Shown: positions 1-60,985 of the stretch, in pieces
Position numbering within the stretch: position 1 is the first letter of the stretch
Layout: every line of letters begins with the position of its first letter
DNA from: a virus
Virus record (IMG/VR): IMGVR_UViG_3300025941_000026
Span: 1-60,985 of that record
Direction: 5' to 3' (one strand)
Length of the DNA: 60,985 nt
Position numbers and translations under genes: made by a program
The notes under the pieces: model-generated
What the model was told of the DNA's origin: nothing
Database searches by the model: none
What the model saw: the letters and a program-made list of their open reading frames with translations, nothing else

Positions 1-34
1 TCGTCAGCCAGGCGATCATCTGTTCTCGGTTCAT
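1..34 (-). CDS. LEGW-family small protein, 5' end only (duplicate of gene at 60632-60883)
   Basis: This is the start codon (32-34, reverse strand) and first eleven codons of the gene that is complete at 60632-60883, seen a second time because of the terminal repeat. It reads MNREQMIAWLT. It is not an additional gene. Confidence 0.85.
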   Translation of the reverse strand, partial: MNREQMIAWLT

Positions 35-48
35 GCCGCCTCCTCCTT

Positions 49-60
49 ACTACAGTCACG
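49..60. repeat. ACTACAGTCACG element, copy 1
   Basis: Exact 12-mer found at five separate places in the genome. This copy lies between the small genes at 71-331 and 60632-60883 (across the circle junction), 15 bases upstream of the latter's start codon. It is seen again at 60898-60909 only because of the terminal repeat. Its function is unknown; its reverse complement can be read as codons for Val-Thr-Val-Val. Confidence 0.6.
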
Positions 61-70
61 AGATACGATT

Positions 71-331
71 TCATGACGCCTCCTTGTGCTTAACCAACGT
101 ATCGTATAACTGGCCAAGCAGATCGTCCGGTACGGCGTCCCAAGTAAGATCCAAATCATATTGGCGGGATGGTCTCCCATGGTCATCCCACGTATCGTCC
201 TGGAGCGCATGCTTGGCGTATCTTGCCCACTCTATGCCATACGCTAGACAGTAGAAAAATAGCTGGCCGTCGTCGGTACACAACGTACATCCCTCCAGCG
301 TTAGCCACGCCTCGATTTGTTCGCGGTTCAT
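71..331 (-). CDS. LEGW-family small protein (86 aa)
   Basis: Member of the expanded small-protein family. It opens MNREQIEAWLTLEG, but the usual Trp after LEG is Cys (LEGC). The middle is acidic and aromatic, with WDDHGR and DLDLTWDAVPDD, and the C-terminal helix reads LGQLYDTLVKHKEAS. Function unknown. The start overlaps the stop of 328-612 by four bases, which suggests translational coupling. The protein has neither signal peptide nor membrane segment. The expression signal is the SD-like sequence just before the start codon. Confidence 0.75.
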   Translation of the reverse strand: MNREQIEAWLTLEGCTLCTDDGQLFFYCLAYGIEWARYAKHALQDDTWDDHGRPSRQYDLDLTWDAVPDDLLGQLYDTLVKHKEAS

Positions 332-612
332 GGCAACACCGCCGACACCATGGCGTCCTCGAAATACACCGGCACGGGATCTTTGTGGGCCGGCCAGGCT
401 TCACGAACCGCCTTACGAATACGGGCGATGGGCATGTCCAGGGTACGCACCACCACATGATACCCCCGCCCTTCCGCCCATTGCGCGATAGGCTGCACCT
501 GCTGCGCCAATGCCAGCAGGTCGACGCCCTGCGCTTGCGCCAGCGTCACCAGACGGGACTCGATACGGCGTGTCCGGTCAAGCAATTCTTTTACGTCTTC
601 ACTCGTCCCCAT
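328..612 (-). CDS. Hypothetical protein, coiled-coil start (94 aa)
   Basis: Not recognised. Residues 5-45 form a charged, Leu/Ala/Gln-rich helix likely to be coiled coil (DVKELLDRTRRIESRL), followed by a basic helix (IARIRKAVREAW). It does not carry the LEGW signature although it sits between two genes that do. It overlaps both neighbours, by 4 and 14 bases, in the leftward operon. A small soluble, possibly oligomeric early protein is all that can be said. Confidence 0.6.
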   Translation of the reverse strand: MGTSEDVKELLDRTRRIESRLVTLAQAQGVDLLALAQQVQPIAQWAEGRGYHVVVRTLDMPIARIRKAVREAWPAHKDPVPVYFEDAMVSAVLP

Positions 613-883
613 GATGGGCCTCCATAAGTGTTATTACGTAGAGCAGATCAGCTTCGGAAAGATTGTGCTCCGGTTCTGAGCTTGCATCCCAGGGGCCTTC
701 ACCCACAGGATTGTAGGCGTATTGTTCACTATTAGCAAATCGATACATAGGATTATTTCGGATATACAGGCGGTTCCCTTTTCTAAATCCGCGCCAACTC
801 TGCAAGCATGGGTCGTCCCTTGTGTCCCGCACCGGCTGCCACCCCTCCAGCGTAAGCCAAGCGATCATCTGTTCACGGTTCAT
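599..883 (-). CDS. LEGW-family small protein (94 aa)
   Basis: Clear family member that begins MNREQMIAWLTLEGWQ, almost identical at both DNA and protein level to members at 51808-52110, 57069-57353, 59359-59595 and 60632-60883. I chose the ATG at 881-883 rather than an upstream in-frame start, because the signature begins exactly there in the other members. The middle (RDTRDDPCLQSWRGFRKGN) is unique to this gene; the C-terminus is SEADLLYVITLMEAHHG. It overlaps the next gene by 11 bases. Function unknown. Confidence 0.75.
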   Translation of the reverse strand: MNREQMIAWLTLEGWQPVRDTRDDPCLQSWRGFRKGNRLYIRNNPMYRFANSEQYAYNPVGEGPWDASSEPEHNLSEADLLYVITLMEAHHGDE

Positions 884-1178
884 AAAGTTTCTCCTGTATC
901 TGCCGGGCGACTTCGACAATGTGCTCGGGGAATTCGGCGGGCGAATGTTCCTCCATATTCGCCATGCGTTTGAGTTCGAAGTAATTCCATTTAATACCTA
1001 TAGCCACTTCCGGCTCGCCAGCTTTGCGTCGCCCGCTTTTCTCCGACCATATTGTCACAGGGCGGATATCACGGCCACCCAGCGTGGGGTGCATGCACCG
1101 CAGCGTACCCTCGCCCCGATCGCGCATGAATACCCACCCCTCAAGGATAAGCCACGCTACAGCTTGCTCGGGTGTCAT
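873..1178 (-). CDS. LEGW-family small protein (101 aa)
   Basis: Begins MTPEQAVAWLILEGWVF. The middle carries CMHPTLGGRDIRPVTIW and a Lys/Arg-rich stretch (EKSGRRKAGE); the C-terminal helix is HIVEVARQIQEKLYEP. It follows the VWA/metallopeptidase gene with a gap of only three bases, so the two are almost certainly co-transcribed. Function unknown. Confidence 0.75.
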   Translation of the reverse strand: MTPEQAVAWLILEGWVFMRDRGEGTLRCMHPTLGGRDIRPVTIWSEKSGRRKAGEPEVAIGIKWNYFELKRMANMEEHSPAEFPEHIVEVARQIQEKLYEP

Positions 1179-1181
1179 GGC

Positions 1182-2315
1182 CTATTCCTCGATCCGTACC
1201 ACTTCGCCGAATGGCGGCTCGCCGTCCATGATCGACGCCCACACCACGTTATATGCTGGTGTATGCGAAGGGAAAGACCCGCACAGGTCAGTGAGGATAA
1301 TCGTTACGTCCGGGATGCCGTGCTCACTCTCCTCGATATCCGCGAAGATCGGTTCAAAGGCAGTACCGCCGCCGCCCTGTGGGCGAGGACGAAACTCCAA
1401 CTCACCGGCCTGGATCTCCTCGCCTTCATAGCACTGGGTATCGAAGTACGACACGATCACTTTCTGCGGCCGGCATTCGGCCAGGATGGCGTTAAGGTGT
1501 CCGGCAAAGTTCGACTGCATGGCCTTGTCGAAGCAGCTGCCCGAAGTGTCCAGGTACACGCGCACCAGCCCCAGCGAATCATCGAGGATGTGCGGCGAGA
1601 AGTACCCGTGCGTCTTCAAGGTGCGACGGTTCAAGCGCGCCCAGTTGTAGGCCGAAGACGACAGCGACTGCATGTAGCGGTGCAGCTGGTTGTACCAGGA
1701 TTCTTTCGGTGCCTTGTACGCGTCGATCGTACCCGCATCGATGCCAGCTGGCAGCTTGCCGTAGGACTTGGCGTTGGCGATGGCGCGCTCCACCAGCTGC
1801 TTGACCTGTTCGACTTCAGCTTCCACTTCTTCCTTGCTCTTGCCATCGGTCGCGTCAGCCAGGTCCATCATGGACTCCATGGACTGCTTCTGCTGCTGGG
1901 GCGGCGGGTTCTTGAGGAGCTCTTGGTAGATGGCCTCGGCCGACATGCCCTTGTACTTGTCGTCGTGCAGGTGCGGAGTCGGCAGCGTGAAGTTGTTCTC
2001 CTTCAACATGCCGTTGATGGCGTAGTCACAGGCGAAGTTCCACAGCATCGGATCGCGGGCGCCGCGACGGTACATGTGGAGGAAAATCTTATGGGCCAGT
2101 TCATGGGCCACCACGCCCACCTGCTCGTCCAGGGTCAGCTTGCCGAACCACTCCTCGTACACCATCAGCACGCGGCCATCGGTCGCAGCAGTAGGGCAAG
2201 GGATCTCATCTTTCTCGCAAGCGTTCGGGGTCATGGAGTAGAAAACTTCCGCCCAAAACGGATGAGCAAGGGTCAGCTTGGTTGCCGCCATGGCGGTGAT
2301 GTTAGTCTTTTTCAT
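1182..2315 (-). CDS. VWA-like protein with N-terminal zinc metallopeptidase domain (DUF2201-type)
   Basis: The 377-residue protein has two parts. Residues 60-110 hold a zincin motif HELAH (71-75) followed by FACDYAIN, the Asp of which (97) is the expected third ligand in DUF2201-type proteins. A Gln-rich, acidic linker follows at 135-180. Residues 250-377 form a von Willebrand A-like domain with a complete MIDAS: DTSGS (256-260), Thr318 in GGGGTAF, and Asp343 in ILTDL. In bacteria such proteins are partners of MoxR ATPases, and a MoxR-type gene lies 1.2 kb upstream in the same operon (3563-4672). A role in ATP-driven remodelling or proteolysis of a host or phage complex is inferred. The start has the shared AGGAGA leader. 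Confidence 0.85.
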   Translation of the reverse strand: MKKTNITAMAATKLTLAHPFWAEVFYSMTPNACEKDEIPCPTAATDGRVLMVYEEWFGKLTLDEQVGVVAHELAHKIFLHMYRRGARDPMLWNFACDYAINGMLKENNFTLPTPHLHDDKYKGMSAEAIYQELLKNPPPQQQKQSMESMMDLADATDGKSKEEVEAEVEQVKQLVERAIANAKSYGKLPAGIDAGTIDAYKAPKESWYNQLHRYMQSLSSSAYNWARLNRRTLKTHGYFSPHILDDSLGLVRVYLDTSGSCFDKAMQSNFAGHLNAILAECRPQKVIVSYFDTQCYEGEEIQAGELEFRPRPQGGGGTAFEPIFADIEESEHGIPDVTIILTDLCGSFPSHTPAYNVVWASIMDGEPPFGEVVRIEE

Positions 2316-2547
2316 GTTTGATAATCTCCTGGTAGATAGCTTTCAATTCGGTATTATTGTACTCGTCTGGAGGGATTACTTCCATGTCATAGTAATCATC
2401 CCCAAACTCGTAGCCGACTTTGTAATACACAGTGTGATTATAGAAGGCGGACCGGTTACCGTTCCTGTACACAGGAACGCATCCCTTTGCCTGGCGGCAT
2501 TCCCACCCTTCCAGTATCAGCCAAGCTTCGATTTGTTCGCGGGTCAT
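2302..2547 (-). CDS. LEGW-family small protein (81 aa)
   Basis: Begins MTREQIEAWLILEGWE. The central part is Tyr-rich (AFYNHTVYYKVGYEFGDDYYD) and the end reads TELKAIYQEIIKHEKD, the family's typical C-terminal helix. It overlaps the VWA gene by 14 bases and the next gene by 4. Function unknown. Confidence 0.75.
   Translation of the reverse strand: MTREQIEAWLILEGWECRQAKGCVPVYRNGNRSAFYNHTVYYKVGYEFGDDYYDMEVIPPDEYNNTELKAIYQEIIKHEKD
2325..2337 (-). promoter_or_regulatory. Conserved leader (ATCTACCAGGAGA) before the VWA gene
   Basis: On the minus strand ATCTACCAGGAGA precedes the start codon. The same ATCTAYYAGGAGA block stands before the genes at 3563-4672, 5577-6509, 11177-11911 and 11939-12034. 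It extends a strong ribosome-binding site by a fixed 5' segment, which other genes in the operon lack. Confidence 0.6.
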
Positions 2548-2825
2548 AATGGGGTCGCCTTATAAAGATCTTGCAAGCACGGTTCAGCATCGCACCAGCG
2601 GCATTTGAACTTAGACACAAACTTCGCAGCCTCCTTCTGAGTAGGTTCGAAAGGCCACTTCGGCAGATGCCTAACTTCACCATTTGCTCGGACATCGTAG
2701 TCATAATACACCAGCCCACTGCCCTCTTTGTAGATACCTACCCACACATCACCCTTATTACGCTGGTGGCGCACAGGTATCCACCCATCAAGGATCAGAT
2801 GGTTGCGAATCTGCTCGGGAGTCAT
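2544..2825 (-). CDS. LEGW-family small protein, HLILDGW variant (93 aa)
   Basis: Begins MTPEQIRNHLILDGW, with Asp for Glu in the LEGW core. I prefer the ATG at 2823-2825, preceded by GGGTGAAGAA, over the in-frame GTG at 2837. The middle is basic (VRHQRNKGD), and a CRWCDAEPC segment near the C-terminus offers three cysteines unusual for the family. It overlaps both neighbours by four bases. Function unknown. Confidence 0.7.
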   Translation of the reverse strand: MTPEQIRNHLILDGWIPVRHQRNKGDVWVGIYKEGSGLVYYDYDVRANGEVRHLPKWPFEPTQKEAAKFVSKFKCRWCDAEPCLQDLYKATPL

Positions 2826-2983
2826 TTCTTCACCCACAAGCGAATAAGCACCGCGATGTTATATACCGAGCACAGGGCGGCGAGGAGGCCATAGAAAAAA
2901 CCGAAGGGTACGCCGGCAACAGCCGATGCCAGCAAAAGCGTCTGGATCACCAGCCACGCCATTGCCCATTGATTCCCGTTCAT
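2822..2983 (-). CDS. Small membrane protein (53 aa)
   Basis: Starts MNGNQWAMAWLV. Two hydrophobic stretches (about residues 8-25 and 27-47: TLLLASAVAGVPFGFF, AALCSVYNIAVLIRLW) predict a two-pass inner-membrane protein ending in a basic tail WVKK. The start at 2981-2983 has GGAGG six bases upstream and overlaps the stop of the preceding gene as ATGA. Not recognised; one of at least nine tiny membrane proteins in the early arm. Confidence 0.65.
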   Translation of the reverse strand: MNGNQWAMAWLVIQTLLLASAVAGVPFGFFYGLLAALCSVYNIAVLIRLWVKK

Positions 2984-3264
2984 TTCGCCGCCTCCAGTGC
3001 TTGGTAAATGAGTTCGTCGGGGCAGAGCTCCAATTGCGTCCCTCCCCACACGGATCGCGTATATTCCGATGTGTCAAAATCCGCGATTGAAAAATCCCAT
3101 CGTACCCATTCGTCGGCATGTTCAATACCGATACCTAGGCAGTTACCATGACCGATAACTCTCGGCAAAATCACTTCGCCTACATGTTCTCGCTCAATAA
3201 CAAGTACACAGGGCTCATACCCCGCAAGGATCAGCATATTGATCTTCTGTTCAACGGTTAGCAT
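2980..3264 (-). CDS. LEGW-family small protein, VEQKINMLILAGYEP variant (94 aa)
   Basis: Begins MLTVEQKINMLILAGYEP, a subfamily shared with 3251-3508 and 6765-7031. Later parts also match those two: RIIGHG-like, an aromatic WDF, and the end PDELIYQALEAAK. These three are therefore recent duplicates. The start at 3262-3264 lies inside the 3' end of the upstream gene (14-base overlap). Function unknown. Confidence 0.75.
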   Translation of the reverse strand: MLTVEQKINMLILAGYEPCVLVIEREHVGEVILPRVIGHGNCLGIGIEHADEWVRWDFSIADFDTSEYTRSVWGGTQLELCPDELIYQALEAAK

Positions 3265-3508
3265 CGCACGCCTCATAGATAAGTTCGTCGGGGATCTCGC
3301 CGATATCAGGCAGGGCTTCCCATGTCGTCGGCGTATATTCTTTGGGATTGTACGATGCGTGACGTCCGACGGCCCAATCTGCGCCAACCATACGCCCCCC
3401 GATGCCAACACCGTTGCCAATAATTCGAGTGTACCGGCTACGGGATAGCATCGGTTGAAACCCCGCAAGGATCAGCATGTTGATCTTCTGCTCTACTGTA
3501 AGAGCCAT
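3251..3508 (-). CDS. LEGW-family small protein, VEQKINMLILAGFQP variant (85 aa)
   Basis: Begins MALTVEQKINMLILAGFQP and continues RYTRIIGNGVGIGG, then TTWEALPDIGEIPDELIYEA, closely parallel to 6765-7031 and 2980-3264. SD-like AGGAGA lies upstream, and a 27-bp palindrome stands 20-50 bases further upstream (3531-3557). Function unknown. Confidence 0.75.
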   Translation of the reverse strand: MALTVEQKINMLILAGFQPMLSRSRYTRIIGNGVGIGGRMVGADWAVGRHASYNPKEYTPTTWEALPDIGEIPDELIYEACDANR

Positions 3509-3530
3509 ATCAGTCTCCTATGGGGCGACC

Positions 3531-3557
3531 GACACTTGGTCGCCCCAACCAGTTGTC
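3531..3557. repeat. 27-bp palindrome, copy 1
   Basis: One of seven copies of an imperfect palindrome with arms GACANNTGGTYG and CRACCANNTGTC. It sits between the MoxR gene stop and the start of 3251-3508. Here an overlapping perfect 9-bp stem (GGGGCGACC / GGTCGCCCC, 3522-3546) offers an alternative RNA fold. There is no U-tract, so a simple terminator is unlikely. Confidence 0.7.
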
Positions 3558-3562
3558 GACGA

Positions 3563-4672
3563 TTAACGTGCCTTCAGCAGTTTCGACACTTCCGGGTCGA
3601 TGATCCAGTTCAGGTAGTCCTGGCTGTCGCGGTACTTGAAGTTCGGACGGTTATGGATCGTTTTCAGCACGACGATCTGGAGTTCAGGAGGCATGCGGGT
3701 TGCGAAGGTACGCACCTTGCCCAGCTGTTTCTCCTCGCAGCGCAGGGCTACCAGCATGCACAGCGCGTACTGCTCGCTGATGTTGTCGGTCGGAATGCGC
3801 GCCTTCGCCGGGTCTTTCATGATCTCCTCGAACGATGCCAGCTTGCCCAGCATGTTCTTGTGGGCGTCGTAGGCGCCGGCCACGGCGCTGCCGACATTGC
3901 CTTGGATTTCGGCCAGGGTCAGCTTGCTGTTGAACTGGTCAGCGGCTTTCTCCAGGCGGTTCAGGCGCTCCCAGCTACGCATGTTCGCCCAGATGCCGTT
4001 GCGGCCTTCCTCGCTCACCAGGTCCGACACGCCTTTGGATTTCTGGCGATTGGTGCCGATCTCGAACACTTCGTCGTAGTTGTCGATCAGCGCCGGGTTG
4101 GCCTGGAAGAACGTCTGGATGGACGGGTGCCATTCCTTCGACGCGGCGTAGGCCATGTTGTCGTCAGCGTCGCTGTACACTTCGATCTGCGCCATGCGGG
4201 ACAGGAAAGCGCGGCCTTGCTGCTGGACGGACGACTTGTCCTCGATGCGGTTGCCGTCGGCCACGACGATGATGCCGTCAGGTTTGCGCAGGACGCCGGA
4301 CATGTCCTCGCCGTTGATGTACTTCTGCAACAGCTTGTTGGTTGCCTGGTCAGCGTTGGGCAGTTCGCCGAAGAACACCAGGCCCTTGGCGTCCGGGTCA
4401 GTATAGGCATTCGGCAGGGCTTCGTTGCTGAACAGTTTCAGCGTACCCTTTTCGTAGTCGGGGGCAGACGCCATGATATCCATCGGCGACATGGACGGGG
4501 CGTAGAAGTACCAGGCGCGGAAGTCAGGGATGCGCTTCTTCATTTCGTCCGCGAATGCGTTGATCGTTTCGGTCTTGCCCAACGCTGGCTTGCCGCGCAG
4601 GAAGATATTGGTGTTCGACACGTAAGCACGGGTCAGGATTGCAGGGACTTGGGACAGTTTAGCGTTTGCCAT
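3563..4672 (-). CDS. MoxR-type AAA+ ATPase (369 aa)
   Basis: A single AAA+ module. Walker A is GKPALGKT (27-34). The Walker B region reads LVFFGELPNAD (98-108), where the normal DE is GE; this is atypical but the Glu is kept. Sensor 1 is VADGNR (138-142), and an arginine-rich helical lid domain follows. MoxR ATPases remodel proteins together with VWA partners, and the operon supplies one at 1182-2315 plus a DUF3150-like gene at 5577-6509. An energy-driven host-takeover or assembly role is inferred. The gene has the shared AGGAGA leader, and an ACTACAGTCACG element 33 bases before the start. Confidence 0.8.
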   Translation of the reverse strand: MANAKLSQVPAILTRAYVSNTNIFLRGKPALGKTETINAFADEMKKRIPDFRAWYFYAPSMSPMDIMASAPDYEKGTLKLFSNEALPNAYTDPDAKGLVFFGELPNADQATNKLLQKYINGEDMSGVLRKPDGIIVVADGNRIEDKSSVQQQGRAFLSRMAQIEVYSDADDNMAYAASKEWHPSIQTFFQANPALIDNYDEVFEIGTNRQKSKGVSDLVSEEGRNGIWANMRSWERLNRLEKAADQFNSKLTLAEIQGNVGSAVAGAYDAHKNMLGKLASFEEIMKDPAKARIPTDNISEQYALCMLVALRCEEKQLGKVRTFATRMPPELQIVVLKTIHNRPNFKYRDSQDYLNWIIDPEVSKLLKAR

Positions 4673-4680
4673 GATGTGTT

Positions 4681-4693
4681 TCTCCTAGTAGAT
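4681..4693 (-). promoter_or_regulatory. Conserved leader before the MoxR gene
   Basis: Minus strand ATCTACTAGGAGA, the same block as before four other early genes. It stands nine bases from the start codon and includes the SD. Confidence 0.6.
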
Positions 4694-4704
4694 AAAAGTG
4701 TGTG

Positions 4705-4716
4705 ACTACAGTCACG
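4705..4716. repeat. ACTACAGTCACG element, copy 2
   Basis: Intergenic copy in the 64-base gap upstream of the MoxR gene. Here it is part of the inverted repeat GTGAC-TACA-GTCAC, which hints at a dimer-binding site. No -35/-10 pair of good spacing was found with it. Confidence 0.55.
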
Positions 4717-4736
4717 GTTGAGTACTGCAAGGGTCA

Positions 4737-5021
4737 CTACTGCTTGGTGATACTTTCCAACATTTCCAACGTGAGACTATTATATGCCGCTTCGGGTAAT
4801 TCGGTCCAGTCAATATGCACGTACCATTCCAGTGGGCGCGTTGTTCCTGCATACTCCCAGCGTGGGGAGCTCAACATTACGTTCCACTTCAACCCATATT
4901 CTGGTTTTGGGGATTGCGTCCTAAACACCCGCCACACAAGGATTCTGCCTTCGCTATTACGCCGCTCGAATAACCCTAGTCCTTCCAGTGCGCACCACGC
5001 CTCCAGTTGTTCGCGGGTCAT
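4737..5021 (-). CDS. LEGW-family small protein (94 aa)
   Basis: Begins MTREQLEAWCALEGLG, with Leu at the usual Trp. The middle has RRNSEGRILVWRVF and a Trp-rich stretch (YGLKWNVML, RWEY, LEWYVHIDW); the end is YNSLTLEMLESITKQ. The upstream in-frame ATG at 5063 is disfavoured because the signature begins at 5021. It overlaps 5018-5290 by four bases. Function unknown. Confidence 0.75.
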   Translation of the reverse strand: MTREQLEAWCALEGLGLFERRNSEGRILVWRVFRTQSPKPEYGLKWNVMLSSPRWEYAGTTRPLEWYVHIDWTELPEAAYNSLTLEMLESITKQ

Positions 5022-5290
5022 AAGCCCTCCTTGGTTATATACTCGAAGGCATTTCGGATCCACTCATCGGAATACTCACTTTCACTGCATGAGATGATGC
5101 GACGACACCCGTCCTTGTTCCATATGTCGTTATACCTCGCCATCCAGTTAGGGGCGCATTTATGCCCACTCCAAGGCGCATTCGTATACACGCACGCCAC
5201 ACCCTTAAGGAAAGCAGGGTGATTCGCCGCGCAGTAGATCAGTTCCCATCCCTCCAGCGCTAGCCAGGCCAGCATCTGTTCGCGGGTCAT
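5018..5290 (-). CDS. LEGW-family small protein (90 aa)
   Basis: Begins MTREQMLAWLALEGWE. The middle is specific (IYCAANHPAFLKGVACVY, APWSGHKCAPNWM) with four cysteines in all, and the end is IRNAFEYITKEGL. Four-base overlaps with both neighbours make a coupled run of three family genes (4737-5580) leading up to the DUF3150-like gene. Function unknown. Confidence 0.75.
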   Translation of the reverse strand: MTREQMLAWLALEGWELIYCAANHPAFLKGVACVYTNAPWSGHKCAPNWMARYNDIWNKDGCRRIISCSESEYSDEWIRNAFEYITKEGL

Positions 5291-5580
5291 AAGCCCTCCA
5301 TCATGATCTTGATATAGAACTCCGCCAGATCAGCATCGCTTAGCATCCCCCATGGAGTACCATAATTGGCACGCTTCCACTTGGTAGACCAAATGCCTTC
5401 CTCGCACCAGTCTTCACCCTTATATTTCTCCAGTTTCCATGCGGGGTACTTACCAAGAAGTGTGGTGCCGTTATATACGCCGTACCATTCTGTATCATCA
5501 GCACTACCCCTTCTCGGTACGGCATTAGCTATCCAGCCCATCTCCTCCAGGTGGGCAATCATCTTCTCGCGGGGGATCAC
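5287..5580 (-). CDS. LEGW-family small protein, divergent (97 aa)
   Basis: Begins MIPREKMIAHLEEMGW, a divergent form of the signature with AHLEEMGW for AWLTLEGW. The middle is rich in Trp, Gly and Tyr (WYGVYNGTTLLGKYPAWKL, WCEEGIW), and the C-terminus DADLAEFYIKIMMEGL matches the family helix. It overlaps both neighbours by four bases. Function unknown. Confidence 0.7.
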   Translation of the reverse strand: MIPREKMIAHLEEMGWIANAVPRRGSADDTEWYGVYNGTTLLGKYPAWKLEKYKGEDWCEEGIWSTKWKRANYGTPWGMLSDADLAEFYIKIMMEGL

Positions 5581-6509
5581 AGCATCCCCTTCAGCAGGTC
5601 CGCCAAGTCAGTCTTGACGAACCCTACGTTATTGACCACAGGAACGGGATCAGGTTCAGGGGCGAACTTCGCGGCCAGGGCTTCGGCTTCGAGGATCGCT
5701 GCTTTGCGAGACGACTCGCTGCTGCGCAGGTCCGCCGCTGTGTACAGGGCCAGGTTCTCCGCCTCTTGGGCGAGCGCTGCAAGCCGGGCGTCGTTCGTAA
5801 TGTTCAGCGCAGGCATAATCTGCACCAGGTCGGCGATGTTTGTCACCAACGTGTCGTTGAACTTCTTCACCTCCTTGTTCCCATACTGGCGCAGCGTGAT
5901 GGCCATCTTCGACACGACGGTGTACAGGCGGTTGTATGCTTCGTCCATGCCCGCCTTGATCTTCTGCTCCACGGCATCAGCTGCTTGGCTGCATAGGCGC
6001 TCGACCTCATCAGGGTCCACACCATCCACTACGCGGAAGTCATCCACGTTAGGCAGCGGCATGCACTCCAGGTTGATATGGAATTTCGTCGCCACTTCCT
6101 CCTTGGTCGGGTAGTCGGCGTAGTCGAACAGGGCGTTGAGCTTGAATGCCGCCTCAGACACAGCGGTGTCATAGCCTCGCAGGAAGTCTGCCACCAGTTC
6201 GTCGAACTTACGCATGTAGTCGCCCGCTTCGCTCATGAAGTCCATGTGCCGCGAGACCTGACCGATACGCCAGCCAGAATCATCCCACGGCAGGGTGCTG
6301 TCATACACCCAGGTACGGAATACGTTGACATGTTTCTGAATAGCTTCTAGTGCCTCGTTCTCGGGCAACAGTTGCTTGTGCACGTTGGCGGCGCCGGAAA
6401 TCGCCCCGGCGTTTGCGTTGACCTTAAGGGATTCGCCCTTGTCCTTACGCCGCGCTGTCCAGATGGATACCGATGGACGGTACAGCAGGTTACTGGTGTG
6501 GTAGCTCAT
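5577..6509 (-). CDS. DUF3150-like protein (310 aa)
   Basis: A mostly helical protein with long Ala/Glu/Asp-rich helices (residues 85-135 and 155-290) and no membrane segment. Its layout and its association with MoxR and metallopeptidase/VWA genes resemble DUF3150 proteins; the assignment rests on pattern and context, not on a search. It would be the third component of the MoxR/VWA module, perhaps a scaffold or adaptor. It has the conserved AGGAGA leader, which marks it as part of the same expression group as the MoxR and VWA genes. Confidence 0.55.
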   Translation of the reverse strand: MSYHTSNLLYRPSVSIWTARRKDKGESLKVNANAGAISGAANVHKQLLPENEALEAIQKHVNVFRTWVYDSTLPWDDSGWRIGQVSRHMDFMSEAGDYMRKFDELVADFLRGYDTAVSEAAFKLNALFDYADYPTKEEVATKFHINLECMPLPNVDDFRVVDGVDPDEVERLCSQAADAVEQKIKAGMDEAYNRLYTVVSKMAITLRQYGNKEVKKFNDTLVTNIADLVQIMPALNITNDARLAALAQEAENLALYTAADLRSSESSRKAAILEAEALAAKFAPEPDPVPVVNNVGFVKTDLADLLKGML

Positions 6510-6514
6510 AATTT

Positions 6515-6527
6515 TCTCCTGATAGAT
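6515..6527 (-). promoter_or_regulatory. Conserved leader before the DUF3150-like gene
   Basis: Minus strand ATCTATCAGGAGA, six bases from the start codon. A further ATCTA lies 15 bases upstream, so part of the leader is duplicated. Confidence 0.55.
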
Positions 6528-6544
6528 GGTGTTACTAGATAGTG

Positions 6545-6736
6545 TTACTGGTATCCGTCGTACAGTTCGTAGCCGTAAAGTTTCAGTTCGGGGAAATATA
6601 ACTCGATGAGAAACGCAGGCAGTGCCATGCCTAGCTTATCGGAACGGAACGACTCCACCGTGCCAAAGTCATCTACGTAGAAACAGATCCCCTCGCTGTC
6701 GCGGTAAACTCCCATGCGCTGGTAAATCTTGTCCAT
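6545..6736 (-). CDS. Hypothetical acidic protein (63 aa)
   Basis: Not recognised. It starts MDKIYQRMGVYRDSEG and ends with an aromatic, acidic segment (YFPELKLYGYELYDGYQ). It lacks the LEGW signature. SD AGGAGG lies directly upstream, and 27-bp palindrome copy 2 stands 15 bases before the start codon, so its mRNA leader can fold. Confidence 0.6.
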   Translation of the reverse strand: MDKIYQRMGVYRDSEGICFYVDDFGTVESFRSDKLGMALPAFLIELYFPELKLYGYELYDGYQ

Positions 6737-6750
6737 GGTTCCTCCTATCC

Positions 6751-6777
6751 GACACTCGGTTGTCTCAACCAGTTGTC
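6751..6777. repeat. 27-bp palindrome, copy 2
   Basis: Arms GACACTCGGTTG and CAACCAGTTGTC. It overlaps the stop codon of 6765-7031, supplying its last codons Thr-Thr-Gly-stop, and ends a few bases before the SD of 6545-6736. Its location fits a structure acting on translation or on mRNA ends between the two genes. Confidence 0.7.
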
Positions 6778-7031
6778 GTTTCGATTGCCTCGTAAATCAG
6801 TTCGTCGGGGATAGTCTCAGCCCGTAGACTCTCCCATGTGGATAGTTCGTACTCATCATGGTATTCTTGATGCCAGTCGCCGATATGTTCCCATTGGATA
6901 TCGCGTAACCTACTGTTTGTGCTGTGGATACATCCTTTATCCCCAATGATACGTGCGTCCTGCATCAGTCGCCGCGGCTCATACCCCGCAAGGATCAGCA
7001 TGGAGATCTTCTGCTCTGTCGTTAGTTTCAT
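6765..7031 (-). CDS. LEGW-family small protein, TEQKISMLILAGYEP variant (88 aa)
   Basis: Begins MKLTTEQKISMLILAGYEP, then ARIIGDKG, then STWESLRAETIPDELIYEAIE, matching 2980-3264 and 3251-3508 along its whole length. The last codons are formed by the palindrome at 6751-6777, suggesting that insertion of the palindrome set the present C-terminus. The start lies 53 bases inside the 3' end of 6979-7269. Function unknown. Confidence 0.75.
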   Translation of the reverse strand: MKLTTEQKISMLILAGYEPRRLMQDARIIGDKGCIHSTNSRLRDIQWEHIGDWHQEYHDEYELSTWESLRAETIPDELIYEAIETTTG

Positions 7032-7269
7032 AGTGCACCTTTGGGGCGGTTACGTCAACCCGGCCTTTTATCTGTTCGATGGATCGGCGATGGACGCCTT
7101 TAAATTCCGAAGCTTTCGCTTCTCGCAGCGCGCGCTGTTCCTGCGCGGCCGTAATCGTTGCCGTCATGCTCTGCATGCAGGCATCATGGGCTTGGTCAGC
7201 CCGGTCTAAATCTTTCGTACATTCAGCGATCGCTTGTAGGATATTCTCAAGCGGTAATTGTGTGTCCAC
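6979..7269 (-). CDS. Hypothetical protein, helical (96 aa)
   Basis: Not recognised. Residues 1-65 form a charged helix with regular Leu/Ala spacing (ENILQAIAECTKDLDRADQAHD, ITAAQEQRALREAKA), probably coiled coil, followed by a basic and then an acidic tail. The last 53 bases overlap the next gene out of frame, so the C-terminal part may be less constrained. A TATAAT box lies 29 bases upstream. Confidence 0.55.
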   Translation of the reverse strand: MDTQLPLENILQAIAECTKDLDRADQAHDACMQSMTATITAAQEQRALREAKASEFKGVHRRSIEQIKGRVDVTAPKVHYETNDRAEDLHADPCGV

Positions 7270-7297
7270 GATACGCTCCCTAGTTAGCGTTGGACGG

Positions 7298-7303
7298 ATT
7301 ATA
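7298..7303 (-). promoter_or_regulatory. Candidate -10 box (TATAAT)
   Basis: Perfect TATAAT on the minus strand in the 38-base gap upstream of 6979-7269. No convincing -35 is found at 16-18 bases, so this is only a candidate internal promoter. Confidence 0.35.
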
Positions 7304-7307
7304 CTTT

Positions 7308-7589
7308 TTATGCCCAGCCTTTATTTACTATTTCATCATAAAACTGTTCCATCAGCCTATCATCAACGATATGGACGGGTAGATGTTGCATCCCTGGATC
7401 GTCTAAGGCAGCACCGTTTAAGCTTAAGCAGTCTTTATCCCAGCTACCCACTTTGCAATCGTCATCGCTTATCCATACGCTAAGATCGCGCTCGCGATGC
7501 ATCAAACCCAAACTGTTTGCAGAGATAAACCATACCACTGGCTCCCACCCTTCAATCGCCAGCCAGGCGCGGATTTGATCGGGGGTCAT
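7308..7589 (-). CDS. LEGW-family small protein (93 aa)
   Basis: Begins MTPDQIRAWLAIEGWEP. The middle contains WISDDDCKVGSWDKDCLS, and the end is DRLMEQFYDEIVNKGWA. It follows the 42-codon membrane protein by one base. Function unknown. Confidence 0.75.
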   Translation of the reverse strand: MTPDQIRAWLAIEGWEPVVWFISANSLGLMHRERDLSVWISDDDCKVGSWDKDCLSLNGAALDDPGMQHLPVHIVDDRLMEQFYDEIVNKGWA

Positions 7590-7590
7590 G

Positions 7591-7719
7591 TTATTTCACC
7601 AGCGCTTGCAGCATAGCCATCCGTAGTGCGGCGCCTTGCGTGACTGTAGTAATTGCTACTGCGCCGCATGACCATGCGACCACGAGGATTGCGGCGGCGA
7701 TGAGAGGGAAGTGTTTCAT
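7591..7719 (-). CDS. Small membrane protein (42 aa)
   Basis: Starts MKHFPLIAAAILVVAWSCG and has one strong hydrophobic segment (residues 4-26), then TTVTQGAALRMAMLQALVK. It could be a single-pass membrane protein or an exported peptide; a clear lipobox is absent. The start overlaps the stop of 7716-7991 as ATGA. The ACTACAGTCACG element lies inside it, in the opposite orientation to the other four copies. Confidence 0.6.
   Translation of the reverse strand: MKHFPLIAAAILVVAWSCGAVAITTVTQGAALRMAMLQALVK
7639..7650. repeat. ACTACAGTCACG element, copy 3 (inverted)
   Basis: Read on the minus strand, within the 42-codon membrane protein gene where it encodes Thr-Thr-Val-Thr. The only copy in this orientation. 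Confidence 0.5.
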
Positions 7720-7991
7720 AGTTTGCGCTCCAATATCAGTTTTACAGCGCCTATGGCGTGCTCCGGGAAATGGCCCACGGGATAAATTTCGTCCTTGTTG
7801 TGGTAGTGCCCCGGCTGTCTAAACTCCAAATCCACGTTCCACTTTACAAGACAGATATCCAGTTCATCGCCATCCCACCGAACCGATTTGTTATGCTGGC
7901 CGTTATCGCGCACCCATAGCCATACCGAGGATACTTTGATGATAACGAACCGTTCCAGCATCAGCCACGCCAGTGCTTGCTCGGTATTCAC
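7716..7991 (-). CDS. LEGW-family small protein, LERF variant (91 aa)
   Basis: Begins MNTEQALAWLMLERFV, so the LEGW core is replaced by LERF while the preceding helix is intact. The middle (WLWVRDNGQHNKSVRWDGDELDI) is Trp-rich; the end HAIGAVKLILERKL keeps the C-terminal helix. Overlaps both neighbours by four bases. Function unknown. Confidence 0.7.
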   Translation of the reverse strand: MNTEQALAWLMLERFVIIKVSSVWLWVRDNGQHNKSVRWDGDELDICLVKWNVDLEFRQPGHYHNKDEIYPVGHFPEHAIGAVKLILERKL

Positions 7992-8287
7992 AGCGTCACC
8001 TCGCCAATCGTATAGTGCGAAGGCGCGCCGTCAGCATGGACGAACATATGCACCTCGATGAGCTTGGCGCTTGGGGCCAGGAGATCGTTTGATACGAGGA
8101 AAGTGCGCTTGTACCCTGGCAGCATGTCCACCGCGCGTTTAGGCCAGGCCGTCGTCATGATATCCCCCGCCGGCTCGCCGAGGATACGCTGCGCCTCGTC
8201 AATCCCTTCACCTAAGGTTTTGTACTGCTTGGGGCTTGGGTTGGCGTGCTGGCCGATGAGCCAGTCAGTAACATTGAGCTTAGCCAT
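7988..8287 (-). CDS. Hypothetical protein (99 aa)
   Basis: Not recognised. It starts MAKLNVTDWLIGQHANPSPKQ at 8285-8287, with GGAGGAATATAAGG upstream; longer in-frame starts lack an SD. The second half is strand-rich (KRTFLVSNDLL, AKLIEVHMFVHAD, SHYTIGEVTL), suggesting a small alpha+beta domain. The W-L-I-G-Q start helix recalls the LEGW family only loosely. Confidence 0.6.
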   Translation of the reverse strand: MAKLNVTDWLIGQHANPSPKQYKTLGEGIDEAQRILGEPAGDIMTTAWPKRAVDMLPGYKRTFLVSNDLLAPSAKLIEVHMFVHADGAPSHYTIGEVTL

Positions 8288-8630
8288 CCTTATATTCCTC
8301 CATCCCATTAACAATACAGCCATCACCAGTCCACTCAATCGTGGCCTTCGGCCCGAATCGCTCGATAACTGCCTCAGCCCACAGCTTGTCCCCTTCGGCC
8401 CACAGCTTGCCCCCTTCGGCGTACAGCTTGTCCCGTTCGGCGTACAGCTTGTCCCCTTCGGCCCACAGCTTGCCCCCTTCGGCGTACAGCTTGCGCCCTT
8501 CGGCGCGCAGCTTGCTCCCTTCGGCGCGCAGCTTGTCCCCTTCGGCGCGCAGCTTGCCCCGTTCCAACCATTCTGGAAGGAGGGATTGGTTATTCAGTAG
8601 GCCGTGGTTGCGGAGTTGGTCAGCATTCAT
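8280..8630 (-). CDS. Heptapeptide-repeat protein with family-like N-terminus (116 aa)
   Basis: Starts MNADQLRNHGLLNN, reminiscent of the family's x-EQ-x-x-x-x-L pattern, then switches at residue 24 to nine uninterrupted heptads of the form G-x-K-L-(R/Y/W)-A-E up to residue 86. The end is a short non-repeat domain (AVIERFGPKATIEWTGDG). The repeats correspond to a 21-bp tandem repeat. Only residue positions 3 and 5 of each heptad vary in a limited way. Leu and Ala are two residues apart, which does not fit an ordinary coiled coil. Function unknown. Confidence 0.7.
   Translation of the reverse strand: MNADQLRNHGLLNNQSLLPEWLERGKLRAEGDKLRAEGSKLRAEGRKLYAEGGKLWAEGDKLYAERDKLYAEGGKLWAEGDKLWAEAVIERFGPKATIEWTGDGCIVNGMEEYKDG
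8373..8561. repeat. Nine 21-bp tandem repeats
   Basis: Within the gene at 8280-8630, each unit encodes G-x-K-L-x-A-E. Differences between units fall in the second and fifth codons, giving Arg, Tyr or Trp and Asp, Ser, Arg or Gly. Such arrays expand and contract readily, so the number may vary between isolates. Confidence 0.85.
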
Positions 8631-8850
8631 GGTACGCCTTCACGTAGGTAATGAACTCTTTCGCGTCGGCGAAATTTGCTGCTTTGCGCTGCACGGGATC
8701 CAGCACTTCAACGCCGGGCTCGAACTCTACATTTTTGTTCAGGCAGTGCAGGATGGCGCGCTTGGCCTGGTCTTCGTCCGCGAAGTGGACTTTATGTTTG
8801 CCGATCTTGATGAACCGGTATGCGTAGATGGGGCGGATTTGGATATCCAT
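8620..8850 (-). CDS. Hypothetical protein (76 aa)
   Basis: Not recognised. Starts MDIQIRPIYAYRFIKIGKHKV at 8848-8850 with AGGAGA upstream. The pattern is beta-beta-alpha (HFADEDQAKRAILHCLNK) and a C-terminal helix (FADAKEFITYVKAYHEC). It is the first gene after the promoter at 8928-8956 and its leader carries 27-bp palindrome copy 3. Confidence 0.6.
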   Translation of the reverse strand: MDIQIRPIYAYRFIKIGKHKVHFADEDQAKRAILHCLNKNVEFEPGVEVLDPVQRKAANFADAKEFITYVKAYHEC

Positions 8851-8864
8851 GGTTTCTCCTGTTA

Positions 8865-8891
8865 GACAAGTGGTTGCAGCGACCAACTGTC
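8865..8891. repeat. 27-bp palindrome, copy 3
   Basis: Arms GACAAGTGGTTG and CGACCAACTGTC. It lies in the predicted 5' leader of 8620-8850, between the promoter's start site (about 8921) and the AGGAGA SD. A half-site AACTGGTTG also overlaps the -35 of this promoter (8951-8960). Confidence 0.7.
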
Positions 8892-8927
8892 GGCTGCTGT
8901 GGGCGTACCTCTCCCACCGTTAGATAC

Positions 8928-8956
8928 ATTTTAGAGTATTATGGGTAATCGGTCAA
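8928..8956 (-). promoter_or_regulatory. Sigma70-like promoter TTGACC-17-TAAAAT
   Basis: On the minus strand the -35 TTGACC is at 8951-8956, a 17-base spacer follows, and the -10 TAAAAT is at 8928-8933. It points at 8620-8850 and the genes beyond. This is one of the best promoter matches in the early arm. Confidence 0.6.
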
Positions 8957-8960
8957 CCAG

Positions 8961-9164
8961 TTATAGGGAACCTGATTTCTTCATTTCGTAGAACGAATGC
9001 GCACCGCGTTCATAAGCTTCTTGTAACACACGCGGCAGGTCAGTACCGCAATAAAATCCCTCGGCATCTATATACACTATGCCGCTACCGAGCGCGCATA
9101 GTGTATAAGCTACTTCATACTCCAATTGATTAGGGTGGCGGTGCCATGGCGCGAGTATACTCAT
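8961..9164 (-). CDS. Hypothetical protein (67 aa)
   Basis: Not recognised. Starts MSILAPWHRHPNQLEYEVA; a short segment ALGSGIVYIDAEGFY looks like a beta hairpin and RVLQEAYERGAHSFYEM like an amphipathic helix. It touches the stop of 9164-9652 by one base, so the two are coupled. Confidence 0.55.
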   Translation of the reverse strand: MSILAPWHRHPNQLEYEVAYTLCALGSGIVYIDAEGFYCGTDLPRVLQEAYERGAHSFYEMKKSGSL

Positions 9165-9652
9165 CAGAAGCTCCCATCCAAAAGGCCTGACATGCTAGCC
9201 AGGGCTTCCAGTGCCTCTGTGGTGCGCTTGGGCTGTACTGGCAGCAGGCCCATGGATGCCTGCAGGCGTTTGTTTGTCAGTATGGCGCGCTCGATGCGCC
9301 TCTGTTCGCCCTGCCATGCGATATATGATTTGCGGGCTTGCTCGGCCGATTGGGTAATGGCTTTCAGTTCCTTGCGCAGGTTGCGCAGTTCCCTGCCCTT
9401 GGCGAAGTACGCCCGGCTTGCTGCGGCTTTACTCATGCCCCAGCGCTTAGGCTCCTTACGGGCCTTGTCCATGGCGTCTTTGGCTTTGGCGGCCTCATCT
9501 ATGGCGGCTTCAATCGTCGTTACTACAGTCACGTATCTAGCCATCGTGGTACGGTTCTGCTGCTCCCTGTCCTGGGCTTCTTTCAGTTCCCGTTTCAGGC
9601 GCCACTCGTCCTTGATGGCGGCTTGCATTTCTTCGTCGGTGTAGGTTGGCAT
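9164..9652 (-). CDS. Hypothetical coiled-coil protein (162 aa)
   Basis: Not recognised. From the chosen start (MPTYTDEEMQAAIKDEW) nearly the whole chain is charged helix, rich in Lys, Arg, Glu and Ala (residues 5-120), likely coiled coil, with a Met/Leu-rich end (ASMSGLLDGSF). An earlier in-frame start (MGTEI at 9667) is possible. An ACTACAGTCACG element lies inside at 9532-9543, encoding Val-Thr-Val-Val-Thr-Thr. Confidence 0.55.
   Translation of the reverse strand: MPTYTDEEMQAAIKDEWRLKRELKEAQDREQQNRTTMARYVTVVTTIEAAIDEAAKAKDAMDKARKEPKRWGMSKAAASRAYFAKGRELRNLRKELKAITQSAEQARKSYIAWQGEQRRIERAILTNKRLQASMGLLPVQPKRTTEALEALASMSGLLDGSF
9532..9543. repeat. ACTACAGTCACG element, copy 4
   Basis: Inside the coiled-coil gene 9164-9652. 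The encoded Val-Thr-Val-Val interrupts a charged helix, which suggests that the DNA element, not the peptide, is what is kept. Confidence 0.5.
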
Positions 9653-9656
9653 GATC

Positions 9657-10259
9657 TCAGTTCCCATACAGTAAATCACTGGTGAATTCCTCGTGAAGCT
9701 TGCTGGCATCCTCCGGCCGCATATTGCGCTCTTTGATTACCAGCTGCACACCCTCGCGTTTAGCCCATTCGAGATAGCTCAGGCTACCTCTTTCGGATAC
9801 CTGGCCGGTGGCGTATAAGCGATTCATGACGGCATGATACATGTGGTCGACCTGGCCTTTCTTAGCGTGCCTGTTCGTGCAATTGGTTAGGGTGAACCCT
9901 TCACCCTCTCGTTCTATCTTAGCGAATCCCCATCGGCACGGCGCGCCTGTACCCAGGTCACGTTTACCGCTCTCGTACACCTTGGCCGTGAATACTATGT
10001 CCTTTTGGGGCAGCTTACGCATGGACATTTGGTTGGGGCGACCAGTTGTCGCGTAGCGCTGGCATCCGCACGAATTGGTACGGCCAGCCTTAAGGTTATC
10101 AGCGCGTATCTTTTTGGTATTACCGCAGTCGCACAAGCATAGCCAATATGGCGACCGTCGTTCATCCTGTCCGTCCTTATGTAGTAACGTGAGGTTACCT
10201 ATCCTGTCACCAGCGCACAGCGTTTTAGTACCCTTAGTTTTATTCTCGATGCCTACCAT
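9657..10259 (-). CDS. Zinc-motif protein resembling AP2/HNH homing endonuclease N-domains (200 aa)
   Basis: Residues 18-66 have the pattern G(D/E)R(I/F)GxLT(L/V), YWLCLCDCG, a basic loop (KKIRADNLKAGRT) and CGC, the Cys-rich unit often found at the front of phage HNH or AP2-type endonucleases. The expected HNH or AP2 catalytic part is not obvious in the rest, so it may be a DNA-binding derivative. The palindrome at 10024-10050 lies inside and encodes TTGRPNQ just after the Cys unit. It is the first gene behind the TAGGAGCA-controlled promoter, and so may be a regulator. Start at 10259 chosen for its SD-like GAAAGGG. Confidence 0.5.
   Translation of the reverse strand: MVGIENKTKGTKTLCAGDRIGNLTLLHKDGQDERRSPYWLCLCDCGNTKKIRADNLKAGRTNSCGCQRYATTGRPNQMSMRKLPQKDIVFTAKVYESGKRDLGTGAPCRWGFAKIEREGEGFTLTNCTNRHAKKGQVDHMYHAVMNRLYATGQVSERGSLSYLEWAKREGVQLVIKERNMRPEDASKLHEEFTSDLLYGN
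10024..10050. repeat. 27-bp palindrome, copy 4 (inside a gene)
   Basis: Arms GACATTTGGTTG and CGACCAGTTGTC, within 9657-10259. It is translated in the same frame as copy 7 (TTGRPNQ here, TTGRSDQ there). Confidence 0.7.
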
Positions 10260-10280
10260 ACTCGCCCTTTCCACTAAACC

Positions 10281-10292
10281 TTGTAGGAGCAA
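10281..10292. promoter_or_regulatory. TAGGAGCA operator-like site 1
   Basis: TTGTAGGAGCAA, the exact inverted partner of site 3 at 10327-10338. It lies in the predicted mRNA leader of 9657-10259. Confidence 0.5.
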
Positions 10293-10316
10293 CTTAGTCA
10301 CAATTGATAGGTATCC

Positions 10317-10328
10317 GTGCTCCTACTT
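10317..10328. promoter_or_regulatory. TAGGAGCA operator-like site 2
   Basis: GTGCTCCTACTT, the exact inverted partner of site 4 at 10364-10375. It lies about at the predicted transcription start. Confidence 0.5.
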
Positions 10329-10338
10329 GCTCCTACAA
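10327..10338. promoter_or_regulatory. TAGGAGCA operator-like site 3
   Basis: TTGCTCCTACAA, two bases overlapping site 2 and two bases overlapping the -10 box. Confidence 0.5.
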
Positions 10339-10365
10339 TATAGCGCCTGTTTTTCCAAAAATCAA
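10337..10365 (-). promoter_or_regulatory. Sigma70-like promoter TTGATT-17-TATATT
   Basis: Minus strand: -35 TTGATT at 10360-10365, 17-base spacer, -10 TATATT at 10337-10342. Four 12-bp sites containing TAGGAGCA flank or overlap it, one on the -35, one on the -10, one near +1 and one in the leader. This is the layout of a repressible early promoter. Confidence 0.6.
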
Positions 10366-10375
10366 GTAGGAGCAC
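10364..10375. promoter_or_regulatory. TAGGAGCA operator-like site 4
   Basis: AAGTAGGAGCAC, overlapping the -35 of the promoter at 10337-10365. Confidence 0.5.
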
Positions 10376-10561
10376 GCATTTCGATGTACGTATGACATCT
10401 TTTTCGTTTAACTATCGGAAGTGAAATGCACGTGGATAGGATGGAATAGAACCAAAAAGCGCAGATAAGCAGTCTCATTCTTACCACAACTAGAATCTGG
10501 TGGGAGTATTTCACCATGCTGCCATAGAGGAGTTACCCCTGTTTGTATCTATTTGTTTAGT

Positions 10562-10570
10562 AATAAGCAG
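10562..10570. repeat. CTGCTTATT iteron (inverted)
   Basis: AATAAGCAG, reverse complement of the iteron. A degenerate neighbour TAAGCAG follows at 10573-10579, and ATAAGCAG occurs at 10465-10472. Confidence 0.4.
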
Positions 10571-10607
10571 ACTAAGCAGGGTTTTTACGATAGGTGCTCG
10601 AAATTCA

Positions 10608-10681
10608 GGTTGATCGTGTAGGTAGTAGCATGTAAGTATTTAGGAGCTTTTGGTGCAGTGCCACTACCTACACGATCAACC
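10608..10681. repeat. Perfect 19-bp inverted repeat with 36-base loop
   Basis: Arms at 10608-10626 and 10663-10681 are exact reverse complements over 19 bases; the arm begins GGTTGATCGTG. As RNA or single-stranded DNA this would form a very stable hairpin with a 36-base loop. No T-tract follows on either strand, so it is not an ordinary terminator. It could be an origin structure, a recombination or packaging site, or the stem of a small RNA. Confidence 0.8.
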
Positions 10682-10718
10682 CAAAATACGGGAACCTTCA
10701 CCATAAATTGCGTTTTAC

Positions 10719-10727
10719 CTGCTTATT
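10719..10727. repeat. CTGCTTATT iteron
   Basis: Exact copy in direct orientation, followed by an AT-rich tract (ATAAAAAAC). Confidence 0.4.
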
Positions 10728-10824
10728 ATAAAAAACTTAGCAACACATGGTGCATATGCCCTTAAGAATCATGCACTTGCCCGCACGCTGCCGCTGGATA
10801 GTTACAGCAAACCCGCTTATTGCC

Positions 10825-10833
10825 CTGCTTATT
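10825..10833. repeat. CTGCTTATT iteron
   Basis: Exact copy; a near-copy CCGCTTATT is 12 bases upstream (10813-10821), giving a tandem pair. Confidence 0.4.
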
Positions 10834-10886
10834 CGCACCCATGCCTGCCACGCACAAACCACGATAGTTACAGACTAAATAGACAC

Positions 10887-10913
10887 GACATTTGGTTGCT
10901 GCAACCACTTGTC
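10887..10913. repeat. 27-bp palindrome, copy 5
   Basis: Arms GACATTTGGTTG and CAACCACTTGTC, the most symmetrical copy, in the non-coding control region between two CTGCTTATT iterons. Confidence 0.7.
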
Positions 10914-10960
10914 ATAGGCAGGTGCAACTATCCCCTTGGCCTAATACATACAATTGCAAC

Positions 10961-10969
10961 CTGCTTATT
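10961..10969. repeat. CTGCTTATT iteron
   Basis: Exact copy, the rightmost of the set, 48 bases from palindrome copy 5. Confidence 0.4.
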
Positions 10970-11070
10970 TGGGCATTGTCTTACGTACAATTTTCACTCT
11001 CGCCAAAAAATAGTCGCAGTAACAAAAAGACAAGTCCGTTTTACCCCAATGAGAATAAACAAATAGAAAC

Positions 11071-11088
11071 AGGGGCCGCGAGGCCCCT
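11071..11088 (-). terminator. Terminator-like hairpin after 11177-11911
   Basis: AGGGGCC-GCGA-GGCCCCT, an almost uninterrupted GC stem. On the minus strand it is followed by GTTTCTATTTGTTT, a moderately U-rich tail, so it probably ends transcripts of 11939-12034 and 11177-11911. It could also act on plus-strand transcripts (TTAGTTT follows there). Confidence 0.6.
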
Positions 11089-11097
11089 TTAGTTTCA

Positions 11098-11160
11098 TTA
11101 GAAGTTTTCATCATCCGCGAGGGATTGGGCCATATCAGGCCATGGGTTCGGGTCGGTCAT
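11098..11160 (-). CDS. Possible 20-residue peptide
   Basis: MTDPNPWPDMAQSLADDENF, acidic, directly downstream of 11177-11911 and just before the terminator. Only a weak AGGT stands upstream. Position and acid-rich sequence make it plausible, but it could be chance. Confidence 0.3.
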   Translation of the reverse strand: MTDPNPWPDMAQSLADDENF

Positions 11161-11176
11161 GACGTTCTACCTGGCG

Positions 11177-11911
11177 TTAGGCTTGTGCGTACTTCTCTGC
11201 GGCGAGTTGCTTGGAAGTCTTGCCGGTCTTGGCCGACTCCAGCGCTGCCTTGATCGCGGCTTGTGGATCGTACTTGCTGGCAACAGCTTGTAGCGCTACG
11301 GCATCCAGCTTGGATTCGGTCTTGGCTGCCAGGATGCGCGCAGTAGCCTGTAACACTTTGGCAAGACCGTGCTTAGCAATGAACTGTTCAATCTTGTCCG
11401 CCTCGCTGTCAACGCGTTCGGTGGTCTGGCCTTTGGGTGCGCCTACCTTGCCAGCGGCTTTGTCGGCCGCTTCACGCTCAGCGCGTTTAGCGATAGCAGC
11501 AGGGCTATCCGATTCTGGCAAAGAACCATACAGTTCGATGAGGGCAGCGTTATATGGCTTGCGCACCCATTGATCGTCAACAAGCCCCTTTTGTTCAGCC
11601 AGGATGCGCAACGCTGCACGGTCATCCTTGAACTGCTTATAGGTTGGCGCAGTGCTGCCGTACTGATCCAGCAGCATGCGGCGCATGATAGCGCGCTGGC
11701 CCTCAACAGCTTTGTTGATGCCCTCTGCTGCCTTGAAGATCGCGGCGAACAGGTCTTGCTGCCAAGGCGTGATGGCAATGGTGCCTTTGCCCAGTGGCGC
11801 GATGAGGTCAGGCCGGGCTTGCTTGGCTGCCTTGTCAACTTGTGGCTGGGTGAAGAATGCTTTGATTTCTGCGGTCACGGATTCGACGGACATTTCTTTA
11901 GCTGCGGTCAT
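11177..11911 (-). CDS. Hypothetical early protein, helical (244 aa)
   Basis: Not recognised. A largely helical, Ala/Lys-rich protein (MTAAKEMSVESVTAEIKAFF at the start). A middle segment (AIMRRMLLDQYGSTAPTYKQFKDD) is amphipathic, a basic-acidic linker occupies 140-170, and the end is Lys/Ala-rich (SKQLAAEKYAQA). It is the second gene behind the strong promoter at 12078-12083 and has the shared leader, so it should be made early and in quantity. This suggests a host-takeover or DNA-associated protein, but nothing in it proves that. Confidence 0.65.
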   Translation of the reverse strand: MTAAKEMSVESVTAEIKAFFTQPQVDKAAKQARPDLIAPLGKGTIAITPWQQDLFAAIFKAAEGINKAVEGQRAIMRRMLLDQYGSTAPTYKQFKDDRAALRILAEQKGLVDDQWVRKPYNAALIELYGSLPESDSPAAIAKRAEREAADKAAGKVGAPKGQTTERVDSEADKIEQFIAKHGLAKVLQATARILAAKTESKLDAVALQAVASKYDPQAAIKAALESAKTGKTSKQLAAEKYAQA

Positions 11912-11916
11912 GATGT

Positions 11917-11929
11917 TCTCCTGGTAGAT
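11917..11929 (-). promoter_or_regulatory. Conserved leader before 11177-11911
   Basis: Minus strand ATCTACCAGGAGA, six bases before the start codon; identical to the leader before the VWA gene. Confidence 0.6.
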
Positions 11930-11938
11930 GGGTAAGTG

Positions 11939-12034
11939 TTACAGGCCGATCACTACGGCAACCAACTGAGCGATGAGCAAGCAAGGGATAGCCACGATGC
12001 CGACTGCGATCACGAAGGATTTGATGGTAGCCAT
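11939..12034 (-). CDS. Small hydrophobic protein (31 aa)
   Basis: MATIKSFVIAVGIVAIPCLL and on to the end: apart from the first five residues the chain is one transmembrane helix. It is the first gene of the leftward transcription unit, 44 bases behind the -10 box, with the conserved AGGAGA leader. Position makes it the earliest-expressed product; a membrane-active role is possible but unproven. Confidence 0.6.
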   Translation of the reverse strand: MATIKSFVIAVGIVAIPCLLIAQLVAVVIGL

Positions 12035-12042
12035 GATGATGT

Positions 12043-12055
12043 TCTCCTGATAGAT
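12043..12055 (-). promoter_or_regulatory. Conserved leader before 11939-12034
   Basis: Minus strand ATCTATCAGGAGA, preceded by CCACTCAACC, a longer match to the leader of 11177-11911 (CACTTACCC). Confidence 0.55.
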
Positions 12056-12077
12056 GGTTGAGTGGTCCTGCCATTCC

Positions 12078-12083
12078 ATTATA
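12078..12083 (-). promoter_or_regulatory. Early promoter, extended -10 (TGCTATAAT)
   Basis: Perfect TATAAT preceded by TGC on the minus strand. No good -35 is present; instead palindrome copy 6 (12092-12119) covers the -20 to -40 region. This suggests that the protein binding the palindrome either activates or blocks this promoter. It drives the leftward arm starting with 11939-12034. Confidence 0.6.
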
Positions 12084-12091
12084 GCAGGTCC

Positions 12092-12119
12092 GACAAGTGG
12101 TTGCTGGCAACCTGCTGTC
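12092..12119. repeat. 27-bp palindrome, copy 6 (28 bp form)
   Basis: Left arm GACAAGTGGTTG and right arm CAACCTGCTGTC, with one extra base at the centre. It replaces the -35 region of the early promoter. Confidence 0.65.
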
Positions 12120-12166
12120 CGGCAGGGTTGCTTTAAAAAGGGGAGGAATTCTTTTGGGCTAGCAAA

Positions 12167-12201
12167 GGGGGCCAGGGGGGCGCGGCGGGAGGGGGTGGGG
12201 G
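12167..12201 (+). other. G-rich tract with G-quadruplex potential
   Basis: Five runs of three to six G separated by one to six bases on the plus strand (GGGGG, GGGGGG, GGG, GGGGG, GGGGG). It lies between the divergent early promoter and the late arm, in a region without a gene. Such a tract is very unusual for this genome. Confidence 0.6.
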
Positions 12202-12284
12202 CTCATTTGCATGCAATCCCTTAGAGAATGGACCAAAAAACCAATTATTTGCATTCGTAAATACTTGCTCCGAAGGAGACTACT

Positions 12285-12359
12285 ATGTCTCAAATGAAAC
12301 TATTAATCTTCTCCTACGCACTATATGATAAAGAAACATTCGCAAGTACGCTACAATAG
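12285..12359 (+). CDS. Possible 24-residue peptide
   Basis: MSQMKLLIFSYALYDKETFA and a short end. A good SD (GAAGGAG) stands seven bases before the ATG, the best signal in this otherwise gene-poor stretch. It is the first plus-strand open frame right of the divergence point. Function unknown. Confidence 0.35.
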   Translation: MSQMKLLIFSYALYDKETFASTLQ

Positions 12360-12389
12360 CGATTCCACCAACCAAGGAGTACCAAAAAT

Positions 12390-12496
12390 ATGTACACCCT
12401 ACCGATGCCCAAAGAGAACTTTTCGTTATCAAGCGGGAAGCCAAGCGCGTGGAGAACCTGGCGATAAGAATTGACGAACGGCCGGCGGTGCACTAA
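12390..12496 (+). pseudogene. Short reading frame, possibly frameshifted
   Basis: An SD (AAGGAG) and ATG at 12390 open a 25-codon frame ending at 12467. A different frame over the same DNA reads a much more protein-like sequence (DAQRELFVIKREAKRVENLA, then IRIDERPAVH) to a stop at 12494-12496, but it lacks a start codon. A single-base shift near 12403 would join the two into about 36 residues. This is either a decayed gene, a sequencing error or chance. Confidence 0.3.
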
Positions 12497-12528
12497 TATA
12501 GAACTGCCTGACAATCTGCGTCACGCCT

Positions 12529-12565
12529 AAACCCCGGGAGGACTTGCCACCTCTGCGGGGTTTTT
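12529..12565 (+). terminator. Rho-independent terminator before the late arm
   Basis: AAACCCC (12529-12535) pairs with GGGGTTT (12557-12563), with an inner GGAGG/CCTC pairing, followed by TTTTCTTTT. It ends the transcripts of the short plus-strand frames, so the terminase genes need their own promoter downstream of it. Confidence 0.7.
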
Positions 12566-12580
12566 CTTTTACCCTACCCA

Positions 12581-12589
12581 TGTTATATT
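12581..12589 (+). promoter_or_regulatory. Candidate late promoter, extended -10 (TGTTATATT)
   Basis: TG-N-TATATT lies between the terminator and the terminase gene. The predicted start site, six to eight bases downstream, falls on or next to the ATG at 12597, and no SD precedes that ATG. A leaderless transcript for the small terminase is therefore possible. Confidence 0.4.
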
Positions 12590-12596
12590 CCTGCCC

Positions 12597-13004
12597 ATGA
12601 GCAACGATATCGCGTTCCCAACCATGGACCCTTCGCAGCTGGGCTTCCCGCCTACACTGCCGATCGAGCTCGCCCTGCGCATGGGCACCCCGAAAGAAAT
12701 TTGTGCAGCGTATAATATTTCCCACGAGGAATTTGCGCAGATCGCCAAGCACCCGCTGTTCATCAAGGCATATGCCGAGGCTGTCGAGGCGCTGAAGACC
12801 GACGGAATGAGCTTCAAAATGAAGGCCAAGATGCAAGCCGAGGACTACTTGGCCACCGCCTACGCCATGATCAAGAACCCCAACACGAGCGACGCCGTGC
12901 GCGCGGACCTGGTGAAAGCGACTGTACGCTGGGCGGGCTATGATGCCAAAGAGTCCACAGCCGGAAATGGTAATAATTTCGCAATACAGATCAACCTGGG
13001 CTAA
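12597..13004 (+). CDS. terS: Terminase small subunit (135 aa)
   Basis: A small helical protein immediately upstream of the packaging genes. A helix-turn-helix-like segment occupies residues 30-58 (MGTPKEICAAYNISHEEFAQI), which fits DNA recognition by small terminases, and a helical region with KMKAKMQAEDYLATAYAM follows for oligomerisation. It would select phage DNA for the large subunit at 13996-15423. No SD is visible before the ATG; see the promoter at 12581-12589. Confidence 0.75.
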   Translation: MSNDIAFPTMDPSQLGFPPTLPIELALRMGTPKEICAAYNISHEEFAQIAKHPLFIKAYAEAVEALKTDGMSFKMKAKMQAEDYLATAYAMIKNPNTSDAVRADLVKATVRWAGYDAKESTAGNGNNFAIQINLG

Positions 13005-13018
13005 ATAAGGAGAACACC

Positions 13019-13282
13019 ATGGCCGGCGTAAAAGATATGGACTTGGATCCTGGCTACGCGTACCTGTTGACCCATATGTGGCGCAACTGCCTGACCGAGA
13101 TGGAGTTCTCCCAAGCGGAAATCGACGCGACGTTTGACGCCATGGATGGCCAGGCGCTGCTGATCGTCCCCACCGACCGCGGCTTTAAAATTATGCTCGG
13201 CACCCGCGAGCGCGCGCAGCAGATGGCCGAGGGGCTGGATGTCGAAACCGGCGAAGTGCAGCCTGGCGTAACGATCAACTAA
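13019..13282 (+). CDS. Hypothetical protein (87 aa)
   Basis: Not recognised. Starts MAGVKDMDLDPGYAYLLTHMW with a good SD (AAGGAG). A helical first half is followed by a strand pair (QALLIVPTDRGFKIML), a helix and an acidic end. Located between the terminase genes, it is probably a late protein linked to packaging or assembly. Confidence 0.6.
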   Translation: MAGVKDMDLDPGYAYLLTHMWRNCLTEMEFSQAEIDATFDAMDGQALLIVPTDRGFKIMLGTRERAQQMAEGLDVETGEVQPGVTIN

Positions 13283-13292
13283 GGAGCTCATC

Positions 13293-13466
13293 ATGCCCCT
13301 CGTAAAAGGTAAGGGCCAGAAGGCCATCAGCGAGAATATCAAGACCGAGAAAGCCGCTGGCCGGCCGCAAGCGCAAGCCGTGGCCATCGCCCTGAGCGAA
13401 GCGCGTCGTAGCGGCAAGAAGTCGAAATATCGCCCGAAACAAAAAGCTGGTATGGTGAAGAAATGA
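13293..13466 (+). CDS. Small basic protein, DUF6496-like (57 aa)
   Basis: Starts MPLVKGKGQKAISENIKTEK, continues GRPQAQAVAIALSEARRSGKK and ends in a Lys-rich tail. The pattern K-x-x-A-I-S-x-N-I plus Q-A-V-A-I-A-L-S recalls the small basic DUF6496 proteins of phages, usually encoded near the terminase. AAGGAG lies upstream, and its stop overlaps the start of the Ntn hydrolase gene. A nucleic-acid-binding role is inferred from charge only. Confidence 0.55.
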   Translation: MPLVKGKGQKAISENIKTEKAAGRPQAQAVAIALSEARRSGKKSKYRPKQKAGMVKK

Positions 13467-13999
13467 CCTGCATCGTCGGTATTGAGTTCGGCGGCAAAGT
13501 CATCCTGGGTGGTGATATCCAGGGCACTGGCGGTAATACCAAGGTGGTCCATACACAGCCTAAAGTATTTATCCGTGGCGGGGTAGCGTTCGGCTATACG
13601 TCTAGTTACCGCTTCGGTCAGATTGTCGAGCACTGCATGGATACTCCGGTGCCGCCGGCCGGCGATGAAGACATATACCGATGGCTGATTACAGTCTTGG
13701 CGCCCAGCATGAAGGACGCTCTTGGCCGGCATGGATACCAAGGGGGCGGCAACTGCCTGATAGGTGTGCGGGGGCAGCTGTGGGAGATGCAGGATGACTT
13801 TTCCGTTATTCGCAGCAAGTTGGGGTACGCCACTGTCGGTTCTGGTATGGAGTACGCGCTAGGTAGCATTTTTGCGGATCAGGCGTCTCGCCCTCCACGA
13901 ACTGACAGTGAGGCAGCGCAGATGGCCAGGAATGCTGTCCAAGCGGCGGGGACATTTTCTCCGTCTGTAGGTACTGAAGCGGAGGTCGTTTCGACATGA
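13463..13999 (+). CDS. Ntn-hydrolase fold peptidase, proteasome beta/HslV-like (178 aa)
   Basis: Starts MTCIVGIEFGGKVILGGDIQ, the pattern of an Ntn hydrolase: Thr2 or Cys3 could become the N-terminal nucleophile after Met removal. GGDIQGTGG and, further on, GGVAFGYTSSYR and GGGNCLIGVRG are strand-loop elements of the proteasome-like fold. Phage homologues are usually called hypothetical or putative proteases, and a role in head maturation has been considered. A second, shorter protein of the same type is at 40553-40981. It overlaps both neighbours by four bases. Confidence 0.6.
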   Translation: MTCIVGIEFGGKVILGGDIQGTGGNTKVVHTQPKVFIRGGVAFGYTSSYRFGQIVEHCMDTPVPPAGDEDIYRWLITVLAPSMKDALGRHGYQGGGNCLIGVRGQLWEMQDDFSVIRSKLGYATVGSGMEYALGSIFADQASRPPRTDSEAAQMARNAVQAAGTFSPSVGTEAEVVST

Positions 14000-15423
14000 C
14001 CATCCTCGAGTACACTCCTCCGCCAACCGTCCGGGACTTCATCAAGCACCATCGGGCGGGGGAGTTATTCGCCGATTGGATCGTCGGGCCGGTGGGTAGC
14101 GGCAAGACGACGGGGATTTTTTTCAAGCTGGTATACATGGCCAGCAAGCAGGAGAAGTCGCCAATCGATGGTATCCGGCGCTCCCGCTGCGTAGTGGTCC
14201 GCTCCACCCTCCCGCAGCTGAAAGATACGACCATCAAGTCGTTCAACTACTGGTTCAAGGAAGGCCAAGCCGGCGACTGGAAAGCGACGACGAACACCTT
14301 CACGCTGAAGTTCGGCGACGTGGAGTGCGAAGTCCTTTTCCGTGCACTGGACACTCCGGAAGACGTGACACGCGTGCTGTCCCTTGAGGTTACATTCGCG
14401 ATCATTGACGAATTTGTCGATACCCCGAAAGAGATCGTGGAGGCGCTGTCCGCTCGCTGCGGCCGTTATCCGCCGGCGATCGATGGCGGCGCCACAAACT
14501 GGGGACTGTGGGGCGCGAGTAACCCGGGCAACGAGACTAACTGGTGGTATCCGATGCTGGAGGACCACGAGGCACTACCGGAAGACCAGGCGGTTCCTGA
14601 TAACTGGATGTACTTCAAGCAGCCATCAGGGCTCTCACCAGAGGCGGAGAACATCGACAACCTGCCAGGTAAGCAGGCATACTACACCAACCTGATCAAA
14701 GGCAAGACGAACCACTGGATCAAGCAGTTCGTCGAGGTGCAGTGGGGGTATAGCCTGAACGGCAAGCCGGTGTTCCCGATGTTCACGAAAGACCTGCACG
14801 TTTCGAAAAACCCATTGCGCTACGACCCTACACTGCCGCTTGTCGCCGGATATGACCCGGGCATGCAGTCCGCGGTAATTCTCGGGCAGCAGGACAAATG
14901 GGGCAGTGTGCGGATCCTGACCGAACTGGTCCTGGAGGACTACTCCACCGATCGGATGATCAGTGAACAGCTCAAACCGTTGCTAGCGCGCAAATTCCCT
15001 GGCTGCGATTTCCTTATCGTGCCAGATCCTGCCTCGGGTAACCGTAGCCAGGCGAGCAATACCTCGGTGATGAAGGAGTTGAAGAAGCATTTCGAGGTAA
15101 AGGTCGACACGAACAATGCGATCGAATCCCGCCTGGCGCCGGCGCAGTACTATATGATGCGGCGTACCAGTGGCGGAGAGGGCTTGCAGATCGATCCCAG
15201 CTGCGTAAGGCTGATCAGGGCGCTGACTGGCGGATATAAATACACGCTGACCAAGGGTGATGTGAAGAAAGAGGTGCCGGACAAAAATATGCATAGCCAT
15301 CCGGCCGACGCGTTCACGTACCTGGTGCGGTATTTCCGATCGGGCGAGGAGATGGCGGGTAAAAAAGTAGGCCGAACCATGCCGGTTGTACCAAAATTCG
15401 GAAATTCGTACAATATACGGTAG
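13996..15423 (+). CDS. terL: Terminase large subunit (475 aa)
   Basis: The packaging motor and nuclease. Walker A is GPVGSGKTT (31-39), Walker B FAIIDE (134-139), coupling motif region LWGASNPGN (171-179). The RNase H-like nuclease has acidic residues at Asp287 (AGYDPG), Asp344 (IVPDPAS) and Asp438 (SHPADAF). The length is usual for the family. The start overlaps the end of the previous gene as ATGA. It acts at the portal vertex with the products of 12597-13004 and 15454-17691. Confidence 0.92.
   Translation: MTILEYTPPPTVRDFIKHHRAGELFADWIVGPVGSGKTTGIFFKLVYMASKQEKSPIDGIRRSRCVVVRSTLPQLKDTTIKSFNYWFKEGQAGDWKATTNTFTLKFGDVECEVLFRALDTPEDVTRVLSLEVTFAIIDEFVDTPKEIVEALSARCGRYPPAIDGGATNWGLWGASNPGNETNWWYPMLEDHEALPEDQAVPDNWMYFKQPSGLSPEAENIDNLPGKQAYYTNLIKGKTNHWIKQFVEVQWGYSLNGKPVFPMFTKDLHVSKNPLRYDPTLPLVAGYDPGMQSAVILGQQDKWGSVRILTELVLEDYSTDRMISEQLKPLLARKFPGCDFLIVPDPASGNRSQASNTSVMKELKKHFEVKVDTNNAIESRLAPAQYYMMRRTSGGEGLQIDPSCVRLIRALTGGYKYTLTKGDVKKEVPDKNMHSHPADAFTYLVRYFRSGEEMAGKKVGRTMPVVPKFGNSYNIR
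15386..15414 (+). promoter_or_regulatory. Candidate promoter TTGTAC-17-TACAAT before the portal gene
   Basis: At the 3' end of terL. The two boxes form part of an inverted repeat (TTGTAC ... GTACAA), so the site could also be a protein target. The portal start is 40 bases downstream of the -10. Confidence 0.35.
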
Positions 15424-15453
15424 AATCCATAGAATTGTCCAAAAGGAATGGCT

Positions 15454-17691
15454 ATGGCTGACCTTAATCCAGATTCCCCCGCCCCGAAAGCCCCAAATCC
15501 AGAAGCCTGGCGCTCCTTGGGTGGGAAAATGCAGTCGAAATTCACCCAATATAAGAACGATCGCAAGCTCGCGGAGTTGAAATGGGCGCGCAACGCCCGC
15601 CAATATCTGGGTATTTACGACCCGGAACTGGACTTGCAAATCGACAAAAACCGATCCCGCGCGTATCCGAAGCTCACCCGGGTGAAATGCGTATCCATGT
15701 TGTCCCGCCTGATGAACCTTTTGTTCCCAGCGGACGACAAAAACTGGACGATCGCTCCAAGCCCGGTGCCGAATCTCGAGCAAGAGGACCTGCAGCAGGT
15801 CTTAAATTCCCTACAACCTCCTCCGCAGCAGCAATTCGGGCCGGCGGCGAGCTTGCCCCAGCAGGCGCAGCCACTGGACGACGAGCAAATCGAAGACGCT
15901 ATCTATCAGTTCGCCAAGAAGCGCGCTGATGCGCTGGAGTGCCAGATCGAGGACCAGCTGGAGGAGTTGGGTGGTGGGAAAGCCCTGGGTTACGTCCACT
16001 TGTGCCGGCAGGTGCTGCAGAGCGGTATTCGGTACGGATGCGGTATCCTGGCTGGTCCGTTTGTGGAGGAACAGGAGCTGCGCACCTGGCAGCAGAGCGA
16101 TGATGGATCGTATGTAGCCGTCCCGAAGACGGCATTCCGTCCACGGTTCGAGTTTGTCCCTATCTGGGAATATTACCCCGACATGTCGGCGAAGTACCTG
16201 AAGCAGATGGAAGGGCAGTTCCTGCGGAAAGTGATGTCGAAGCACCAGCTTATCTTGCTGAAGGACCGTCCGGATTTTGACGCGGAGCAGATCGACGCGG
16301 TGATTAAGCAGCACCCGGAAGGTAATTACATCCGCGAAGCCTTCGAGACTGAACTGCGCACCCTGGGTGTGCAGAACAACGCGCAGGATATGTGGCGTGG
16401 GAAGTATGAAGTGCTGGTGTGGCATGGCTACGTGACCGGCAAAGAGTTGGACGCTTGCGGTGTCGATGTACCCGAAGACAAGATGAACCGTGATCTCAAT
16501 GCGGAGGTGTGGTTTGTAGGCAATACGCCTATTAAAGTCATCCTGGACCCGTGGTCGCAGCTGATGACCGACGGTGATATGAAGCGGTTCCACCACTTTA
16601 TCTTCGAGGAAGACGAAACCTTCCTTCTTGGTAACAGCTTGCCGAATATCATGCGCGACTCCCAGATGGGGCTATCCGCGGCTACCCGCATGGTTCTGGA
16701 CAACGCGTCTGTAGGACGCGTGTTCGAATTGAATATCGCGCTGCTGTCGCCGAACCAGGATACGACCACCATCAACCCCGATAAATTCTTCTACCGTGAA
16801 GACACCGACCCGGCCACCATGCAGGTGCCGGCGGTTCGGCCGATCGAGATCCCATCCAAATTGGGCGAGCTGGAGAAGATTGTCCAGATGTTCCAAGGCT
16901 TCGCCGACCAGGAGACTTTCGTGGGCGCCGCCACCGGCGGGGATATGCAGCGCGGGCCAAGTGAGCCCTTCCGTACCGCCACCGGTGCGTCAATGCTGCG
17001 CGGCGATGCCGCTCTGCCATTTAAGGATGTGGTGAGGAACTTCGACGTGTTCACGGAATCCGTGATTGGTGCGATTATCCGGTTCAACGCGAAGTTCAAC
17101 CCAGACCCGAAGACACGCGGAGACTTCACCCCGATCGCCCGCGGCGCTACATCGCTGATCGCGAAGGAAGTCCTGGGCATCCAGCTGGACAATCTGGCAC
17201 AGACCATCTCGCCGGAAGAAAAGCAGTACGTTAAGCACTTGGAGCTCTTGCGGGAGCGCGTACGCGTGCGCGACATGAACGTGAACACGGTGGTGATGAC
17301 CGATGCGGAGGCGGCGAAAGTTGACGCTGCGAATCAGCAAGCGCAGGCGCAACATAGCGACCAGATGCTGCGATTGGGCGAAGCACAGATCAAGGAGATC
17401 GCGGCGCAGACCGCGAAGGAGCTGTCGCAGGCCGGTAAGAACCAGGCTAATGCGCAGGCAGCGTCGGCCGGCGTCGTCACCGACGCCATGAAATTAGGAT
17501 TGGACCAACAGAATGCCGAGGCAGAACATGAACTTCAACGATCGCAGGCAGCTGGAGCAGGAATGGCTCAACGTGCTAAAACTCAATCGGGAGGAGCCGG
17601 TAATGGTGGTTCTTCGGCAGCTTCTCCAGCATCGGTTGGCGCAGGCGGATCTTCACCTGCGTCGATGCCCACCCGAGGCAGTGCAGCGTGA
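15454..17691 (+). CDS. Portal protein (745 aa)
   Basis: A long head-tail connector of podovirus type. A Pro-rich start (NPDSPAPKAPNPEAW) leads to the helical wing (WARNARQYLGIYDPE), CVSMLSRLMNLLFPADDKNW typical of these portals, a stem region (PVRPIEIPSKLG-like at about 455) and a Gln/Ala-rich C-terminal helix (DAANQQAQAQHSDQML) ending in a Gly/Ser/Ala-rich tail. I chose the second ATG because AAGGA is then six bases away. The last 164 bases overlap another gene in a different frame (17528-17740). Confidence 0.85.
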   Translation: MADLNPDSPAPKAPNPEAWRSLGGKMQSKFTQYKNDRKLAELKWARNARQYLGIYDPELDLQIDKNRSRAYPKLTRVKCVSMLSRLMNLLFPADDKNWTIAPSPVPNLEQEDLQQVLNSLQPPPQQQFGPAASLPQQAQPLDDEQIEDAIYQFAKKRADALECQIEDQLEELGGGKALGYVHLCRQVLQSGIRYGCGILAGPFVEEQELRTWQQSDDGSYVAVPKTAFRPRFEFVPIWEYYPDMSAKYLKQMEGQFLRKVMSKHQLILLKDRPDFDAEQIDAVIKQHPEGNYIREAFETELRTLGVQNNAQDMWRGKYEVLVWHGYVTGKELDACGVDVPEDKMNRDLNAEVWFVGNTPIKVILDPWSQLMTDGDMKRFHHFIFEEDETFLLGNSLPNIMRDSQMGLSAATRMVLDNASVGRVFELNIALLSPNQDTTTINPDKFFYREDTDPATMQVPAVRPIEIPSKLGELEKIVQMFQGFADQETFVGAATGGDMQRGPSEPFRTATGASMLRGDAALPFKDVVRNFDVFTESVIGAIIRFNAKFNPDPKTRGDFTPIARGATSLIAKEVLGIQLDNLAQTISPEEKQYVKHLELLRERVRVRDMNVNTVVMTDAEAAKVDAANQQAQAQHSDQMLRLGEAQIKEIAAQTAKELSQAGKNQANAQAASAGVVTDAMKLGLDQQNAEAEHELQRSQAAGAGMAQRAKTQSGGAGNGGSSAASPASVGAGGSSPASMPTRGSAA

Positions 17692-17740
17692 GCAGGGCAA
17701 GGCGTTGTGTATCGAGACGTTACTGAAAGAAATTTCTTGA
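17528..17740 (+). CDS. Small late protein overlapping the portal gene (70 aa)
   Basis: MNFNDRRQLEQEWLNVLKLN, then MVVLRQLLQHRLAQADLHLR and QGKALCIETLLKEIS: a well-formed amphipathic helical protein with an SD (GAGGCAGAAC) before the ATG. It overlaps the portal's low-complexity tail (Gly/Ser/Ala) by 164 bases in another frame. The composition argues that this frame is the constrained one in the overlap. Short helical proteins of this type follow the portal in other podoviruses; function not known. Confidence 0.6.
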   Translation: MNFNDRRQLEQEWLNVLKLNREEPVMVVLRQLLQHRLAQADLHLRRCPPEAVQREQGKALCIETLLKEIS

Positions 17741-17772
17741 CTTAATGCAACTAATATACTAAAAAGGCTCCC

Positions 17773-18702
17773 ATGACTACCCCGACCACACCAGAAGTTG
17801 ATGAGTTCGCAGCAGCATTTGCGGATCTGAATTCTCCTGCGCCAAAGGCAGAAACTCCGCCAGCCGATCCTCCGGTCGAGACGCCGCTAGCTGATACGCC
17901 TCCTGCAGAAACCCCGCCGGCCGATCCTCCTGTCGAGACGCCGCCAGCTGATACGCCTCCTGCAGAAACCCCGCCGGCCGATCCTCCTGTCGAGACGCCG
18001 CCAGTTGACACCCCTCCTGCCGCTGAGACCGAGGAGCAGATGCGCGCTCGTATCCGCGCTGAACTGGAAGCTGAACTGAAACCTAAAGCCGCTGCCCCGA
18101 AAGCAGATACTTCGCCAGCAGACCCTCCTGCCGCCCCTGCGGCGCCGGTGAAAATTTACACCGAGGAGGAAGACAAGATCCTGGAGAAGTACAAGAATGA
18201 CTGGCCGGACATTGCTGCTGCCGAGCAGCTGGCCCGCCGGGCAGACAGCTACCGTGTGGTGGAGCACATTTTCACTCAGTTGCGCCCGATCCTTAATGAA
18301 CTGCAGGAGCGCGTCGGCGCCCATAGCAAGCGTTCGATGTATGACGACCTCATTGATCTGGTGCCGGACTATGATGATGTGCGCGACAAGACCCTGGAAT
18401 GGATCGAAACCCAGCCGGATTACCTGAAAACAGCTTATCAGCAAGTGGCTAACGAGGGCACGCCCGACCAGGTTGCTGATCTGATCAACCGGTTCAAGCG
18501 CGAGACGGGCTATCAAACCGCGGCGCATGCCGCAAAACCTGCTGCACCTGCCGCTCCTGTGACCGCGCCAGCAGTAGCCCCAGCAGTTGCCAAGGCTGCA
18601 GCTGCGCTGAAACCTGTTACCACAACCCGTTCCGAACCGAAGACTGATGTCGAGGATAAGAACGATTTCGACTCTGCATTTGCAGAATTTTCTAAAGTGT
18701 AA
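17773..18702 (+). CDS. Putative scaffolding protein (309 aa)
   Basis: Lies between portal and major capsid, the usual place of the scaffold, and has the usual make-up: low complexity, highly charged and helical. Residues 20-85 are Pro/Glu/Asp repeats (PPADPPVETPP, 19-residue unit repeated three times), 85-110 a charged helix, 125-255 a folded helical core (YTEEEDKILEKYKNDW, RSMYDDLIDLVPDYDD), 255-285 an Ala/Pro linker, and the end a short acidic segment (DFDSAFAEFSKV) like capsid-binding tails. No sequence match is claimed. Confidence 0.6.
   Translation: MTTPTTPEVDEFAAAFADLNSPAPKAETPPADPPVETPLADTPPAETPPADPPVETPPADTPPAETPPADPPVETPPVDTPPAAETEEQMRARIRAELEAELKPKAAAPKADTSPADPPAAPAAPVKIYTEEEDKILEKYKNDWPDIAAAEQLARRADSYRVVEHIFTQLRPILNELQERVGAHSKRSMYDDLIDLVPDYDDVRDKTLEWIETQPDYLKTAYQQVANEGTPDQVADLINRFKRETGYQTAAHAAKPAAPAAPVTAPAVAPAVAKAAAALKPVTTTRSEPKTDVEDKNDFDSAFAEFSKV
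17851..18021. repeat. Three 57-bp tandem repeats in the scaffold gene
   Basis: Units of 57 bp beginning GAAACYCCGCC encode the Pro-rich 19-residue repeat. Units two and three are nearly identical, unit one slightly diverged. Confidence 0.85.
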
Positions 18703-18713
18703 GGAGCACTACC

Positions 18714-18908
18714 ATGGCTACTACCAACATCAATGCTGAAAATTTCACCCCAGAGCAGCGCCGCGTCCTGATTGCACTACTGGCTGAGCTGACTGCAGTA
18801 CGTACCGCGTACGCAACGTTGACCGCCAAGCTGGACGCTGATGCCGGTGTGACTGATACCAACTACACCACGTTGTGCGCAATTGCAGCAGCGCAGGTCA
18901 CTGCGTAA
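18714..18908 (+). CDS. Hypothetical protein (64 aa)
   Basis: MATTNINAENFTPEQRRVLI, then a Thr/Ala-rich helix and a short end. SD AAGGAG. Small helical protein between scaffold and major capsid; unrecognised. Perhaps a minor head component. Confidence 0.6.
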   Translation: MATTNINAENFTPEQRRVLIALLAELTAVRTAYATLTAKLDADAGVTDTNYTTLCAIAAAQVTA

Positions 18909-18913
18909 ATTGC

Positions 18914-18942
18914 TTGCAATAAAAGTTGCACTGTGATATAAA
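18914..18942 (+). promoter_or_regulatory. Sigma70-like promoter TTGCAA-17-TATAAA for the capsid gene
   Basis: -35 at 18914-18919, 17-base spacer, -10 TATAAA at 18937-18942, in the 182-base non-coding stretch upstream of the major capsid gene. A long untranslated leader of about 140 bases follows. Together with the terminators at 20135 and 20524 it gives the capsid gene its own transcript. Confidence 0.65.
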
Positions 18943-19090
18943 GCGAATTATCTGAATACGCATTGTCGGATAACACACTGTTCCCCCCAATAAAAGCTGG
19001 CGTGTGGACTACACTGTGATGCTAAATTGCAAAATCCGCGATTGGCTTGACATTTTAGTTTCGTACTAACCGTTTTTATTGGAGGTCAAC

Positions 19091-20128
19091 ATGACTGCAG
19101 CTACTGTTTACGGGGACATTACCCCTCGTACCGCGGCATACGCCGTATCCGAATTCCTGAAACGTGGTATGCCGTACCTGGTTCTGGAGAAATTTGGCCA
19201 AACCTATCCGATTCCGAACAACGCCACCAAAGTGGCTAAGTTCCGTCGTTACTACCTGTCCGGCGCCACCGGCTCCGCGGGTGACGGTAATCCAGCAAAC
19301 GCGTTCTCGGTTCCAGTATCCATCAACCCGTTGGTCGAAGGCGTGACCCCAGCCGGCCGCAAGCTGGCTAACACCGACTACACCGCAACCTTGGTGCAGT
19401 ACGGTGACTTCGTGACCATCACTGATGTGATCATGGACACCCACGAGGATCCAGTCCTGAAACAGATGACCGAAGTGCTGGGCGAATCGGCTGCTATCAC
19501 CATCGAGACCATCCGCTATAACATCCTGAAGGCAGGCACCAACGTCTTCTACGCCAACGGCGGCGCGCGTTCCTCTGTGAACACCCCGATCTCGCTGACC
19601 CTGCAGCGCCAGGTAACCACCGCACTGCAGCGCCAGAACGCCAAAAAGATCACCCAGATCGTGAAGTCCACCCCAGACTTCCGCACTGAGCCGATCGAAG
19701 CCGCGTACATCGGTCTGATTCACCCAGACTGCGAAACCGACGTACGTTCCATGTCCGGCTACATCAACCCGAAACAGTACGGCACCGTTACCCCATGGGA
19801 AAACGAGATCGGCACTGTGGAACAGGTTCGTTACCTGACCTCCACCGTCTTCGCACCGTTCACCGATGCCGGCGGCGCCAAGGGCGCTATGCGCTCCACC
19901 TCGGGCACCTCGGCTGACGTGTACCCTGTGCTGTACATCGCTCGCGATGCATATGGTATCGTCCCGCTGAAGGGCAAAGATTCGCTGACCCCAATGGTCG
20001 TGAATCCTAAACCAGCACCTGGCGACCCACTGGCACAGCGCGGCACCGTGGGCTGGAAGGCCATGACCACTGCTATCATCCTGAACGACAGCTGGATGGC
20101 TCGTTTGGAAGTTGCAGCTACCGCCTAA
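19091..20128 (+). CDS. Major capsid protein, N4-gp56 family (345 aa)
   Basis: The main shell protein, HK97 fold. N-terminal MTAATVYGDITPRTAAYAVS, an E-loop region (KFRRYYLSGATG), GRKLANTDYTATLVQYGDFV, ITDVIMDTHEDPVL, and a P-domain with GYINPKQYGTVTPWENEIGTVE; these are the N4-gp56 family's typical blocks. The length is in the family's range. Start at 19091 follows GGAGG. Flanked by its own promoter and a strong terminator, and with codons biased to C-ending as expected for a very highly expressed gene. Confidence 0.9.
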   Translation: MTAATVYGDITPRTAAYAVSEFLKRGMPYLVLEKFGQTYPIPNNATKVAKFRRYYLSGATGSAGDGNPANAFSVPVSINPLVEGVTPAGRKLANTDYTATLVQYGDFVTITDVIMDTHEDPVLKQMTEVLGESAAITIETIRYNILKAGTNVFYANGGARSSVNTPISLTLQRQVTTALQRQNAKKITQIVKSTPDFRTEPIEAAYIGLIHPDCETDVRSMSGYINPKQYGTVTPWENEIGTVEQVRYLTSTVFAPFTDAGGAKGAMRSTSGTSADVYPVLYIARDAYGIVPLKGKDSLTPMVVNPKPAPGDPLAQRGTVGWKAMTTAIILNDSWMARLEVAATA

Positions 20129-20134
20129 TGAACC

Positions 20135-20158
20135 GGGAGGCTTCGGCCTCCCATTTTT
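20135..20158 (+). terminator. Rho-independent terminator after the capsid gene
   Basis: GGGAGGC-TT-CGGCCTCCC stem closed by a short TTCG-type loop, then ATTTTT. It begins six bases after the stop codon. Confidence 0.85.
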
Positions 20159-20175
20159 GAATTCAGGAGTAAACC

Positions 20176-20502
20176 ATGGCACTGACCACCAATACCCAAT
20201 CGAACACGATGGGCGTTGCCAACCACGCTGTTGGCCAAATCGTAACCGACTCCGGTTCCGCAGTCGATACCACCATCACCATCGGCTTCGTGCCGCGCGT
20301 CGTTCGCTTCCACAACCTGACTGACCGTATCAGCGATGAATGGTTCGAAGGTATGTCGGCGTTCAACTCGCTGCACACCGTCGCCGCCGGTACCCGCACA
20401 CTGGAAACCACCAACGGTATCTCGGTATCGTCCAACACCTTCACCGTGAAGGCTGCGACCATCCTGGCATCCAAGTCGTTCTACTGGGAAGCGATCGGCT
20501 AA
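20176..20502 (+). CDS. Hypothetical virion protein (108 aa)
   Basis: MALTTNTQSNTMGVANHAVG, then a strand-rich Thr/Val/Ser domain (DTTITIGFVPRVVRFHN). All-beta character, the location between two terminators right behind the major capsid gene and a strong SD suggest an abundant structural protein, perhaps a capsid decoration protein. Unrecognised otherwise. Confidence 0.6.
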   Translation: MALTTNTQSNTMGVANHAVGQIVTDSGSAVDTTITIGFVPRVVRFHNLTDRISDEWFEGMSAFNSLHTVAAGTRTLETTNGISVSSNTFTVKAATILASKSFYWEAIG

Positions 20503-20523
20503 TCGCCGGCGACTCAGGTACAG

Positions 20524-20548
20524 TGCCCCCGCTTGGGGGCATTTTTTT
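20524..20548 (+). terminator. Rho-independent terminator after 20176-20502
   Basis: TGCCCCC-GCTT-GGGGGCA followed by seven T. One of the strongest terminators in the genome. Confidence 0.9.
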
Positions 20549-20581
20549 GAGCATCTATGTAAGTAAAAGTAGCTTTCAATC

Positions 20582-21316
20582 ATGTACCAACCATTCGCTC
20601 CCATCGATTATTACGACGCGCTGGCGCTGGGGAAAGTACCCAAGCACTCCCGCGCGTCCGCAGTAGGTAACAATCCCGATGTCGATACCGCCACCTTCCC
20701 GGAAGATGCTTGGTCAGGTGGCGGGCTTTATCCATGGCTATCGGATGGTATTAATACCGCGCTGCAGATACGATCTACTAGCGCGAGCGATACCATGGCT
20801 GTAAGTACCTTTGGGCTCACTGCGCCCATTTTCAGGGCGGTAACTGTGACCAATACACTTAGCGGGATTACCCCGGTCCCGCTAGGAACTTCGCTTACAA
20901 GGATCAACCAGGTGATGCCAGCGACGATGAACGTCGGCGACATCATAGTCGAGGATGTGGCGCCACCAAATACAATTCGTGCAATTGTTCCGGCCGGCAT
21001 CGGCATTTCCCAACAGGCTGCGTATACAGTGCCAGAAGGATGCACGCTCTTGATCCGGCAAATCTATATCGGCATGCTGCCTGCCAGTGGGGCAACTGCC
21101 AGGCAGGCCACAGTGAGAACATACTTCAAGTTTCCATCCGGCGCCACGCGCCTTACCGTATCGCTTCAGATGGCCAACGGCCAGTCCTACGCCCACCTGA
21201 TCGAACCTCCGATTGCACTAACTGTAGGTACTGATTTTAATTTACGTATTGACAACGTGTCGGATAATAATTCGAATGTTACATGCGCATGGAATGGTGT
21301 TTTAGTTCAAAATTGA
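20582..21316 (+). CDS. Hypothetical structural protein (244 aa)
   Basis: Starts MYQPFAPIDYYDALALGKVP and continues as a beta-rich protein with Thr, Ser and Val strands (TVTNTLSGITPVPLGTSL, GDIIVEDVAPPNTIRAI). Ends with DNNSNVTCAWNGVLVQN. Likely a head or head-surface protein by position; no family recognised. No clear SD precedes the ATG, so expression may be low. Confidence 0.55.
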   Translation: MYQPFAPIDYYDALALGKVPKHSRASAVGNNPDVDTATFPEDAWSGGGLYPWLSDGINTALQIRSTSASDTMAVSTFGLTAPIFRAVTVTNTLSGITPVPLGTSLTRINQVMPATMNVGDIIVEDVAPPNTIRAIVPAGIGISQQAAYTVPEGCTLLIRQIYIGMLPASGATARQATVRTYFKFPSGATRLTVSLQMANGQSYAHLIEPPIALTVGTDFNLRIDNVSDNNSNVTCAWNGVLVQN

Positions 21317-21352
21317 TTATACTCACGCATATACCACAATAGGGTTACCATC

Positions 21353-21604
21353 ATGTCCGAATATGTACTGCGCATCGAGAAGCTGGAAAACGGCTACGAG
21401 GTGGAAGTCTGTGACCCTAAAATCATGGAATCGAACTCCAAGCCCAAGTCCTCCTACCAGGATCCATGGAAGGGATACGCCTTCGAGAGCGTAGAGGGTG
21501 TGGTCAAGTTCGTGACCCAGCATCTCGACAAGCTTAAGCCCCCGCCTGACGCCGACGTACAATACAGCCAGGCATTCGATGAAGCATCCCAAGAGGAAGA
21601 CTAA
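21353..21604 (+). CDS. Hypothetical protein (83 aa)
   Basis: MSEYVLRIEKLENGYEVEVC, then a charged middle with DPWKGYAFESVEGVVKFV and an acidic end. A small alpha+beta protein of the type found between capsid and tail adaptor genes in related podoviruses; function unknown. Confidence 0.6.
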   Translation: MSEYVLRIEKLENGYEVEVCDPKIMESNSKPKSSYQDPWKGYAFESVEGVVKFVTQHLDKLKPPPDADVQYSQAFDEASQEED

Positions 21605-21607
21605 AAT

Positions 21608-21982
21608 ATGAGCACGCCCTTCGATGAAGTAGAAAGCAATCTGGACACTGGCCTGGTGACTGAAGTGGTGCGCCGGCCGCGCGCGAAAAAAGAGCAGACT
21701 GCGCGCGAGGCATTGGATACCCAGCCGCGCATCAAGATCATTCTGGAAGAGAATGAGAACATCCCTCCTTCCGGCCAATACGTTGGCGTGAATGGTGTAG
21801 GTTACCTGATTACTCCGGGGGTTGAAGTCAGCGTACCTGAATCTGTGCTGGAAGTGCTAGACAATGCCGTAACGTCGTTCCCGGTACAAGATCCTATCAC
21901 CAAACAGGTTATTGGATACCGCGATCGCCTGCGTTTCCCATACCGCATCGTGCGCGACAACGGTAAGCGCGCCAAGGACTGA
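21608..21982 (+). CDS. Hypothetical protein (124 aa)
   Basis: Basic first 40 residues (VRRPRAKKEQTAREALD), then a strand-rich core: RIKIILEENENIPPSGQYVG, YLITPGVEVSVPESVLEVLD, GYRDRLRFPYRIV. The pattern of a single beta domain that can carry a small peptide-like segment is common in phage head accessory proteins. Four bases after the preceding gene and two before the next. Confidence 0.6.
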   Translation: MSTPFDEVESNLDTGLVTEVVRRPRAKKEQTAREALDTQPRIKIILEENENIPPSGQYVGVNGVGYLITPGVEVSVPESVLEVLDNAVTSFPVQDPITKQVIGYRDRLRFPYRIVRDNGKRAKD

Positions 21983-21984
21983 TC

Positions 21985-22743
21985 ATGACCCTGGGTGAAC
22001 TACTGTCGGAACTGCGCAACAATATCCTGCGCGACAATAGCCATTTGGTCGCGGGGGATAAGGATGAGCTCTGGTCGGACGAAACCCTGCTGCAATATAT
22101 CAAGGATGCCGAGAAGCGGTTCGCCCGGCGTACCCTGATTATCCGGGATGGGACCACGCCAGAAGTGACACAGCTGCGACTGCGAACCGGGCAAACTACA
22201 TACAAGTTACCGGCATCGGTCATTTCGGTCTTGTCCGCACGCTTCGATGTGAACCAGTTCGATATGGCGCGTTCTGGCCACGCGCTGGTGAACCAGATGC
22301 ATCCACCAGAGTTCCTGTCGTTCGATCCTACCTTGCCCTACCAAGTCCCGCCAGGCGCCCCATTGGCGTACTACACCGACGAGACACTGGTCTATAATCG
22401 CCAGCAGGCAGTAACGCTCAGCGTGTTCCCCGCCCCGGGGGCGGACCAGAACGGCAAGCTGGTGTATATGCGCGTGGTGCGCATCCCCACCTGTGGATAC
22501 ACACTGGCCGACCTGGATAAAGAATCGGAAATTCCTGAAGACTACCAGCTGGACACGCTAGAATGGGCCGCATACCGCGCGCTGCGCGGATTTGACTCCG
22601 ACGCCGGCGATCCGATTACGTCCGAAACACATCGGCAGGCGTATGAAACTGCGATCGCCCGCGCGATTATGGACATGAAGCGTACCACACACGCCGATAC
22701 CGGCATTCGATTCGGCCAAAATGGATTTACCTGGAGCTCGTAA
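21985..22743 (+). CDS. Head-tail adaptor-like protein (252 aa)
   Basis: Helical N-terminus (MTLGELLSELRNNILRDNSH) followed by a beta domain with YKLPASVISVLSARFD, PPEFLSFDPTLPYQVPPGAP and LVYMRVVRIP, then a C-terminal helical section with LEWAAYRALRGFDSDAGD and AIARAIMDMKR. The layout is that of podoviral adaptor proteins (T7 gp11-like, DUF6682-type), which dock under the portal. Inference from pattern and position. Confidence 0.6.
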   Translation: MTLGELLSELRNNILRDNSHLVAGDKDELWSDETLLQYIKDAEKRFARRTLIIRDGTTPEVTQLRLRTGQTTYKLPASVISVLSARFDVNQFDMARSGHALVNQMHPPEFLSFDPTLPYQVPPGAPLAYYTDETLVYNRQQAVTLSVFPAPGADQNGKLVYMRVVRIPTCGYTLADLDKESEIPEDYQLDTLEWAAYRALRGFDSDAGDPITSETHRQAYETAIARAIMDMKRTTHADTGIRFGQNGFTWSS

Positions 22744-23984
22744 TGGCTGCTATCGGTCAAGATCGGGATAAGGATGTCACCTCGTACATGGGCTTTACCG
22801 GCCTGCGCGATGACATCCCCGCGGATCGTTTCGCCATTACGGATCTGGCCGTTGCGGAGAATGTCGATCTTGACAAATCAGGTAAGCTGACGCGCCGTGA
22901 CGGCTATTCGTCCGTTAAATCGGACACCACCGCGCATTCGCTGTGGGCTGACGATTCTGGCACGCTGGCGTTTTATATGGCCGGGAAACAACTTAAGCGC
23001 CTCAATACCGACTACAGCGCTACGACCATGGCCGCGATGGTAAGTGCCGGCCGCATGGCATTCTGCCGGGTCAATGATGCCGTGTATTTTTCCAATGGCG
23101 TGGATACAGGTGTGTACAATGTAGAGGCCGGCGCAGTACGCAGCTGGGGGCTACGTCGGCCTGGTGCAGTCGGGATTATGCGCTCCGTCGGCATCTTACC
23201 CGCCGGCCGATACCAGGTGGCTATGACGTATCTTCGCTCCGACGGGCAGGAATCTGGCGCGGGGCCGGCGCAATATATTGATGTACCGGATGGATCATCG
23301 CTACAGCTGACCCTACCTGTGTCGACTGACCCTGATGTTGTAGGCAAGGTTATCTACGCGACTACGCAGAATGGCAATATGTTATATCAGCTGCAGGCGG
23401 TGGCTAATTCTGTCACTTACGCACAGTACAATGGCGGCGATTTGATCCGTCCGCTGGAGACTCAGTTTCTGCAGGAAGCTCCTGCCGGGCAATGCATAGC
23501 GTACTACCGCGGCCGCATGTGTGTCGCGAAAGGTGATACCTTGTTCTTCTCTACCGAATTCGGATATGAACTATTCGACCTGCGGAATTATGTGCGGGTC
23601 GACGGCGATATCACTATCCTGGCGACGATGACTGATAAGGATCAGGTGGATGCCGCCACAAACAGTGGCCTGTTCATCGGCACAGATCGTTCTTGTGGAG
23701 TGCTTATTGGGTCTGGCCCGAGCGATTTCCAGTACGTCCCGAAAACCAATTATGGTGCCATCAGCGGAACGCTGGCGATGGTCGACGGTTCGGTGTACGG
23801 CGACGGCAGCGCGACCGCAAGGAATATCCCTATGTGGCTGACAACGAACGGCGTCTGCGCCGGCATGCCAGGATTGCAGATTAACAATCTCACCAGAACG
23901 AAGTATACTATCCCCGCCACCGGCGAAGGCGCAGCTCTGTTTATGCCTGGTCCGAATCGTATCATGATGACATATAACCTTTGA
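22743..23984 (+). CDS. Tail nozzle-like protein (413 aa)
   Basis: Strand-rich protein with repeating blades: FTGLRDDIPADRF, LAVAENVDLDKSGKLTRRDGYSS, AMTYLRSDGQESG, GLFIGTDRSCGVLIG, MWLTTNGVCAGMPG. N-RRDG and the repeated turn-rich beta segments are typical of phage beta-propeller nozzle proteins. Overlaps the adaptor gene by one base, the same order as adaptor-nozzle in T7-like phages. Its role would be the lower tail tube. Confidence 0.6.
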   Translation: MAAIGQDRDKDVTSYMGFTGLRDDIPADRFAITDLAVAENVDLDKSGKLTRRDGYSSVKSDTTAHSLWADDSGTLAFYMAGKQLKRLNTDYSATTMAAMVSAGRMAFCRVNDAVYFSNGVDTGVYNVEAGAVRSWGLRRPGAVGIMRSVGILPAGRYQVAMTYLRSDGQESGAGPAQYIDVPDGSSLQLTLPVSTDPDVVGKVIYATTQNGNMLYQLQAVANSVTYAQYNGGDLIRPLETQFLQEAPAGQCIAYYRGRMCVAKGDTLFFSTEFGYELFDLRNYVRVDGDITILATMTDKDQVDAATNSGLFIGTDRSCGVLIGSGPSDFQYVPKTNYGAISGTLAMVDGSVYGDGSATARNIPMWLTTNGVCAGMPGLQINNLTRTKYTIPATGEGAALFMPGPNRIMMTYNL

Positions 23985-23994
23985 GGACACTACC

Positions 23995-24768
23995 ATGACT
24001 ATGCGTCTTTCCACCGCCATGCGCGATTTCCTGAACAAGAACGGCTCGATCGGGGATGCACTGCGTAATGGCCATATCGAGATTTACACCGGCGCGCAGC
24101 CTACCTCGGCCGACGCTGCCGCCACTGGCACCCTGCTGTGCACTATTACCTCCAGCTCGGGCGCGCTGACTCCAGAGGTTCTGTCCTCTGGCTCCGTGAC
24201 CCTGACAGGTGGCGCTTCTGGTTCTGTCAACACCTTGACGGTAAACTCCGTGGAGATCATGGGCGTGGCAGTTCCGTTCAATACCAGCCTGACCCAGACC
24301 GCCGCCGATGTGGCTGCCCAGATTAACCGCTACAAGTCCACTCCGGACTATACCGCTACTTCCTCCGGTGCTGTCATTACCATCAAGGCGTTGCCAGGGA
24401 CTGGCACTGTCCCCAACGGCTTTACCGTGGCCTCCACTACTACCACTCTCACCAAGACCGATGCGAATATGTCCGGTGGCGTGGCGGCGGTAAATGGACT
24501 GGCGTTCGATAACTCGGTGTCCGGCGTTATGGCCAAGCTGTCTACCCAAACCTGGTCGGGCGTGAATGCTGCTACCGGTACCGCCGGCTGGTTCCGTCAG
24601 TACGGCTCTGTGGCTGACGCGAATGCGCTGGATACCACGGCTACCTATCTTCGCATCGACGGCGCAATTTCGACCTCAGGTGCTGAGATGAACCTGAACT
24701 CCACCGCGTTCACCAGCGGCGCTACGACCACGCTGTCCAGCTGGTCGATGACTGTACCGGCGGCGTAA
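23995..24768 (+). CDS. Hypothetical tail-associated protein (257 aa)
   Basis: Starts MTMRLSTAMRDFLNKNGSIG and GHIEIYTGAQPTSADAAATG; this N-terminal block is shared with 36643-37062 (LRIYSGTQPATADTALSG), so the two are paralogues. The middle third has an insert with many Thr and Ala (AADVAAQINRYKSTPDY), and the end is TTTLSSWSMTVPAA. A beta-structured virion protein of unknown role. Confidence 0.6.
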   Translation: MTMRLSTAMRDFLNKNGSIGDALRNGHIEIYTGAQPTSADAAATGTLLCTITSSSGALTPEVLSSGSVTLTGGASGSVNTLTVNSVEIMGVAVPFNTSLTQTAADVAAQINRYKSTPDYTATSSGAVITIKALPGTGTVPNGFTVASTTTTLTKTDANMSGGVAAVNGLAFDNSVSGVMAKLSTQTWSGVNAATGTAGWFRQYGSVADANALDTTATYLRIDGAISTSGAEMNLNSTAFTSGATTTLSSWSMTVPAA

Positions 24769-24769
24769 T

Positions 24770-25939
24770 ATGGCTGACGGAATTATTTTCCGTCCTCCCG
24801 CGCCTACGCTTAGCATAATTGGTTGGGAGAATGACGCCACCGTTTTCGGTGGCGTTGCCCTATCTTTGCCTGTCCCCTCGGTAAGCACAGGAGATCAGGC
24901 TGGATCAACGCTTAGTCTTCCACTACCTAGCATAACCTGCCAAGGTCTTGTAGGGAATATTGACGCGCTCGAAACCGCGCTGTCTATCTCGCCAATCTTG
25001 AGCGTTGCAGGTTCGCCTGGCGTTGGTGGTTCGGTGACGATGACTCTGCCATCATTGCGCCTGGTAAGCAACGACCCGGATGCTATCGGCATCTCACTGC
25101 CGGCACCACGGCTGGTTATCCAGGCGCAGACAGGATTCGTAGGTACGGTTACGTTCCGCGCACCTGCGCCTAGTATTGCTACAATCGGAAATGCGCCATT
25201 CATCGCAACCAGCGCGCTATCCATTTCTCCGCGCATCTCTATCCAAGGGGCGGTAGGTTCCGGCGCGGACGTAGCGCTGACATTGCGCCGATTGGCACTA
25301 GCTGCCAGCGGATATACGGGCACGGTAGGGCGGGTGAATGTTACGCTGCCTATTGTCGATTTGTCCGCGGCTGGATATGAGGCGCAGATTGGGACTGCGA
25401 ATCTGTCGATCCCTATGCTGGTGCTGCAAGCCACCGGTTACGAGACACTGGTAGCGCCTGGCGCGAATGCTTCTACAGTGGTCATGCACACTGAAACGCA
25501 GGCGGTAACTCGGTACACGAACTACCAATTCAATAGCTTCGCCCGATTCAATGGCGTATACCTCGGGGCTAAGGACGATGGTATTTTCGCGCTAACGGGA
25601 GCGAGCGACAATGGGGTGCTGATCCAGGCAGCGGCGCGCGTGGGGATTACCGACTTCGGTACTTCGCACCTGAAGCGTGTCGACCGTGTATATGTAGGGT
25701 ACAAAACGGATGGGGATATGATTCTCCGCGTAACCACTGAGGACAAATCCGTGCGGGACTACCGCATGCGATCTCTGGGGCTGGCAGGCGATCACACGAA
25801 TATCGTGAAGTTCGGCCGCGGACTGGAAGCCAGGTATTGGCAGTTCGAACTCCGAAACGAGAATGGCGCCGATTTCGAGCTGGATGCCATGGAGCTCAAA
25901 CCATTCGTGCTGAAACGCCGCCTGTGGAGCAAGCCATGA
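24770..25939 (+). CDS. Tail protein with internal beta repeats (389 aa)
   Basis: The first 225 residues consist of about ten degenerate units of 20-30 residues with the core L-S-L-P-x-P-S-I (e.g. LSLPLPSI, MTLPSLRLV, ISLPAPRLV, LTLRRLALAASGYTG), suggesting a repetitive beta structure. From residue 240 a different, folded domain starts (TRYTNYQFNSFARFNGVYLG) and runs to the end. The same design, repeats followed by a C-terminal domain, recurs in 37865-38911. Unrecognised tail protein. Confidence 0.55.
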   Translation: MADGIIFRPPAPTLSIIGWENDATVFGGVALSLPVPSVSTGDQAGSTLSLPLPSITCQGLVGNIDALETALSISPILSVAGSPGVGGSVTMTLPSLRLVSNDPDAIGISLPAPRLVIQAQTGFVGTVTFRAPAPSIATIGNAPFIATSALSISPRISIQGAVGSGADVALTLRRLALAASGYTGTVGRVNVTLPIVDLSAAGYEAQIGTANLSIPMLVLQATGYETLVAPGANASTVVMHTETQAVTRYTNYQFNSFARFNGVYLGAKDDGIFALTGASDNGVLIQAAARVGITDFGTSHLKRVDRVYVGYKTDGDMILRVTTEDKSVRDYRMRSLGLAGDHTNIVKFGRGLEARYWQFELRNENGADFELDAMELKPFVLKRRLWSKP

Positions 25940-27366
25940 ACCCACTGCGGAAACGGTTTTTTGGGGATACAGAAGTAGCTCAGCGGTATGTCGGTGAAGC
26001 CGGAGATCTTTTGGAAGCAGTACACCGTCAGCGGGGGGATCTCACCGTCTATCAGATGCACCGCACCTTGGGGAACGGCGTGGAGTTGTTCGCTGCTACT
26101 AGGAATGGTCAGGACGAAGTAAGGATCCTGGTCAAACCCAAAGCAGGTAACCCGAGCGGCAAAGCCCGCGCATACTGCGTATGGGAGAATGACGAAGATT
26201 TGCTTACGGACCCGATGATTGGCACGTACATAATGGGGCCGCACACGGCGGGGCATGATATCCAATTTGGCGGCCAGATCGCCACTGCGGATAATGTATC
26301 AGTATATAAGATGAATATACTATCCCCTACTTTTTCGGTGGAAGGAAATTTCACTGTAAGCGTTGTAGGTCCACCGAATGGCGGCGATATAATTATGCGG
26401 TGGACTTTGCCTGACACAAAAACTAATACATATGTGGCTCCGTACGGATCGTTGTTTGCTTCTACTCAGACTGCGGGCTATGCGCATTGGAGTAATCGTG
26501 GTTCCGGTGCCGGGCAATACACCGAGGTAGATAGAATTACAGATTATCCTTCGCATTCCACAGGCAGTTATTTTTGGCAAGGACCGCTACGTAGCAGATT
26601 GGCATACCAAAAATCTAGCGGGGGAATTACCTACGATACTTTCTCTAGCATTCCTTCCGCTGGGGGAGTAGTCGAAAGCGTGATTAGCCCCACACCGCTG
26701 CGGTATAACGGGACTGGTGACGCGTTTTATATCGCCCGCCCAGGAGGAGTTAGGGGCAACCTGTACAGACTGGGGCTAGAATCCGGACAATATATGAACG
26801 TGGGATTCCCGGCCGGAGTGGGCTCCTTATCGCAATGGGATTTTGCCGTGCAGAATGATGGTGACACTATATGGCTACTAGAACTTAAATTTAACGGATC
26901 GGAATTCGACAGATTTGTGTTATATACTGGGAGTTTTTCCGCCGGAGTTTGGAGGCAAGTAGAAGTGCCCGATGGATTCCCTAATGCACCATTGGCCGTA
27001 ACTAATATGGTACATGGTAGCGTAAATGCCCCACAAACGCTACCCATATTACAAGATCCTATTACGGATGCCATCTGTGTCATCAAGGCTGATTATACTG
27101 GGGCATGGATATTTAACGGCAAAGATTGCTTCAATGCGCCGCTGGGGGCGTTCTACAGAGCATTTAAAGACGCACCCCCTATAAATTTATCCGGGGACAA
27201 AAATTATGTAGCGTCGGTGCAGTTTTTTAACGCTAGGATATATGTGCGCTATGCCCAGTTCATTCGTGACTTGGCTACCGTGCACGCCCACGAGTATTCG
27301 CATATCGGCGCCTCGTACAAGGTCGGAAGGCTTTTACAGAAAAAGCAAACCGATGTAGAATCCTAA
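25936..27366 (+). CDS. Hypothetical tail protein (476 aa)
   Basis: Starts MNPLRKRFFGDTEVAQRYVG at the ATGA overlap with the previous gene. Strand-rich, with Gly/Asn/Thr turns (NNVS-like, GPPNGGDIIMRW, GSGAGQYTEVDRI), and a likely propeller-type core in 240-410. The extreme C-terminus has HAHEYSHIG, which formally matches a zincin HExxH, but no supporting third ligand is seen. Function unknown; a virion protein by position. Confidence 0.5.
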   Translation: MNPLRKRFFGDTEVAQRYVGEAGDLLEAVHRQRGDLTVYQMHRTLGNGVELFAATRNGQDEVRILVKPKAGNPSGKARAYCVWENDEDLLTDPMIGTYIMGPHTAGHDIQFGGQIATADNVSVYKMNILSPTFSVEGNFTVSVVGPPNGGDIIMRWTLPDTKTNTYVAPYGSLFASTQTAGYAHWSNRGSGAGQYTEVDRITDYPSHSTGSYFWQGPLRSRLAYQKSSGGITYDTFSSIPSAGGVVESVISPTPLRYNGTGDAFYIARPGGVRGNLYRLGLESGQYMNVGFPAGVGSLSQWDFAVQNDGDTIWLLELKFNGSEFDRFVLYTGSFSAGVWRQVEVPDGFPNAPLAVTNMVHGSVNAPQTLPILQDPITDAICVIKADYTGAWIFNGKDCFNAPLGAFYRAFKDAPPINLSGDKNYVASVQFFNARIYVRYAQFIRDLATVHAHEYSHIGASYKVGRLLQKKQTDVES

Positions 27367-27384
27367 CAGTCTACGGAGAACGAT

Positions 27385-29328
27385 ATGAGTATTTTTACCA
27401 TACAAGTAGGGGTACCAGCTCCGCAAGAACCGCCTGATAATGGCGCAGCTAGCATTGTAACGTCCGGATTCGGCACTGCCCAAGCCTATGCAGCAACCAG
27501 CTTCGGGACCGCGCGAGATTTGATCCAGCAGTTAGGGCAATCTGGGCAAAGCCTTAATAGCATACGCTTTACTATCCCAGAGGTAAATCCAGGGGATTTT
27601 AGCTCGAGCTTATCGCTGCCGCAGCCGCCCGCGTCGAATGTCTCATACAATGCTCCTGTTCAGCCCTATGACCCTGGCCTTACCCCAGTAGATGAATTGG
27701 CCATCGGCCCGGCGCCGGAATTTACCGCACAGCCATTGCCACTTAATATCCCGGTTACGCCAGGTGCCTTGACCGCATCAGTACCTTTGGCGCCGAGCAT
27801 CAGTGATGCCGCCACCCCCAATGCTCCGACTATCGTGTTGCCAGACGCACCATCGATGCTCGGCATTACCATCCCATTGGCACCGGCACTCAATATCCCT
27901 GACTTCTCCGCAACATTGGCCGCGGCGCCAGCGGCGCCGGCAAATACGTTTGCGTTCGCCGAAACTGCATATACAGATACCCTTCTGCAGTCGCTGCAGA
28001 ATAACCTGAACATTTGGGTAAATGGCGCGCACACTGGGTTGGATCCAGTAGTAGAGGCCGCAATCTGGGAGCGCGGCCGCGCGCGTGAAAATCTGGCGTT
28101 AGGTCGCAAGATGCTGGATGCATACCGCAATTTCGCTTCGCGCGGATTCTCCAAACCGCCAGGTGTGCTTTCGATCGAATTGGAACGCGCAGGGCAGGAT
28201 ACTGTCAATACGTTGTCCGATCAGTCCCGAGATGTGATGATCAAGCAGGCTGACCTGGAGCAGACTAACCGCCGGTTCGCGTTCGAGACGGCTACTAAAG
28301 TCGAATCGGAGTTACTGACGTATAACAATCTGATCGCACAGCGCGCTTTTGACGCCGCCAAATTCGTGCAGCAGGTAGCCCTCGATATCTTCAACGGGCA
28401 GGTGCAGGAGTATAATGCACAGGTGCAGGCATACAATACGGAGGCGCAGGTTTATAAAACCCGCATCGAGGCGGAACTAACTAAGTTGGAATCCTACAAA
28501 GCCCAGCTGGAAGGCCAGCGGATTATCGGTGAGCTGAACCTGCAGAATGTCGAAATCTACAAGGCGCGCATCACAGCCGCGCTATCTCAAATTGAGATTT
28601 TCAAGGCACAGGTGGAAGCCGCCAATTTGGTGTTGAACAACAACAAGGTCCGCATCGAAAGTTTCGCGGCCCAGATCAATGCCTATGATGCCCAGGTTCG
28701 CGCCAAGGCTGCGGAGTATAACGGGTACGCTACTGCAGTACAAGCCGAGGTAGCGAAAATCGAGGTATTCAAGGGGCAAGCGCAGGCGTATAGTAGCGTG
28801 GTCCAGGGCTATTCCACCGCGGTTAGCGCTGCTGTGGCAAAGTCGAATCAGCAGATCGAGATTCGCCAGCGCTTGCCGATCGACATGTTCAAAGCCCGCA
28901 CCGAAGTTTTCCGCGCACAGGTGGATGGAGAATCAGCGCGTGTTACAGCCGGCACCCGGACCTTCGAGGCACAGGTGCAGTCCTATACAGCTACGGCCAA
29001 TGCTCAGATCGGGCAGCTGAATACCGCGGTGCAGGCGTATAAAGCAAAACTGGATGCTCAAATTGGATCGGCTGGCGTGCAGGCGCAGGTCGCCAAGGCG
29101 AACGTCGACGCGGCTGTGTCGGGGACTCAGGTTCTGGTAGAAGCAATTAAAGGCGGAGCCCAAACGTCAGCGCAACTTGCCGCAGCTGCATTGTCGGCTG
29201 TCAATTTGTCCAGCCAGATTTCCAACAGCGTATCGAACACTGCTTCGAATACTTCCAGCAATATCGCGAACAACACCGCCGCCAGCCAGGTCGGCGACGT
29301 TACGTATCATAATCTCTCGACGGAGTAA
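27385..29328 (+). CDS. Long helical virion protein (647 aa)
   Basis: Residues 60-190 are Pro/Ala-rich and extended; 200-600 are almost pure helix, with repeated segments such as VQEYNAQVQAYNTEAQVYKT, IEIFKAQVEAANLVLNNNK and TFEAQVQSYTATANAQ that indicate a 40-50 residue helical repeat. The C-terminus is Ser/Asn-rich (SNSVSNTASNTSSN). It may be an internal or ejected protein or a tail filament; the helical repeat and virion position suggest it spans a long distance. Not assigned to a family. Confidence 0.55.
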   Translation: MSIFTIQVGVPAPQEPPDNGAASIVTSGFGTAQAYAATSFGTARDLIQQLGQSGQSLNSIRFTIPEVNPGDFSSSLSLPQPPASNVSYNAPVQPYDPGLTPVDELAIGPAPEFTAQPLPLNIPVTPGALTASVPLAPSISDAATPNAPTIVLPDAPSMLGITIPLAPALNIPDFSATLAAAPAAPANTFAFAETAYTDTLLQSLQNNLNIWVNGAHTGLDPVVEAAIWERGRARENLALGRKMLDAYRNFASRGFSKPPGVLSIELERAGQDTVNTLSDQSRDVMIKQADLEQTNRRFAFETATKVESELLTYNNLIAQRAFDAAKFVQQVALDIFNGQVQEYNAQVQAYNTEAQVYKTRIEAELTKLESYKAQLEGQRIIGELNLQNVEIYKARITAALSQIEIFKAQVEAANLVLNNNKVRIESFAAQINAYDAQVRAKAAEYNGYATAVQAEVAKIEVFKGQAQAYSSVVQGYSTAVSAAVAKSNQQIEIRQRLPIDMFKARTEVFRAQVDGESARVTAGTRTFEAQVQSYTATANAQIGQLNTAVQAYKAKLDAQIGSAGVQAQVAKANVDAAVSGTQVLVEAIKGGAQTSAQLAAAALSAVNLSSQISNSVSNTASNTSSNIANNTAASQVGDVTYHNLSTE

Positions 29329-29331
29329 ACC

Positions 29332-30096
29332 ATGGATGAGTCTCTGTTCCCTACCTATCTTAACAACGGGACTATCCGGTCTACCGCCGGCGCCCCTGTA
29401 TCGAGCCAGAGCGAAGTACCTGCACAGCCTTTCGCGCTGAAATTCGCGCCACCTCCAGCGGTAACAATCCCACCTCTGGCTACCATCAACACGCGTACAC
29501 AGGCAGGACAGCCTACCCCGCGCGCTACGCCGCTCGGTTCCCCACCGTCCGACAACGGCTTACCAAAAGGCGTGCCGGCCAACGCCATCCCTGTGATCCG
29601 TGGCATGGATCTGAGCTACGACATTCCTGGTACTGGTCAGCGGCTGTATCCGACTATCAACGGCGGAGTTAGTCAGTTTAATCCGGAGCAGCAATTTGAG
29701 TTGGCGCGCTATGTCGAACCAGAGCGTATCCGTGCTGGTGCTGAAGTCCAGTCCGCCGGTATCCGTTCTGGCGGTGAAGTAGCCGCCGCTTTGGGGGCAG
29801 CGCGAATCGGTCAGGAAGGCGCATTCAAGCGTCAGCTACTGGAAACTACCGCTACTCCCCGGCCGTTTGGCACGGAGGCGTACCACGATCCAAATACCAA
29901 CCTCACTGTCCCGCTACCAACTTACGGTGTGCCGCAGATTGACACGAACACTGGTGTGGTCAAAGGCTTCACTCCTATCGGCGCTGCCGCCCAGCGGGCT
30001 AACCCTAATGTGAAGGTTGGCGATACGTATAATGCCCCGGATGGCAAATACGGACAGTACACTGTGAAGAATAAAAAAATCGTCGCTACGGAGTAA
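29332..30096 (+). CDS. Hypothetical virion protein (254 aa)
   Basis: Pro/Thr-rich first 110 residues, probably disordered (PPPAVTIPPLATINTRTQAG), then a helical stretch (QQFELARYVEPERIRAG) and AAALGAARIGQEGAFKRQLL, with a Gly/Asn-rich end resembling a small beta domain (KVGDTYNAPDGKYGQYTVKN). Directly precedes the giant virion protein, so it may be another ejected protein. Confidence 0.55.
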   Translation: MDESLFPTYLNNGTIRSTAGAPVSSQSEVPAQPFALKFAPPPAVTIPPLATINTRTQAGQPTPRATPLGSPPSDNGLPKGVPANAIPVIRGMDLSYDIPGTGQRLYPTINGGVSQFNPEQQFELARYVEPERIRAGAEVQSAGIRSGGEVAAALGAARIGQEGAFKRQLLETTATPRPFGTEAYHDPNTNLTVPLPTYGVPQIDTNTGVVKGFTPIGAAAQRANPNVKVGDTYNAPDGKYGQYTVKNKKIVATE

Positions 30097-30099
30097 TAG

Positions 30100-33000
30100 A
30101 TGGCTGACTTCGACCCCAATCTGCACGTATCACAGGATTTCGACCCTAAGCTCTGGGCTGCTGGCCAGCCAGAGCAACCCAAAGGCGGCATGATATCGTC
30201 CGTCATAAAAGGTATTGGGCAAGGGGCCTTAGAGCAGTACGCCAAACCGATTGGCTTGGCTGCAGCCGTGCCGGCCATGATTGGGGACAAGATCCGTAAT
30301 GCGTTTACTGGGCAAACGGATACGACCGCCCAGGATTTCGTATTCAAAAACGTTGTCGATACGATATCCGATAACGCGGATAAGCTCGCGCCGAGCTCCG
30401 AGGAAGCCAGCAGCGTTTCTCAATCAGTAGCCCATGGCCTTGGCTACATGGCGTCCGCTTTGCCAGTTATCGCGCTTTCCGGTGGTAAGATGGGCGTACC
30501 AGCTGCGATTGAAGGTGGCGGAGCCGCAGCAGCTGCGATCGCTCACGCGGCGCGCGGCGCGGCGGTTATGGCGCCTATCGCAGCTGCCCAAGGCATCAAC
30601 CAGACAGCCACTGCGGCCCGTGCCGGCGTAGATCTGCCTACGGCGTACGAATCTGGTCTTACCCAAGCCGCCATTGCAACCGCCACCGGCGCCGTACCGT
30701 TGGCTATGCGAGGTGGGATCCTTACGCGTGCCGCAACCGGCGCCGCTTCCGGTGCTATCACTGGCGAGATTGGACGCGAAGCGCAGAATGCTGTGCTAGG
30801 CGATTACCAGAATCTGCAGACTCCGTTTACCACCCAAGGTATTGCTACGCAAGCTGCAACTGGCGCCTTGCTCGGCGCTGCGCTTGGCCCGCGCGCATAT
30901 CGACCAGGGCAAACTCCAGAGGAGATTGCTGCGCGCCAGCAAGCGCAGGCACAGGAGGCGCAAGCCGCCCAGCAGGGCCAGCTACTCGATCAGTATCGCC
31001 AGCAGTTCATGGAGGGCGTCAATGGCGTTCCTGAGGAAGCTCTCCCAACGGGTCTGAGCCCGGTGGAGCAGGGCATCCTAGCGTCTCATCTCGATCAGCA
31101 AGTTCGTCCTGAACCGGAGGAGCCTGCGCCGTTCTATGGACGTGACCTGGACGCGGAGCTTAATGTCATGCGGACGATGGACGAGCTGACCCGGCAGGAG
31201 CAAGCGCGCCAGGCTGCCGTCGAGAACGCCAAGATCCCGGCCAACGTGCCTAAGATCGATGAAGGGTTAATTCCCAAGCCAGTGCAGGAACGTGCACCGA
31301 CGCCGCCGGCCGAACCTTCGCAGAATCCCGTATCTGAACGCCTCAATACCCAGATTCAAGATGCGCTAATGGAGGCACAACGCCGAAATGGCGGGGGCAA
31401 AGCCGCCACACAAGCCGCGTTTGAAGCGGCCGAAGCGCAACGCAATGCGCAGAAGGAACAGGAGCTGACCGCTATTCAGAACATCGCCAAGGGCGAAACC
31501 TTGGCGGAGCAAGCGGCTCGCGGCGAAGTGCCGGCAAATGCCAAGACGCTTGCGGCGCCGGTGCAGGAATTCCAGAACAAGCTTGCGGATTCCCTGCCAG
31601 AAGGTTCCGACAAACTCCCGCCGCGCCTGCGCCAAGAGGTAGCCCAGATCGTGTCCGGGAAGCAGACCTACGATCAGCAACTGGACGCGCTGTCCGCCCT
31701 GCGCGATCAAAAAAATCAGTCGACGGTAAGCTATGCGGTACTGGACAAGATGGTGAAAGACCTGCGCCCAGAACCTGCTCCAGAAGTGCAGCCGCAGGTA
31801 GAAGCCCCTGCGGAGACGCGAGCTCCTGCAGCCGAAGCTAAGCCGGCGGAGCAGCCAGCGACGGCCAAAGAAGCTGCCCAAGCGGCGGCGGATCGCCTGG
31901 ACGCCACTGTTGCTGAACTGAATTCTCGGGATCGCGCCGGACAGCTCGCCGACAACGAGCGCCCACGCCTACAAGAAGCACAAGATCTTCGCCGTACACT
32001 GGCCCGAGCTTTGGCTTCTGGTAAATCGAGTGACGAATATCTATCTGACCTGACCAAGTTCGCGGATAACACCGCCACACAGGAAGCCTACGACGCACAG
32101 GGTCCGCTTTTATCATTCAAAGCCCCGTCGCCGGATGAACCCCATTTGGGTCTCGCCCGCGCCATCAGCCAAACCAAGTCGGTGCAGGGTGCACTGGACT
32201 ACATGAAGACGAACGGCAGTGAACAATGGGTAAAAGACCTGGCCGGTAAGCTGTCTGAATTCGGCATCGATGTGCCCATTCATGTGGCAGCATCTGGCGG
32301 CCTGCCGGGCGAAGTAGGCCGATATGACTCCAACACGCGCGCCATCCAGTTATTTAGCGGCGGCGCTTCCGAGCACACCGCACTACATGAAATCATCCAC
32401 TCTGCCCTGTTCGATCAGATGGACCAGGCGTCCCGCATCTTCGCGCCGCGCAATCAGACCGAGGCGGCTAAGGTATCTGCCCTGCGTGGACTGGACGATA
32501 TTCGCAAGGACGCGTTGAAGCGTGCCAGTGCCAAGGAGCATTATGGCCTAACCAACGTTCATGAGTTTGTGGCGGAGCTGAACACCAACCCGAAATTCCA
32601 GGATTTCCTGTCCCAGAAATCGTTGTGGCAGAAGACTGTCGCCGCAGTACGTAAGATGATCGGGATGCCAGTAGATGCACAATCGCAGCTGGAGAAAGCC
32701 TTGAGCCTGCAGGGTGAGTTCTTCGGTAAGGAGCAATACCAAGCCGCGCAGGAAGCCCGCGAAGCAGTGCAGCGATTCGACTCCTCGCCGGCGGAAGCCG
32801 CGAAGGTTACCGATGAAGTTCTGCCGCGACTGATCCAAAGCGCCGATGACGAAAATCCACGGATCAATCTTGGTCAGCTGACCCGCCAAGCATTCAACAA
32901 TTTGCTGCAATGGAAGACTACTCAGTTCATCGTTGATCGTGCCGGCGCCGTCCCTGAACTGGTTAAATCTGGCTTCCACGAAGCCGCCCAGCAGTATGTC

Positions 33001-36000
33001 CGCGCATATACCGCACGTAATCTGGCGTCTGAATATGCCGGTAAAGCGCCGGTGAAATACGGTTCTGATCTGGAGCACTACCTGCGCAAGCAAGGAGACA
33101 ATGCTGCCGCACTGAATAAGCAGGCGGCGGACATCGGTATCGGCAGCAGCATCTGGGGCTTCGATCCTACCAAGAACTTTGCGGATAACCAAAAGGCCGG
33201 CCGCGAGCTGGCGCCATCGAGCAAGGCGTTCGTGGATAGCATCAATCGCAAATTCACTCAACTGAAAAGCACGAACCCCGAACTGGCCCAGTCCATCATC
33301 GATGGCTCAAAAGTTAACCGTAAAGGCTACGTACTGGACCACGCTACGATCGTATCCAACCTCCTGCGTGCCGCTGGTGATACTGCTCGCCGCCTGGCTG
33401 CCGATTTGCAACAGATGGCTCCTGAGGATGCGCGCCGTGCTGAAATGGAAGCCCGCGCTGAAGGCGCCACGGCCGAGTCTAACTTCGCCGTGCGACATGG
33501 CACCGGGTTGGACTTTATGGCTAAGGATGTGCAGGACGCCAAGAATACAAACCCGGCGCTCCACATCGATGGTGCGAGCGACATTCTGGATAAGCGGCTG
33601 CGCGCGGTATTCTCCGATGCTAATTCTTTACCTAAAGATTCCACGTTGCGCCAGCAGCTGAAAGAGTTTGAGGGCATCTACGCCAACCAGATCGAAAATC
33701 CATACTACCACGCCGGCCGCTCGGGCGATTACTTCATGAACCTGAAGTATAAGGATATGGACCAACAGACCTGGGATAAGATGCAGGATGCTATCAAGAA
33801 TGCGAATGCCGTGCTGGGTGACTTCAACGGCAATGATCATGCCTTTATCAAATTCAATTCGCTGGAGGAAGCTGCGGCCGCCTATAAGAAGCTCACCGCT
33901 GCAGCCGGGTCTAAATACGATGGTGGTTCCGTGGGCGCATTGGCTAAAGGCGGTCAGATCGGCATGAACGCTCCAGTCTCCGCGGCGATGCGCAGTGCGC
34001 TGCAAACGCTGCACGATTCTGTAACTGAGGCTGGGCTCTCCGGCCCACAGGCAGCGCAGATGCAGGAGGCCCTTACCCGCAAATTCATGTCCATGCTGCC
34101 GGAGACATCAACCCGGCTGGCTAAGCTGAATCGTGCCGGCGTGCCGGGTTATACCGCCGACTTCCTCGGGAGCTTCGGTAAGCGCGCTTCCGGCGCCGTG
34201 CGAGACACGGCCAACATCTACTCCATGCGCGCATTCTCCGAGTCGCTGTCTAATATGGATAAGGCTGTGGAGGATCTGGCGCGCGGAGATAATCCAGATG
34301 CGCAGGCCAAGGCGCAAGCAATCGCTGATGAGATCAAGACCCGTTATTACAATGGCATGAAGCCGGTGGAGAACAACCTGGTCAACCTGGTCAACTCTCT
34401 GGGACACTCATTCTTCCTGGCCATGTCGCCGGCGTACCTGATCCGCGCCACGGCGCAGCCATTCCATCGGGGCCTTCCTATCACGGGCGCTCGCTATGGT
34501 TTTGTCAACGCTGCCAAGGAACTAGGCTCCGCATATGGTCCGGCACTTCGTGTACTGAAGGACTCCTTGGCTTCTGGGTGGGCAGAGGACGGCCTGCGCG
34601 GCGCGGCCGATAGCTCCCTAAAGCTGGATGGCGCTACGAACTTGAGCGCCGGTGATCGGGCGTTCCTCCAGGAGGCTAATGATCGGGGCATCCTGAAGCT
34701 CGGTCAAGCCCGCCAACTCCAACAGCTGGCGATCGAGGGAAATGTCCGTACACAGGATCTTGTACGATTGGCATCCATGACTGTGCAGGCTTCGGAAATT
34801 CTGAACCGCATGTCGATCGGGCTATCGGCGTTCCGCTTGGCGGAGAAGGCCGGCAAAGCTTCCCAAGCGGAAAATATCGAGTACGCCCTGAAGACGGTCG
34901 CTAATGCGATGGACGATTTCAATCCAGACAACATGGCGCGCGGTCTCGGTAAATATGGGCCGGCCGGCAAGATCACGCCGCTGATCAGCGCATTCCAACA
35001 GTTTAACTTCCAGACTATGCAGCAGATTGCACGCACGGTGCAAGATGGATTCTTCAACAAGATGCGCGACGCCAACGGTAACCTGACCGAGGAAGGCGCA
35101 CAGCGTGTATCCGAAGCCCGCCGCGAATTCGCCGGCTTGATGGGCACTACGGCCCTGATCTCCGGCGCGCTGGGTCTCCCCTTCGTGAACGCATTCGCGG
35201 GGGTGTATAACACGGCAGCTAACCTGCTGGACCCAGATAACCCAACTGATATTCGGATCGCTACCCGTAACTGGCTGGCGAATCAGTTTGGCGCCGACGT
35301 AGGTGGCGTGATCGCCCATGGCCTGCCGCATGAAGCGGGTGTGGATACATCGACCTTCGGTCTTCAGGATTTGTCGCCGGGGTCTTCGTTCCTGTCCGAT
35401 CGCCGTTTGCTGAAGGATAAGATCCCGGACTACGCTACCCAGATGTGGGGACCTTCTATCAATGCGGGGATTAATATCTTCAAGGGGTTGAATCAGGTAG
35501 TGGACGGCCAATACATGAAGGGCATCGAACAGATGCTGCCGTCCGGCATCAAGGGCGCATATAAAGCATACGAAGCGTCCCAGTACGGATATACCGATTC
35601 GAAGGGTAACCCGATCGGGCTTCCAGTTACCGGTTGGGATTTGGCGGTCCAATCCGCCGGCCTGCGTCCTGCTGACCGGGCAGAAGCCTCTGAGGCCGCG
35701 GAATTCTTCAATATCAACCAGGATCGGATCAATGCCCGCCGGTCTTTAATTTTGGACAACTTCTATAAGGGCGTCACTCGTCGCGATCCGGCGCTTGTGC
35801 AGTCTGCTTCGCAGATGCTTAAGGAGTTTAACCGCGCCAATCCCCTGCAGCCTATCACGGATATCAATGGCGCCATCCAGCAACGTATCGTAGCACAGGC
35901 TGTAGGGGCAGCTACCGGCACTGGCATTCAGACTACGGCCCGTCGAGTACCGGTAATCCAGCAGGATATTCAGTTTACAGGCAATAACACTTTGCCTAGA

Positions 36001-36006
36001 TTCTGA
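30100..36006 (+). CDS. Giant internal virion/ejection protein with metallopeptidase-like domain (1968 aa)
   Basis: The largest gene. Residues 1-250 are Ala/Gly-rich with hydrophobic stretches (MASALPVIALSGG, AAAAIAHAARGAAVMAPIAAA), as in membrane-entering ejection proteins. About 280-650 are Gln/Ala/Glu coiled helices. A zincin-like motif HEIIH is at 763-767, with HEFVAE at 821-826 giving a plausible third Glu ligand. The C-terminal half is helical (1000-1900). The size, the mix of membrane-like and helical parts and location before the fibres resemble the fused ejection proteins of podoviruses. The peptidase may open a path through the cell envelope. Confidence 0.65.
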   Translation: MADFDPNLHVSQDFDPKLWAAGQPEQPKGGMISSVIKGIGQGALEQYAKPIGLAAAVPAMIGDKIRNAFTGQTDTTAQDFVFKNVVDTISDNADKLAPSSEEASSVSQSVAHGLGYMASALPVIALSGGKMGVPAAIEGGGAAAAAIAHAARGAAVMAPIAAAQGINQTATAARAGVDLPTAYESGLTQAAIATATGAVPLAMRGGILTRAATGAASGAITGEIGREAQNAVLGDYQNLQTPFTTQGIATQAATGALLGAALGPRAYRPGQTPEEIAARQQAQAQEAQAAQQGQLLDQYRQQFMEGVNGVPEEALPTGLSPVEQGILASHLDQQVRPEPEEPAPFYGRDLDAELNVMRTMDELTRQEQARQAAVENAKIPANVPKIDEGLIPKPVQERAPTPPAEPSQNPVSERLNTQIQDALMEAQRRNGGGKAATQAAFEAAEAQRNAQKEQELTAIQNIAKGETLAEQAARGEVPANAKTLAAPVQEFQNKLADSLPEGSDKLPPRLRQEVAQIVSGKQTYDQQLDALSALRDQKNQSTVSYAVLDKMVKDLRPEPAPEVQPQVEAPAETRAPAAEAKPAEQPATAKEAAQAAADRLDATVAELNSRDRAGQLADNERPRLQEAQDLRRTLARALASGKSSDEYLSDLTKFADNTATQEAYDAQGPLLSFKAPSPDEPHLGLARAISQTKSVQGALDYMKTNGSEQWVKDLAGKLSEFGIDVPIHVAASGGLPGEVGRYDSNTRAIQLFSGGASEHTALHEIIHSALFDQMDQASRIFAPRNQTEAAKVSALRGLDDIRKDALKRASAKEHYGLTNVHEFVAELNTNPKFQDFLSQKSLWQKTVAAVRKMIGMPVDAQSQLEKALSLQGEFFGKEQYQAAQEAREAVQRFDSSPAEAAKVTDEVLPRLIQSADDENPRINLGQLTRQAFNNLLQWKTTQFIVDRAGAVPELVKSGFHEAAQQYVRAYTARNLASEYAGKAPVKYGSDLEHYLRKQGDNAAALNKQAADIGIGSSIWGFDPTKNFADNQKAGRELAPSSKAFVDSINRKFTQLKSTNPELAQSIIDGSKVNRKGYVLDHATIVSNLLRAAGDTARRLAADLQQMAPEDARRAEMEARAEGATAESNFAVRHGTGLDFMAKDVQDAKNTNPALHIDGASDILDKRLRAVFSDANSLPKDSTLRQQLKEFEGIYANQIENPYYHAGRSGDYFMNLKYKDMDQQTWDKMQDAIKNANAVLGDFNGNDHAFIKFNSLEEAAAAYKKLTAAAGSKYDGGSVGALAKGGQIGMNAPVSAAMRSALQTLHDSVTEAGLSGPQAAQMQEALTRKFMSMLPETSTRLAKLNRAGVPGYTADFLGSFGKRASGAVRDTANIYSMRAFSESLSNMDKAVEDLARGDNPDAQAKAQAIADEIKTRYYNGMKPVENNLVNLVNSLGHSFFLAMSPAYLIRATAQPFHRGLPITGARYGFVNAAKELGSAYGPALRVLKDSLASGWAEDGLRGAADSSLKLDGATNLSAGDRAFLQEANDRGILKLGQARQLQQLAIEGNVRTQDLVRLASMTVQASEILNRMSIGLSAFRLAEKAGKASQAENIEYALKTVANAMDDFNPDNMARGLGKYGPAGKITPLISAFQQFNFQTMQQIARTVQDGFFNKMRDANGNLTEEGAQRVSEARREFAGLMGTTALISGALGLPFVNAFAGVYNTAANLLDPDNPTDIRIATRNWLANQFGADVGGVIAHGLPHEAGVDTSTFGLQDLSPGSSFLSDRRLLKDKIPDYATQMWGPSINAGINIFKGLNQVVDGQYMKGIEQMLPSGIKGAYKAYEASQYGYTDSKGNPIGLPVTGWDLAVQSAGLRPADRAEASEAAEFFNINQDRINARRSLILDNFYKGVTRRDPALVQSASQMLKEFNRANPLQPITDINGAIQQRIVAQAVGAATGTGIQTTARRVPVIQQDIQFTGNNTLPRF

Positions 36007-36045
36007 AATACGGTAAACTTATTGCAGATTAGAAACGGGTGACCT

Positions 36046-36633
36046 ATGACTTGTTGTGCACAAAAACAAGATTTCTGCGTATCCGCCGGCGAGACATTTC
36101 TCCCCGTTATCCGTTGGGCGTTGTCCAACCTGGATTCGTACGCTATCACTGCAATTACGCAGTCAGCACCAGCGGTCATTACCATGAACAGCCATGCCAT
36201 CCCTGACGGCTGGCCAGTGGCCGTAGTTTCTGTACGTGGCATGGACCAGATTAACGGGAGGCATTACCCACCTGCTGCAACAGACATGCACTATGCCTCG
36301 TATATTTCCGGGACGCAGATAAGCTTGAACAGCGTCAATTCCGCGGATTACAGCGCGTATGTTTCCGGTGGGTTCGTAGTCCATAACACCCCGGTTGATA
36401 TGACGGGTGCGACTGCGACGATGCGAATCTACGATGCACCAGAGGGCGGAACGTTGCTCATGACTCTGACCGATGTTTCTGGCATTACGATTAATAACAC
36501 CGACCGCACGATCCGCCCGCGGATTGATACTGCGGCCATCTCATGGACAACCGGGTACTACGATCTTGAAATGACTGACGCCGGCGGCGTAGTTACCCAA
36601 TTGCTCGCCGGCGTCATCACTATCGAATCTTAG
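36046..36633 (+). CDS. Fibre-associated protein with FCCH-like domain (195 aa)
   Basis: MTCCAQKQDFCVSAGETFLP; the start block CxxxGxTF resembles the N-terminal BppU-like or baseplate attachment domains. The middle has ITAITQSAPAVITMNSHAIP and SRGM, then AYVSGGFVV, similar to the FCCH-type beta domains of phage fibre proteins. C-terminal half is also beta (ITINNTDRTIRPRIDTA). Probably part of the host-binding apparatus. Confidence 0.5.
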   Translation: MTCCAQKQDFCVSAGETFLPVIRWALSNLDSYAITAITQSAPAVITMNSHAIPDGWPVAVVSVRGMDQINGRHYPPAATDMHYASYISGTQISLNSVNSADYSAYVSGGFVVHNTPVDMTGATATMRIYDAPEGGTLLMTLTDVSGITINNTDRTIRPRIDTAAISWTTGYYDLEMTDAGGVVTQLLAGVITIES

Positions 36634-36642
36634 GAGTAAACC

Positions 36643-37062
36643 ATGGCTCTCAATACCCAAATGGCCGACGTAGCAGTAAACGCTGAGGCAGATGCACTGA
36701 CCCCATTGTTCGCCAACGGCTACCTGCGCATCTACTCCGGCACCCAGCCGGCTACCGCAGATACTGCACTGTCCGGCAACACGTTGCTGGCTGAACTGCG
36801 CTTTGGCGCCACTGCTTTCGGTTCCGCGTCTTCGGGCGTCCTGACCGCAAATGCGATCACTTCCGATTCGTCGGCCGATAACTCTGGCACTGCGTCGTTC
36901 TTCCGCGCCTTGAAATCGGATGGCACCACTGCTTTGATGGACGGTTCTGTTGGTACTTCCAGCGCCAACATGGTTGTAGCCACGACCACCATCACCGCAG
37001 GCCAAACCGTATCTTGCTCGTCGTTCACCATCGACGTACGCAACAGCACGTCCGGCTTCTAA
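36643..37062 (+). CDS. Tail-associated protein, paralogue of 23995-24768 (139 aa)
   Basis: N-terminal segment LFANGYLRIYSGTQPATADT matches the opening of 23995-24768, then a Ser/Thr-rich beta domain (FRALKSDGTTALMDGSVG, VATTTITAGQTVSCSSFTIDV). It lacks the middle insert of the longer paralogue. It may attach to or cap fibres. Confidence 0.55.
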   Translation: MALNTQMADVAVNAEADALTPLFANGYLRIYSGTQPATADTALSGNTLLAELRFGATAFGSASSGVLTANAITSDSSADNSGTASFFRALKSDGTTALMDGSVGTSSANMVVATTTITAGQTVSCSSFTIDVRNSTSGF

Positions 37063-37074
37063 TAGGCGGCTAGC

Positions 37075-37845
37075 ATGGCGCTTATTGTAAAAGATAGGGT
37101 CAAGGAGACCACTACCACCACCGGCACGGGGGCGCTAATCCTGGCTGGTGCGATGACTGGTTTCCGCGCGTTCTCGTCAGTGTGCTCCACGAATGATACC
37201 TGCTACTACGCGCTGCAAGCTGTGGATAGTAACGGTACTCCGACTGGTGACTGGGAAGTTGGGCTGGGTACATACTCCGGTACCAATACCCTTACGCGTA
37301 CGACGGTCCTGTCTTCCAGCAATTCCGGGTCGGCCGTCAGCTTGTCGTCCGGCACCAAACAAGTGTGGATCGACATCGCCGCATCGGATTATCTCACCAC
37401 GCGTACCAACGCGGCCGGCGGGCCAGCTTTTAGCGCCAGAGCGACCTCGAACCAGACGATATCGAATAACACAAGGACGAAAGTACTTTTTGATAGCGAA
37501 GACTATGATACTGCTAGCTGCTATTCCAGTTCGCGATTTACTCCGAACGTCGCTGGATATTACCAGATAAACGCCGCAGTTACCATGGGTACTAACGCTG
37601 CGTATCTTTCGCTATTCATATACAAAAACGGCACCGCGTTTAAAATTGGCATGCAGTCTGGATCGAACGTCGAATCCGGTGAAGCTAGCTGCATCAGCGG
37701 AATGGTCTTCCTGAATGGATCTACGGACTACGTCGAAATTTACCTATCGCAAGGTTCTGGCAGTTCGGTAACGACTTTCGCAGCAGGTGCGAGTCCAACC
37801 TACGAGACGGTTTGGTCGGATGGCTGCCTGGTTCGTCCGGCGTAA
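37075..37845 (+). CDS. Fibre or tail spike with C1q-like tip domain (256 aa)
   Basis: Residues 1-105 have the widespread fibre N-domain MALIVKDRVKETTTTTGTG with DWEVGLGTYSGTNTLTRTTV and SSGTKQVWIDIAAS, which docks fibres to the tail. Residues 115-256 form a C1q/TNF-like jelly roll: FSARATSNQTISNNTRTKV, FTPNVAGYYQINAAVTM, then YVEIYLSQGSGS. Such trimeric tips bind receptors, so this is the best candidate for the receptor-binding protein. Confidence 0.75.
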   Translation: MALIVKDRVKETTTTTGTGALILAGAMTGFRAFSSVCSTNDTCYYALQAVDSNGTPTGDWEVGLGTYSGTNTLTRTTVLSSSNSGSAVSLSSGTKQVWIDIAASDYLTTRTNAAGGPAFSARATSNQTISNNTRTKVLFDSEDYDTASCYSSSRFTPNVAGYYQINAAVTMGTNAAYLSLFIYKNGTAFKIGMQSGSNVESGEASCISGMVFLNGSTDYVEIYLSQGSGSSVTTFAAGASPTYETVWSDGCLVRPA

Positions 37846-37864
37846 TTAGAACGAAGGATACGAA

Positions 37865-38911
37865 ATGGCGTTCGGCCACTCGACAATCAGTGCGGCGCCA
37901 CTGGCATCCCCCGCGGATGCCATTATCGTTAATCCGACCACTACCAGCCAAGCTACCAGTGCCAGCGCAGCGGTAACGATAAGCACCCCCACGACCGTAT
38001 CCACTAGCCAAGTTACCAGTGCAACCGGTACAACTGGTGAATCCGTAGTATCCACCAGTCAGGTAACCAGCGCATCCGCTACTGCGATTGTCAGTACGCC
38101 GACAACGGTATCCACCAGCCAGGTAACCAGCGCATCCGCCACTGCAACTGTCAGTACGCCGACAACGGTATCCACCAGCCAGGTAACCAGCGCCGCGGCT
38201 ACGGCTACGATTAGCGTCACTGCGACTGTATCTACCAGCCAGGTAACCAGCGCCGCGGCTACCAACATAACGACAGACATAACCACCAATCAGGTTACTA
38301 GCGCTACAGCTACTGCCGGCGTTAGCATGGACGCCACAGTGACCACAAACCAGGTCACAACCGCGGCATCCGCCGTCAATATCAGCATGGGCTCCACAAT
38401 TGGAGCATCGATAATTACGTCGGCCACTGCTACCGCAGTTATAAGCTCGGATCTCGTTGGCTCCGCGAGCCAAGTCACGGCTGAAATGGGTTCCCTCGGG
38501 AATCTGTTACTGGTAGCTGTAACTGAGAACCAGGTCACCACCGCAAGTTCCACGGCCGGCATCAGCATGAACTCCACGGTGACTGCGAACCAGGTCACCA
38601 GTGCCAACGCGGCTGCGGCGCCAATTACGTCCGCCAGTGCTTCCGGTTCCATGACCACCGCCATGACCGGGCAACTTGTTGTCAGTACCCCGCTTACTGC
38701 GCTGTTGAGCCAAGTGATGGGGTCGACTGGCGCGCTGGCGAAGCAAGGATCGTCGATTAGGACGCATGCGAAATGGCAGGTGGAGGCAATAACGGACCGC
38801 AGCCGCTGGAATTCGTTGTCGGCCGCAGATGAAGACCAGGTATTTGCATCCCAGGAGCCACAGCAGATACTGGCTATACACGCCGAGGATGATATCCTCG
38901 TAACTACTTAA
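37865..38911 (+). CDS. Ser/Thr/Val repeat protein, probable fibre (348 aa)
   Basis: Residues 10-270 are repeats built on (V/T)STSQVTSA(S/A)ATA, 20 residues in the best-kept stretch (residues 45-140, 60-bp DNA repeats with starts at 38048, 38108, 38168 and 38228). The C-terminal 60 residues are unlike the repeats (THAKWQVEAITDRSRWN, DEDQVFASQEPQQ). A rod-like, beta-stranded extension with a small end domain is likely. Compare 24770-25939. Confidence 0.55.
   Translation: MAFGHSTISAAPLASPADAIIVNPTTTSQATSASAAVTISTPTTVSTSQVTSATGTTGESVVSTSQVTSASATAIVSTPTTVSTSQVTSASATATVSTPTTVSTSQVTSAAATATISVTATVSTSQVTSAAATNITTDITTNQVTSATATAGVSMDATVTTNQVTTAASAVNISMGSTIGASIITSATATAVISSDLVGSASQVTAEMGSLGNLLLVAVTENQVTTASSTAGISMNSTVTANQVTSANAAAAPITSASASGSMTTAMTGQLVVSTPLTALLSQVMGSTGALAKQGSSIRTHAKWQVEAITDRSRWNSLSAADEDQVFASQEPQQILAIHAEDDILVTT
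38048..38287. repeat. 60-bp tandem repeats in the fibre gene
   Basis: Four successive 60-bp units starting GTATCYACCAG at 38048, 38108, 38168 and 38228; more degenerate units extend on both sides. They encode VSTSQVTSA and neighbours. Confidence 0.75.
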
Positions 38912-38921
38912 GGAGAACGAT

Positions 38922-39224
38922 ATGGTACGGCCGCAAGAAGAACCGAAACGCATCATCGATGTGAAAATCTCCCTCATGTGGCTGATCTCCACCACAGCGG
39001 CCATCGTATCCTCCGCGGCGTTTGTCGCGATCAATTTTAATCGCCAGGTCGATTCCCTGACTCTTAAGATGGACGCCGTACTGGCGTCTAACGCCGACCT
39101 CAAGCAGCAGATGAAAGAACGCGACGCGAAATATGACCAGCTGGTTGTGCGTGTCTTCGATATGCAGCGCGCCACGGATGCTCTGGGCCTTCGCGTGGAC
39201 AATCTGGAACGCCGGGGTAAGTGA
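38922..39224 (+). CDS. Membrane-anchored coiled-coil protein (100 aa)
   Basis: A charged start (MVRPQEEPKRIIDVKISL), one transmembrane helix (residues 18-40, MWLISTTAAIVSSAAFVAIN), then coiled coil (MDAVLASNADLKQQMKERD). It is the first gene of the lysis cassette, four bases overlapping the endolysin gene. Small membrane proteins of this design serve as holins or holin regulators in some phages; not proven here. Confidence 0.6.
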   Translation: MVRPQEEPKRIIDVKISLMWLISTTAAIVSSAAFVAINFNRQVDSLTLKMDAVLASNADLKQQMKERDAKYDQLVVRVFDMQRATDALGLRVDNLERRGK

Positions 39225-39853
39225 TGGATATCGACGTACTGAAGGAGTATGTACTGGAATCGGAGGCTGATGCCTTCTACGATGAGCTGGTGCGCGCGAT
39301 GGACGAATTCAATATCGTGACCCCGCGCCGCGAGGCAGCGTTCCTGGCCAACGTGATTCACGAGTCGCAAGGATTCCGCCGGCTGGAGGAGAACTTGAAC
39401 TATAGTGCTGATGGTTTGTGCAAGACCTGGCCATCGCGGTTCCCTACCTTGACTGATGCGGCACCCTATAACCGCCAGCCGCAGAAAATCGCCAACAAGG
39501 TGTACGCCAATCGCATGGGTAACGGCAGCGAGCTGAGCGGCGATGGTTGGCGCTTCCGCGGCGCCGGTCTGATGCAGATCACCTTCCGCGATAACTACCA
39601 AGCTCTGGCCAATTATTTTGGTATGTATATCGATGGCGTTCCGCAGTGGATCCGTACCCCGGAAGGCGCGTGCCGCTCCGCCGGCTGGTTCTGGGACCTG
39701 AACAACATCAACCACTACGCCGACGAGGACGATTTCGATGGTGTGTGCGATATGATCAACCGCGGTCATAAGACTACCGCCATCGGCGATGCCATCGGGT
39801 TTGCGCATCGGCTGAATCTGTACAACATGTTGAAGAAAGACCTCGGAGAATGA
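39221..39853 (+). CDS. Endolysin, GH19 chitinase/lysozyme-like (210 aa)
   Basis: Peptidoglycan hydrolase. Catalytic region ANVIHESQGFRRLEENLNYS gives Glu48 and Glu57 as acid and base, and GWRFRGAGLMQITFRDNY is the family's conserved GRGxxQxTxRxNY block. No signal peptide is seen, so it depends on a holin, of which 38922-39224 or 39850-40227 are the candidates. Length usual for phage GH19 enzymes. Confidence 0.9.
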   Translation: MMDIDVLKEYVLESEADAFYDELVRAMDEFNIVTPRREAAFLANVIHESQGFRRLEENLNYSADGLCKTWPSRFPTLTDAAPYNRQPQKIANKVYANRMGNGSELSGDGWRFRGAGLMQITFRDNYQALANYFGMYIDGVPQWIRTPEGACRSAGWFWDLNNINHYADEDDFDGVCDMINRGHKTTAIGDAIGFAHRLNLYNMLKKDLGE

Positions 39854-40227
39854 AATACGTCACCGCCGTCAACTTCATGTACCTGCTGCTCGGGGTTGGG
39901 GCAGTATGGGTCATGCTGTCCCTGTTCCGCCGTTCTCGCGCGCGGGATTCCAAAATCCATCTGGATGATCTTCTGCTGGGCGAGGATGGGAAAATCTCCC
40001 GTTCGGCTGTGGTGATGATGGGCTCATTCATGTTCAGCACCTGGATGATGACCTATCTGCTTGCGACTGGAAAGATGACAGAAGGATATCTTGGCCTTTT
40101 CCTCGCGTCATGGGTTGCTCCCGCCCTGACAAATAAATTTACTCGTAACAATTATTCGCAGTACAATCAAGGAGTTGCACCACAAGACGAACCTCCCGTG
40201 TACAACCGGGAAGAAATTAACCGATAA
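39850..40227 (+). CDS. Holin-like membrane protein (125 aa)
   Basis: Two or three hydrophobic segments: residues 7-25 (VNFMYLLLGVGAVWVML), 52-70 (VVMMGSFMFSTWMMTYLLA) and 77-92 (EGYLGLFLASWVAPAL), plus a polar C-terminus. Overlaps the endolysin gene by four bases. This position and topology are those of holins, so it is the better holin candidate. Confidence 0.6.
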   Translation: MKYVTAVNFMYLLLGVGAVWVMLSLFRRSRARDSKIHLDDLLLGEDGKISRSAVVMMGSFMFSTWMMTYLLATGKMTEGYLGLFLASWVAPALTNKFTRNNYSQYNQGVAPQDEPPVYNREEINR

Positions 40228-40237
40228 GGAAATAATC

Positions 40238-40492
40238 ATGTCCCTCTATGAAAAAATCCAGGAACTGAAAAACCAGATCGCCGCCGGCGCCATCAGTGGC
40301 TATACCGCCTTGGATCTGTTCATGCAGCATGTCGAGCACCGTGTTACTGATGAGGCGGGCGTTGATGATCCTGCCCCAAGCATTCCCGAGGAAGATCACC
40401 CGGATTGGATTAAAAACGCAATTCCTCCTGTACCAGAACCCGCTTCGGCCGAACCGGCAGACGGGCAGACTGCCGTAGCTGACTCCGAGTAA
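40238..40492 (+). CDS. Hypothetical protein (84 aa)
   Basis: MSLYEKIQELKNQIAAGAIS, then helical, followed by an acidic Pro-rich tail (EEDHPDWIKNAIPPVPEPAS). SD ATAAGGA eight bases before the ATG. Placed in the lysis cassette, just before a terminator; role unknown. Confidence 0.55.
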   Translation: MSLYEKIQELKNQIAAGAISGYTALDLFMQHVEHRVTDEAGVDDPAPSIPEEDHPDWIKNAIPPVPEPASAEPADGQTAVADSE

Positions 40493-40514
40493 GAAGTTGA
40501 GGGGCGGTACTTTA

Positions 40515-40540
40515 ACGGCGGCTTAGGTCGCCGTCTTTTT
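40515..40540 (+). terminator. Terminator after the lysis genes
   Basis: ACGGCGGC-TTAG-GTCGCCGT stem with one mismatch followed by CTTTTT. Confidence 0.75.
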
Positions 40541-40552
40541 AGGGGCCTCAAC

Positions 40553-40981
40553 ATGACAACAGTCGTATGTAATCGAAGCATGATGGTAGCCGACAAGCGG
40601 GCTACCTTCGACGGCAGCGCCTCTTTCTCCGTCACTAAAATCTTCAAAATCCGTGGCTCGATCTATGGTGTATGCGGCAATCTCGAGCATGCCATGCAGT
40701 TCATCGCCTGGCGCCGCAAACCAGGTGACAAGCCTATCCTGCTGGACTCCACATTCGAAGCGCTAGAGCTTACACCAAAAGGAGAAATCCTCTGGTGGGG
40801 ATCCGGCCTAGTAGGCGTGCCAATTGAGGATGAGTTCTATGCAATCGGCACTGGCGCGGCCTACGCAACAGGTGCTTTAGAGATGGGTGCCAAGCCTGCA
40901 GCGGCAATCAAGATCGCGGCCAAGCATGACCCAGCCACGAGTCCAGAAGTCCAAACAATGAGTCTAGGGAGTAAATCATGA
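40553..40981 (+). CDS. Ntn-hydrolase fold peptidase, HslV-like, second copy (142 aa)
   Basis: Starts MTTVVCNRSMMVADKRATFD, the beta-strand pair found at the front of proteasome-like Ntn hydrolases, with Thr2 as possible nucleophile; FKIRGSIYGVCGNLEHAMQF and GTGAAYATGALEMGAKPAAAI are further core elements. It is shorter than, and only distantly like, the protein at 13463-13999. A start immediately follows the terminator, so it may be expressed separately. Protease or peptidase activity is inferred from the fold only. Confidence 0.6.
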   Translation: MTTVVCNRSMMVADKRATFDGSASFSVTKIFKIRGSIYGVCGNLEHAMQFIAWRRKPGDKPILLDSTFEALELTPKGEILWWGSGLVGVPIEDEFYAIGTGAAYATGALEMGAKPAAAIKIAAKHDPATSPEVQTMSLGSKS

Positions 40982-42141
40982 TTGAGATAGACCCGAAGCT
41001 GAAGGAATGGGCAACAGAACGAGAAAAGCAATACATCGACGCCGTAACCGAACATAGAGGCATTAGGGCAGCCGCCCGCGCGCTAGGTGTAGCACAGGCG
41101 TCCGTGCAGGATGCGCTCGCCAAACTGAAAGCCAGGGCAGCGAAAAATGGATACGCGCCTGGCCACTTCGAGAGCGGCACCGCCCCCGGCTTCTCCATGG
41201 GTAAGGTCACCGTGCAACGTGGTCCGTCCGGTGAAGTGGAGCGCACCTGGGAACGCCAGAGCCCCGACGCGGAACGTCAGCTAGAGCAAGTCAGGGAAAT
41301 GATCAAGATCTTGGCGGAAGATGTCCGCGGCCTGGCTCCGATTTCGAAGGCCCCGCGCTCCGTTTCCAGAGACCTGCTGGCGGTATTCCCGATCGGCGAC
41401 CCGCACATCGGGCTTCAGGTGTGGCAGGAAGAATGCGGCGATGCCTTTGATCTGAAGATCGCTCGGGCCATGACCTTGGGCGCAGTCGACCGTCTTATGC
41501 AGTCGGCGCCGGCCACCGATACCTGCATCATCCTCCTGCTAGGCGATGTGTTCCACATGAACGATCAGAGCAACGCTACGCCTAAGTCCAAGCATCAGCT
41601 GGACGTGGATAGCCGATATGTGAAAGTTCTGCAAGTGGGGATCGAGACGTACCGCCACGCCGTCCAGCGCGCGTTGCAGAAATACTCCAAAGTTGTTGTT
41701 AGGTGCGTGCAAGGTAACCATGACCCGGAAGCGATCTGGGCATTGGCCTTCACACTGCAGGCTTTCTTCGCCAATGATAAGCGCGTGGAAGTGGACCTCC
41801 ACCCGTCCCCCTTCTGGTACTATCGCTTCGGTAAGGTGTTGATCGGCGCCACCCACGGCGATAAGGTGAAGCATGGCCAGCTGGGCGGCATCATGGCGGC
41901 AGATCGTGCGAAGGACTGGGGCGCCACCACCCATCGATATTTTTACACTGGGCACGTTCACTCGCAGAATGTAACGGAGTTGCCTGGCCTGATGTGCGAA
42001 TCCTTCCGTACCTTGGCGGCGAAAGACAGCTATGCGAATGGCTATGGGTATCGTGCCGGCCGGGATATGGTGTGTATCGTGCATCATAAGGACCACGGCG
42101 AAGTGGAGCGCCACCGCGTTGACGTAGGGATGTTGGAGTAG
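40978..42141 (+). CDS. Metallophosphoesterase with N-terminal helix-turn-helix (387 aa)
   Basis: Residues 20-50 form a HTH (HRGIRAAARALGVAQASVQD), a common front part of phage phosphoesterases. From about 140 comes a calcineurin-like phosphoesterase with all metal-site motifs: IGDPHIG, LLGDVFHMND, QGNHDPE, THGDKV, GHVH. It should hydrolyse phosphodiesters or phosphomonoesters, perhaps in DNA end processing. It overlaps the previous gene by four bases. Confidence 0.8.
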   Translation: MIEIDPKLKEWATEREKQYIDAVTEHRGIRAAARALGVAQASVQDALAKLKARAAKNGYAPGHFESGTAPGFSMGKVTVQRGPSGEVERTWERQSPDAERQLEQVREMIKILAEDVRGLAPISKAPRSVSRDLLAVFPIGDPHIGLQVWQEECGDAFDLKIARAMTLGAVDRLMQSAPATDTCIILLLGDVFHMNDQSNATPKSKHQLDVDSRYVKVLQVGIETYRHAVQRALQKYSKVVVRCVQGNHDPEAIWALAFTLQAFFANDKRVEVDLHPSPFWYYRFGKVLIGATHGDKVKHGQLGGIMAADRAKDWGATTHRYFYTGHVHSQNVTELPGLMCESFRTLAAKDSYANGYGYRAGRDMVCIVHHKDHGEVERHRVDVGMLE

Positions 42142-42149
42142 GAGGAGAT

Positions 42150-42632
42150 ATGGACTTGGGACTTTTGAAAATCCTGGCGGCCGGCATCGTCATCGCCGGT
42201 CTTGTAGCGGCGTGCCACGAGCGAGATAATCGGCTGATTCAGAAGGGCGTAGACAGCCAGATTGCACTGGAGGCCGCGCAGAAGGAGAAAGATAAGGTGC
42301 TGGCCGAGAAGAAGGATGCTGACCAGGCGGCGGCGCTACGTAAGATCGACGAGCAACGAGTTAAGGAGAACAAGGAACATGAAAAAACTATTGCGCAGCT
42401 GCAGCGCGATGTGCGTTCTGGCGCTGAGCGCCTGCGCATCGCAACCGTACACCAGCCCAGTAAAACCCCGGCTGACCCCACTGCCGGCCGAGTTGAGCCA
42501 GAAGAAGGATCAGTCGTTGTGCCAGAAGTTGCTTCAGATATTCTCGGCATCGCCGCCGGTATTGGGCAAAACGTGCGGGACTACAACGACCTCCTCGATG
42601 CCTACCACGCATTAGAACTACGCTGCCAGTGA
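42150..42632 (+). CDS. Rz: Inner-membrane spanin, Rz-like (160 aa)
   Basis: N-terminal transmembrane helix (residues 4-21, LKILAAGIVIAGLVAACH), then a long coiled coil (AAQKEKDKVLAEKKDADQAA, EHEKTIAQLQRDVRSGAERL). It is the classic i-spanin layout; it would join with the lipoprotein encoded inside it to fuse inner and outer membranes at lysis. The 3' end overlaps the last codons of the convergent gene 42618-43106. Confidence 0.85.
   Translation: MDLGLLKILAAGIVIAGLVAACHERDNRLIQKGVDSQIALEAAQKEKDKVLAEKKDADQAAALRKIDEQRVKENKEHEKTIAQLQRDVRSGAERLRIATVHQPSKTPADPTAGRVEPEEGSVVVPEVASDILGIAAGIGQNVRDYNDLLDAYHALELRCQ
42379..42615 (+). CDS. Rz1: Outer-membrane spanin lipoprotein, Rz1-like, embedded in Rz (78 aa)
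   Basis: Lies entirely within Rz in the +1 frame. MKKLLRSCSAMCVLALSAC has a positive start, hydrophobic core and lipobox LSAC with Cys19 as lipid site; the rest is Pro/Ser-rich (YTSPVKPRLTPLPAELSQ), as Rz1 proteins are. An AAGGAG sequence is nine bases upstream of its ATG. Confidence 0.85.
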   Translation: MKKLLRSCSAMCVLALSACASQPYTSPVKPRLTPLPAELSQKKDQSLCQKLLQIFSASPPVLGKTCGTTTTSSMPTTH

Positions 42633-43106
42633 ATAGATAAGAGTAGTCCCACCTACCTGGGTAATGCGATCGCATACCCGGACCTTACCTGCAGCGCATA
42701 GCAGCTGCAGGTTAAATTGCACCGCCGCGCGGGTGTAGAATACTTTGGCCATTACGTCCTGTACTGTCATTGGCCCGGTCAAGGCGCCTAAAATCTTGGC
42801 AGGAAGCAGCGGCCTATCGTGCTTCCTGCTTTTTCGTAATGGGCCTTCGCTCTTGCCTGGGCCTGGATAGAAGCGCCGGACCTTGACGCCCGCAACTCCT
42901 ACGGTATGATCCCCGACATGAGCATCCCCAACTACCAGCATGACCTGGCATGCCTGCGTAATTCGCGCCGCGGAGTAAGGCAATGCTTCCGCCAGTTCGT
43001 GGATAGTCATTGGCCGGACAGCCAAGGATGCAAGGATATCCTTATACATCCGGGATTTCAGGCTGTCCGGTTTTTCGCCCCACGCTTTGAACGTGTCACG
43101 TGGCAT
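42618..43106 (-). CDS. Tandem winged-helix protein (162 aa)
   Basis: Two winged-helix-like units: residues 20-62 (DILASLAVRPMTIHELAEAL and AARITQACQVMLVV) and 102-150 (KILGALTGPMTVQDVMAKVF, AAVQFNLQLLCAAGKVRV). The linker is basic (GKSEGPLRKSRKHDR). A duplicated DNA-binding domain suggests a transcription regulator of the phage. It is last in the leftward arm, converging on Rz with a 15-base overlap. Confidence 0.6.
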   Translation of the reverse strand: MPRDTFKAWGEKPDSLKSRMYKDILASLAVRPMTIHELAEALPYSAARITQACQVMLVVGDAHVGDHTVGVAGVKVRRFYPGPGKSEGPLRKSRKHDRPLLPAKILGALTGPMTVQDVMAKVFYTRAAVQFNLQLLCAAGKVRVCDRITQVGGTTLIYSLAA

Positions 43107-43107
43107 A

Positions 43108-43290
43108 TCAGGTCTCCAAAGGCTTCACAACAGCCATGCAGACCAGGCGCTCCTTACCTGGCAAATCCGCATCGCGCAGGAACTTCACGCAATCAGACTG
43201 GCTCTTGAACTCATGGACCACCCCGAACACGACCTTATCGTCTTTCGGGTCCGACAGCAGGATAACCAACAAACCAATGACGTTCATCAT
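43108..43290 (-). CDS. Small exported-like protein (60 aa)
   Basis: MMNVIGLLVILLSDPKDD: a short hydrophobic start, then a soluble part with VFGVVHEFKSQSDCVKFLRD and ERLVCMAVVKPLET. GGGAGTAG upstream. Similar small proteins are seen in other podoviruses near the primase; function unknown. Confidence 0.55.
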   Translation of the reverse strand: MMNVIGLLVILLSDPKDDKVVFGVVHEFKSQSDCVKFLRDADLPGKERLVCMAVVKPLET

Positions 43291-43305
43291 AGCACTACTC
43301 CCTAG

Positions 43306-46242
43306 TTATGCGGCCTTACCCTTTTTGATGCTCACCACTTTGGCCGATTCGAGTGGTTGGGGTGGAACGGCCGGCGACGGAACGCCGAGTTTTTCAGCAT
43401 CGATTTCCCAACAGCGAGTTTGGCCTTTGGCGTAGGCGGTATCGGCGCCCAGTACCTTCTGCTTGGCGCGGCTGACGATAACCCCCATGCCTTCGAGCGT
43501 CTGCTCCATGCGGCGGAACGGCATCTTGTGCTCCCCGCAGAAGTCCAGAATCGCCTGGCGGGCGATGTAGATACGATCAGCGTCCATTTCATGGCGGATA
43601 AGCAGCGCGTGGTATGGCTTGACCACTGTGCAGTCCAGGTTCGAGGAGTTCTTGGCGGAGACCACCAAGGTGTTGCCGATATGGGTCTCGAGGAATTCCA
43701 CCAACACATCCAGCGGATCGGACACGGTATCTTGGATCGTCTCGCGTTGGCCGGAGAGGTGGGCCACCATCCATTTGAGATCTTCCTCGATAGGGTAGTC
43801 CAGCAGTCCCAGAGATTTGGCGATCTGTGCCCCAGTGTAGGCTGCAGCAATGGCGGCTGACCAATAGCGCTCCGCGGAAGCATCCCGGGAATTGAGGAGA
43901 CGGTCGACCATCGCTACGTTCTTGATATACCCCTTCGCCACCTTCTCGTAATTCTGTACGACAAACTTCATCATCAGCGGACCAGCATGGCCATAATTCT
44001 GGTTCAGCGAACGTAGGAAGTTATCCGCCTCTATCTTCGCCTCAGGGCTGGCATTAACCAGGCTGAATGGTACGCCGATCATACGCATCAGGTGCGGGCT
44101 CACATCGCGGCCGGAGGACAGGATACGGCTGATGTCATCGGTGTTAGCCGATGCCAGAACGATGGTCTCCCAGGTCACGGTCTTGCCCACGTGTTCGGAA
44201 CCCTTCATGCGATCCTTGCCGCGACCCTGGCTGATGTTCAGCAGGAAACGGCGAATCTCCTCTGGGTCGCGTTCGGTGATCTCATCCCACATAAACGGCA
44301 GGGAATGGTAGCAACCCAGGGTTTCGTATAGCGCGTTGATGGTTGACCCTTCGCGGTTACCGTTCAGGATCAGGTTCTCCGGCCGGCCCCACAGGGAAGC
44401 ACAGGCTTTCAACGCCGTAGTCTTACCGCGACCGGATTCGCCCGATGCCGTGATCAACACACCCTTGTTGCCGGTGTCATTCATATGGAACAACGGGGCG
44501 CCCAGCGCGGCGTAGATAAAGAACCGGGTGCCCTCGTAACCTGGCTTGTTGTAGAAGGCCATGGCGTCTTTCCACCCCTGTGCGCTGCCGGCCGCCGTTA
44601 CACCGTCTTTCGTTACCGCGCGCACCGTCTTGGATGGGTTGACCTGGCGCATCTTGCCGTCGGCACCAATGACCTTGTTCCCCAGCACGAAGGACTTCCG
44701 ATCGTCGTGCCAGCCCAGCCTTTCGTACAGCTTGTCACGGTCGGCTGCTTCCGCGAGGCTTTGTAGGTAGAAGCTCATATAGCGTTGTGTTGACTTGGCG
44801 TTATCATCGGTCATGTACACCCCTTTCTGCATTAGGTAGGCGTACAGCTTGCGGTGGTCAGAGATCAGGGACTGGGGCACTTCCATATCAGTAGGGCCAA
44901 GGCGCGGCAGATGCGCGCGCCACATGGACCGTTCTTCAACCAGGATATCTAGCCCGGACTGGCGCATAATGCGGATCGGGTACAGGTCGTAGGGGCAGAC
45001 ATCTACGAATGCCAGTACGCCGTCATCATCCGCCTCAGTTTCCTGCACAATCTTACCGCCCTTCAGATGATAACCCTGTGGCCGTGGCGCGATGAAAATC
45101 TCCTCGGCTTCGCCCAGGTCATTCAGCAGCTGGATCGGCGCCATCGGCGTAGGAGCATCACTACGGTCACGCCCTAGGAGGATAGGCGATTTTATTTGGC
45201 CGCGATGAGGGCAGCCTTGGCAGCCTTCAGGGTTTTCCGTTTCGAAGCTGACGCATGTAGCTGGGCCAGTATGCCAGCCGTCGACCTTTTGGAGAGTGGC
45301 CGCCCAAGAGTATCCATCGTGGCCTTCGGACAGAGCGCGATAAGCTTTCTCCGCGCTGTCGCAGAATTTGGCAACGCCCAATGCGGAACGCCATAGGACC
45401 TCACCCGTACCCTTTCCAAGTACCGCGACTTGCGCCGCAAGCTGTCCGCAGTGATAGACGATACGGTCGAAGTTTCCCGGATCATTGGTGGCTCCGAGGT
45501 TGTCTTCGAAATAGGCGTTGGCCGACAATGCGCCGCCGCAATTTTGTATAGCACTAGAACGCACAGTACAGCCGATATCATCGCCATACTGATCGAGAAT
45601 TCCCGCGATGTCGGAGAATTGGTAAGGTCCACCGCCTCGTGTAACCAATACCACTGGAGCCATACGGCGGATGTTAAAGCCACCAAGGCAACGCAATACT
45701 CGCGCCTGGTCAGAAGTGAGAGATCGATCAGCTTTAAATTCTTCATGAATGCAAATCGCTTTCAGTTTGTCGGCTACCGGACGCCAGGTCACCGTATCCA
45801 CCGCTGCGAACAATGGCCAGTAGGCATGGATACCGCCCCCGCTGTCGACGATCATTGGTGGGGGCAGTCCTACTTTGGATACGAAGGCTTTCAGCTGGAC
45901 GAGGGCGTCGGCTTTGGAGTTGAATTTTTTGGGGTCTTCCGGATCCACGTCGAGATCGAGGAAGAATGTTTTGATGTACTGCGCATTAGCCTGAGTACGG
46001 AAGCGCCACTTACCTTCACCGTTGTTCGCCGAATGGTCCCATACTTTATCCTCTGCGAAGGTGGCCGTGGCAAAATACGCCGGCTGCCCAGCGAATGTGA
46101 TCCAGTTCACCCGGGCAACAGCTTGAGGGATACTCTGATATTGCCGGTTATCCCATCCCCCGCTGGGGATGGGCGAAGCGATGCATATGATACCGGTACT
46201 GGGCAGCAGCAACTCAAGAAATTCTTGTGCGTTCATGGGCAT
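43306..46242 (-). CDS. Primase-helicase: PrimPol-like domain fused to DUF927-type ATPase (978 aa)
   Basis: Residues 1-260 look like an archaeo-eukaryotic primase/PrimPol: the metal site FFLDLDVDPED (93-103), SGGGIHAYW (134-142) and a third acidic part in LTSDQARVLRC. A Cys/His cluster (CQGCPHRG) follows near 345. The rest is a DUF927-type helicase with Walker A ASGESGRGKTTALK near 590, Walker B FMWDEITERD, and RILSSGRDVSPHLMRMIGV. This one protein would make primers and unwind DNA at the fork, paired with the family A polymerase at 55171-57072. Confidence 0.8.
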   Translation of the reverse strand: MPMNAQEFLELLLPSTGIICIASPIPSGGWDNRQYQSIPQAVARVNWITFAGQPAYFATATFAEDKVWDHSANNGEGKWRFRTQANAQYIKTFFLDLDVDPEDPKKFNSKADALVQLKAFVSKVGLPPPMIVDSGGGIHAYWPLFAAVDTVTWRPVADKLKAICIHEEFKADRSLTSDQARVLRCLGGFNIRRMAPVVLVTRGGGPYQFSDIAGILDQYGDDIGCTVRSSAIQNCGGALSANAYFEDNLGATNDPGNFDRIVYHCGQLAAQVAVLGKGTGEVLWRSALGVAKFCDSAEKAYRALSEGHDGYSWAATLQKVDGWHTGPATCVSFETENPEGCQGCPHRGQIKSPILLGRDRSDAPTPMAPIQLLNDLGEAEEIFIAPRPQGYHLKGGKIVQETEADDDGVLAFVDVCPYDLYPIRIMRQSGLDILVEERSMWRAHLPRLGPTDMEVPQSLISDHRKLYAYLMQKGVYMTDDNAKSTQRYMSFYLQSLAEAADRDKLYERLGWHDDRKSFVLGNKVIGADGKMRQVNPSKTVRAVTKDGVTAAGSAQGWKDAMAFYNKPGYEGTRFFIYAALGAPLFHMNDTGNKGVLITASGESGRGKTTALKACASLWGRPENLILNGNREGSTINALYETLGCYHSLPFMWDEITERDPEEIRRFLLNISQGRGKDRMKGSEHVGKTVTWETIVLASANTDDISRILSSGRDVSPHLMRMIGVPFSLVNASPEAKIEADNFLRSLNQNYGHAGPLMMKFVVQNYEKVAKGYIKNVAMVDRLLNSRDASAERYWSAAIAAAYTGAQIAKSLGLLDYPIEEDLKWMVAHLSGQRETIQDTVSDPLDVLVEFLETHIGNTLVVSAKNSSNLDCTVVKPYHALLIRHEMDADRIYIARQAILDFCGEHKMPFRRMEQTLEGMGVIVSRAKQKVLGADTAYAKGQTRCWEIDAEKLGVPSPAVPPQPLESAKVVSIKKGKAA

Positions 46243-46254
46243 GCCCGGTGGAGG

Positions 46255-46602
46255 TTAAGCGGCTTGGCGGGCTACATGATGTTTTTTCACCAACTGCGCG
46301 AAAGTCTTGACGCGGGCGGTAGTCGTACCTTCCAGCGGCAAATCCTTCTCTTTCTTCATGCGGCGCATCAGTACCAGGAAATTCTTCAGCTTCACTACCT
46401 TGTCCGGATCGCGCGGGGTCGACTCGCCGTACATCCAGCGGTAGATAGTCGGTTCGGACACGGACAGGATGGCAGCTGCGGCCTCCACTGGCACATTGCC
46501 TTTGATCAGCATGACGCCCAGGGTTGGGCCAAGGGCGTTCTTATCCGCCTCGATGGCGGCGTGCATGGCGTTCATTTTGTCTTGGGTAATAATGCGTCCC
46601 AT
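46255..46602 (-). CDS. HTH protein (115 aa)
   Basis: Residues 36-62 (VEAAAAILSVSEPTIYRWMYG) form a helix-turn-helix followed by STPRDPDKVVKLKNFLVLMR; a helical basic tail ends the chain. It could be a transcriptional regulator or replication initiator, and is a candidate to bind the TAGGAGCA sites or the 27-bp palindromes. Twelve bases upstream of the primase-helicase gene, so probably co-expressed. Confidence 0.65.
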   Translation of the reverse strand: MGRIITQDKMNAMHAAIEADKNALGPTLGVMLIKGNVPVEAAAAILSVSEPTIYRWMYGESTPRDPDKVVKLKNFLVLMRRMKKEKDLPLEGTTTARVKTFAQLVKKHHVARQAA

Positions 46603-46685
46603 GATCTCTCCAGGTTGTTATAGGGTGAGGGGTAGTAGGGGCGCGGAGATTGAGCTTTAAGCCCGGCTTCACGCCCCTTGGGATC

Positions 46686-47837
46686 TTAGTCGTCCCAGCC
46701 AGCCAGCAGTTCGGAGATTTCCGATGGGGTCTCGGTCACCACTGCGGGTTTAGCTTCGGCCTTTGGCTTCGATTCAGCTTTAGGCTTGGCCTCGGCTTTA
46801 GGTTTCGCCGCCGCTGGCGCAGGTGCAGGTGCAGGTGCTTCATCACCCCAGTCATCGTCGCCGGCACTCGCTGCTGCTTCCGCAGCCTTGGCTTCAGCGG
46901 CTTCTTTCGCGGCCTTGGCTTCAGCGGCTTTGCGGGCTTTTTCCGCTGCCGCAGCTTTCGCAGCCTTCTCAGCTTCGGCCTTGGCCAGCGCTTCCTTGAC
47001 CGCCGCTTGGGCTTCGGTGTCGTCGCTCTCCTCAGCTACCGCCGGTGCCGCGCCCGCTACACCATCGCTACCGCCTCCCGACAGGATCTTCTCAATAACC
47101 TCTTTGTCGGAAGCCAATCGCTGCTTAGCTGCGGCAGCTTCTTCAGCGGAGGCCCAGGCACCGGCGCTGAACAACAGCTTAGGGTATGCCTTGGATGCAT
47201 CGAACTTGACTTTCGTCACAACAGCTGCAGTGTGCTTGGCGCCGCGAGCGCGCAGGAAGTCCAGGTACTGATCCCAAGCGAACCAGTTCTGTGCTTCGTT
47301 CTCGGCATTGTCCTTATCCCAGATGGAAGTCTGGGCCAGGCGCAGCAGCAGGGGCACATGGGTGGCAGCAGCTTTGCCAGCCGGCACGATGGCAATGCGC
47401 TTGAATGGCGAGCATGCAGTGGACTGTTTGCCGGACTCGGTGATCTTGGAACCCTTCACCGAATGCGGGCAGGTATCGCAGGAGGATGCTTGCGGGTTCT
47501 CCACGCTAGCATCCGGGGTCTTGCCGTCGGCCGAGTAGCATGCTGGCGCCTGGTTCTTGCCTTCTTCGTAACTGCCTTCGTAATAGGAACGCGAACGGCC
47601 TTTGTTGTGATCCAGCACGATGACAGACACGACTTGCATTGGCACCTTCTCGCCGTCGCTGTCGATCTTGGTCATAGTTGTTTCTTCGCCATCTACGACG
47701 CGGCGCCAAACTTTACCGCGGTAGGACAGCTGGTTGATGGTACTGCGGGGTGCGATGTTCGAATCGTCGCCGAACAAATTTTGGAGGTGGGCTGGTACTT
47801 CGCCGCCGGCGGCGAATGGAATGATGTCGTTGGGCAT
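46686..47837 (-). CDS. Putative single-stranded DNA-binding protein (383 aa)
   Basis: Residues 35-225 look like an OB-type domain with a Cys cluster (CYSADG at 100, CDTCPHS at 120 and AC in STACSPFKR) that may bind zinc, followed by a Lys/Ala/Glu helical section and a Pro/Ala/Lys linker (PKAEAKPKAESKPKAEAKP). It ends with an acidic tip (EISELLAGWDD), like the tail by which SSB proteins recruit partners. It lies between primase-helicase and exonuclease. The SSB role is an inference from this build. Confidence 0.45.
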   Translation of the reverse strand: MPNDIIPFAAGGEVPAHLQNLFGDDSNIAPRSTINQLSYRGKVWRRVVDGEETTMTKIDSDGEKVPMQVVSVIVLDHNKGRSRSYYEGSYEEGKNQAPACYSADGKTPDASVENPQASSCDTCPHSVKGSKITESGKQSTACSPFKRIAIVPAGKAAATHVPLLLRLAQTSIWDKDNAENEAQNWFAWDQYLDFLRARGAKHTAAVVTKVKFDASKAYPKLLFSAGAWASAEEAAAAKQRLASDKEVIEKILSGGGSDGVAGAAPAVAEESDDTEAQAAVKEALAKAEAEKAAKAAAAEKARKAAEAKAAKEAAEAKAAEAAASAGDDDWGDEAPAPAPAPAAAKPKAEAKPKAESKPKAEAKPAVVTETPSEISELLAGWDD

Positions 47838-47879
47838 GTTCCGTTTCCTAAAGTGAGGGGATTGATAATATCACTGGCG

Positions 47880-48494
47880 TTAAGCCAGGCCAAGCTTTTT
47901 GTAAATCGCGCGCAGGTGGGCCATCTGGTCGATAGCGTCATCCAGCGCGTTGTGGTGCGTACCACTGCGGATTAAAGGTACATCTTGCACAAGCGGCAAG
48001 GATTTCATAGTGCGGTAGCAGCGCTCCCGCCAGAACGCCCATGGCGCCTCTTTCTTACACATCCGATACGCGTCCTTCAGGATACCGCCGTCGAAGCTGA
48101 TCGAGTTGCCCCAGATGTCATCCGGCCGGCTACCCCACCAGTTGGTAAATTCATCCAAGGCATTAGGCAGAGATACTGCGGTCTCGTCCTTGAACACTGC
48201 GCGGGCTTCTTCGCTCTGCTCCATCCACCACTTGATGGTTGACGCACTCGGGCGCAGGCCAAGCTCCATGCAGGACTCCAGCGTAATGACCTGGTAGAAA
48301 ATGTCGTCCGGGTGGATAGGCTTGTCGTCAAAGCGGAAGCGCACGGCGCCGATCGAAAGAATCGGGCTGTAGGGGTCAGTACCCAGTGTCTCGAGATCCA
48401 CCATGCATGCTGCAGGCGCATCGCTTTCGCCGATGGGGGTTGTAGATTCTGCGGTTTCTCGCATCAGCGCTTCCATGTCTACGACGTCGTTCAT
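47880..48494 (-). CDS. DnaQ-fold 3'-5' exonuclease (204 aa)
   Basis: Exo I motif VDLETLGTD (Asp33, Glu35), exo II region around FDGGILKDAY and exo III GTHHNALDDA (His/Asp). The middle KWWMEQSEEAR and WGNSISFDG are features of the Rv2179c-like (DUF5051) group of exonucleases. Substrate may be DNA or RNA; its place beside the SSB-like protein suggests recombination or repair. It overlaps the next gene by four bases. Confidence 0.8.
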   Translation of the reverse strand: MNDVVDMEALMRETAESTTPIGESDAPAACMVDLETLGTDPYSPILSIGAVRFRFDDKPIHPDDIFYQVITLESCMELGLRPSASTIKWWMEQSEEARAVFKDETAVSLPNALDEFTNWWGSRPDDIWGNSISFDGGILKDAYRMCKKEAPWAFWRERCYRTMKSLPLVQDVPLIRSGTHHNALDDAIDQMAHLRAIYKKLGLA

Positions 48495-48655
48495 GATTGG
48501 TCCTCCAGACGGGATACCAATTCGCGCGCCAGGGCGACACTGGCTGCGGCATCGCCGAACACCTCGTCCACACCTTGCCCTGCTTCGTCGCAGTCGTTCA
48601 GCAGGCCGGTAATTTCGTCGAGAGACATAATTTTAAAACCGAATGGGTCGTTCAT
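48491..48655 (-). CDS. Hypothetical acidic protein (54 aa)
   Basis: Start at 48653-48655 overlaps the stop of 48652-48855 and has GGAAAG upstream; the longer frame to 48733 lacks a signal. MNDPFGFKIMSLDEITGLLN, then a helical section with SVALARELVSRLEDQ. Function unknown. Confidence 0.55.
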   Translation of the reverse strand: MNDPFGFKIMSLDEITGLLNDCDEAGQGVDEVFGDAAASVALARELVSRLEDQS

Positions 48656-48855
48656 TTGCTTTCCTTTCCGTGTTGTTTCAGACAATGCTCCGAAACGCAT
48701 TTGCCTTCGTGGTCGACAATCGTAACGCCGCACCCTTCGCAGAGTGCTGGCGCGTAGTTCCCCATCCGGGTATCGGACGGCCAGCTGAGATCCGCCAGGT
48801 CGCGGTAATCATCGCCGAACAGATCGATGCTGCATTGCCTGCAGAAGTCAGCCAT
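48652..48855 (-). CDS. Cys-rich small protein (67 aa)
   Basis: MADFCRQCSIDLFGDDYRDL, then ALCEGCGVTIVDHEGKCVSEHC: two CxxC pairs plus a further Cys/His set, so one or two zinc sites are likely. Short proteins with this C-R-Q-C-S opening occur in many phages and are unnamed. ATGA-type coupling on both sides. Confidence 0.65.
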   Translation of the reverse strand: MADFCRQCSIDLFGDDYRDLADLSWPSDTRMGNYAPALCEGCGVTIVDHEGKCVSEHCLKQHGKESK

Positions 48856-48991
48856 TGATGGACACCCATGCGCGCAGGATCACCCACGCAAAAGCGACGC
48901 CGATAACAGGAGACGTCAGTAACAGCACCAGGTATTGGAGGGGGCTAAGAGATCCCACCCACTCCACGTAGCAGTTCCAAAGTTTGTTCAT
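48848..48991 (-). CDS. Small membrane protein (47 aa)
   Basis: MNKLWNCYVEWVGSLSPLQY, a single transmembrane segment (residues 19-38, QYLVLLLTSPVIGVAFAW) and a basic end (ILRAWVSING). Its ATG overlaps the stop of 48988-49410 and its end overlaps the next start, so it is built into the operon despite its size. Confidence 0.65.
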   Translation of the reverse strand: MNKLWNCYVEWVGSLSPLQYLVLLLTSPVIGVAFAWVILRAWVSING

Positions 48992-49410
48992 GCTTTCCTC
49001 ACTCGCATCACGCGGTTACGGTACAGGTTAAGCCCAGGAGGCGGGGTGTCGCTTTCGTGCTGCTTCATGTACTCCTCGACGCGCTTCTGCGCAACGCGCG
49101 CTTGGAAAAACTCCAAGTCATTCTGCGTCAGCACGAAGTCTTGGAAAGCCTTGTGATCGGCGATCGTGATCTTCGTTTCCACTGCGGTGAACGTCGTACC
49201 GTAGGGCGTCTTGAAACCTTCGACGCCGGTCTCGTCGGCTTTCTTCAGCATCATGTTCTCGCATGCTTCCATGATGCCTTTGAGTTCGGCTTCTTTGACG
49301 TCGTACTCGCGGGTCAAGGTGGCCTTGGCTTCGCGGGTTTTTACAAACAACTTGACCAGTTTTTCAACGGGCAAGTTGGGGATCTCTGCAAGCAGAGCTT
49401 CGGTACTCAT
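48988..49410 (-). CDS. Hypothetical helical protein (140 aa)
   Basis: MSTEALLAEIPNLPVEKLVK, a helical stretch (FVKTREAKATLTREYDVKE), ACENMMLKKADETG, a strand pair with GTTFTAVETKITI, then FVLTQNDLEFFQARVAQK and GLNLYRNRVMRVRKA. This build is common in early regions of podo- and siphoviruses; no function is assigned. Strong SD AAAGGAG. Confidence 0.6.
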   Translation of the reverse strand: MSTEALLAEIPNLPVEKLVKLFVKTREAKATLTREYDVKEAELKGIMEACENMMLKKADETGVEGFKTPYGTTFTAVETKITIADHKAFQDFVLTQNDLEFFQARVAQKRVEEYMKQHESDTPPPGLNLYRNRVMRVRKA

Positions 49411-49446
49411 GAGGGACTCCTTTCTTTTATTTGTTACTATCTTACT

Positions 49447-49551
49447 CTACGGCGTGCTTTTGGTCAAGAATTTCATCTGTTCTCGCATGACCGCCGCGGC
49501 TTGGGATAGCAAATTCTGCCTCCGCATAACTCCGCGTAATTGGTCCATCAT
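49447..49551 (-). CDS. Small basic peptide (34 aa)
   Basis: MMDQLRGVMRRQNLLSQAAA, then VMREQMKFLTKSTP: an amphipathic helix without membrane segment. The start overlaps the stop of the SNF2 gene as ATGA and GGAGATGGGGA stands before it. Function unknown. Confidence 0.45.
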   Translation of the reverse strand: MMDQLRGVMRRQNLLSQAAAVMREQMKFLTKSTP

Positions 49552-51137
49552 TTCCCCATCTCCTTCCTATAAAGTTCAAGGATCGACTCCTGCGAGTCGC
49601 GCCGGTCTTGCACCATCTTGTAGATCGCCTTCTCCAGCTCGTTGGCATATATCCGCAGAATGGTCATGTTCTTCGTCTGCCCTGGCCGGTTGATACGGTC
49701 CATCACCTGGCCGGTTTCGTCGCTGGAATAGATCGGCGCGTAGAACACCAGCATGTCGGCCTGGGTCAACGTCAGGCCGTGGGCCATCACCTTCGGGTGG
49801 CAGATCAGTTCGTTCAGGTTCGGATCATCACGGAATGCTTGGAAGATCCGGTTGCGCTCGGCCACCGATACATCGCCATTCACGATCTCGCAATACTTAC
49901 CATCGCCGGCCTTGTCGTGGTACTCCTGCACTTCTTTCTTCAGTTCGTGCACGATGCCTTTAAATGGAACGATCACCAACGTCTTGGCGGCGGCTTGCTC
50001 GATAGCTTCCAGCAAAACGTTCAGGCGTGGGCCATGTGGTAGCACCATGTACTCCTCGGTGTCCGGGTTCTTCACGGCGCCGCAGAGGATTTGCCGGAGC
50101 TTACCGATCTTATCCGCTGCGTTCACCGCTGTGATCTGCTCACCAGTCTGCGACTGAGCCACCAGATAGTTCTTCATTTCCGTGTACGCCTTGGTCTGTT
50201 CAGGCGTCAGTTCGCACTGGCGATTCAGGTATGTCACTGGTGGCAGCTGTAGACAATCGGACTTCTTGAACCTGATGGCTGGCTGCAGCGCCTTGAATGC
50301 TGTCTCATGCGAGCCCGGCTTGGGCACCCACTTGTAGGTCGATACTTGATTCATGGTCAGCTTCTTGAAGCTGGTGAAATAGTCCGGCACTTTCGAAGGA
50401 TCCACCAGTCGGGCCAAGGCCCACGCATCGGTCGGCGCATTCGGGCATGGGGCACCCGTAGCCAGCCATAGCTTGCGCTTCTCAGCAACACGTTTCAGTA
50501 CGGCGTAACGGGAAGTCTGTCCATTACGATATGATGCGGCCTCATCTACGATCACCAGGTCGATATCCTTGCGCTTCAGGAGCTCGCCCTCGATCACCTT
50601 CAGGCCGTCGTGGTTGATGATATAGAAGTCCACCTCCTTTGCCAGCAGATCCTTGCGTTTCTCGGCGCTACCGTGCAGGATCACTGCGCTACGATGCATG
50701 CACACGTCGAAGATCTCGTTCCGCCATACCGGCTCCAGGGTTGATAACGGGGATACAATCAGCGCACGCTTGATCGCGCCGGCATGCATCAGGTAGTCCG
50801 CCGCCCAAAGGATGCTGGCCGTTTTGGATGTCCCCATCTCGTTCAATACGAAGCATCGATTGTGCAGAGTCAAAAAATCCGCAGTCGCCGTCTGGTGGTC
50901 GAAGACCTTATCGAAGCGGGCCGGCCGCGGCCAGTTGTAATAGTTACGAATCGGACCAGGCGCCTTGATACCCATGTTGTTGAGTACCTTGACCATCTTG
51001 AGGTTATGGGGAACCGCAAGATTGTGGCCTTCGTGGTTGATATCTCGGGTGTGTTGCGGGAACAGCGTCTTAAGCGTCTGCAGTTTCTCCGGCCGGAGGC
51101 GCAGTAGCAGCGATTTGCTCGGTGTATGCACCAGCAT
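49548..51137 (-). CDS. SNF2-type helicase (529 aa)
   Basis: SF2 DNA translocase. Q-like motif HQTATADFLT (81-90), motif I NEMGTSKTAS (99-108), motif II VDEAASYRN near 193, motif III TGAPCPN, and in the second lobe KVMAHGLTLTQADML and RINRPGQT (motif VI, near 495). It lacks extra domains. It may assist replication, recombination or removal of host proteins from DNA. The first 68 bases overlap the gene at 51070-51255. Confidence 0.85.
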   Translation of the reverse strand: MLVHTPSKSLLLRLRPEKLQTLKTLFPQHTRDINHEGHNLAVPHNLKMVKVLNNMGIKAPGPIRNYYNWPRPARFDKVFDHQTATADFLTLHNRCFVLNEMGTSKTASILWAADYLMHAGAIKRALIVSPLSTLEPVWRNEIFDVCMHRSAVILHGSAEKRKDLLAKEVDFYIINHDGLKVIEGELLKRKDIDLVIVDEAASYRNGQTSRYAVLKRVAEKRKLWLATGAPCPNAPTDAWALARLVDPSKVPDYFTSFKKLTMNQVSTYKWVPKPGSHETAFKALQPAIRFKKSDCLQLPPVTYLNRQCELTPEQTKAYTEMKNYLVAQSQTGEQITAVNAADKIGKLRQILCGAVKNPDTEEYMVLPHGPRLNVLLEAIEQAAAKTLVIVPFKGIVHELKKEVQEYHDKAGDGKYCEIVNGDVSVAERNRIFQAFRDDPNLNELICHPKVMAHGLTLTQADMLVFYAPIYSSDETGQVMDRINRPGQTKNMTILRIYANELEKAIYKMVQDRRDSQESILELYRKEMGK

Positions 51138-51255
51138 GTTGGTCCTTTAGGCGTCTGATTTCCCGCGCCAGAGCAATACAGGCGCGGGGGAATTTGTTAA
51201 GGTGGCCGTTGGCCTCAGCTTCGTCAGCCAAGGCCAAGGCTTCGTCGAGGTCCAT
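51070..51255 (-). CDS. Hypothetical protein (61 aa)
   Basis: MDLDEALALADEAEANGHLN, then FPRACIALAREIRRLKDQHA, ending in an Ala/Pro/Thr tail. Helical and charged; unknown. One base overlap with 51255-51449, and a 68-base overlap with the SNF2 gene that covers the low-complexity tail only. Confidence 0.55.
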   Translation of the reverse strand: MDLDEALALADEAEANGHLNKFPRACIALAREIRRLKDQHAGAYTEQIAATAPPAGETADA

Positions 51256-51449
51256 CAGTGGAAGAACGCATATGCCAGACAGGCAAATACCGCAGCACCT
51301 GCTACTACACCAGCAACGCGTTCATAGAACGACATAGGGTTGATTTCAGGTTCGCCTTCGGGATAGGCTTCCTCATCGTAGCTCTCCGCGATCTGGTCGA
51401 TCGGGTACACCTTAGCCGCGGTCAGTTTTGGGTCAATTTTGTTGTCCAT
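51255..51449 (-). CDS. C-tail-anchored membrane protein (64 aa)
   Basis: An acidic soluble part (MDNKIDPKLTAAKVYPIDQI, then YDEEAYPEGEPEINPM) is followed by a C-terminal transmembrane helix (residues 45-63, VAGVVAGAAVFACLAYAFF). Tail-anchored topology is unusual for a phage protein; role unknown. Confidence 0.6.
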   Translation of the reverse strand: MDNKIDPKLTAAKVYPIDQIAESYDEEAYPEGEPEINPMSFYERVAGVVAGAAVFACLAYAFFH

Positions 51450-51540
51450 TTTTGCTCTCCATCTCTTTCAGTTTCAAGGCTAGATACATTGCGGCTGATC
51501 CCACTGGGATACCAAGCAACAGACCAATAACTACTCCCAT
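51433..51540 (-). CDS. Small membrane protein (35 aa)
   Basis: MGVVIGLLLGIPVGSAAMYL, then a charged end (LKLKEMESKNGQQN). One transmembrane segment. It overlaps both the VRR-NUC gene (10 bases) and 51255-51449 (17 bases). Confidence 0.55.
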   Translation of the reverse strand: MGVVIGLLLGIPVGSAAMYLALKLKEMESKNGQQN

Positions 51541-51827
51541 GACATCGCCTCCAGATACGCTTTCAACTCCGCCAGTCCCTGCATTTCGTTGACAAGAAAG
51601 ACGAAACCCCCGGCGGCCCGGATTTCATTCATGGTGATTTCTTGCCTCGCGGTCGGCTGTTTATTCCCAGCCTTAGTTTCAATTGCTATAAAGTATCCTT
51701 TGTAACTGCAAATAAAGTCAAGCGAAGGCTTACCGAACGCCGCCTGCACTGGCATGTGGTAATAGACTCCGAACTTCTTGAGGAGTTTTTTTACCGCCTC
51801 CTTGACCTTAGACTCGGGCGTTGGCAT
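51531..51827 (-). CDS. VRR-NUC domain nuclease (98 aa)
   Basis: A stand-alone nuclease of the PD-(D/E)XK superfamily. MPTPESKVKEAVKKLLKKFG, then FGKPSLDFICSYKGYFIAIE and TKAGNKQPTARQ: Asp in SLDF and E-x-K in IETKAG form the active site, and FVLFVNEM-like GGFVFLVNEM ends the core. Such VRR-NUC proteins resolve DNA structures. AGGAGAAGG stands nine bases from the ATG at 51827, which is why the longer frame is rejected. Confidence 0.85.
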   Translation of the reverse strand: MPTPESKVKEAVKKLLKKFGVYYHMPVQAAFGKPSLDFICSYKGYFIAIETKAGNKQPTARQEITMNEIRAAGGFVFLVNEMQGLAELKAYLEAMSWE

Positions 51828-52110
51828 GGGGCGCCTTCTCCTGCACTTCTTCGTACAGCAAGGCGATATGCCCAGCGGGGAACGTACTCCAATCCTCCAG
51901 TACATACGTGTTACTGGAGTTAGATGGCGACGTATGCCACCACCCAAGGGCGCTATCTGTGACCAAGTCCGGCTCGTCGTCGCATAGATAGCAGTATACA
52001 GTACCCCAGTCCGGGTGCTCGATCCAATGGGCGGGTCTACTACCGGAGGCTATGCGAATTGGCACCCACCCCTCCAGCGTCAGCCAAGCGATCATCTGTT
52101 CACGGTTCAT
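51808..52110 (-). CDS. LEGW-family small protein (100 aa)
   Basis: Begins MNREQMIAWLTLEGWVP, nearly identical to 599-883 over the first 16 residues and their DNA. The middle (RIASGSRPAHWIEHPDWG, then VYCYLCDDEPDLVTDSAL) is unique. C-terminal helix HIALLYEEVQEKAPHA. It is directly upstream of the VRR-NUC gene with a 20-base overlap. Function unknown. Confidence 0.75.
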   Translation of the reverse strand: MNREQMIAWLTLEGWVPIRIASGSRPAHWIEHPDWGTVYCYLCDDEPDLVTDSALGWWHTSPSNSSNTYVLEDWSTFPAGHIALLYEEVQEKAPHANARV

Positions 52111-52113
52111 ACG

Positions 52114-52389
52114 TCACCTCCATTTCCTTTCTTCGCGGTATACGGCAGCGAATAGCTTTCGGAACCATGGGTCAGGTATCGCGCTCCAGTCCAGAGGTTC
52201 TACCGGAGCTTTCTTCTCGTTTATGGCCATACTTGTCAATACCACTGGATGCCCGGTGGTGCGCCATTTGCCGTTCATTAACTGCCGCGCCTGGTATCGC
52301 TTGAATGGAACCCACCCGTCGAGGGCCAATGTGTTCTCCTGTTGCTCGCGGGTCATGAAACAAAGCATATAGTGCCAGTTGTTGGCCAT
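52114..52389 (-). CDS. LEGW-family small protein with short N-terminal extension (91 aa)
   Basis: The signature is MTREQQENTLALDGWVPF, preceded by an eleven-residue extension MANNWHYMLCF; the upstream start is kept because GGAGGGTAAG sits directly before it. The middle includes RYQARQLMNGKWRTTGHPVV, and the end is DPWFRKLFAAVYREERKW. It begins one base after the Cas4-like gene stops. Function unknown. Confidence 0.7.
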   Translation of the reverse strand: MANNWHYMLCFMTREQQENTLALDGWVPFKRYQARQLMNGKWRTTGHPVVLTSMAINEKKAPVEPLDWSAIPDPWFRKLFAAVYREERKWR

Positions 52390-52390
52390 C

Positions 52391-53053
52391 TTACCCTCCG
52401 TGATATTCGCAACTCGTCACCGCGCAGAACTTCCCGCACAGTCCGGACTTCTTCGGAGGGAAGACCCCCATATCGAAGTAACCCTTGTAGCGCTTTAGCT
52501 TCGGCAGCAGGAAGGCCCACAGCTCAGGGATCTGCGCGCGGGTGAACGTCTCTTTGTCCTGCGCGAAGTCATGCTGCGTCCAGTGGAAAGCGCAATGGCA
52601 GGTCTGGATCTCCGGATGGTGATAAAACACCAGCAAGGCGAAGATGATCAGCTGCTGCAAGTTCTTCTTGCGGTTCTTCCCGGTCTTATGGTCATCGATC
52701 CACGCCACCTTACCATCCAGCGTCAGCACGTCTATGATCCCCCGACCCCATACGTTCTCGCCCAGGAACTCGCAGGGCTGCAGCTTGCTGTCTAGTGCGT
52801 ACTGCTGCTCCACCAGCAGCTTACCCTTGCGGCTCTTGAACTTGTCGAGGTAGTCTTTGTACGCCCAGATATCGAAGTGCAGCACGCCGCCGTTCAGATA
52901 GGTTTCCGCGTGCTTGTGGAAGTTATCCCCCCACACCGAGGCCGCGTTCTTTTTATCCTGAAAGTTCCGCAGGACTTTTATTTCCTCATACTGGCGGGGG
53001 CAGGTCTCGACGGCTTCGAGGGAGGAGTGTGACCATGGAAGTGGGCGGGTCAT
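52391..53053 (-). CDS. Cas4/RecB-like PD-(D/E)XK exonuclease with Fe-S cysteines (220 aa)
   Basis: A nuclease with Cys18 (CPRQ) and three C-terminal cysteines at 206, 210 and 215 (CGKFCAVTSC), the arrangement of a 4Fe-4S cluster as in Cas4, AddB and related exonucleases. The active site is His45-region GDNFHKHAE, GIIDVLTLDGKVAWIDDHKT with Asp and D-x-K. In phages such proteins trim DNA for recombination. It stands between the family genes in the replication arm. Confidence 0.8.
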   Translation of the reverse strand: MTRPLPWSHSSLEAVETCPRQYEEIKVLRNFQDKKNAASVWGDNFHKHAETYLNGGVLHFDIWAYKDYLDKFKSRKGKLLVEQQYALDSKLQPCEFLGENVWGRGIIDVLTLDGKVAWIDDHKTGKNRKKNLQQLIIFALLVFYHHPEIQTCHCAFHWTQHDFAQDKETFTRAQIPELWAFLLPKLKRYKGYFDMGVFPPKKSGLCGKFCAVTSCEYHGG

Positions 53054-53322
53054 TCTTTTGCCCCACTCACGCAGCGGTAAATCGCGGCTACGTAATGGTG
53101 ACCGAACGCATCCAAATATTCATCCCAACTAACATCGTTTTCGCCCGCGTGATACGAAGCGCTACCAAAAGATCCAAAGCACCCTCCACCATCGTCGTAA
53201 CACCATGGATCGTCACTGTGCGTGTCCGCCACAAGGTTTGTCCCTTCGCGTCGCATGTCGCCGTCAGAGGTCGGAACCCACCCCTCTAGCGTCAACCAGG
53301 CAATCATCTGTTCGCGGGTCAT
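53050..53322 (-). CDS. LEGW-family small protein (90 aa)
   Basis: Begins MTREQMIAWLTLEGWVP. Middle: SDGDMRREGTNLVADTHSDD, and a Gly/Ser-rich part (DDGGGCFGSFGSASYHAG). End: GHHYVAAIYRCVSGAKE. Coupled by four-base overlaps to the Cas4-like gene and to 53319-53618. Function unknown. Confidence 0.75.
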   Translation of the reverse strand: MTREQMIAWLTLEGWVPTSDGDMRREGTNLVADTHSDDPWCYDDGGGCFGSFGSASYHAGENDVSWDEYLDAFGHHYVAAIYRCVSGAKE

Positions 53323-53618
53323 TTCATCCCCTCCTTAATCATCTTCACCAGCTTCTGGATCTGGCGTTCAGGGACTTCACTGTGGTGGATAACTGTCCAT
53401 CCGCCAGGTACGTCATTACCAAGGTGGCGCGCCGGCGAGATACGCGGCTTCAAGCCTACCGAATCATAGACCACCCAATCCGGATGACGCATAGATACAC
53501 AGTAGCGGTTTCCGAGCTTGGAGCGCAGCCAGGAGGCATCTGTTTCGCGGAGACAGAACTCCCAGCCGTCCATGCCCGTCTCTAGCTTTAGCCAGTTAGC
53601 AAATTGTTCGTCAGTCAT
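53319..53618 (-). CDS. LEGW-family small protein, divergent signature (99 aa)
   Basis: MTDEQFANWLKLETGMDGWEF: the LEGW core is expanded by four residues between LE and GW. This shows the helix and the GW unit are separable. The middle has RETDASWLRSKLGNRYCVSM and PRISPARHLGNDVPGG; the end is ERQIQKLVKMIKEGMK. Function unknown. Confidence 0.65.
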   Translation of the reverse strand: MTDEQFANWLKLETGMDGWEFCLRETDASWLRSKLGNRYCVSMRHPDWVVYDSVGLKPRISPARHLGNDVPGGWTVIHHSEVPERQIQKLVKMIKEGMK

Positions 53619-53728
53619 TTCGAAATCTCCATCAGGATAAGCGTAGCCCCTATGAAACCGAGCCCGAGAATAGCGCCCGCCATAAAAGCGAACGCCAGCC
53701 CGAATGCCGTACGCGAATAACGCCTCAT
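53615..53728 (-). CDS. Small membrane protein (37 aa)
   Basis: MRRYSRTAFGLAFAFMAGAI, then LGLGFIGATLILMEISK: almost entirely one membrane helix or a hairpin of two. The start overlaps the stop of the HNH-like gene and the end overlaps the next start, so it is truly in the operon. Confidence 0.6.
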   Translation of the reverse strand: MRRYSRTAFGLAFAFMAGAILGLGFIGATLILMEISK

Positions 53729-53994
53729 TTCATCCCCCCATCCTTCTTCCTCGGGAAGCTGCGGTTGGCATGCTCAGTTTTCACCCGCAGGTTGCTGCGC
53801 TCGGTCATGGCGCCACCTTTGACCAAGGGCTTCTTGTGGTCGACATCTTTGCCGTCGCCAACTTTCACAAGACCCTCTTTCATCATGATGCGCCTGGCAC
53901 GGTTACGTGCTGCGCGCTTGGGTTTCTCACCGCGGGCGTTGGAGGTCTTGGTTTCCTGAGCGATGTCACGAACATAATTTTTACTTGATGGCAT
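53725..53994 (-). CDS. HNH-like protein (89 aa)
   Basis: A short basic protein. After MPSSKNYVRDIAQETKTSNA comes a Lys/Arg-rich part (GEKPKRAARNRARRIMMKEG), then DVDHKKPLVKGG and SNLRVKTEHANRSF, the D-H and N-H spacing of HNH endonucleases. The same small protein is known from T7-like and other phages. Chosen start 53994 has AGGAGAAG upstream. Confidence 0.7.
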   Translation of the reverse strand: MPSSKNYVRDIAQETKTSNARGEKPKRAARNRARRIMMKEGLVKVGDGKDVDHKKPLVKGGAMTERSNLRVKTEHANRSFPRKKDGGMK

Positions 53995-54274
53995 GGTCTT
54001 CTCCTGTGTTCCAATTGTAGCGGGTGCCATTGGCGGTTGTGTATGACAAGAAAAATTTTCCGCTATTATCGTTGACTATATCGAAGCGCCCCCCGCAGTC
54101 AGAAATTTTCTCGCCCGTATGCTCAAGCCATGTACTCACCAGTTCGCCTAGGGTATGCCCGGAGGCCATTTTGCGCATATCGAGACCCTCATAACCACGG
54201 CAAAACTCAATCCACTCCGGCATCAGCGGATACCCCTCGAGGATCCAATAGTTGCGTTCCTGTTCGGGGGTCAT
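53981..54274 (-). CDS. LEGW-family small protein, NYWILEGYP variant (97 aa)
   Basis: Begins MTPEQERNYWILEGYPL. The middle has FCRGYEGLDMRKMASGHTLG and GEKISDCGGRFDIVND, the end NGTRYNWNTGEDHAIK lacks the usual LYxxI helix. The start at 54274 overlaps the Lar-like gene by four bases; a longer frame is disfavoured. Function unknown. Confidence 0.65.
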   Translation of the reverse strand: MTPEQERNYWILEGYPLMPEWIEFCRGYEGLDMRKMASGHTLGELVSTWLEHTGEKISDCGGRFDIVNDNSGKFFLSYTTANGTRYNWNTGEDHAIK

Positions 54275-54462
54275 ACATCCTCCAGTACCCGATCGTTCCA
54301 TGCTTGCGCGGCCGCGTCTTTAGGCCAGGCGCCGTTTACCTTGGTGCTGACCGGGAAGCTCTTGGTGGATGCCCCGCATTCGATGCACTCGACGAAAAAT
54401 ACCGAGAAGCTGTGCACCAGGTCGGGCTCGCCGCCGCAGTCACATTTTCTAAGGAATTTCAT
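54271..54462 (-). CDS. Lar-like restriction alleviation protein (63 aa)
   Basis: A zinc-ribbon protein: CDCGGEP (8-14), VECIECGAS (24-32), then AAAQAWNDR near the end, the C-x-x-C-G...A-x-x-x-W-N pattern of the Lar family. Lar of the Rac prophage modulates the EcoKI restriction system, so this protein may help the phage against type I restriction. The fit is by motif only. Confidence 0.65.
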   Translation of the reverse strand: MKFLRKCDCGGEPDLVHSFSVFFVECIECGASTKSFPVSTKVNGAWPKDAAAQAWNDRVLEDV

Positions 54463-54637
54463 GATCTTCCACCTTGATCACCGTATAGCCGTACTTGGCC
54501 AGGTTATCCGAGGACAACTGCACCTCGAACGGTACGCCGGTGCCGCCTTGCAGCTTGGCGCGCTTGGTCTCTTTGTCCAGGTGCAGAATCTCGAATTTCA
54601 GTCCTTCATGCTTGGTCGATTTCAAAAACCATTTCAT
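54449..54637 (-). CDS. Hypothetical protein (62 aa)
   Basis: MKWFLKSTKHEGLKFEILHL, a strand-rich small protein with KAKLQGGTGVPFEVQL and YTVIKVEDHEIP. Short proteins of this type (pI basic, beta) are common in phages; unnamed. Overlaps both neighbours. Confidence 0.6.
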   Translation of the reverse strand: MKWFLKSTKHEGLKFEILHLDKETKRAKLQGGTGVPFEVQLSSDNLAKYGYTVIKVEDHEIP

Positions 54638-54738
54638 TTCGTCAGCCCCTTATAGATGATGTACATGCCGGCCAAAGGTAGGCCGCAACAGATGGTCGAT
54701 GCGCCTAGCGCTACTACAGTCACGATATCAGTGAACAC
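54634..54738 (-). CDS. Small membrane protein with GTG start (34 aa)
   Basis: (M)FTDIVTVVALGASTICCGL, then PLAGMYIIYKGLTK, one membrane helix. No ATG is available, but GTG at 54736-54738 has AAAGGAG nine bases upstream and the end overlaps the next ATG as ATGA. The ACTACAGTCACG element is within it (54713-54724) and encodes IVTVVA. Confidence 0.55.
   Translation of the reverse strand: MFTDIVTVVALGASTICCGLPLAGMYIIYKGLTK
54713..54724. repeat. ACTACAGTCACG element, copy 5
   Basis: Inside the 34-codon membrane protein gene, the only copy in the right arm apart from the terminal repeat. Confidence 0.55.
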
Positions 54739-54922
54739 TGGCGTCTCCTTTAGCGGTCTCCACAGCTTCTTCTATGGAGCGCCGGGCATACTCGGCCGCG
54801 GCTTCCAGTTCCGGCGTACCTTCGCCAGCCGCGATCTTCTTCCGCGCATCTTCGTACAGCTGCACGCATAGTGCCAGCAGTTCATCTTTGGACATGTCGT
54901 CCAGGTTATCAATAGAATCCAC
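54728..54922 (-). CDS. Hypothetical protein (64 aa)
   Basis: MDSIDNLDDMSKDELLALCV, then a charged Ala/Glu-rich helix (PELEAAAEYARRSIEEAVE). Entirely helical, acidic; not recognised. Confidence 0.55.
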   Translation of the reverse strand: MDSIDNLDDMSKDELLALCVQLYEDARKKIAAGEGTPELEAAAEYARRSIEEAVETAKGDASVH

Positions 54923-55199
54923 GGATCACCTCGTTGTAGATTTCTTCCATATCCTTATGAGGTATATCACCCCAATCGCAGTCTCGCTCTATAAGCGCGA
55001 AAGTGGGGTTTCTGGCACCCCTGCCATGCCCTCCATCATGATCTCGGTTAGGACGGCGACCAAATACATACTTGTCATTGCAACGCACACCGTAATATAC
55101 GTGGCGCGCTTCGGTTGCCGGGTGCACCCAAGGCGCCCACCCCTCCAAAATCAACCACGCTACCATTTGCTCAGGACTTAGCTTTCCCATATCGCTCAT
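54909..55199 (-). CDS. LEGW-family small protein, SPEQMVAWLILEGW variant (96 aa)
   Basis: Starts MSDMGKLSPEQMVAWLILEG followed by WAPW; the first eight residues are an extension. The ATG at 55199 has GGGGG six bases before it. Middle: RHVYYGVRCNDKYVFGRRPN and a Gly/His/Arg loop (RDHDGGHGRGARNP). End: HKDMEEIYNEVIRGFY. Its 5' part overlaps the DNA polymerase gene by 29 bases. Function unknown. Confidence 0.75.
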   Translation of the reverse strand: MSDMGKLSPEQMVAWLILEGWAPWVHPATEARHVYYGVRCNDKYVFGRRPNRDHDGGHGRGARNPTFALIERDCDWGDIPHKDMEEIYNEVIRGFY

Positions 55200-57072
55200 G
55201 GAAACCCCCTTCACTGTTAAGCGGAAGATCCGGAGCCCAGTCCGGGGGAATCCGCATGTTCGACAAAAGCTTCTCCAGCACGTAGGGGGCGTAGAATAGT
55301 TTCGTCACGAAAACCCCCTCATCATGCACCGAATGCACCCATTTGGCAATATCCCTACACTCCTGCGCAGTTTTGCGGCATTGCTCAAAAACAATAATCC
55401 TTGCCAAACACTGAACAATATTCTCGATCAGCTTGGCGCCGTAAATCTTCTCCCGTTCCTTCCCGTTCCAGAACGTCCACTCTCCACCCCACCCTTGCGC
55501 TGCCTTCTTGAACTGCAGGTCAGGGAACAGGATCTTCATGCCGCCGGGCATCTGCAGCCCGTCCTTGCAGGTCTTGACGATCCCCCGATAGTCCACATCC
55601 ACTCCACAGCGGCCTTCGGCAATGGCGCGCAGGGCGTCCCCGCCGCGCTTCCAGAGCTTCTGGACCTGGGTGTGTGCATCCCGATAAATCCCCACAACCT
55701 CCTTGGAGAAATCGAGGGTGATCACCAGTGGCTTCTTGTTCGCGTCTTTCGCTTGGGACCGAACGGCCGACACGAATTTCTCATGCCCCATCCCGAAGCC
55801 CAGCCCCAGCTTGGCTACCTTACCCATCTGGCGTTCCATCGGATGATCATCCTTGAACACTGGCCGCTTATAGATTCTGCTAGCCATGACACAGTATACA
55901 TCCGGACCTTCCTTTCGGTCAGCCTTTCGGTACACCTCCACCATGTCATCCTGTCCGGCGAGCCAGTCTGTAATCCTCGCCTCAATGTTCGATGAGTCCC
56001 CTACCGCGCACACTTCGCCTTGCTCTGCTACCACGGCATCCCGCAGCGGGGAGCCCCGTTTCATGGACTGCCAGTTGAACTTATCACCACCCGAAAGCCG
56101 GTGTGTACCAGATGCTCCTGAATATTTCAGATACACCGTCGCCGGCCCACGACCCGCCATGCTGATTAGGCGCAGGGCGCCTTTCTCCGCGATCGTGGTC
56201 TTGTTCTCCAGCCGCGCCTCCACTACCGCCTGTACGCGCTCGTCCTCATGCTCCTGTAGCTCCTGCATAGCCTTGTCGGTCTTGGAGAAAGCATACACCC
56301 ACTCCTTGGCAGGATCGCGATCCTCAGGCGGTTTCTTCAGCCAGGAGGGCGACTGCTTCATCGGCGGTTCGACGCCCAGGTCCAGCAGCACTTGGGCGAA
56401 CTTCTGGTTCGACATAACCGAGTCTTTATCAACCCCCGCCTCCTCCAGCAGCCGTGCCTTGTTCTCCGCCAAGTCCTTGGCGTACTGCTCCAGCACTGGC
56501 ACGTCCAGCCGCAGGCAAGGTTCCGTGAACATGCGTATGATCCGATCGTGGATCTCCAGTTCCTGCCGAGAGAATTGAGGCAGCATCCGATCGGCCAGAA
56601 GTTTGCAGATATCCGTGTCCCGTACCGAGTAATTACCGTATCGCTGCAAACCGGCCGCGTCAAAGTCTGCCAGCCGCATCCCCTTGACGTTGTGTACCTC
56701 ATGCCCCTTCGCCGGCAGCCCATAACGTTCTGCCAGTTTCTCCAGCGATAGGCGGCCGTTGGCGCCATGCAGCGCGCGCGCCATACCCAGCGTGCAGAGA
56801 TTGAGCTTAGGCCGGATACCGAAGTGCCAGTTGTCGATCAGCCCATCGAAGTGTCGATGGTGTGAAAGCACCGCGTTATGCTCCAGGTCCAGCCGCTGCA
56901 GTTCGCGCTTGATATCCGGCCCGGGCACCCAATATGTCGGAGCGTTGTCGACTTTGATGGACACCAGTATAGCTTCGAAACGCGGATCACGGACATACTC
57001 CTCCGTGGTCATCTTCGAGAGGGAGTAATCGGCGGAGTAAAAGCTTTCATAGTCCAGTGTGATTAGTTTCAC
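55171..57072 (-). CDS. DNA polymerase, family A with 3'-5' exonuclease (633 aa)
   Basis: Replicative polymerase. The exonuclease has exo I TLDYESF (Asp7, Glu9) and exo III YSVRDTDI. Polymerase motif A is GDSSNIEARI near 363, motif B RQMGKVAKLGLGFGMG near 416 and motif C VHDEG near 592. The exonuclease domain is short, so the whole protein is more compact than E. coli Pol I and like other phage family A enzymes. It would work with the PrimPol/DUF927 protein. Coupled by four bases to the family gene upstream. Confidence 0.92.
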   Translation of the reverse strand: MKLITLDYESFYSADYSLSKMTTEEYVRDPRFEAILVSIKVDNAPTYWVPGPDIKRELQRLDLEHNAVLSHHRHFDGLIDNWHFGIRPKLNLCTLGMARALHGANGRLSLEKLAERYGLPAKGHEVHNVKGMRLADFDAAGLQRYGNYSVRDTDICKLLADRMLPQFSRQELEIHDRIIRMFTEPCLRLDVPVLEQYAKDLAENKARLLEEAGVDKDSVMSNQKFAQVLLDLGVEPPMKQSPSWLKKPPEDRDPAKEWVYAFSKTDKAMQELQEHEDERVQAVVEARLENKTTIAEKGALRLISMAGRGPATVYLKYSGASGTHRLSGGDKFNWQSMKRGSPLRDAVVAEQGEVCAVGDSSNIEARITDWLAGQDDMVEVYRKADRKEGPDVYCVMASRIYKRPVFKDDHPMERQMGKVAKLGLGFGMGHEKFVSAVRSQAKDANKKPLVITLDFSKEVVGIYRDAHTQVQKLWKRGGDALRAIAEGRCGVDVDYRGIVKTCKDGLQMPGGMKILFPDLQFKKAAQGWGGEWTFWNGKEREKIYGAKLIENIVQCLARIIVFEQCRKTAQECRDIAKWVHSVHDEGVFVTKLFYAPYVLEKLLSNMRIPPDWAPDLPLNSEGGFHERYGKAKS

Positions 57073-57353
57073 CAGGGTCGCTCCTCACGTTGCTCTCTGT
57101 CCGCGAGAATAGACTTGTATAATTGGTACAGTGGGTGTAAGCCTAATTCTTCAAATCGAGCTGGAATCCGGTTTTCGCAATAGACGTAGTCTACGTACCG
57201 GTCCCATGTATCGGGTTTATCCATATACCGCTGCAGTTCATCTTCCCCATCCCGCGCTGCCCATACGTAGCTACCTTCCGCACCAATAATGGGGGCTTTA
57301 TTTAAAACTACGCCTTCCAGCGTCAGCCAAGCGATCATCTGTTCACGGTTCAT
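57069..57353 (-). CDS. LEGW-family small protein (94 aa)
   Basis: Begins MNREQMIAWLTLEGVV: the signature up to LEG is exact but Trp is replaced by Val. Middle: KAPIIGAEGSYVWAARDG, YMDKPDTWDRYVDYVYCE. End: LYQLYKSILADREQREE. It starts at the stop of the winged-helix gene and leads into the polymerase gene. Function unknown. Confidence 0.75.
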   Translation of the reverse strand: MNREQMIAWLTLEGVVLNKAPIIGAEGSYVWAARDGEDELQRYMDKPDTWDRYVDYVYCENRIPARFEELGLHPLYQLYKSILADREQREERPW

Positions 57354-57688
57354 AATTCCCTCCGCAATCCTTCGAAAAATACTTCAGCGTGCCCGTCACC
57401 TAAGCGGTCGGCCGAACCCCAGCCACGCCACAGGTCTTGCATAATTGCATGTTGCGGCCGCGCGGAATCATCGGCAAAAACTTTGGCGGCGTAGGACCAG
57501 CCGCGCGAATTGCGCTTGCGCCAGAAGTCAGGGAACTTTTCATCCCCGAGCATATACCTCAGGGAGTTCGCCAGTTCCAAAGGTTCGACGCCCAGCTGGT
57601 TAGCGATCTCTGTAGGCTTTAACGGGCGCGGCGCAGCTTTCAAGACTTCGTAGATCTTCTGGCGCAGATGGGGGGTGTGAGGTTTCAT
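57350..57688 (-). CDS. Winged-helix protein (112 aa)
   Basis: Residues 9-55 form a winged helix: KIYEVLKAAPRPLKPTEIAN, then LELANSLRYMLGDEKFPDFW with SRGWSYAAK as wing. It could regulate early genes or the polymerase operon. C-terminal part is less defined. Overlaps by four bases at both ends. Confidence 0.6.
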   Translation of the reverse strand: MKPHTPHLRQKIYEVLKAAPRPLKPTEIANQLGVEPLELANSLRYMLGDEKFPDFWRKRNSRGWSYAAKVFADDSARPQHAIMQDLWRGWGSADRLGDGHAEVFFEGLRREL

Positions 57689-57981
57689 AAGGCACCCGCT
57701 TCAATAAGCGCCTCGTACATGCCCCGCAACGGCGACTCCGGTATATCATACAAGGATTGCCAAGTAAGATTACGGTCTTTCTCAGAAGGCTCGTGCGAGT
57801 ATATATCGATCCATTCATACTTGCCCCCGTATCGTCTCTCGCCGGCTAAGTCTCGCCATACTATGCCATTAACCCCACGGCGCTTCAGCCCTTGCCAATC
57901 CTGCGGATCACCAACAGCCTCCCACCCGCTAAGCGTAAGTATGTTACGGATTTGGTCGATACTCAACTGGGATATCTTCAT
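57685..57981 (-). CDS. LEGW-family small protein, LTLSGWEA variant (98 aa)
   Basis: Starts MKISQLSIDQIRNILTLSGW, so Ser replaces Glu in LEGW. Of two adjacent ATGs the inner one has better SD spacing. The middle includes QDWQGLKRRGVNGIVWRDLA and KYEWIDIYSHEPSEKDRN, and the end LRGMYEALIEAGAL is typical. Function unknown. Confidence 0.7.
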   Translation of the reverse strand: MKISQLSIDQIRNILTLSGWEAVGDPQDWQGLKRRGVNGIVWRDLAGERRYGGKYEWIDIYSHEPSEKDRNLTWQSLYDIPESPLRGMYEALIEAGAL

Positions 57982-58249
57982 CATCAACTCCTTGAACTTT
58001 CGCCTGGTTATAAAAGCCATGTGGGTGATTATCGCACAACCAATGCGTATGCCTATGGGGGAAAGGGCGGCCGGTTAGCATGGACGGTCCATCGCAATAG
58101 CATACCGGCCGGGGATCTTTGGCTTGGAACTCCACCCGCCACGATTGGGCGCCGCAGACGCATTTCGGTACGAACCTGTACTCCTCCGGATGCACACTGG
58201 ACTTCCTCCGCCGGCGGCACTTACGACACCTGATTGGCCACAGCTTCAT
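57944..58249 (-). CDS. Cys-rich zinc-binding protein (101 aa)
   Basis: MKLWPIRCRKCRRRRKSSV, then FVPKCVCGAQSWRVEFQA, VCYCDGPSML and WLCDNHPHGFYN: four pairs of cysteines or histidines give one or two zinc knuckles (C-x-x-C ... C-x-C). The basic start suggests nucleic-acid binding. It lacks the family signature and overlaps both family neighbours (29 and 38 bases). Confidence 0.6.
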   Translation of the reverse strand: MKLWPIRCRKCRRRRKSSVHPEEYRFVPKCVCGAQSWRVEFQAKDPRPVCYCDGPSMLTGRPFPHRHTHWLCDNHPHGFYNQAKVQGVDDEDIPVEYRPNP

Positions 58250-58499
58250 AAAGAAGTTTCAGGTCTTCATCGTGGAGGTGATCGAGTGGCATGAAATCCG
58301 ATGGGTCCATACTAGGACTTCTATCGCCTCCACCGGCAACTTTAGCCATTCGTTCACCAGAAACAACGGGACAAAAGTAATAGCCCGTATCGCATCGGAT
58401 GCCAGGGCCTTCCCAGCTAGTTACATCTCCATAATACTTGCACTTATGCGAAGACCACCCCTCGATCGTCAGCCAGGCAATCATTTGGTCGCGCGTCAC
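58221..58499 (-). CDS. LEGW-family small protein (92 aa)
   Basis: Begins MTRDQMIAWLTIEGWSS. The next part HKCKYYGDVTSWEGPGIRCD matches 58496-58795 (HCCEEYGDVFP, LTGPGIW), so this adjacent pair is a tandem duplication. The end is DEDLKLLYEAVANQVS. Function unknown. Confidence 0.75.
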   Translation of the reverse strand: MTRDQMIAWLTIEGWSSHKCKYYGDVTSWEGPGIRCDTGYYFCPVVSGERMAKVAGGGDRSPSMDPSDFMPLDHLHDEDLKLLYEAVANQVS

Positions 58500-58795
58500 G
58501 GTTCATCCCCGTTATATTTAACCGCAGCATCGTAAAGGAGCTTCAGGTGATTATCACTGAGGCGATCCAAGGATGTAGGGCATTTCCTGGCGCGCCGCAT
58601 ATCCGGTTCCATACAGGAGTCGTTCACAATCACACTGCTCCCAGCCAGTACATAGGCGTACATATCAGGATAACGCCATATGCCCGGCCCTGTTAACGAG
58701 TCGGCCGCGCTAGGGAATACGTCGCCGTACTCCTCGCAGCAATGCGATTCATACCCCTCCAGCGTCAGCCAGGCAATCATTTGGTCGCGCGTCAT
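58496..58795 (-). CDS. LEGW-family small protein (99 aa)
   Basis: Begins MTRDQMIAWLTLEGYES. Shares CEEYGDVF, GPGIW and DRLSDNHLKLLYDAA with the neighbour 58221-58499; the middle (MYAYVLAGSSVIVNDSCMEP) differs. The start overlaps 58792-59169 by four bases. Function unknown. Confidence 0.75.
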   Translation of the reverse strand: MTRDQMIAWLTLEGYESHCCEEYGDVFPSAADSLTGPGIWRYPDMYAYVLAGSSVIVNDSCMEPDMRRARKCPTSLDRLSDNHLKLLYDAAVKYNGDEP

Positions 58796-59169
58796 GCTTC
58801 GCCTCCATCGTCCCATACGCCCACCGCCGCGGACACTTGGTCGCTACGACCAGTTGTCGGAACCTGCTTGTTTTTTACAGCCCACATCGCAGCTTCTTCT
58901 ACCGAAGCGAAGCCTACGGCCTTAACAGCCATGTCGATCAGCGCGGTGCGCGCTGAAGTGAAACCCATCTGCTGGGCCAGCTCATCCAGGTTGGAGCCGT
59001 CGTCTTTACGGCGCGGAGCTTTGCGCTGTTCAGGGCCGGCGTAATTCTTCGCCCGGGTTGCGGCCGCGCGCTTGGTCATTGCGCTGCGCTCCTCTTTGGT
59101 CATGTTGGCCATCCGTGCGCGCAGGCGATCACCGGCGGCTTTACGCATTTCTTCAGTCCAGTTACCCAT
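58792..59169 (-). CDS. Basic helical protein containing a palindrome (125 aa)
   Basis: MGNWTEEMRKAAGDRLRARM, AATRAKNYAGPEQRKAPRRK, then a helical unit LDELAQQMGFTSARTALIDM and VKAVGFASVEEAAMWAVKNK. Basic first half, possibly DNA-binding. The palindrome 58832-58858 encodes PTTGRSDQVS near the C-terminus. Start 59169 chosen for GGAAAG upstream. Confidence 0.6.
   Translation of the reverse strand: MGNWTEEMRKAAGDRLRARMANMTKEERSAMTKRAAATRAKNYAGPEQRKAPRRKDDGSNLDELAQQMGFTSARTALIDMAVKAVGFASVEEAAMWAVKNKQVPTTGRSDQVSAAVGVWDDGGEA
58832..58858. repeat. 27-bp palindrome, copy 7 (inside a gene)
   Basis: Arms GACACTTGGTCG and CGACCAGTTGTC, in 58792-59169. Read in the same frame as copy 4, giving TTGRSDQ. 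Confidence 0.7.
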
Positions 59170-59171
59170 GA

Positions 59172-59381
59172 TTACTTTCCTTTCGCTTTCCATTTGCAGC
59201 CTTTGCAGGCTGGGCTGTTATTAAGTATAGACCACTGGCATGATTTAGTCATTACATGGTCGACGTATTCATACTTCGGAATTCTTACAGGGGCTCCACG
59301 TTCCTCGCGTTCGTAGTAGCCATTCTGTACAACGAGTTTCTCCTTGAATGGCGGGTGGTTATAGCAGGCTGGCTTTTTCAT
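59172..59381 (-). CDS. Cys-containing small protein (69 aa)
   Basis: MKKPACYNHPPFKEKLVVQN, RGAPVRIPKYEYVDHVMTKS, then CQWSILNNSPACKGCKWKAK: Cys/His spacing (C-x2-H ... C-x11-C-x2-C) suggests one zinc or Fe-S site. Basic; not recognised. Confidence 0.55.
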   Translation of the reverse strand: MKKPACYNHPPFKEKLVVQNGYYEREERGAPVRIPKYEYVDHVMTKSCQWSILNNSPACKGCKWKAKGK

Positions 59382-59595
59382 AAAACACCTTTACTGTGCT
59401 GTCCTGAATCCTGAACCATTCAGTTCTCTGCGCGTCCCTGCCCCAGGAAGTTGGATTGAAATACGATCCACCTTGCCCGATGCGCTCAACCCCACGCTTG
59501 ATACTTCGATACCATAAGCCTCTACTTTTATCGAAGTACTCGTAGAGTTCCCACCCCTCCAGCGTTAGCCAGGCGATCATCTGTTCTCGGTTCAT
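59359..59595 (-). CDS. LEGW-family small protein (78 aa)
   Basis: The shortest member, beginning MNREQMIAWLTLEGWEL. The middle has YEYFDKSRGLWYRSIKRGVE and QGGSYFNPTSWGRD; the end is DSTVKVFYEKASLL. Upstream in-frame ATGs are rejected because they lie inside the preceding gene and break the family pattern. Function unknown. Confidence 0.75.
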   Translation of the reverse strand: MNREQMIAWLTLEGWELYEYFDKSRGLWYRSIKRGVERIGQGGSYFNPTSWGRDAQRTEWFRIQDSTVKVFYEKASLL

Positions 59596-59858
59596 AGCAA
59601 CCCCGCTTTGCGCATCGTACGCCGCAAAGACGCCGCGCATTTCAGCCCTACCTTATCCCACGGCTCGACGTGAAAATGGTCCGCTGATGGAATACTAACG
59701 CTATTCTGTACCCCATGCCGACAAGCGGCGTATCCATAAATCCGAATGCATTTATCCGCGTTGTGGAGGAAAATTCCATATTCACCTTGTCTCGATTGGT
59801 ACGCCACCCAGCCATCAAGAATCAACCAATTGATGAATCGGCTGTAGTTCATCTTCAT
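59592..59858 (-). CDS. LEGW-family small protein, divergent start (88 aa)
   Basis: MKMNYSRFINWLILDGWVAY: RxxQ is replaced by YSRF but NWLILDGW is clear. Middle: QGEYGIFLHNADKCIRIYGY. End: CAASLRRTMRKAGLL. AGGAGGGG precedes the start. The end is very like the neighbour 59855-60133 (IRKCLRQEGLL). Function unknown. Confidence 0.7.
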   Translation of the reverse strand: MKMNYSRFINWLILDGWVAYQSRQGEYGIFLHNADKCIRIYGYAACRHGVQNSVSIPSADHFHVEPWDKVGLKCAASLRRTMRKAGLL

Positions 59859-60133
59859 AGCAACCCCTCCTGCCTCAAACATTTGCGGATCGCTGCTAGA
59901 TGGCGCGCGGGGATCTTTTCGAATGGGAAGGGCGGATAAGTGTCTCCACCACCCCATTCATGGCACTCAGAATCCCACTCCAATGTTCTGGCGTATTTAC
60001 TAGGATGGCTCCCGATCAGCGCATTACCTGTGGACAGGTTATACAACAGCGGCCAGATCCTGCGGGGATCTTTATATTGGCAGCACTCCCACCCTTCCAA
60101 TATCAGCCAGGCCGTGAATTGGGCGCGGTTCAT
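59855..60133 (-). CDS. LEGW-family small protein (92 aa)
   Basis: Begins MNRAQFTAWLILEGWE. Middle: CQYKDPRRIWPLLYNLSTGN and ALIGSHPSKYARTLEWDSE. End: RHLAAIRKCLRQEGLL. Four-base overlaps on both sides tie it into the run 59359-60408. Function unknown. Confidence 0.75.
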   Translation of the reverse strand: MNRAQFTAWLILEGWECCQYKDPRRIWPLLYNLSTGNALIGSHPSKYARTLEWDSECHEWGGGDTYPPFPFEKIPARHLAAIRKCLRQEGLL

Positions 60134-60408
60134 TTTTTATTACCCATGTTTCCCGCCACTACTGCAAAATGCCGTAGCTCACCAATATCGAACGCCTTCC
60201 ACATAGCATTAACAACCGGCGCGTTCTCGTACTTTATCTCTCGCGGTTCGATATAGTGGTCGCGGATATAGACCCCTTCCCGTACGATTACATGTTCTTG
60301 ATTAGTCCTCGTACGGTAGATTGTTTTTGGTTCCCACCCTTCGAGGATCAGCCATGCCTCGATCTGCCGGCGCTCCTTGCGCCAGAAAATATCTTGTAGG
60401 ATGCCCAT
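60130..60408 (-). CDS. LEGW-family small protein with altered N-terminus (92 aa)
   Basis: MGILQDIFWRKERRQIEAWL then ILEGWEPK: the signature begins at residue 13, behind an extension. Middle: RTRTNQEHVIVREGVYIRDH; end: HFAVVAGNMGNKK, without the usual LYxxI. Function unknown. Confidence 0.7.
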   Translation of the reverse strand: MGILQDIFWRKERRQIEAWLILEGWEPKTIYRTRTNQEHVIVREGVYIRDHYIEPREIKYENAPVVNAMWKAFDIGELRHFAVVAGNMGNKK

Positions 60409-60411
60409 GAC

Positions 60412-60639
60412 CTACTCCATATTCTTCACAAGTTCTTTCAGCGCATCGAAAGCCACCGAGGGGGGGTTGATGTTCGTCGCGTGCAGCGCCTGGCCGGCGG
60501 TAAAGGCTACCACCACGAAGGGGATGCGCTCACCGGACAGGTCGATCAGGAAACGATCCACGGCGCCCACCAGCTGGGGGAGTTCATCGACGATCTTGGC
60601 AGTAGCAGCTGGCAGCTGGGTCTGGTCTTGGTCAGTCAT
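60412..60639 (-). CDS. Hypothetical protein (75 aa)
   Basis: MTDQDQTQLPAATAKIVDEL, then PQLVGAVDRFLIDLSGERIP and ALKELVKNME. A small helix-strand-helix protein without the LEGW signature. It overlaps the family gene 60632-60883 by eight bases. Not recognised. Confidence 0.55.
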   Translation of the reverse strand: MTDQDQTQLPAATAKIVDELPQLVGAVDRFLIDLSGERIPFVVVAFTAGQALHATNINPPSVAFDALKELVKNME

Positions 60640-60883
60640 TTGGTTTTCCTTTCAGGATCAGATTGTAGAATTGTCGCACGGTTGTAGCAGGGCAAGTATC
60701 CCATGGCGCGCTGGGAGGGAATGGATGCGCGTCTGTCGCATGCGGGCTAGCCCAGTACACATGGCCATCATCGTCGATTGCCCGCTTACCATTCCCTAAA
60801 CAGGATGGATACCAATGCGCATCCGCTGGCCGATATTCCCACCCCTCGATCGTCAGCCAGGCGATCATCTGTTCTCGGTTCAT
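60632..60883 (-). CDS. LEGW-family small protein (83 aa)
   Basis: Begins MNREQMIAWLTIEGWEY. Middle: DAHWYPSCLGNGKRAIDDDG and a Pro-rich bit (AHPFPPSAPWDTC). End: TTVRQFYNLILKGKPND. Its start lies in the terminal repeat, so its 5' end is also at 1-34. On the circular map the next gene upstream is 71-331. Function unknown. Confidence 0.8.
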   Translation of the reverse strand: MNREQMIAWLTIEGWEYRPADAHWYPSCLGNGKRAIDDDGHVYWASPHATDAHPFPPSAPWDTCPATTVRQFYNLILKGKPND

Positions 60884-60975
60884 GCCGCCTCCTCCTTACT
60901 ACAGTCACGAGATACGATTTCATGACGCCTCCTTGTGCTTAACCAACGTATCGTATAACTGGCCAAGCAGATCGT
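60850..60975. repeat. Terminal direct repeat, right copy
   Basis: Identical to 1-126. After 60975 the sequence departs from the left copy (base 127 onward would read CCGGTACGG) and instead reads ATCTCGTGAC. Confidence 0.9.
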
Positions 60976-60985
60976 ATCTCGTGAC
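60971..60985. other. Fold-back end, probable assembly artefact
   Basis: The last 15 bases (ATCGTATCTCGTGAC) are the exact reverse complement of 60904-60918 (and of 55-69). The switch occurs at a shared ATCGT, as expected for a snap-back chimera or graph artefact. If real, it would be an inverted repeat at the molecule's end. Confidence 0.6.

Follow-up and report, generated by a model that had tools for sequence, protein, structure and literature searches.

In iteron plasmids, inverted cores lie over the promoter of the Rep gene and further copies of the core are found in the adjoining AT-rich region. Many plasmid Rep proteins bind the cores of the origin as well as the same cores in their own promoter and thereby limit themselves. 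I-TevI of phage T4 represses its own gene from an operator that lies over its own promoter (PMC2988022). In the PLE satellites, the DNA-binding domain of RepA has been swapped together with the origin repeats (PMC8263062), and Cluster A mycobacteriophages carry repressor sites that are specific to each phage (PMC6550527). Here we analyzed a promoter surrounded by repeated sites in a viral DNA of 60,985 bases (IMG/VR record IMGVR_UViG_3300025941_000026); this whole stretch is called the window. The features of the locus and the corresponding repeats of related phages are listed in Table 1.

Table 1. Features at the repeat locus of the window, and repeats at the equivalent promoter in related phages
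Feature	Positions	Strand	Description
Gene 9657-10259	9657-10259	-	200-aa protein with N-terminal four-cysteine domain; encoded at the locus in 15 of 15 phages
Site 1, TTGTAGGAGCAA	10281-10292	+	Core 10283-10291 (+); in gene leader, before ATG at 10259; inverted partner, site 3
Site 2, AAGTAGGAGCAC	10317-10328	-	Core 10318-10326 (-); shortly past predicted transcription start; inverted partner, site 4
Site 3, TTGTAGGAGCAA	10327-10338	-	Core 10328-10336 (-); abuts -10 box and spans predicted transcription start
Site 4, AAGTAGGAGCAC	10364-10375	+	Core 10366-10374 (+); abuts -35 box on its upstream edge
Sigma70-like promoter, TTGATT-17-TATATT	10337-10365	-	TTGATT 10365-10360, 17 bp, TATATT 10342-10337; reads into 9657-10259
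AT-rich noncoding region	10260-11176		917 bp between 9657-10259 (-) and 11177-11911 (-); no convincing genes
Long inverted repeat IR2	10608-10681		19-bp perfect arms, 36-nt spacer; equaled in 0 of 100 shuffles
Promoter repeat, L007			ATGTAGGGGA
Promoter repeat, L017 and L020			AGGATG repeats at 10-11 bp spacing
Promoter repeat, L028			GTAGTCAGT, in promoter spacer
Promoter repeat, L024			TGTAGTGAGT
Promoter repeat, L031			GAGCCTGTAGC, in promoter spacer
Promoter repeat, L019			GGTGTGAGT, in promoter spacer
Promoter repeat, L022			TGAAGAGGCG, before -35, in spacer and after -10
Promoter repeat, L030			GTAGGC, weak

The 9-bp core GTAGGAGCA occurs four times within 95 bp, and its only other copy in the window is at 45149, within the primase gene. 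This clustering is beyond chance: no other 9-mer of the window reaches four copies per 95 bp, with the exception of a coding 21-bp tandem repeat at 8380-8564. As the original prediction had stated, the cores are part of four 12-bp sites made of two exact inverted pairs; the pair formed by sites 2 and 4 extends to 14 perfect pairs, and sites 2 and 3 are direct repeats 10 bp apart. The claim that these sites surround a sigma70-like promoter also held, with one refinement: the 12-mers of sites 3 and 4 each overlap a promoter box by 2 bp, whereas the 9-bp cores merely abut the boxes, core 4 at the -35 box and core 3 at the downstream edge of the -10 box. Repeated sites that overlap or abut the promoter are the arrangement of an autoregulated operator-promoter. 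An exact 22-mer search of viral contigs gave zero copies. The 21-bp tandem repeat lies in ORF 8280-8630 (-), in which 8.8 units encode a 7-residue protein repeat; tandem repeats are also present in plus-strand ORFs of the structural region, with a 57-bp unit at 17848-18020 and a 60-bp unit at 38048-38193.

For comparison, 15 phages (window included) were gathered by protein searches for a shared gene order: the zinc-domain gene (-), a noncoding region, a homologue of 11177-11911 (-), a homologue of 12597-13004 (+), and TerL. The 11177 homologue was not detected in some of the 15 same-order phages. No DNA similarity of the window to phage records was found, and a TerL search of plasmid records returned distant matches only. 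A TerL alignment scan of genome contigs found no relatives, and there is therefore no host or prophage context. Named phages with a related TerL (Rollin and Rhizobium phages) were not useful, as the layout around TerL differs.

The promoter score by itself is not significant (3 matches vs 3.3 expected in the 3.1 kb scanned). At the equivalent place, relative L007 carries TTGATT-17-TATCAT; GTAGGGGA comes immediately after it and is repeated in inverted orientation in the leader. Window and L007 can be aligned without a gap from the -35 box through the leader site, and the longest conserved blocks are the promoter boxes, the leader site and a GTAGG core. Between the two phages the spacer and the letters of the core differ, while the promoter, the leader site and the -10 core are in the same positions. 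Counterparts of sites 1 and 3 are present in L007; the second inverted pair (sites 2 and 4) has none there. The sigma70 likeness summed over the 15 upstream regions of the gene was 126, compared to 96.5 ± 9.2 for shuffled sequences, and none of 500 shuffles reached this value. Conservation in L007, together with the joint score of the 15 upstream regions above that of the shuffles, makes the promoter convincing.

In approximately 10 of the 15 phages, the promoter of the 9657-10259 gene carries a repeat private to the phage, either on it or next to it, some of these private cores having been picked by eye from repeat lists; a clear promoter-proximal core is absent in the other five (L008, L026, L032, L051, and L053). 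In whole-record scans, the copies of the private core found at the locus were 4 of 4 for L028, 5 of 5 for L031, 4 of 5 for L024, and 4 of 5 for the window. Judged by these sequence comparisons, the letters of the repeat are replaced between phages while the layout at the promoter persists. According to the original prediction, a lack of conservation of the repeats among relatives that share the gene order would speak against it; this applies to the letters and not to the architecture, since a new sequence has taken the place of the old one in an unchanged layout. L017 and L020, whose N-terminal domains are 85% identical, share the same core; the covariation of protein and core is carried by this one close pair and vanishes without it (Mantel r 0.08, p 0.34).

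Repeats of other types were also encountered in these phages. The equivalent noncoding region of L026 (4785-4890) contains TAGTTGCA/AACTATGC motifs with a 27-bp period, and L030 and L031 have repeated short hairpins (GGACAAACGGAG...CTCCGTTTGTCC and GGACATTCCGG...CCGGAATGTCC) in several intergenic places. The more distant L037 (3513-4274), L038 (347-699), and L043 (3476-4167) carry arrays of other inverted repeats, belonging to a GTATACG family and a CATTACCCA family, about 6-9 kb upstream of TerL.

The N-terminal domain of the 9657-10259 product is common to phage proteins labelled HNH endonuclease, AP2 protein, or transcription factor, the AP2 label coming solely from names of viral predicted structures. 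The match to phrog_374 covers only residues 7-74, aligned to positions 189-257 of 617. No HNH or other nuclease domain was detected in Pfam or NCBIfam searches of this protein, and no replication-initiator or Rep family was matched. A match to the Lsr2 C-terminal domain profile was too weak (E 0.19). In a PDB fold search with the whole protein, the only rows obtained were weak, RNase-H-like and limited to the C-terminal part (Foldseek best E 0.035, VIA Z ≤4.7); the best hit of the N-terminal domain alone among solved structures was Tudor-like and not significant (E 0.21). Between window and L007 the product is 35-36% identical, compared to 89% for TerL, 74% for g11177, and 72% for g12597 (overall range of the neighbours, 71-89%), and it therefore diverges faster than its neighbours.

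In our judgment the four sites are probably operators for the product of the adjoining gene 9657-10259, which would regulate itself negatively. The cores abut both promoter boxes, and the gene adjoins the sites in all 15 phages. Of the four products named as possible binders in the original prediction, this one fits best, and the auto-regulated early regulator suggested there is the best-supported reading, with the private repeat found at the promoter of this same gene in most of the phages. Taking as directly observed the sites, the conserved promoter and its position, the restriction of the cores to the locus, the conservation of the adjoining gene, and the replacement of sites between relatives, we propose that the zinc/HNH-associated domain at the N terminus of the protein would bind the asymmetric core at the promoter and in the leader of the gene that encodes it. 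Binding would exclude RNA polymerase and therefore hold down the protein level. The related cores in the upstream inverted repeat, ~350 bp away, are probably bound as well, which may strengthen repression by looping or serve a second function.

The long perfect arms of IR2, however, exceed the need of an operator, and the region around it has properties of its own. Its G+C content is 44%, compared to 56% for the whole record, and in four of six genomes (the window and three of five relatives) no other 900-bp stretch is as rich in AT as the noncoding region; there is no second long noncoding region of such kind. Within it, ATAAGCAG is present in five copies and ATAGTTRCA in three, the latter found nowhere else in the window, though relatives carry some copies of ATAGTTRCA outside the region. 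ATAGTTRCA and AAAAAGCAG flank IR2 in most relatives and are unchanged between phages. The repeat density of the region is not outstanding genome-wide, where coding repeats dominate. Repeats of the IR2 type are located about 320-540 bp upstream of the gene, the L028 copy being further away than those of the window, L007, L017, L020, and L053. Their perfect arms measure 19 bp in the window, 18 in L007, 23 in L017, 11 in L020, 25 in L028, and 15 in L053, and each beats 100 shuffles. GTAG is found in all 11 long arms listed vs 0.56 expected by chance, a count that is somewhat selected because the L019 and L022 cores lack GTAG. An Rfam search with the IR2 hairpin matched mir-277 only, below threshold, and was judged to be chance.

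An AT-rich noncoding region with repeats that adjoins the gene of the candidate binder is also what an iteron origin would look like. The region 10260-11176 might be a replication origin and the zinc-domain protein an initiator that binds the IR2 cores, with the cores at its own promoter being self-limiting; we consider this unlikely, though a live alternative, and it would contain the operator function in a secondary role. In its favour are the AT-richness and singularity of the region, the conserved motifs flanking IR2, the recurrence of the private core in the IR2 equivalent of L007, L020, L028, and L019, and the precedent of the PLE satellites, in which RepA DNA-binding domain and origin repeats change together (PMC8263062). 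The detrended GC-skew minimum of the window is at 11,047, and two of five relatives also have theirs in this region; it lies elsewhere in three of the six genomes, and in the window it coincides with the gene-direction switch. Further points against an origin are the lack of similarity of the 9657-10259 product to replication initiators, the primase-helicase encoded 33 kb away, and the IR2 of the window itself, which holds imperfect cores only (GTAGTAGCA at 10622-10630, and TTTAGGAGC in the spacer). If the region is nevertheless an origin, upstream binding may be the main job of the protein. The locus could then be a modular replicon with a private code, in which the zinc/HNH-associated protein is both initiator and self-repressor and the recognition sequence is swapped between phages with the origin-promoter layout kept; this too we regard as unlikely. 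Such swapping perhaps avoids interference from co-infecting phages or satellites.

It is quite improbable that the cores are bound as operators by another regulator, be it the product of some other phage gene or a host protein. A point in favour is 46255-46602, a small conserved HTH protein beside the primase that 8 of 10 relatives also encode. The sequence of its recognition helix, TIYRWMYG, hardly varies, whereas the cores differ completely, and it is therefore an unlikely reader of a changing core. Based on this helix it more likely reads something unchanging. The motifs ATAGTTRCA or AAAAAGCAG, which do not change, might be read by it. The remaining two products proposed earlier, 42618-43106 (MarR-like) and 57350-57688, have no homologue in ten relatives by a search that may miss very diverged ones, and for a host regulator a different site in each phage is not expected.

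We also considered whether the repeats act as RNA, with stems in the leader controlling translation or decay of the mRNA. RNA folding predicts a stable stem of sites 1 and 3 (z -4.1) and a very stable IR2 hairpin (z about -6 to -7), and the arms change together between relatives. Nonetheless, site 4 is upstream of the promoter, and in L022, L031, L019, and L028 the core precedes the -35 box or lies within the spacer of the promoter, where it would not be transcribed; a reading by RNA alone fails for these reasons. The predicted start inside site 3 would also cut the 12-bp stem, and we judge this explanation very unlikely.

A remnant of a lysogeny switch, the other possibility raised in the original prediction, is scarcely credible: the architecture is maintained and not decaying, the cluster has no second promoter-like site and hence no divergent pair as in lambdoid phages, and the searches of the window and of seven other relatives yielded no recombinase. 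The absence of an integrase noted earlier was borne out by searches with PF00589 (tyrosine integrase) and PF00239 (serine recombinase), neither of which matched in the window, a record that may be incomplete. Recombinase genes do occur in the records of L024 and L026 (tyrosine type) and L031 (serine type), so that some phages of the group may be temperate. The window does not match a lambdoid switch or a stoperator system, because there is no recombinase, no divergent pair, and no genome-wide sites; four of the five core copies are at one place, compared to the many genome-spread sites of stoperators.

If the autoregulated operator reading is true, the locus would provide a compact DNA-binding protein under its own control, with a target that changes quickly and is easy to read off, from a family mostly labelled 'HNH endonuclease' or unknown in databases. 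The proteins and sites of the different phages would then form a natural series of pairs from which DNA reading by this zinc-domain family could be learned, and the locus would be a testable example of a regulatory or replication code that phages alter with the layout held constant.

The locus resembles iteron plasmids in having inverted cores at a promoter and copies in the AT-rich region next door, but differs from them in that the protein has no Rep-family similarity and the further copies are in a long inverted repeat, not in a direct-repeat array. With I-TevI it would share a homing-endonuclease-related DNA-binding protein with a zinc element that binds an operator overlapping the protein's own promoter (PMC2988022). 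I-TevI is encoded in an intron, is an active GIY-YIG nuclease and has a single operator, whereas the present locus lacks an intron, its protein has no detected nuclease domain, and the inverted and direct copies are several and vary in sequence between phages. As in the PLE replicon, noncoding repeats would vary with the DNA-binding domain of one protein in a constant layout, although the covariation here comes from one phage pair; replication role and binding have been shown for PLE, while the present protein is a candidate only, and one without RepA similarity. Like the Cluster A stoperators, the sites are asymmetric and phage-specific, the phage protein predicted to read them diverges, and there is a site at the gene of the repressor, here a predicted one; those stoperators number up to about 30 genome-wide, whereas the present core is restricted to a single locus and the window carries no sign of lysogeny. 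On the tests made, the locus is a member of none of the I-TevI, PLE, and Cluster A systems and shares traits with each of them.

Follow-up and report, generated by a model that had tools for sequence, protein, structure and literature searches.

Some 28 small minus-strand genes in the window, by which we mean the whole 60,985-base virus record IMGVR_UViG_3300025941_000026, form one paralogous family whose shared start reflects mainly constraint on the protein. Our best explanation, to which we assign a probability of about 0.58, combines constraint on a first helix with common descent of the 5' ends, fast-diversifying bodies, and occasional gene conversion. The first-pass annotation had drawn attention to six of these genes and had read their starts as a recombination seam, behind which bodies are exchanged while expression signals are kept; that exchange model, and its role in keeping expression signals, is not established by the evidence below.

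Profile searches of the window find 28 family members, which sit between core genes in two minus-strand stretches, the first with 13 family genes (71-7991) and the second with 15 (51808-60883); the two become one if the record is circular. The core genes are phage-like. Ten large proteins were scanned, with terminase, head-tail adaptor, primase, helicase, and DNA polymerase among them, and neither a reverse transcriptase nor a template repeat, as in a diversity-generating retroelement, was named in this set. Many core genes align with five IMG/VR relatives, the polymerases being 49-62% identical. By polymerase, named relatives are distant, with 35% for Rhizobium phage RHph_TM3_14A and about 32% for Pseudomonas phages Rollin and KPP25, and a megablast search with 50000-60985 matched no named phage. 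Core gene order around the two family-filled gaps is conserved with the relatives, which have far fewer copies there.

At E<=0.001 the family profile finds five members each in G005 and G008, four in G013, and two each in G001 and G002; G003, G004, G039, G041, and G048 have none, and neither do the stretches retrieved from phages Rollin and RHph_TM3_14A. The best E-value in a reversed-sequence control was 0.24. A search of 47 further records with the window alignment gave matches at E<=0.1 only in G008 and G013, and two nearer fragments, 4.8 and 7.4 kb long and with major capsid proteins 96% and 99% identical, held no family match. Degenerate DNA patterns of the 5' block had no match in IMG/VR; an alignment-derived pattern matched nine stretches, none of which was confirmed. 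A tblastn search with the family consensus for members in named phages returned three weak records, with E-values of 1 or more, that were rejected, and the libraries offered no credible name for a known family or fold. The portions of the literature available to us describe neither the family nor any coding-start joint in phages. The family is a lineage-specific, strongly expanded, unnamed set of small proteins that evolve fast and are encoded in the replication region of the phage; its position suggests host-directed or accessory replication-phase proteins. In G005, a single open frame (L036:10327-10863) gives two matches to the family profile, which suggests an in-frame double-domain version of the protein.

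Two members were modeled with AlphaFold2, both with family alignments, which may draw the models together. The model for gene 60632-60883 has helices at residues 3-12 and 66-79, with four strands followed by a short helix between them (mean pLDDT 78.8, pTM 0.67), and had no fold match at E 0.001. The model for gene 599-883, which has one of the bodies most difficult to relate to the rest, has a helix at 3-12, three strands, and a helix at 77-91 (pLDDT 74.9, pTM 0.65). The conserved block therefore corresponds to the predicted first helix and the Gly-Trp that follows it.

The six genes first singled out are all open frames as described, two of them (599-883 and 59359-59595) starting at internal ATGs of longer frames. 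Three, dispersed along the window, make up cluster A: 599-883 (5' block 839-883, MNREQMIAWLTLEGW), 51808-52110 (block 52066-52110), and 57069-57353 (block 57309-57353, with GV in place of GW), the last of which shares 4 nt with the DNA polymerase gene 55171-57072. Cluster B consists of 59359-59595 (block 59551-59595) and 60632-60883 (block 60839-60883), and the sixth gene, 53050-53322, carries a block (MTREQMIAWLTLEGW) that is common mainly at the protein level. Two further clusters lie outside the six. Cluster C is a tandem duplicate, 58221-58499, which has a GTG start, and 58496-58795; cluster D comprises 3251-3502, 2980-3261, and 6765-7025, which resemble one another at both ends. All of these genes are on the minus strand.

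The starts had been called near-identical even at silent positions. The first 39-45 nt are indeed alike in all six genes, but silent positions are not uniformly so, as 51 of 155 silent comparisons differ. Ungapped identity among the six is 0.83-0.96 per 9-nt bin from nt 3 to 38 and 0.21 from nt 48 onward; ahead of the gene it stays at 0.21-0.28, reaching 0.46-0.51 only across the ribosome-binding site and start codon. The likeness at the DNA level runs from the start codon to codon 15, with uniform limits rather than staggered tracts. That these limits match the start codon, codon 15, and the predicted first helix argues for the helix-based explanation; the same exact limits, with flanks that are not shared, argue against a recombination joint. 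Nor does a role in keeping expression signals find support, since identity over positions -16 to -1 is 0.30 in the family and 0.30 in other minus-strand genes.

There is one exception upstream. The neighbors 4737-5021 and 5018-5290 have a 9-nt run in common, and 5018-5290 therefore has the same junction at both ends. Near-identical junctions, comprising ribosome-binding site and start, lie at either end of both 5018-5290 and 59592-59852, as expected of tandem duplication units.

Behind the block, the six genes had been said to differ completely. All 15 pairs of their bodies are at chance as DNA, but as protein five of the six match a profile built from other members (p from 0.001 to 0.039), the exception being 599-883 (p=0.40). 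The broader idea that bodies are unrelated also has to be given up for most of the family: when each body was left out in turn, 18 of 28 matched the profile of the others at p<=0.05 and 14 at p<=0.01, while ten, 599-883 included, failed; these tests overlap, and a combined p assumes independence. Toward the 3' end, the bodies of clusters C and D do show clear likeness as DNA. Scored with the window body profile against 851 small-ORF controls, 11 of 17 bodies from relatives rank in the top 1.6%, a result favored by the partial selection of those bodies with a body-including profile, and the other six are indistinct from the controls. None of the relatives compared shares a body with the window; by major capsid protein, the nearest long contigs reach 82% and 79% identity.

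Silent sites tell constraint on residues from likeness of the DNA itself. In the block of the six genes, 104 of 155 same-residue codons are identical, a third differing, compared with expected fractions of 0.42 from genome usage (p=0.0005), 0.46 from minus-strand usage (p=0.001), and 0.51 when codon preference is taken, position by position, from other members (p=0.0055). Pairwise silent identity, in counts that reuse genes, ranges from 10/11 (599-883 with 51808-52110) down to 3/10 (53050-53322 with 57069-57353), and gene 53050-53322 is near chance against three of the other five. In the bodies of the six, 84 of 220 silent codons are identical, against 78.8 expected. Eight genes designated MIAWLT also show an excess in the block, with 167 of 269 silent codons identical (p 0.0005, 0.0015, and 0.0145 under the same three nulls). 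Seventeen other members are at chance (345/794, or 0.435 vs 0.413, p=0.24), in a count from which two cluster D near-copies were dropped and the out-of-register gene 53319-53618 was omitted. Within relatives, 155 of 380 block silent codons are identical against 135.7 expected, an expectation derived from long open frames rather than curated genes. A G013 pair has 12 of 13 block residues in common, with 3/10 silent codons and no likeness between bodies, and a G005 pair likewise has 12 of 13 residues in common and 3/11 silent codons. Silent sites being at or near chance in other members and relatives, the long-term conservation is therefore that of the protein. Within the family, the eight MIAWLT genes are a younger subgroup with a modest silent excess in the block, and this likeness at the DNA level in about eight genes is suggestive of exchange between copies without proving it.

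The alternative on which this excess bears first is that the 5' block is itself a recombination joint, at which gene conversion homogenizes copies or internal crossovers attach new bodies; we consider it possible but doubtful. It is favored by cluster A, where starts are 0.86-0.98 identical in nucleotides and 27/33 at silent codons, yet the bodies have no detectable mutual likeness (z from -0.3 to 0.6), so that the histories of block and body look decoupled. This decoupling counts against the helix-based explanation, as do the ten bodies that fail the profile test. In clusters B, C, and D, starts are alike and bodies are alike (z of 4.5, 8.5, and 7.8-9.4, respectively), and swapping cannot explain such matching bodies. 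Over the family, the bodies of MIAWLT genes, tandem pair excluded, resemble each other (mean z 0.90, 27 pairs) no more than they resemble other members (0.93, 152 pairs; p=0.68). Start and body likeness have a Mantel correlation of 0.14 (p=0.03), which falls to 0.05 (p=0.26) when three near-copies are removed.

The comparison of synonymous divergence proposed in the first-pass annotation came out as it had anticipated, and did so even in whole-gene duplicates. Silent codons in clusters B, C, and D are identical in 45/53 cases in the block and in 39/85 among well-aligned body codons (p=5e-6, with non-independent pairs), so silent likeness in the block exceeds that of homologous flanks, the pattern looked for in gene conversion. 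Residue constraint alone does not give such uneven silent divergence along whole duplicates, a point against the helix-based explanation. Body swapping fails to account for this excess because the bodies in those clusters match; the excess could come from block conversion or from a restraint acting on the region.

The block of the eight MIAWLT genes is mostly tree-like: of 21 site pairs, five are incompatible, whereas randomized columns give 11.3. All five conflicts trace to codon 12, which is ATC in 58221-58499 and 60632-60883; these two genes have this codon and a 24-nt run in common, contrary to the rest of the block. The conflict would favor a joint if it marks one conversion tract, but it may instead record a repeated Leu-to-Ile change, and gene 7308-7589 too has Ile at codon 12, with a different codon. 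The matching junctions of 5018-5290 also fit a joint; swapped bodies, however, were not seen in the relatives, none of which is close. Taken over these results, short-tract homogenization of 5' ends is plausible in a limited role, chiefly in cluster A, and body swapping is unproven. A reading in which the first 45 coding bases are an in-frame joint bounded by the start codon, with the phage coupling one new body after another to an unchanging helix and so building a host-directed repertoire, strikes us as unlikely.

Selection at the nucleotide level on the first 45 coding bases, as a translation start, regulator site, or recombination or packaging signal, is quite unlikely, although two codons point that way. 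The Gly-14 codon, before an aromatic residue, is GGG in 19 of 25 family genes (for example at 840-844 and 52067-52071), against an expected 0.20 before T (p=2.6e-9 if independent). Thr-11 is ACG in 10 of 10 family genes and in all four LTL-type genes of relatives; ACG is preferred before Leu (24/59), more weakly than at Thr-11. Against such selection, six other block codons (Glu-4, Gln-5, Ala-8, Leu-10, Leu-12, and Glu-13) are at chance across the family, as are the 17 other members overall; the block Gly codon of relatives is GGG in only 4 of 14; and RNA folding of the 45-nt block found no consensus pairs.

The ends of the record look like a circular assembly with a fold-back artifact: bases 1-126 are identical to 60850-60975, a 126-nt overlap inside a family start, and this is followed at the 3' end by a 10-nt fold-back tail, the reverse complement of 55-64. 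Because the ends overlap, the start of gene 60632-60883 is present twice, and it was entered once in counts. That the assembler copied the repeated starts in general is very improbable, as such an artifact accounts only for the copy at 1-34; each of the remaining starts is flanked by sequence of its own, and they vary at silent sites.

The explanation we prefer, helix constraint with common descent, would run as follows. A family of about 28 small proteins, predicted to consist of a helix, a small sheet, and a helix, has multiplied between conserved replication-region genes. Codons 1-15 encode the predicted first helix; they are far better kept as protein than the remainder and silently free in most members and in relatives. 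The near-identical DNA of some starts would then come from helix constraint together with recent common descent of 5' ends. The bodies may diversify quickly through substitution, insertion and deletion, and perhaps segment replacement, selected for new targets, and some block copies probably stay alike because short tracts are now and then converted between them.

A parallel is offered by the PeSLs, reportedly mobile regulatory cassettes of T4-type phages, in that short DNA repeats where genes begin are proposed as the joint by which small genes are shuffled. PeSLs lie between genes and carry a promoter and a stem-loop. Here, in contrast, the likeness lies within the coding start and stops at the ATG, with no shared regulatory DNA upstream (the -16 to -1 identities given above) and no stem-loop in the 45-nt block, the only part folded. 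Expanded families of small, fast-evolving early-region genes are a general kind among phages, and the present family resembles them in its small genes packed between replication genes without a library name, but differs in that a 61-kb record holds some 28 copies of this one family. Members in G005, G008, G013, G001, and G002 have the same pattern of helix, Gly-Trp, Trp, and C-terminal helix and occupy similar places between core genes, but number only two to five copies, with start sequences of their own and silent sites near chance.

The lesson is mainly methodological: a strongly conserved first helix can mimic a DNA seam, and codon-level nulls that draw on other members and relatives tell the two apart. 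Sets like this one, of small replication-region proteins that are strongly expanded and evolve fast, may act on the host, and a joint bounded by the start codon, if true, would be a simple way to renew such a repertoire.
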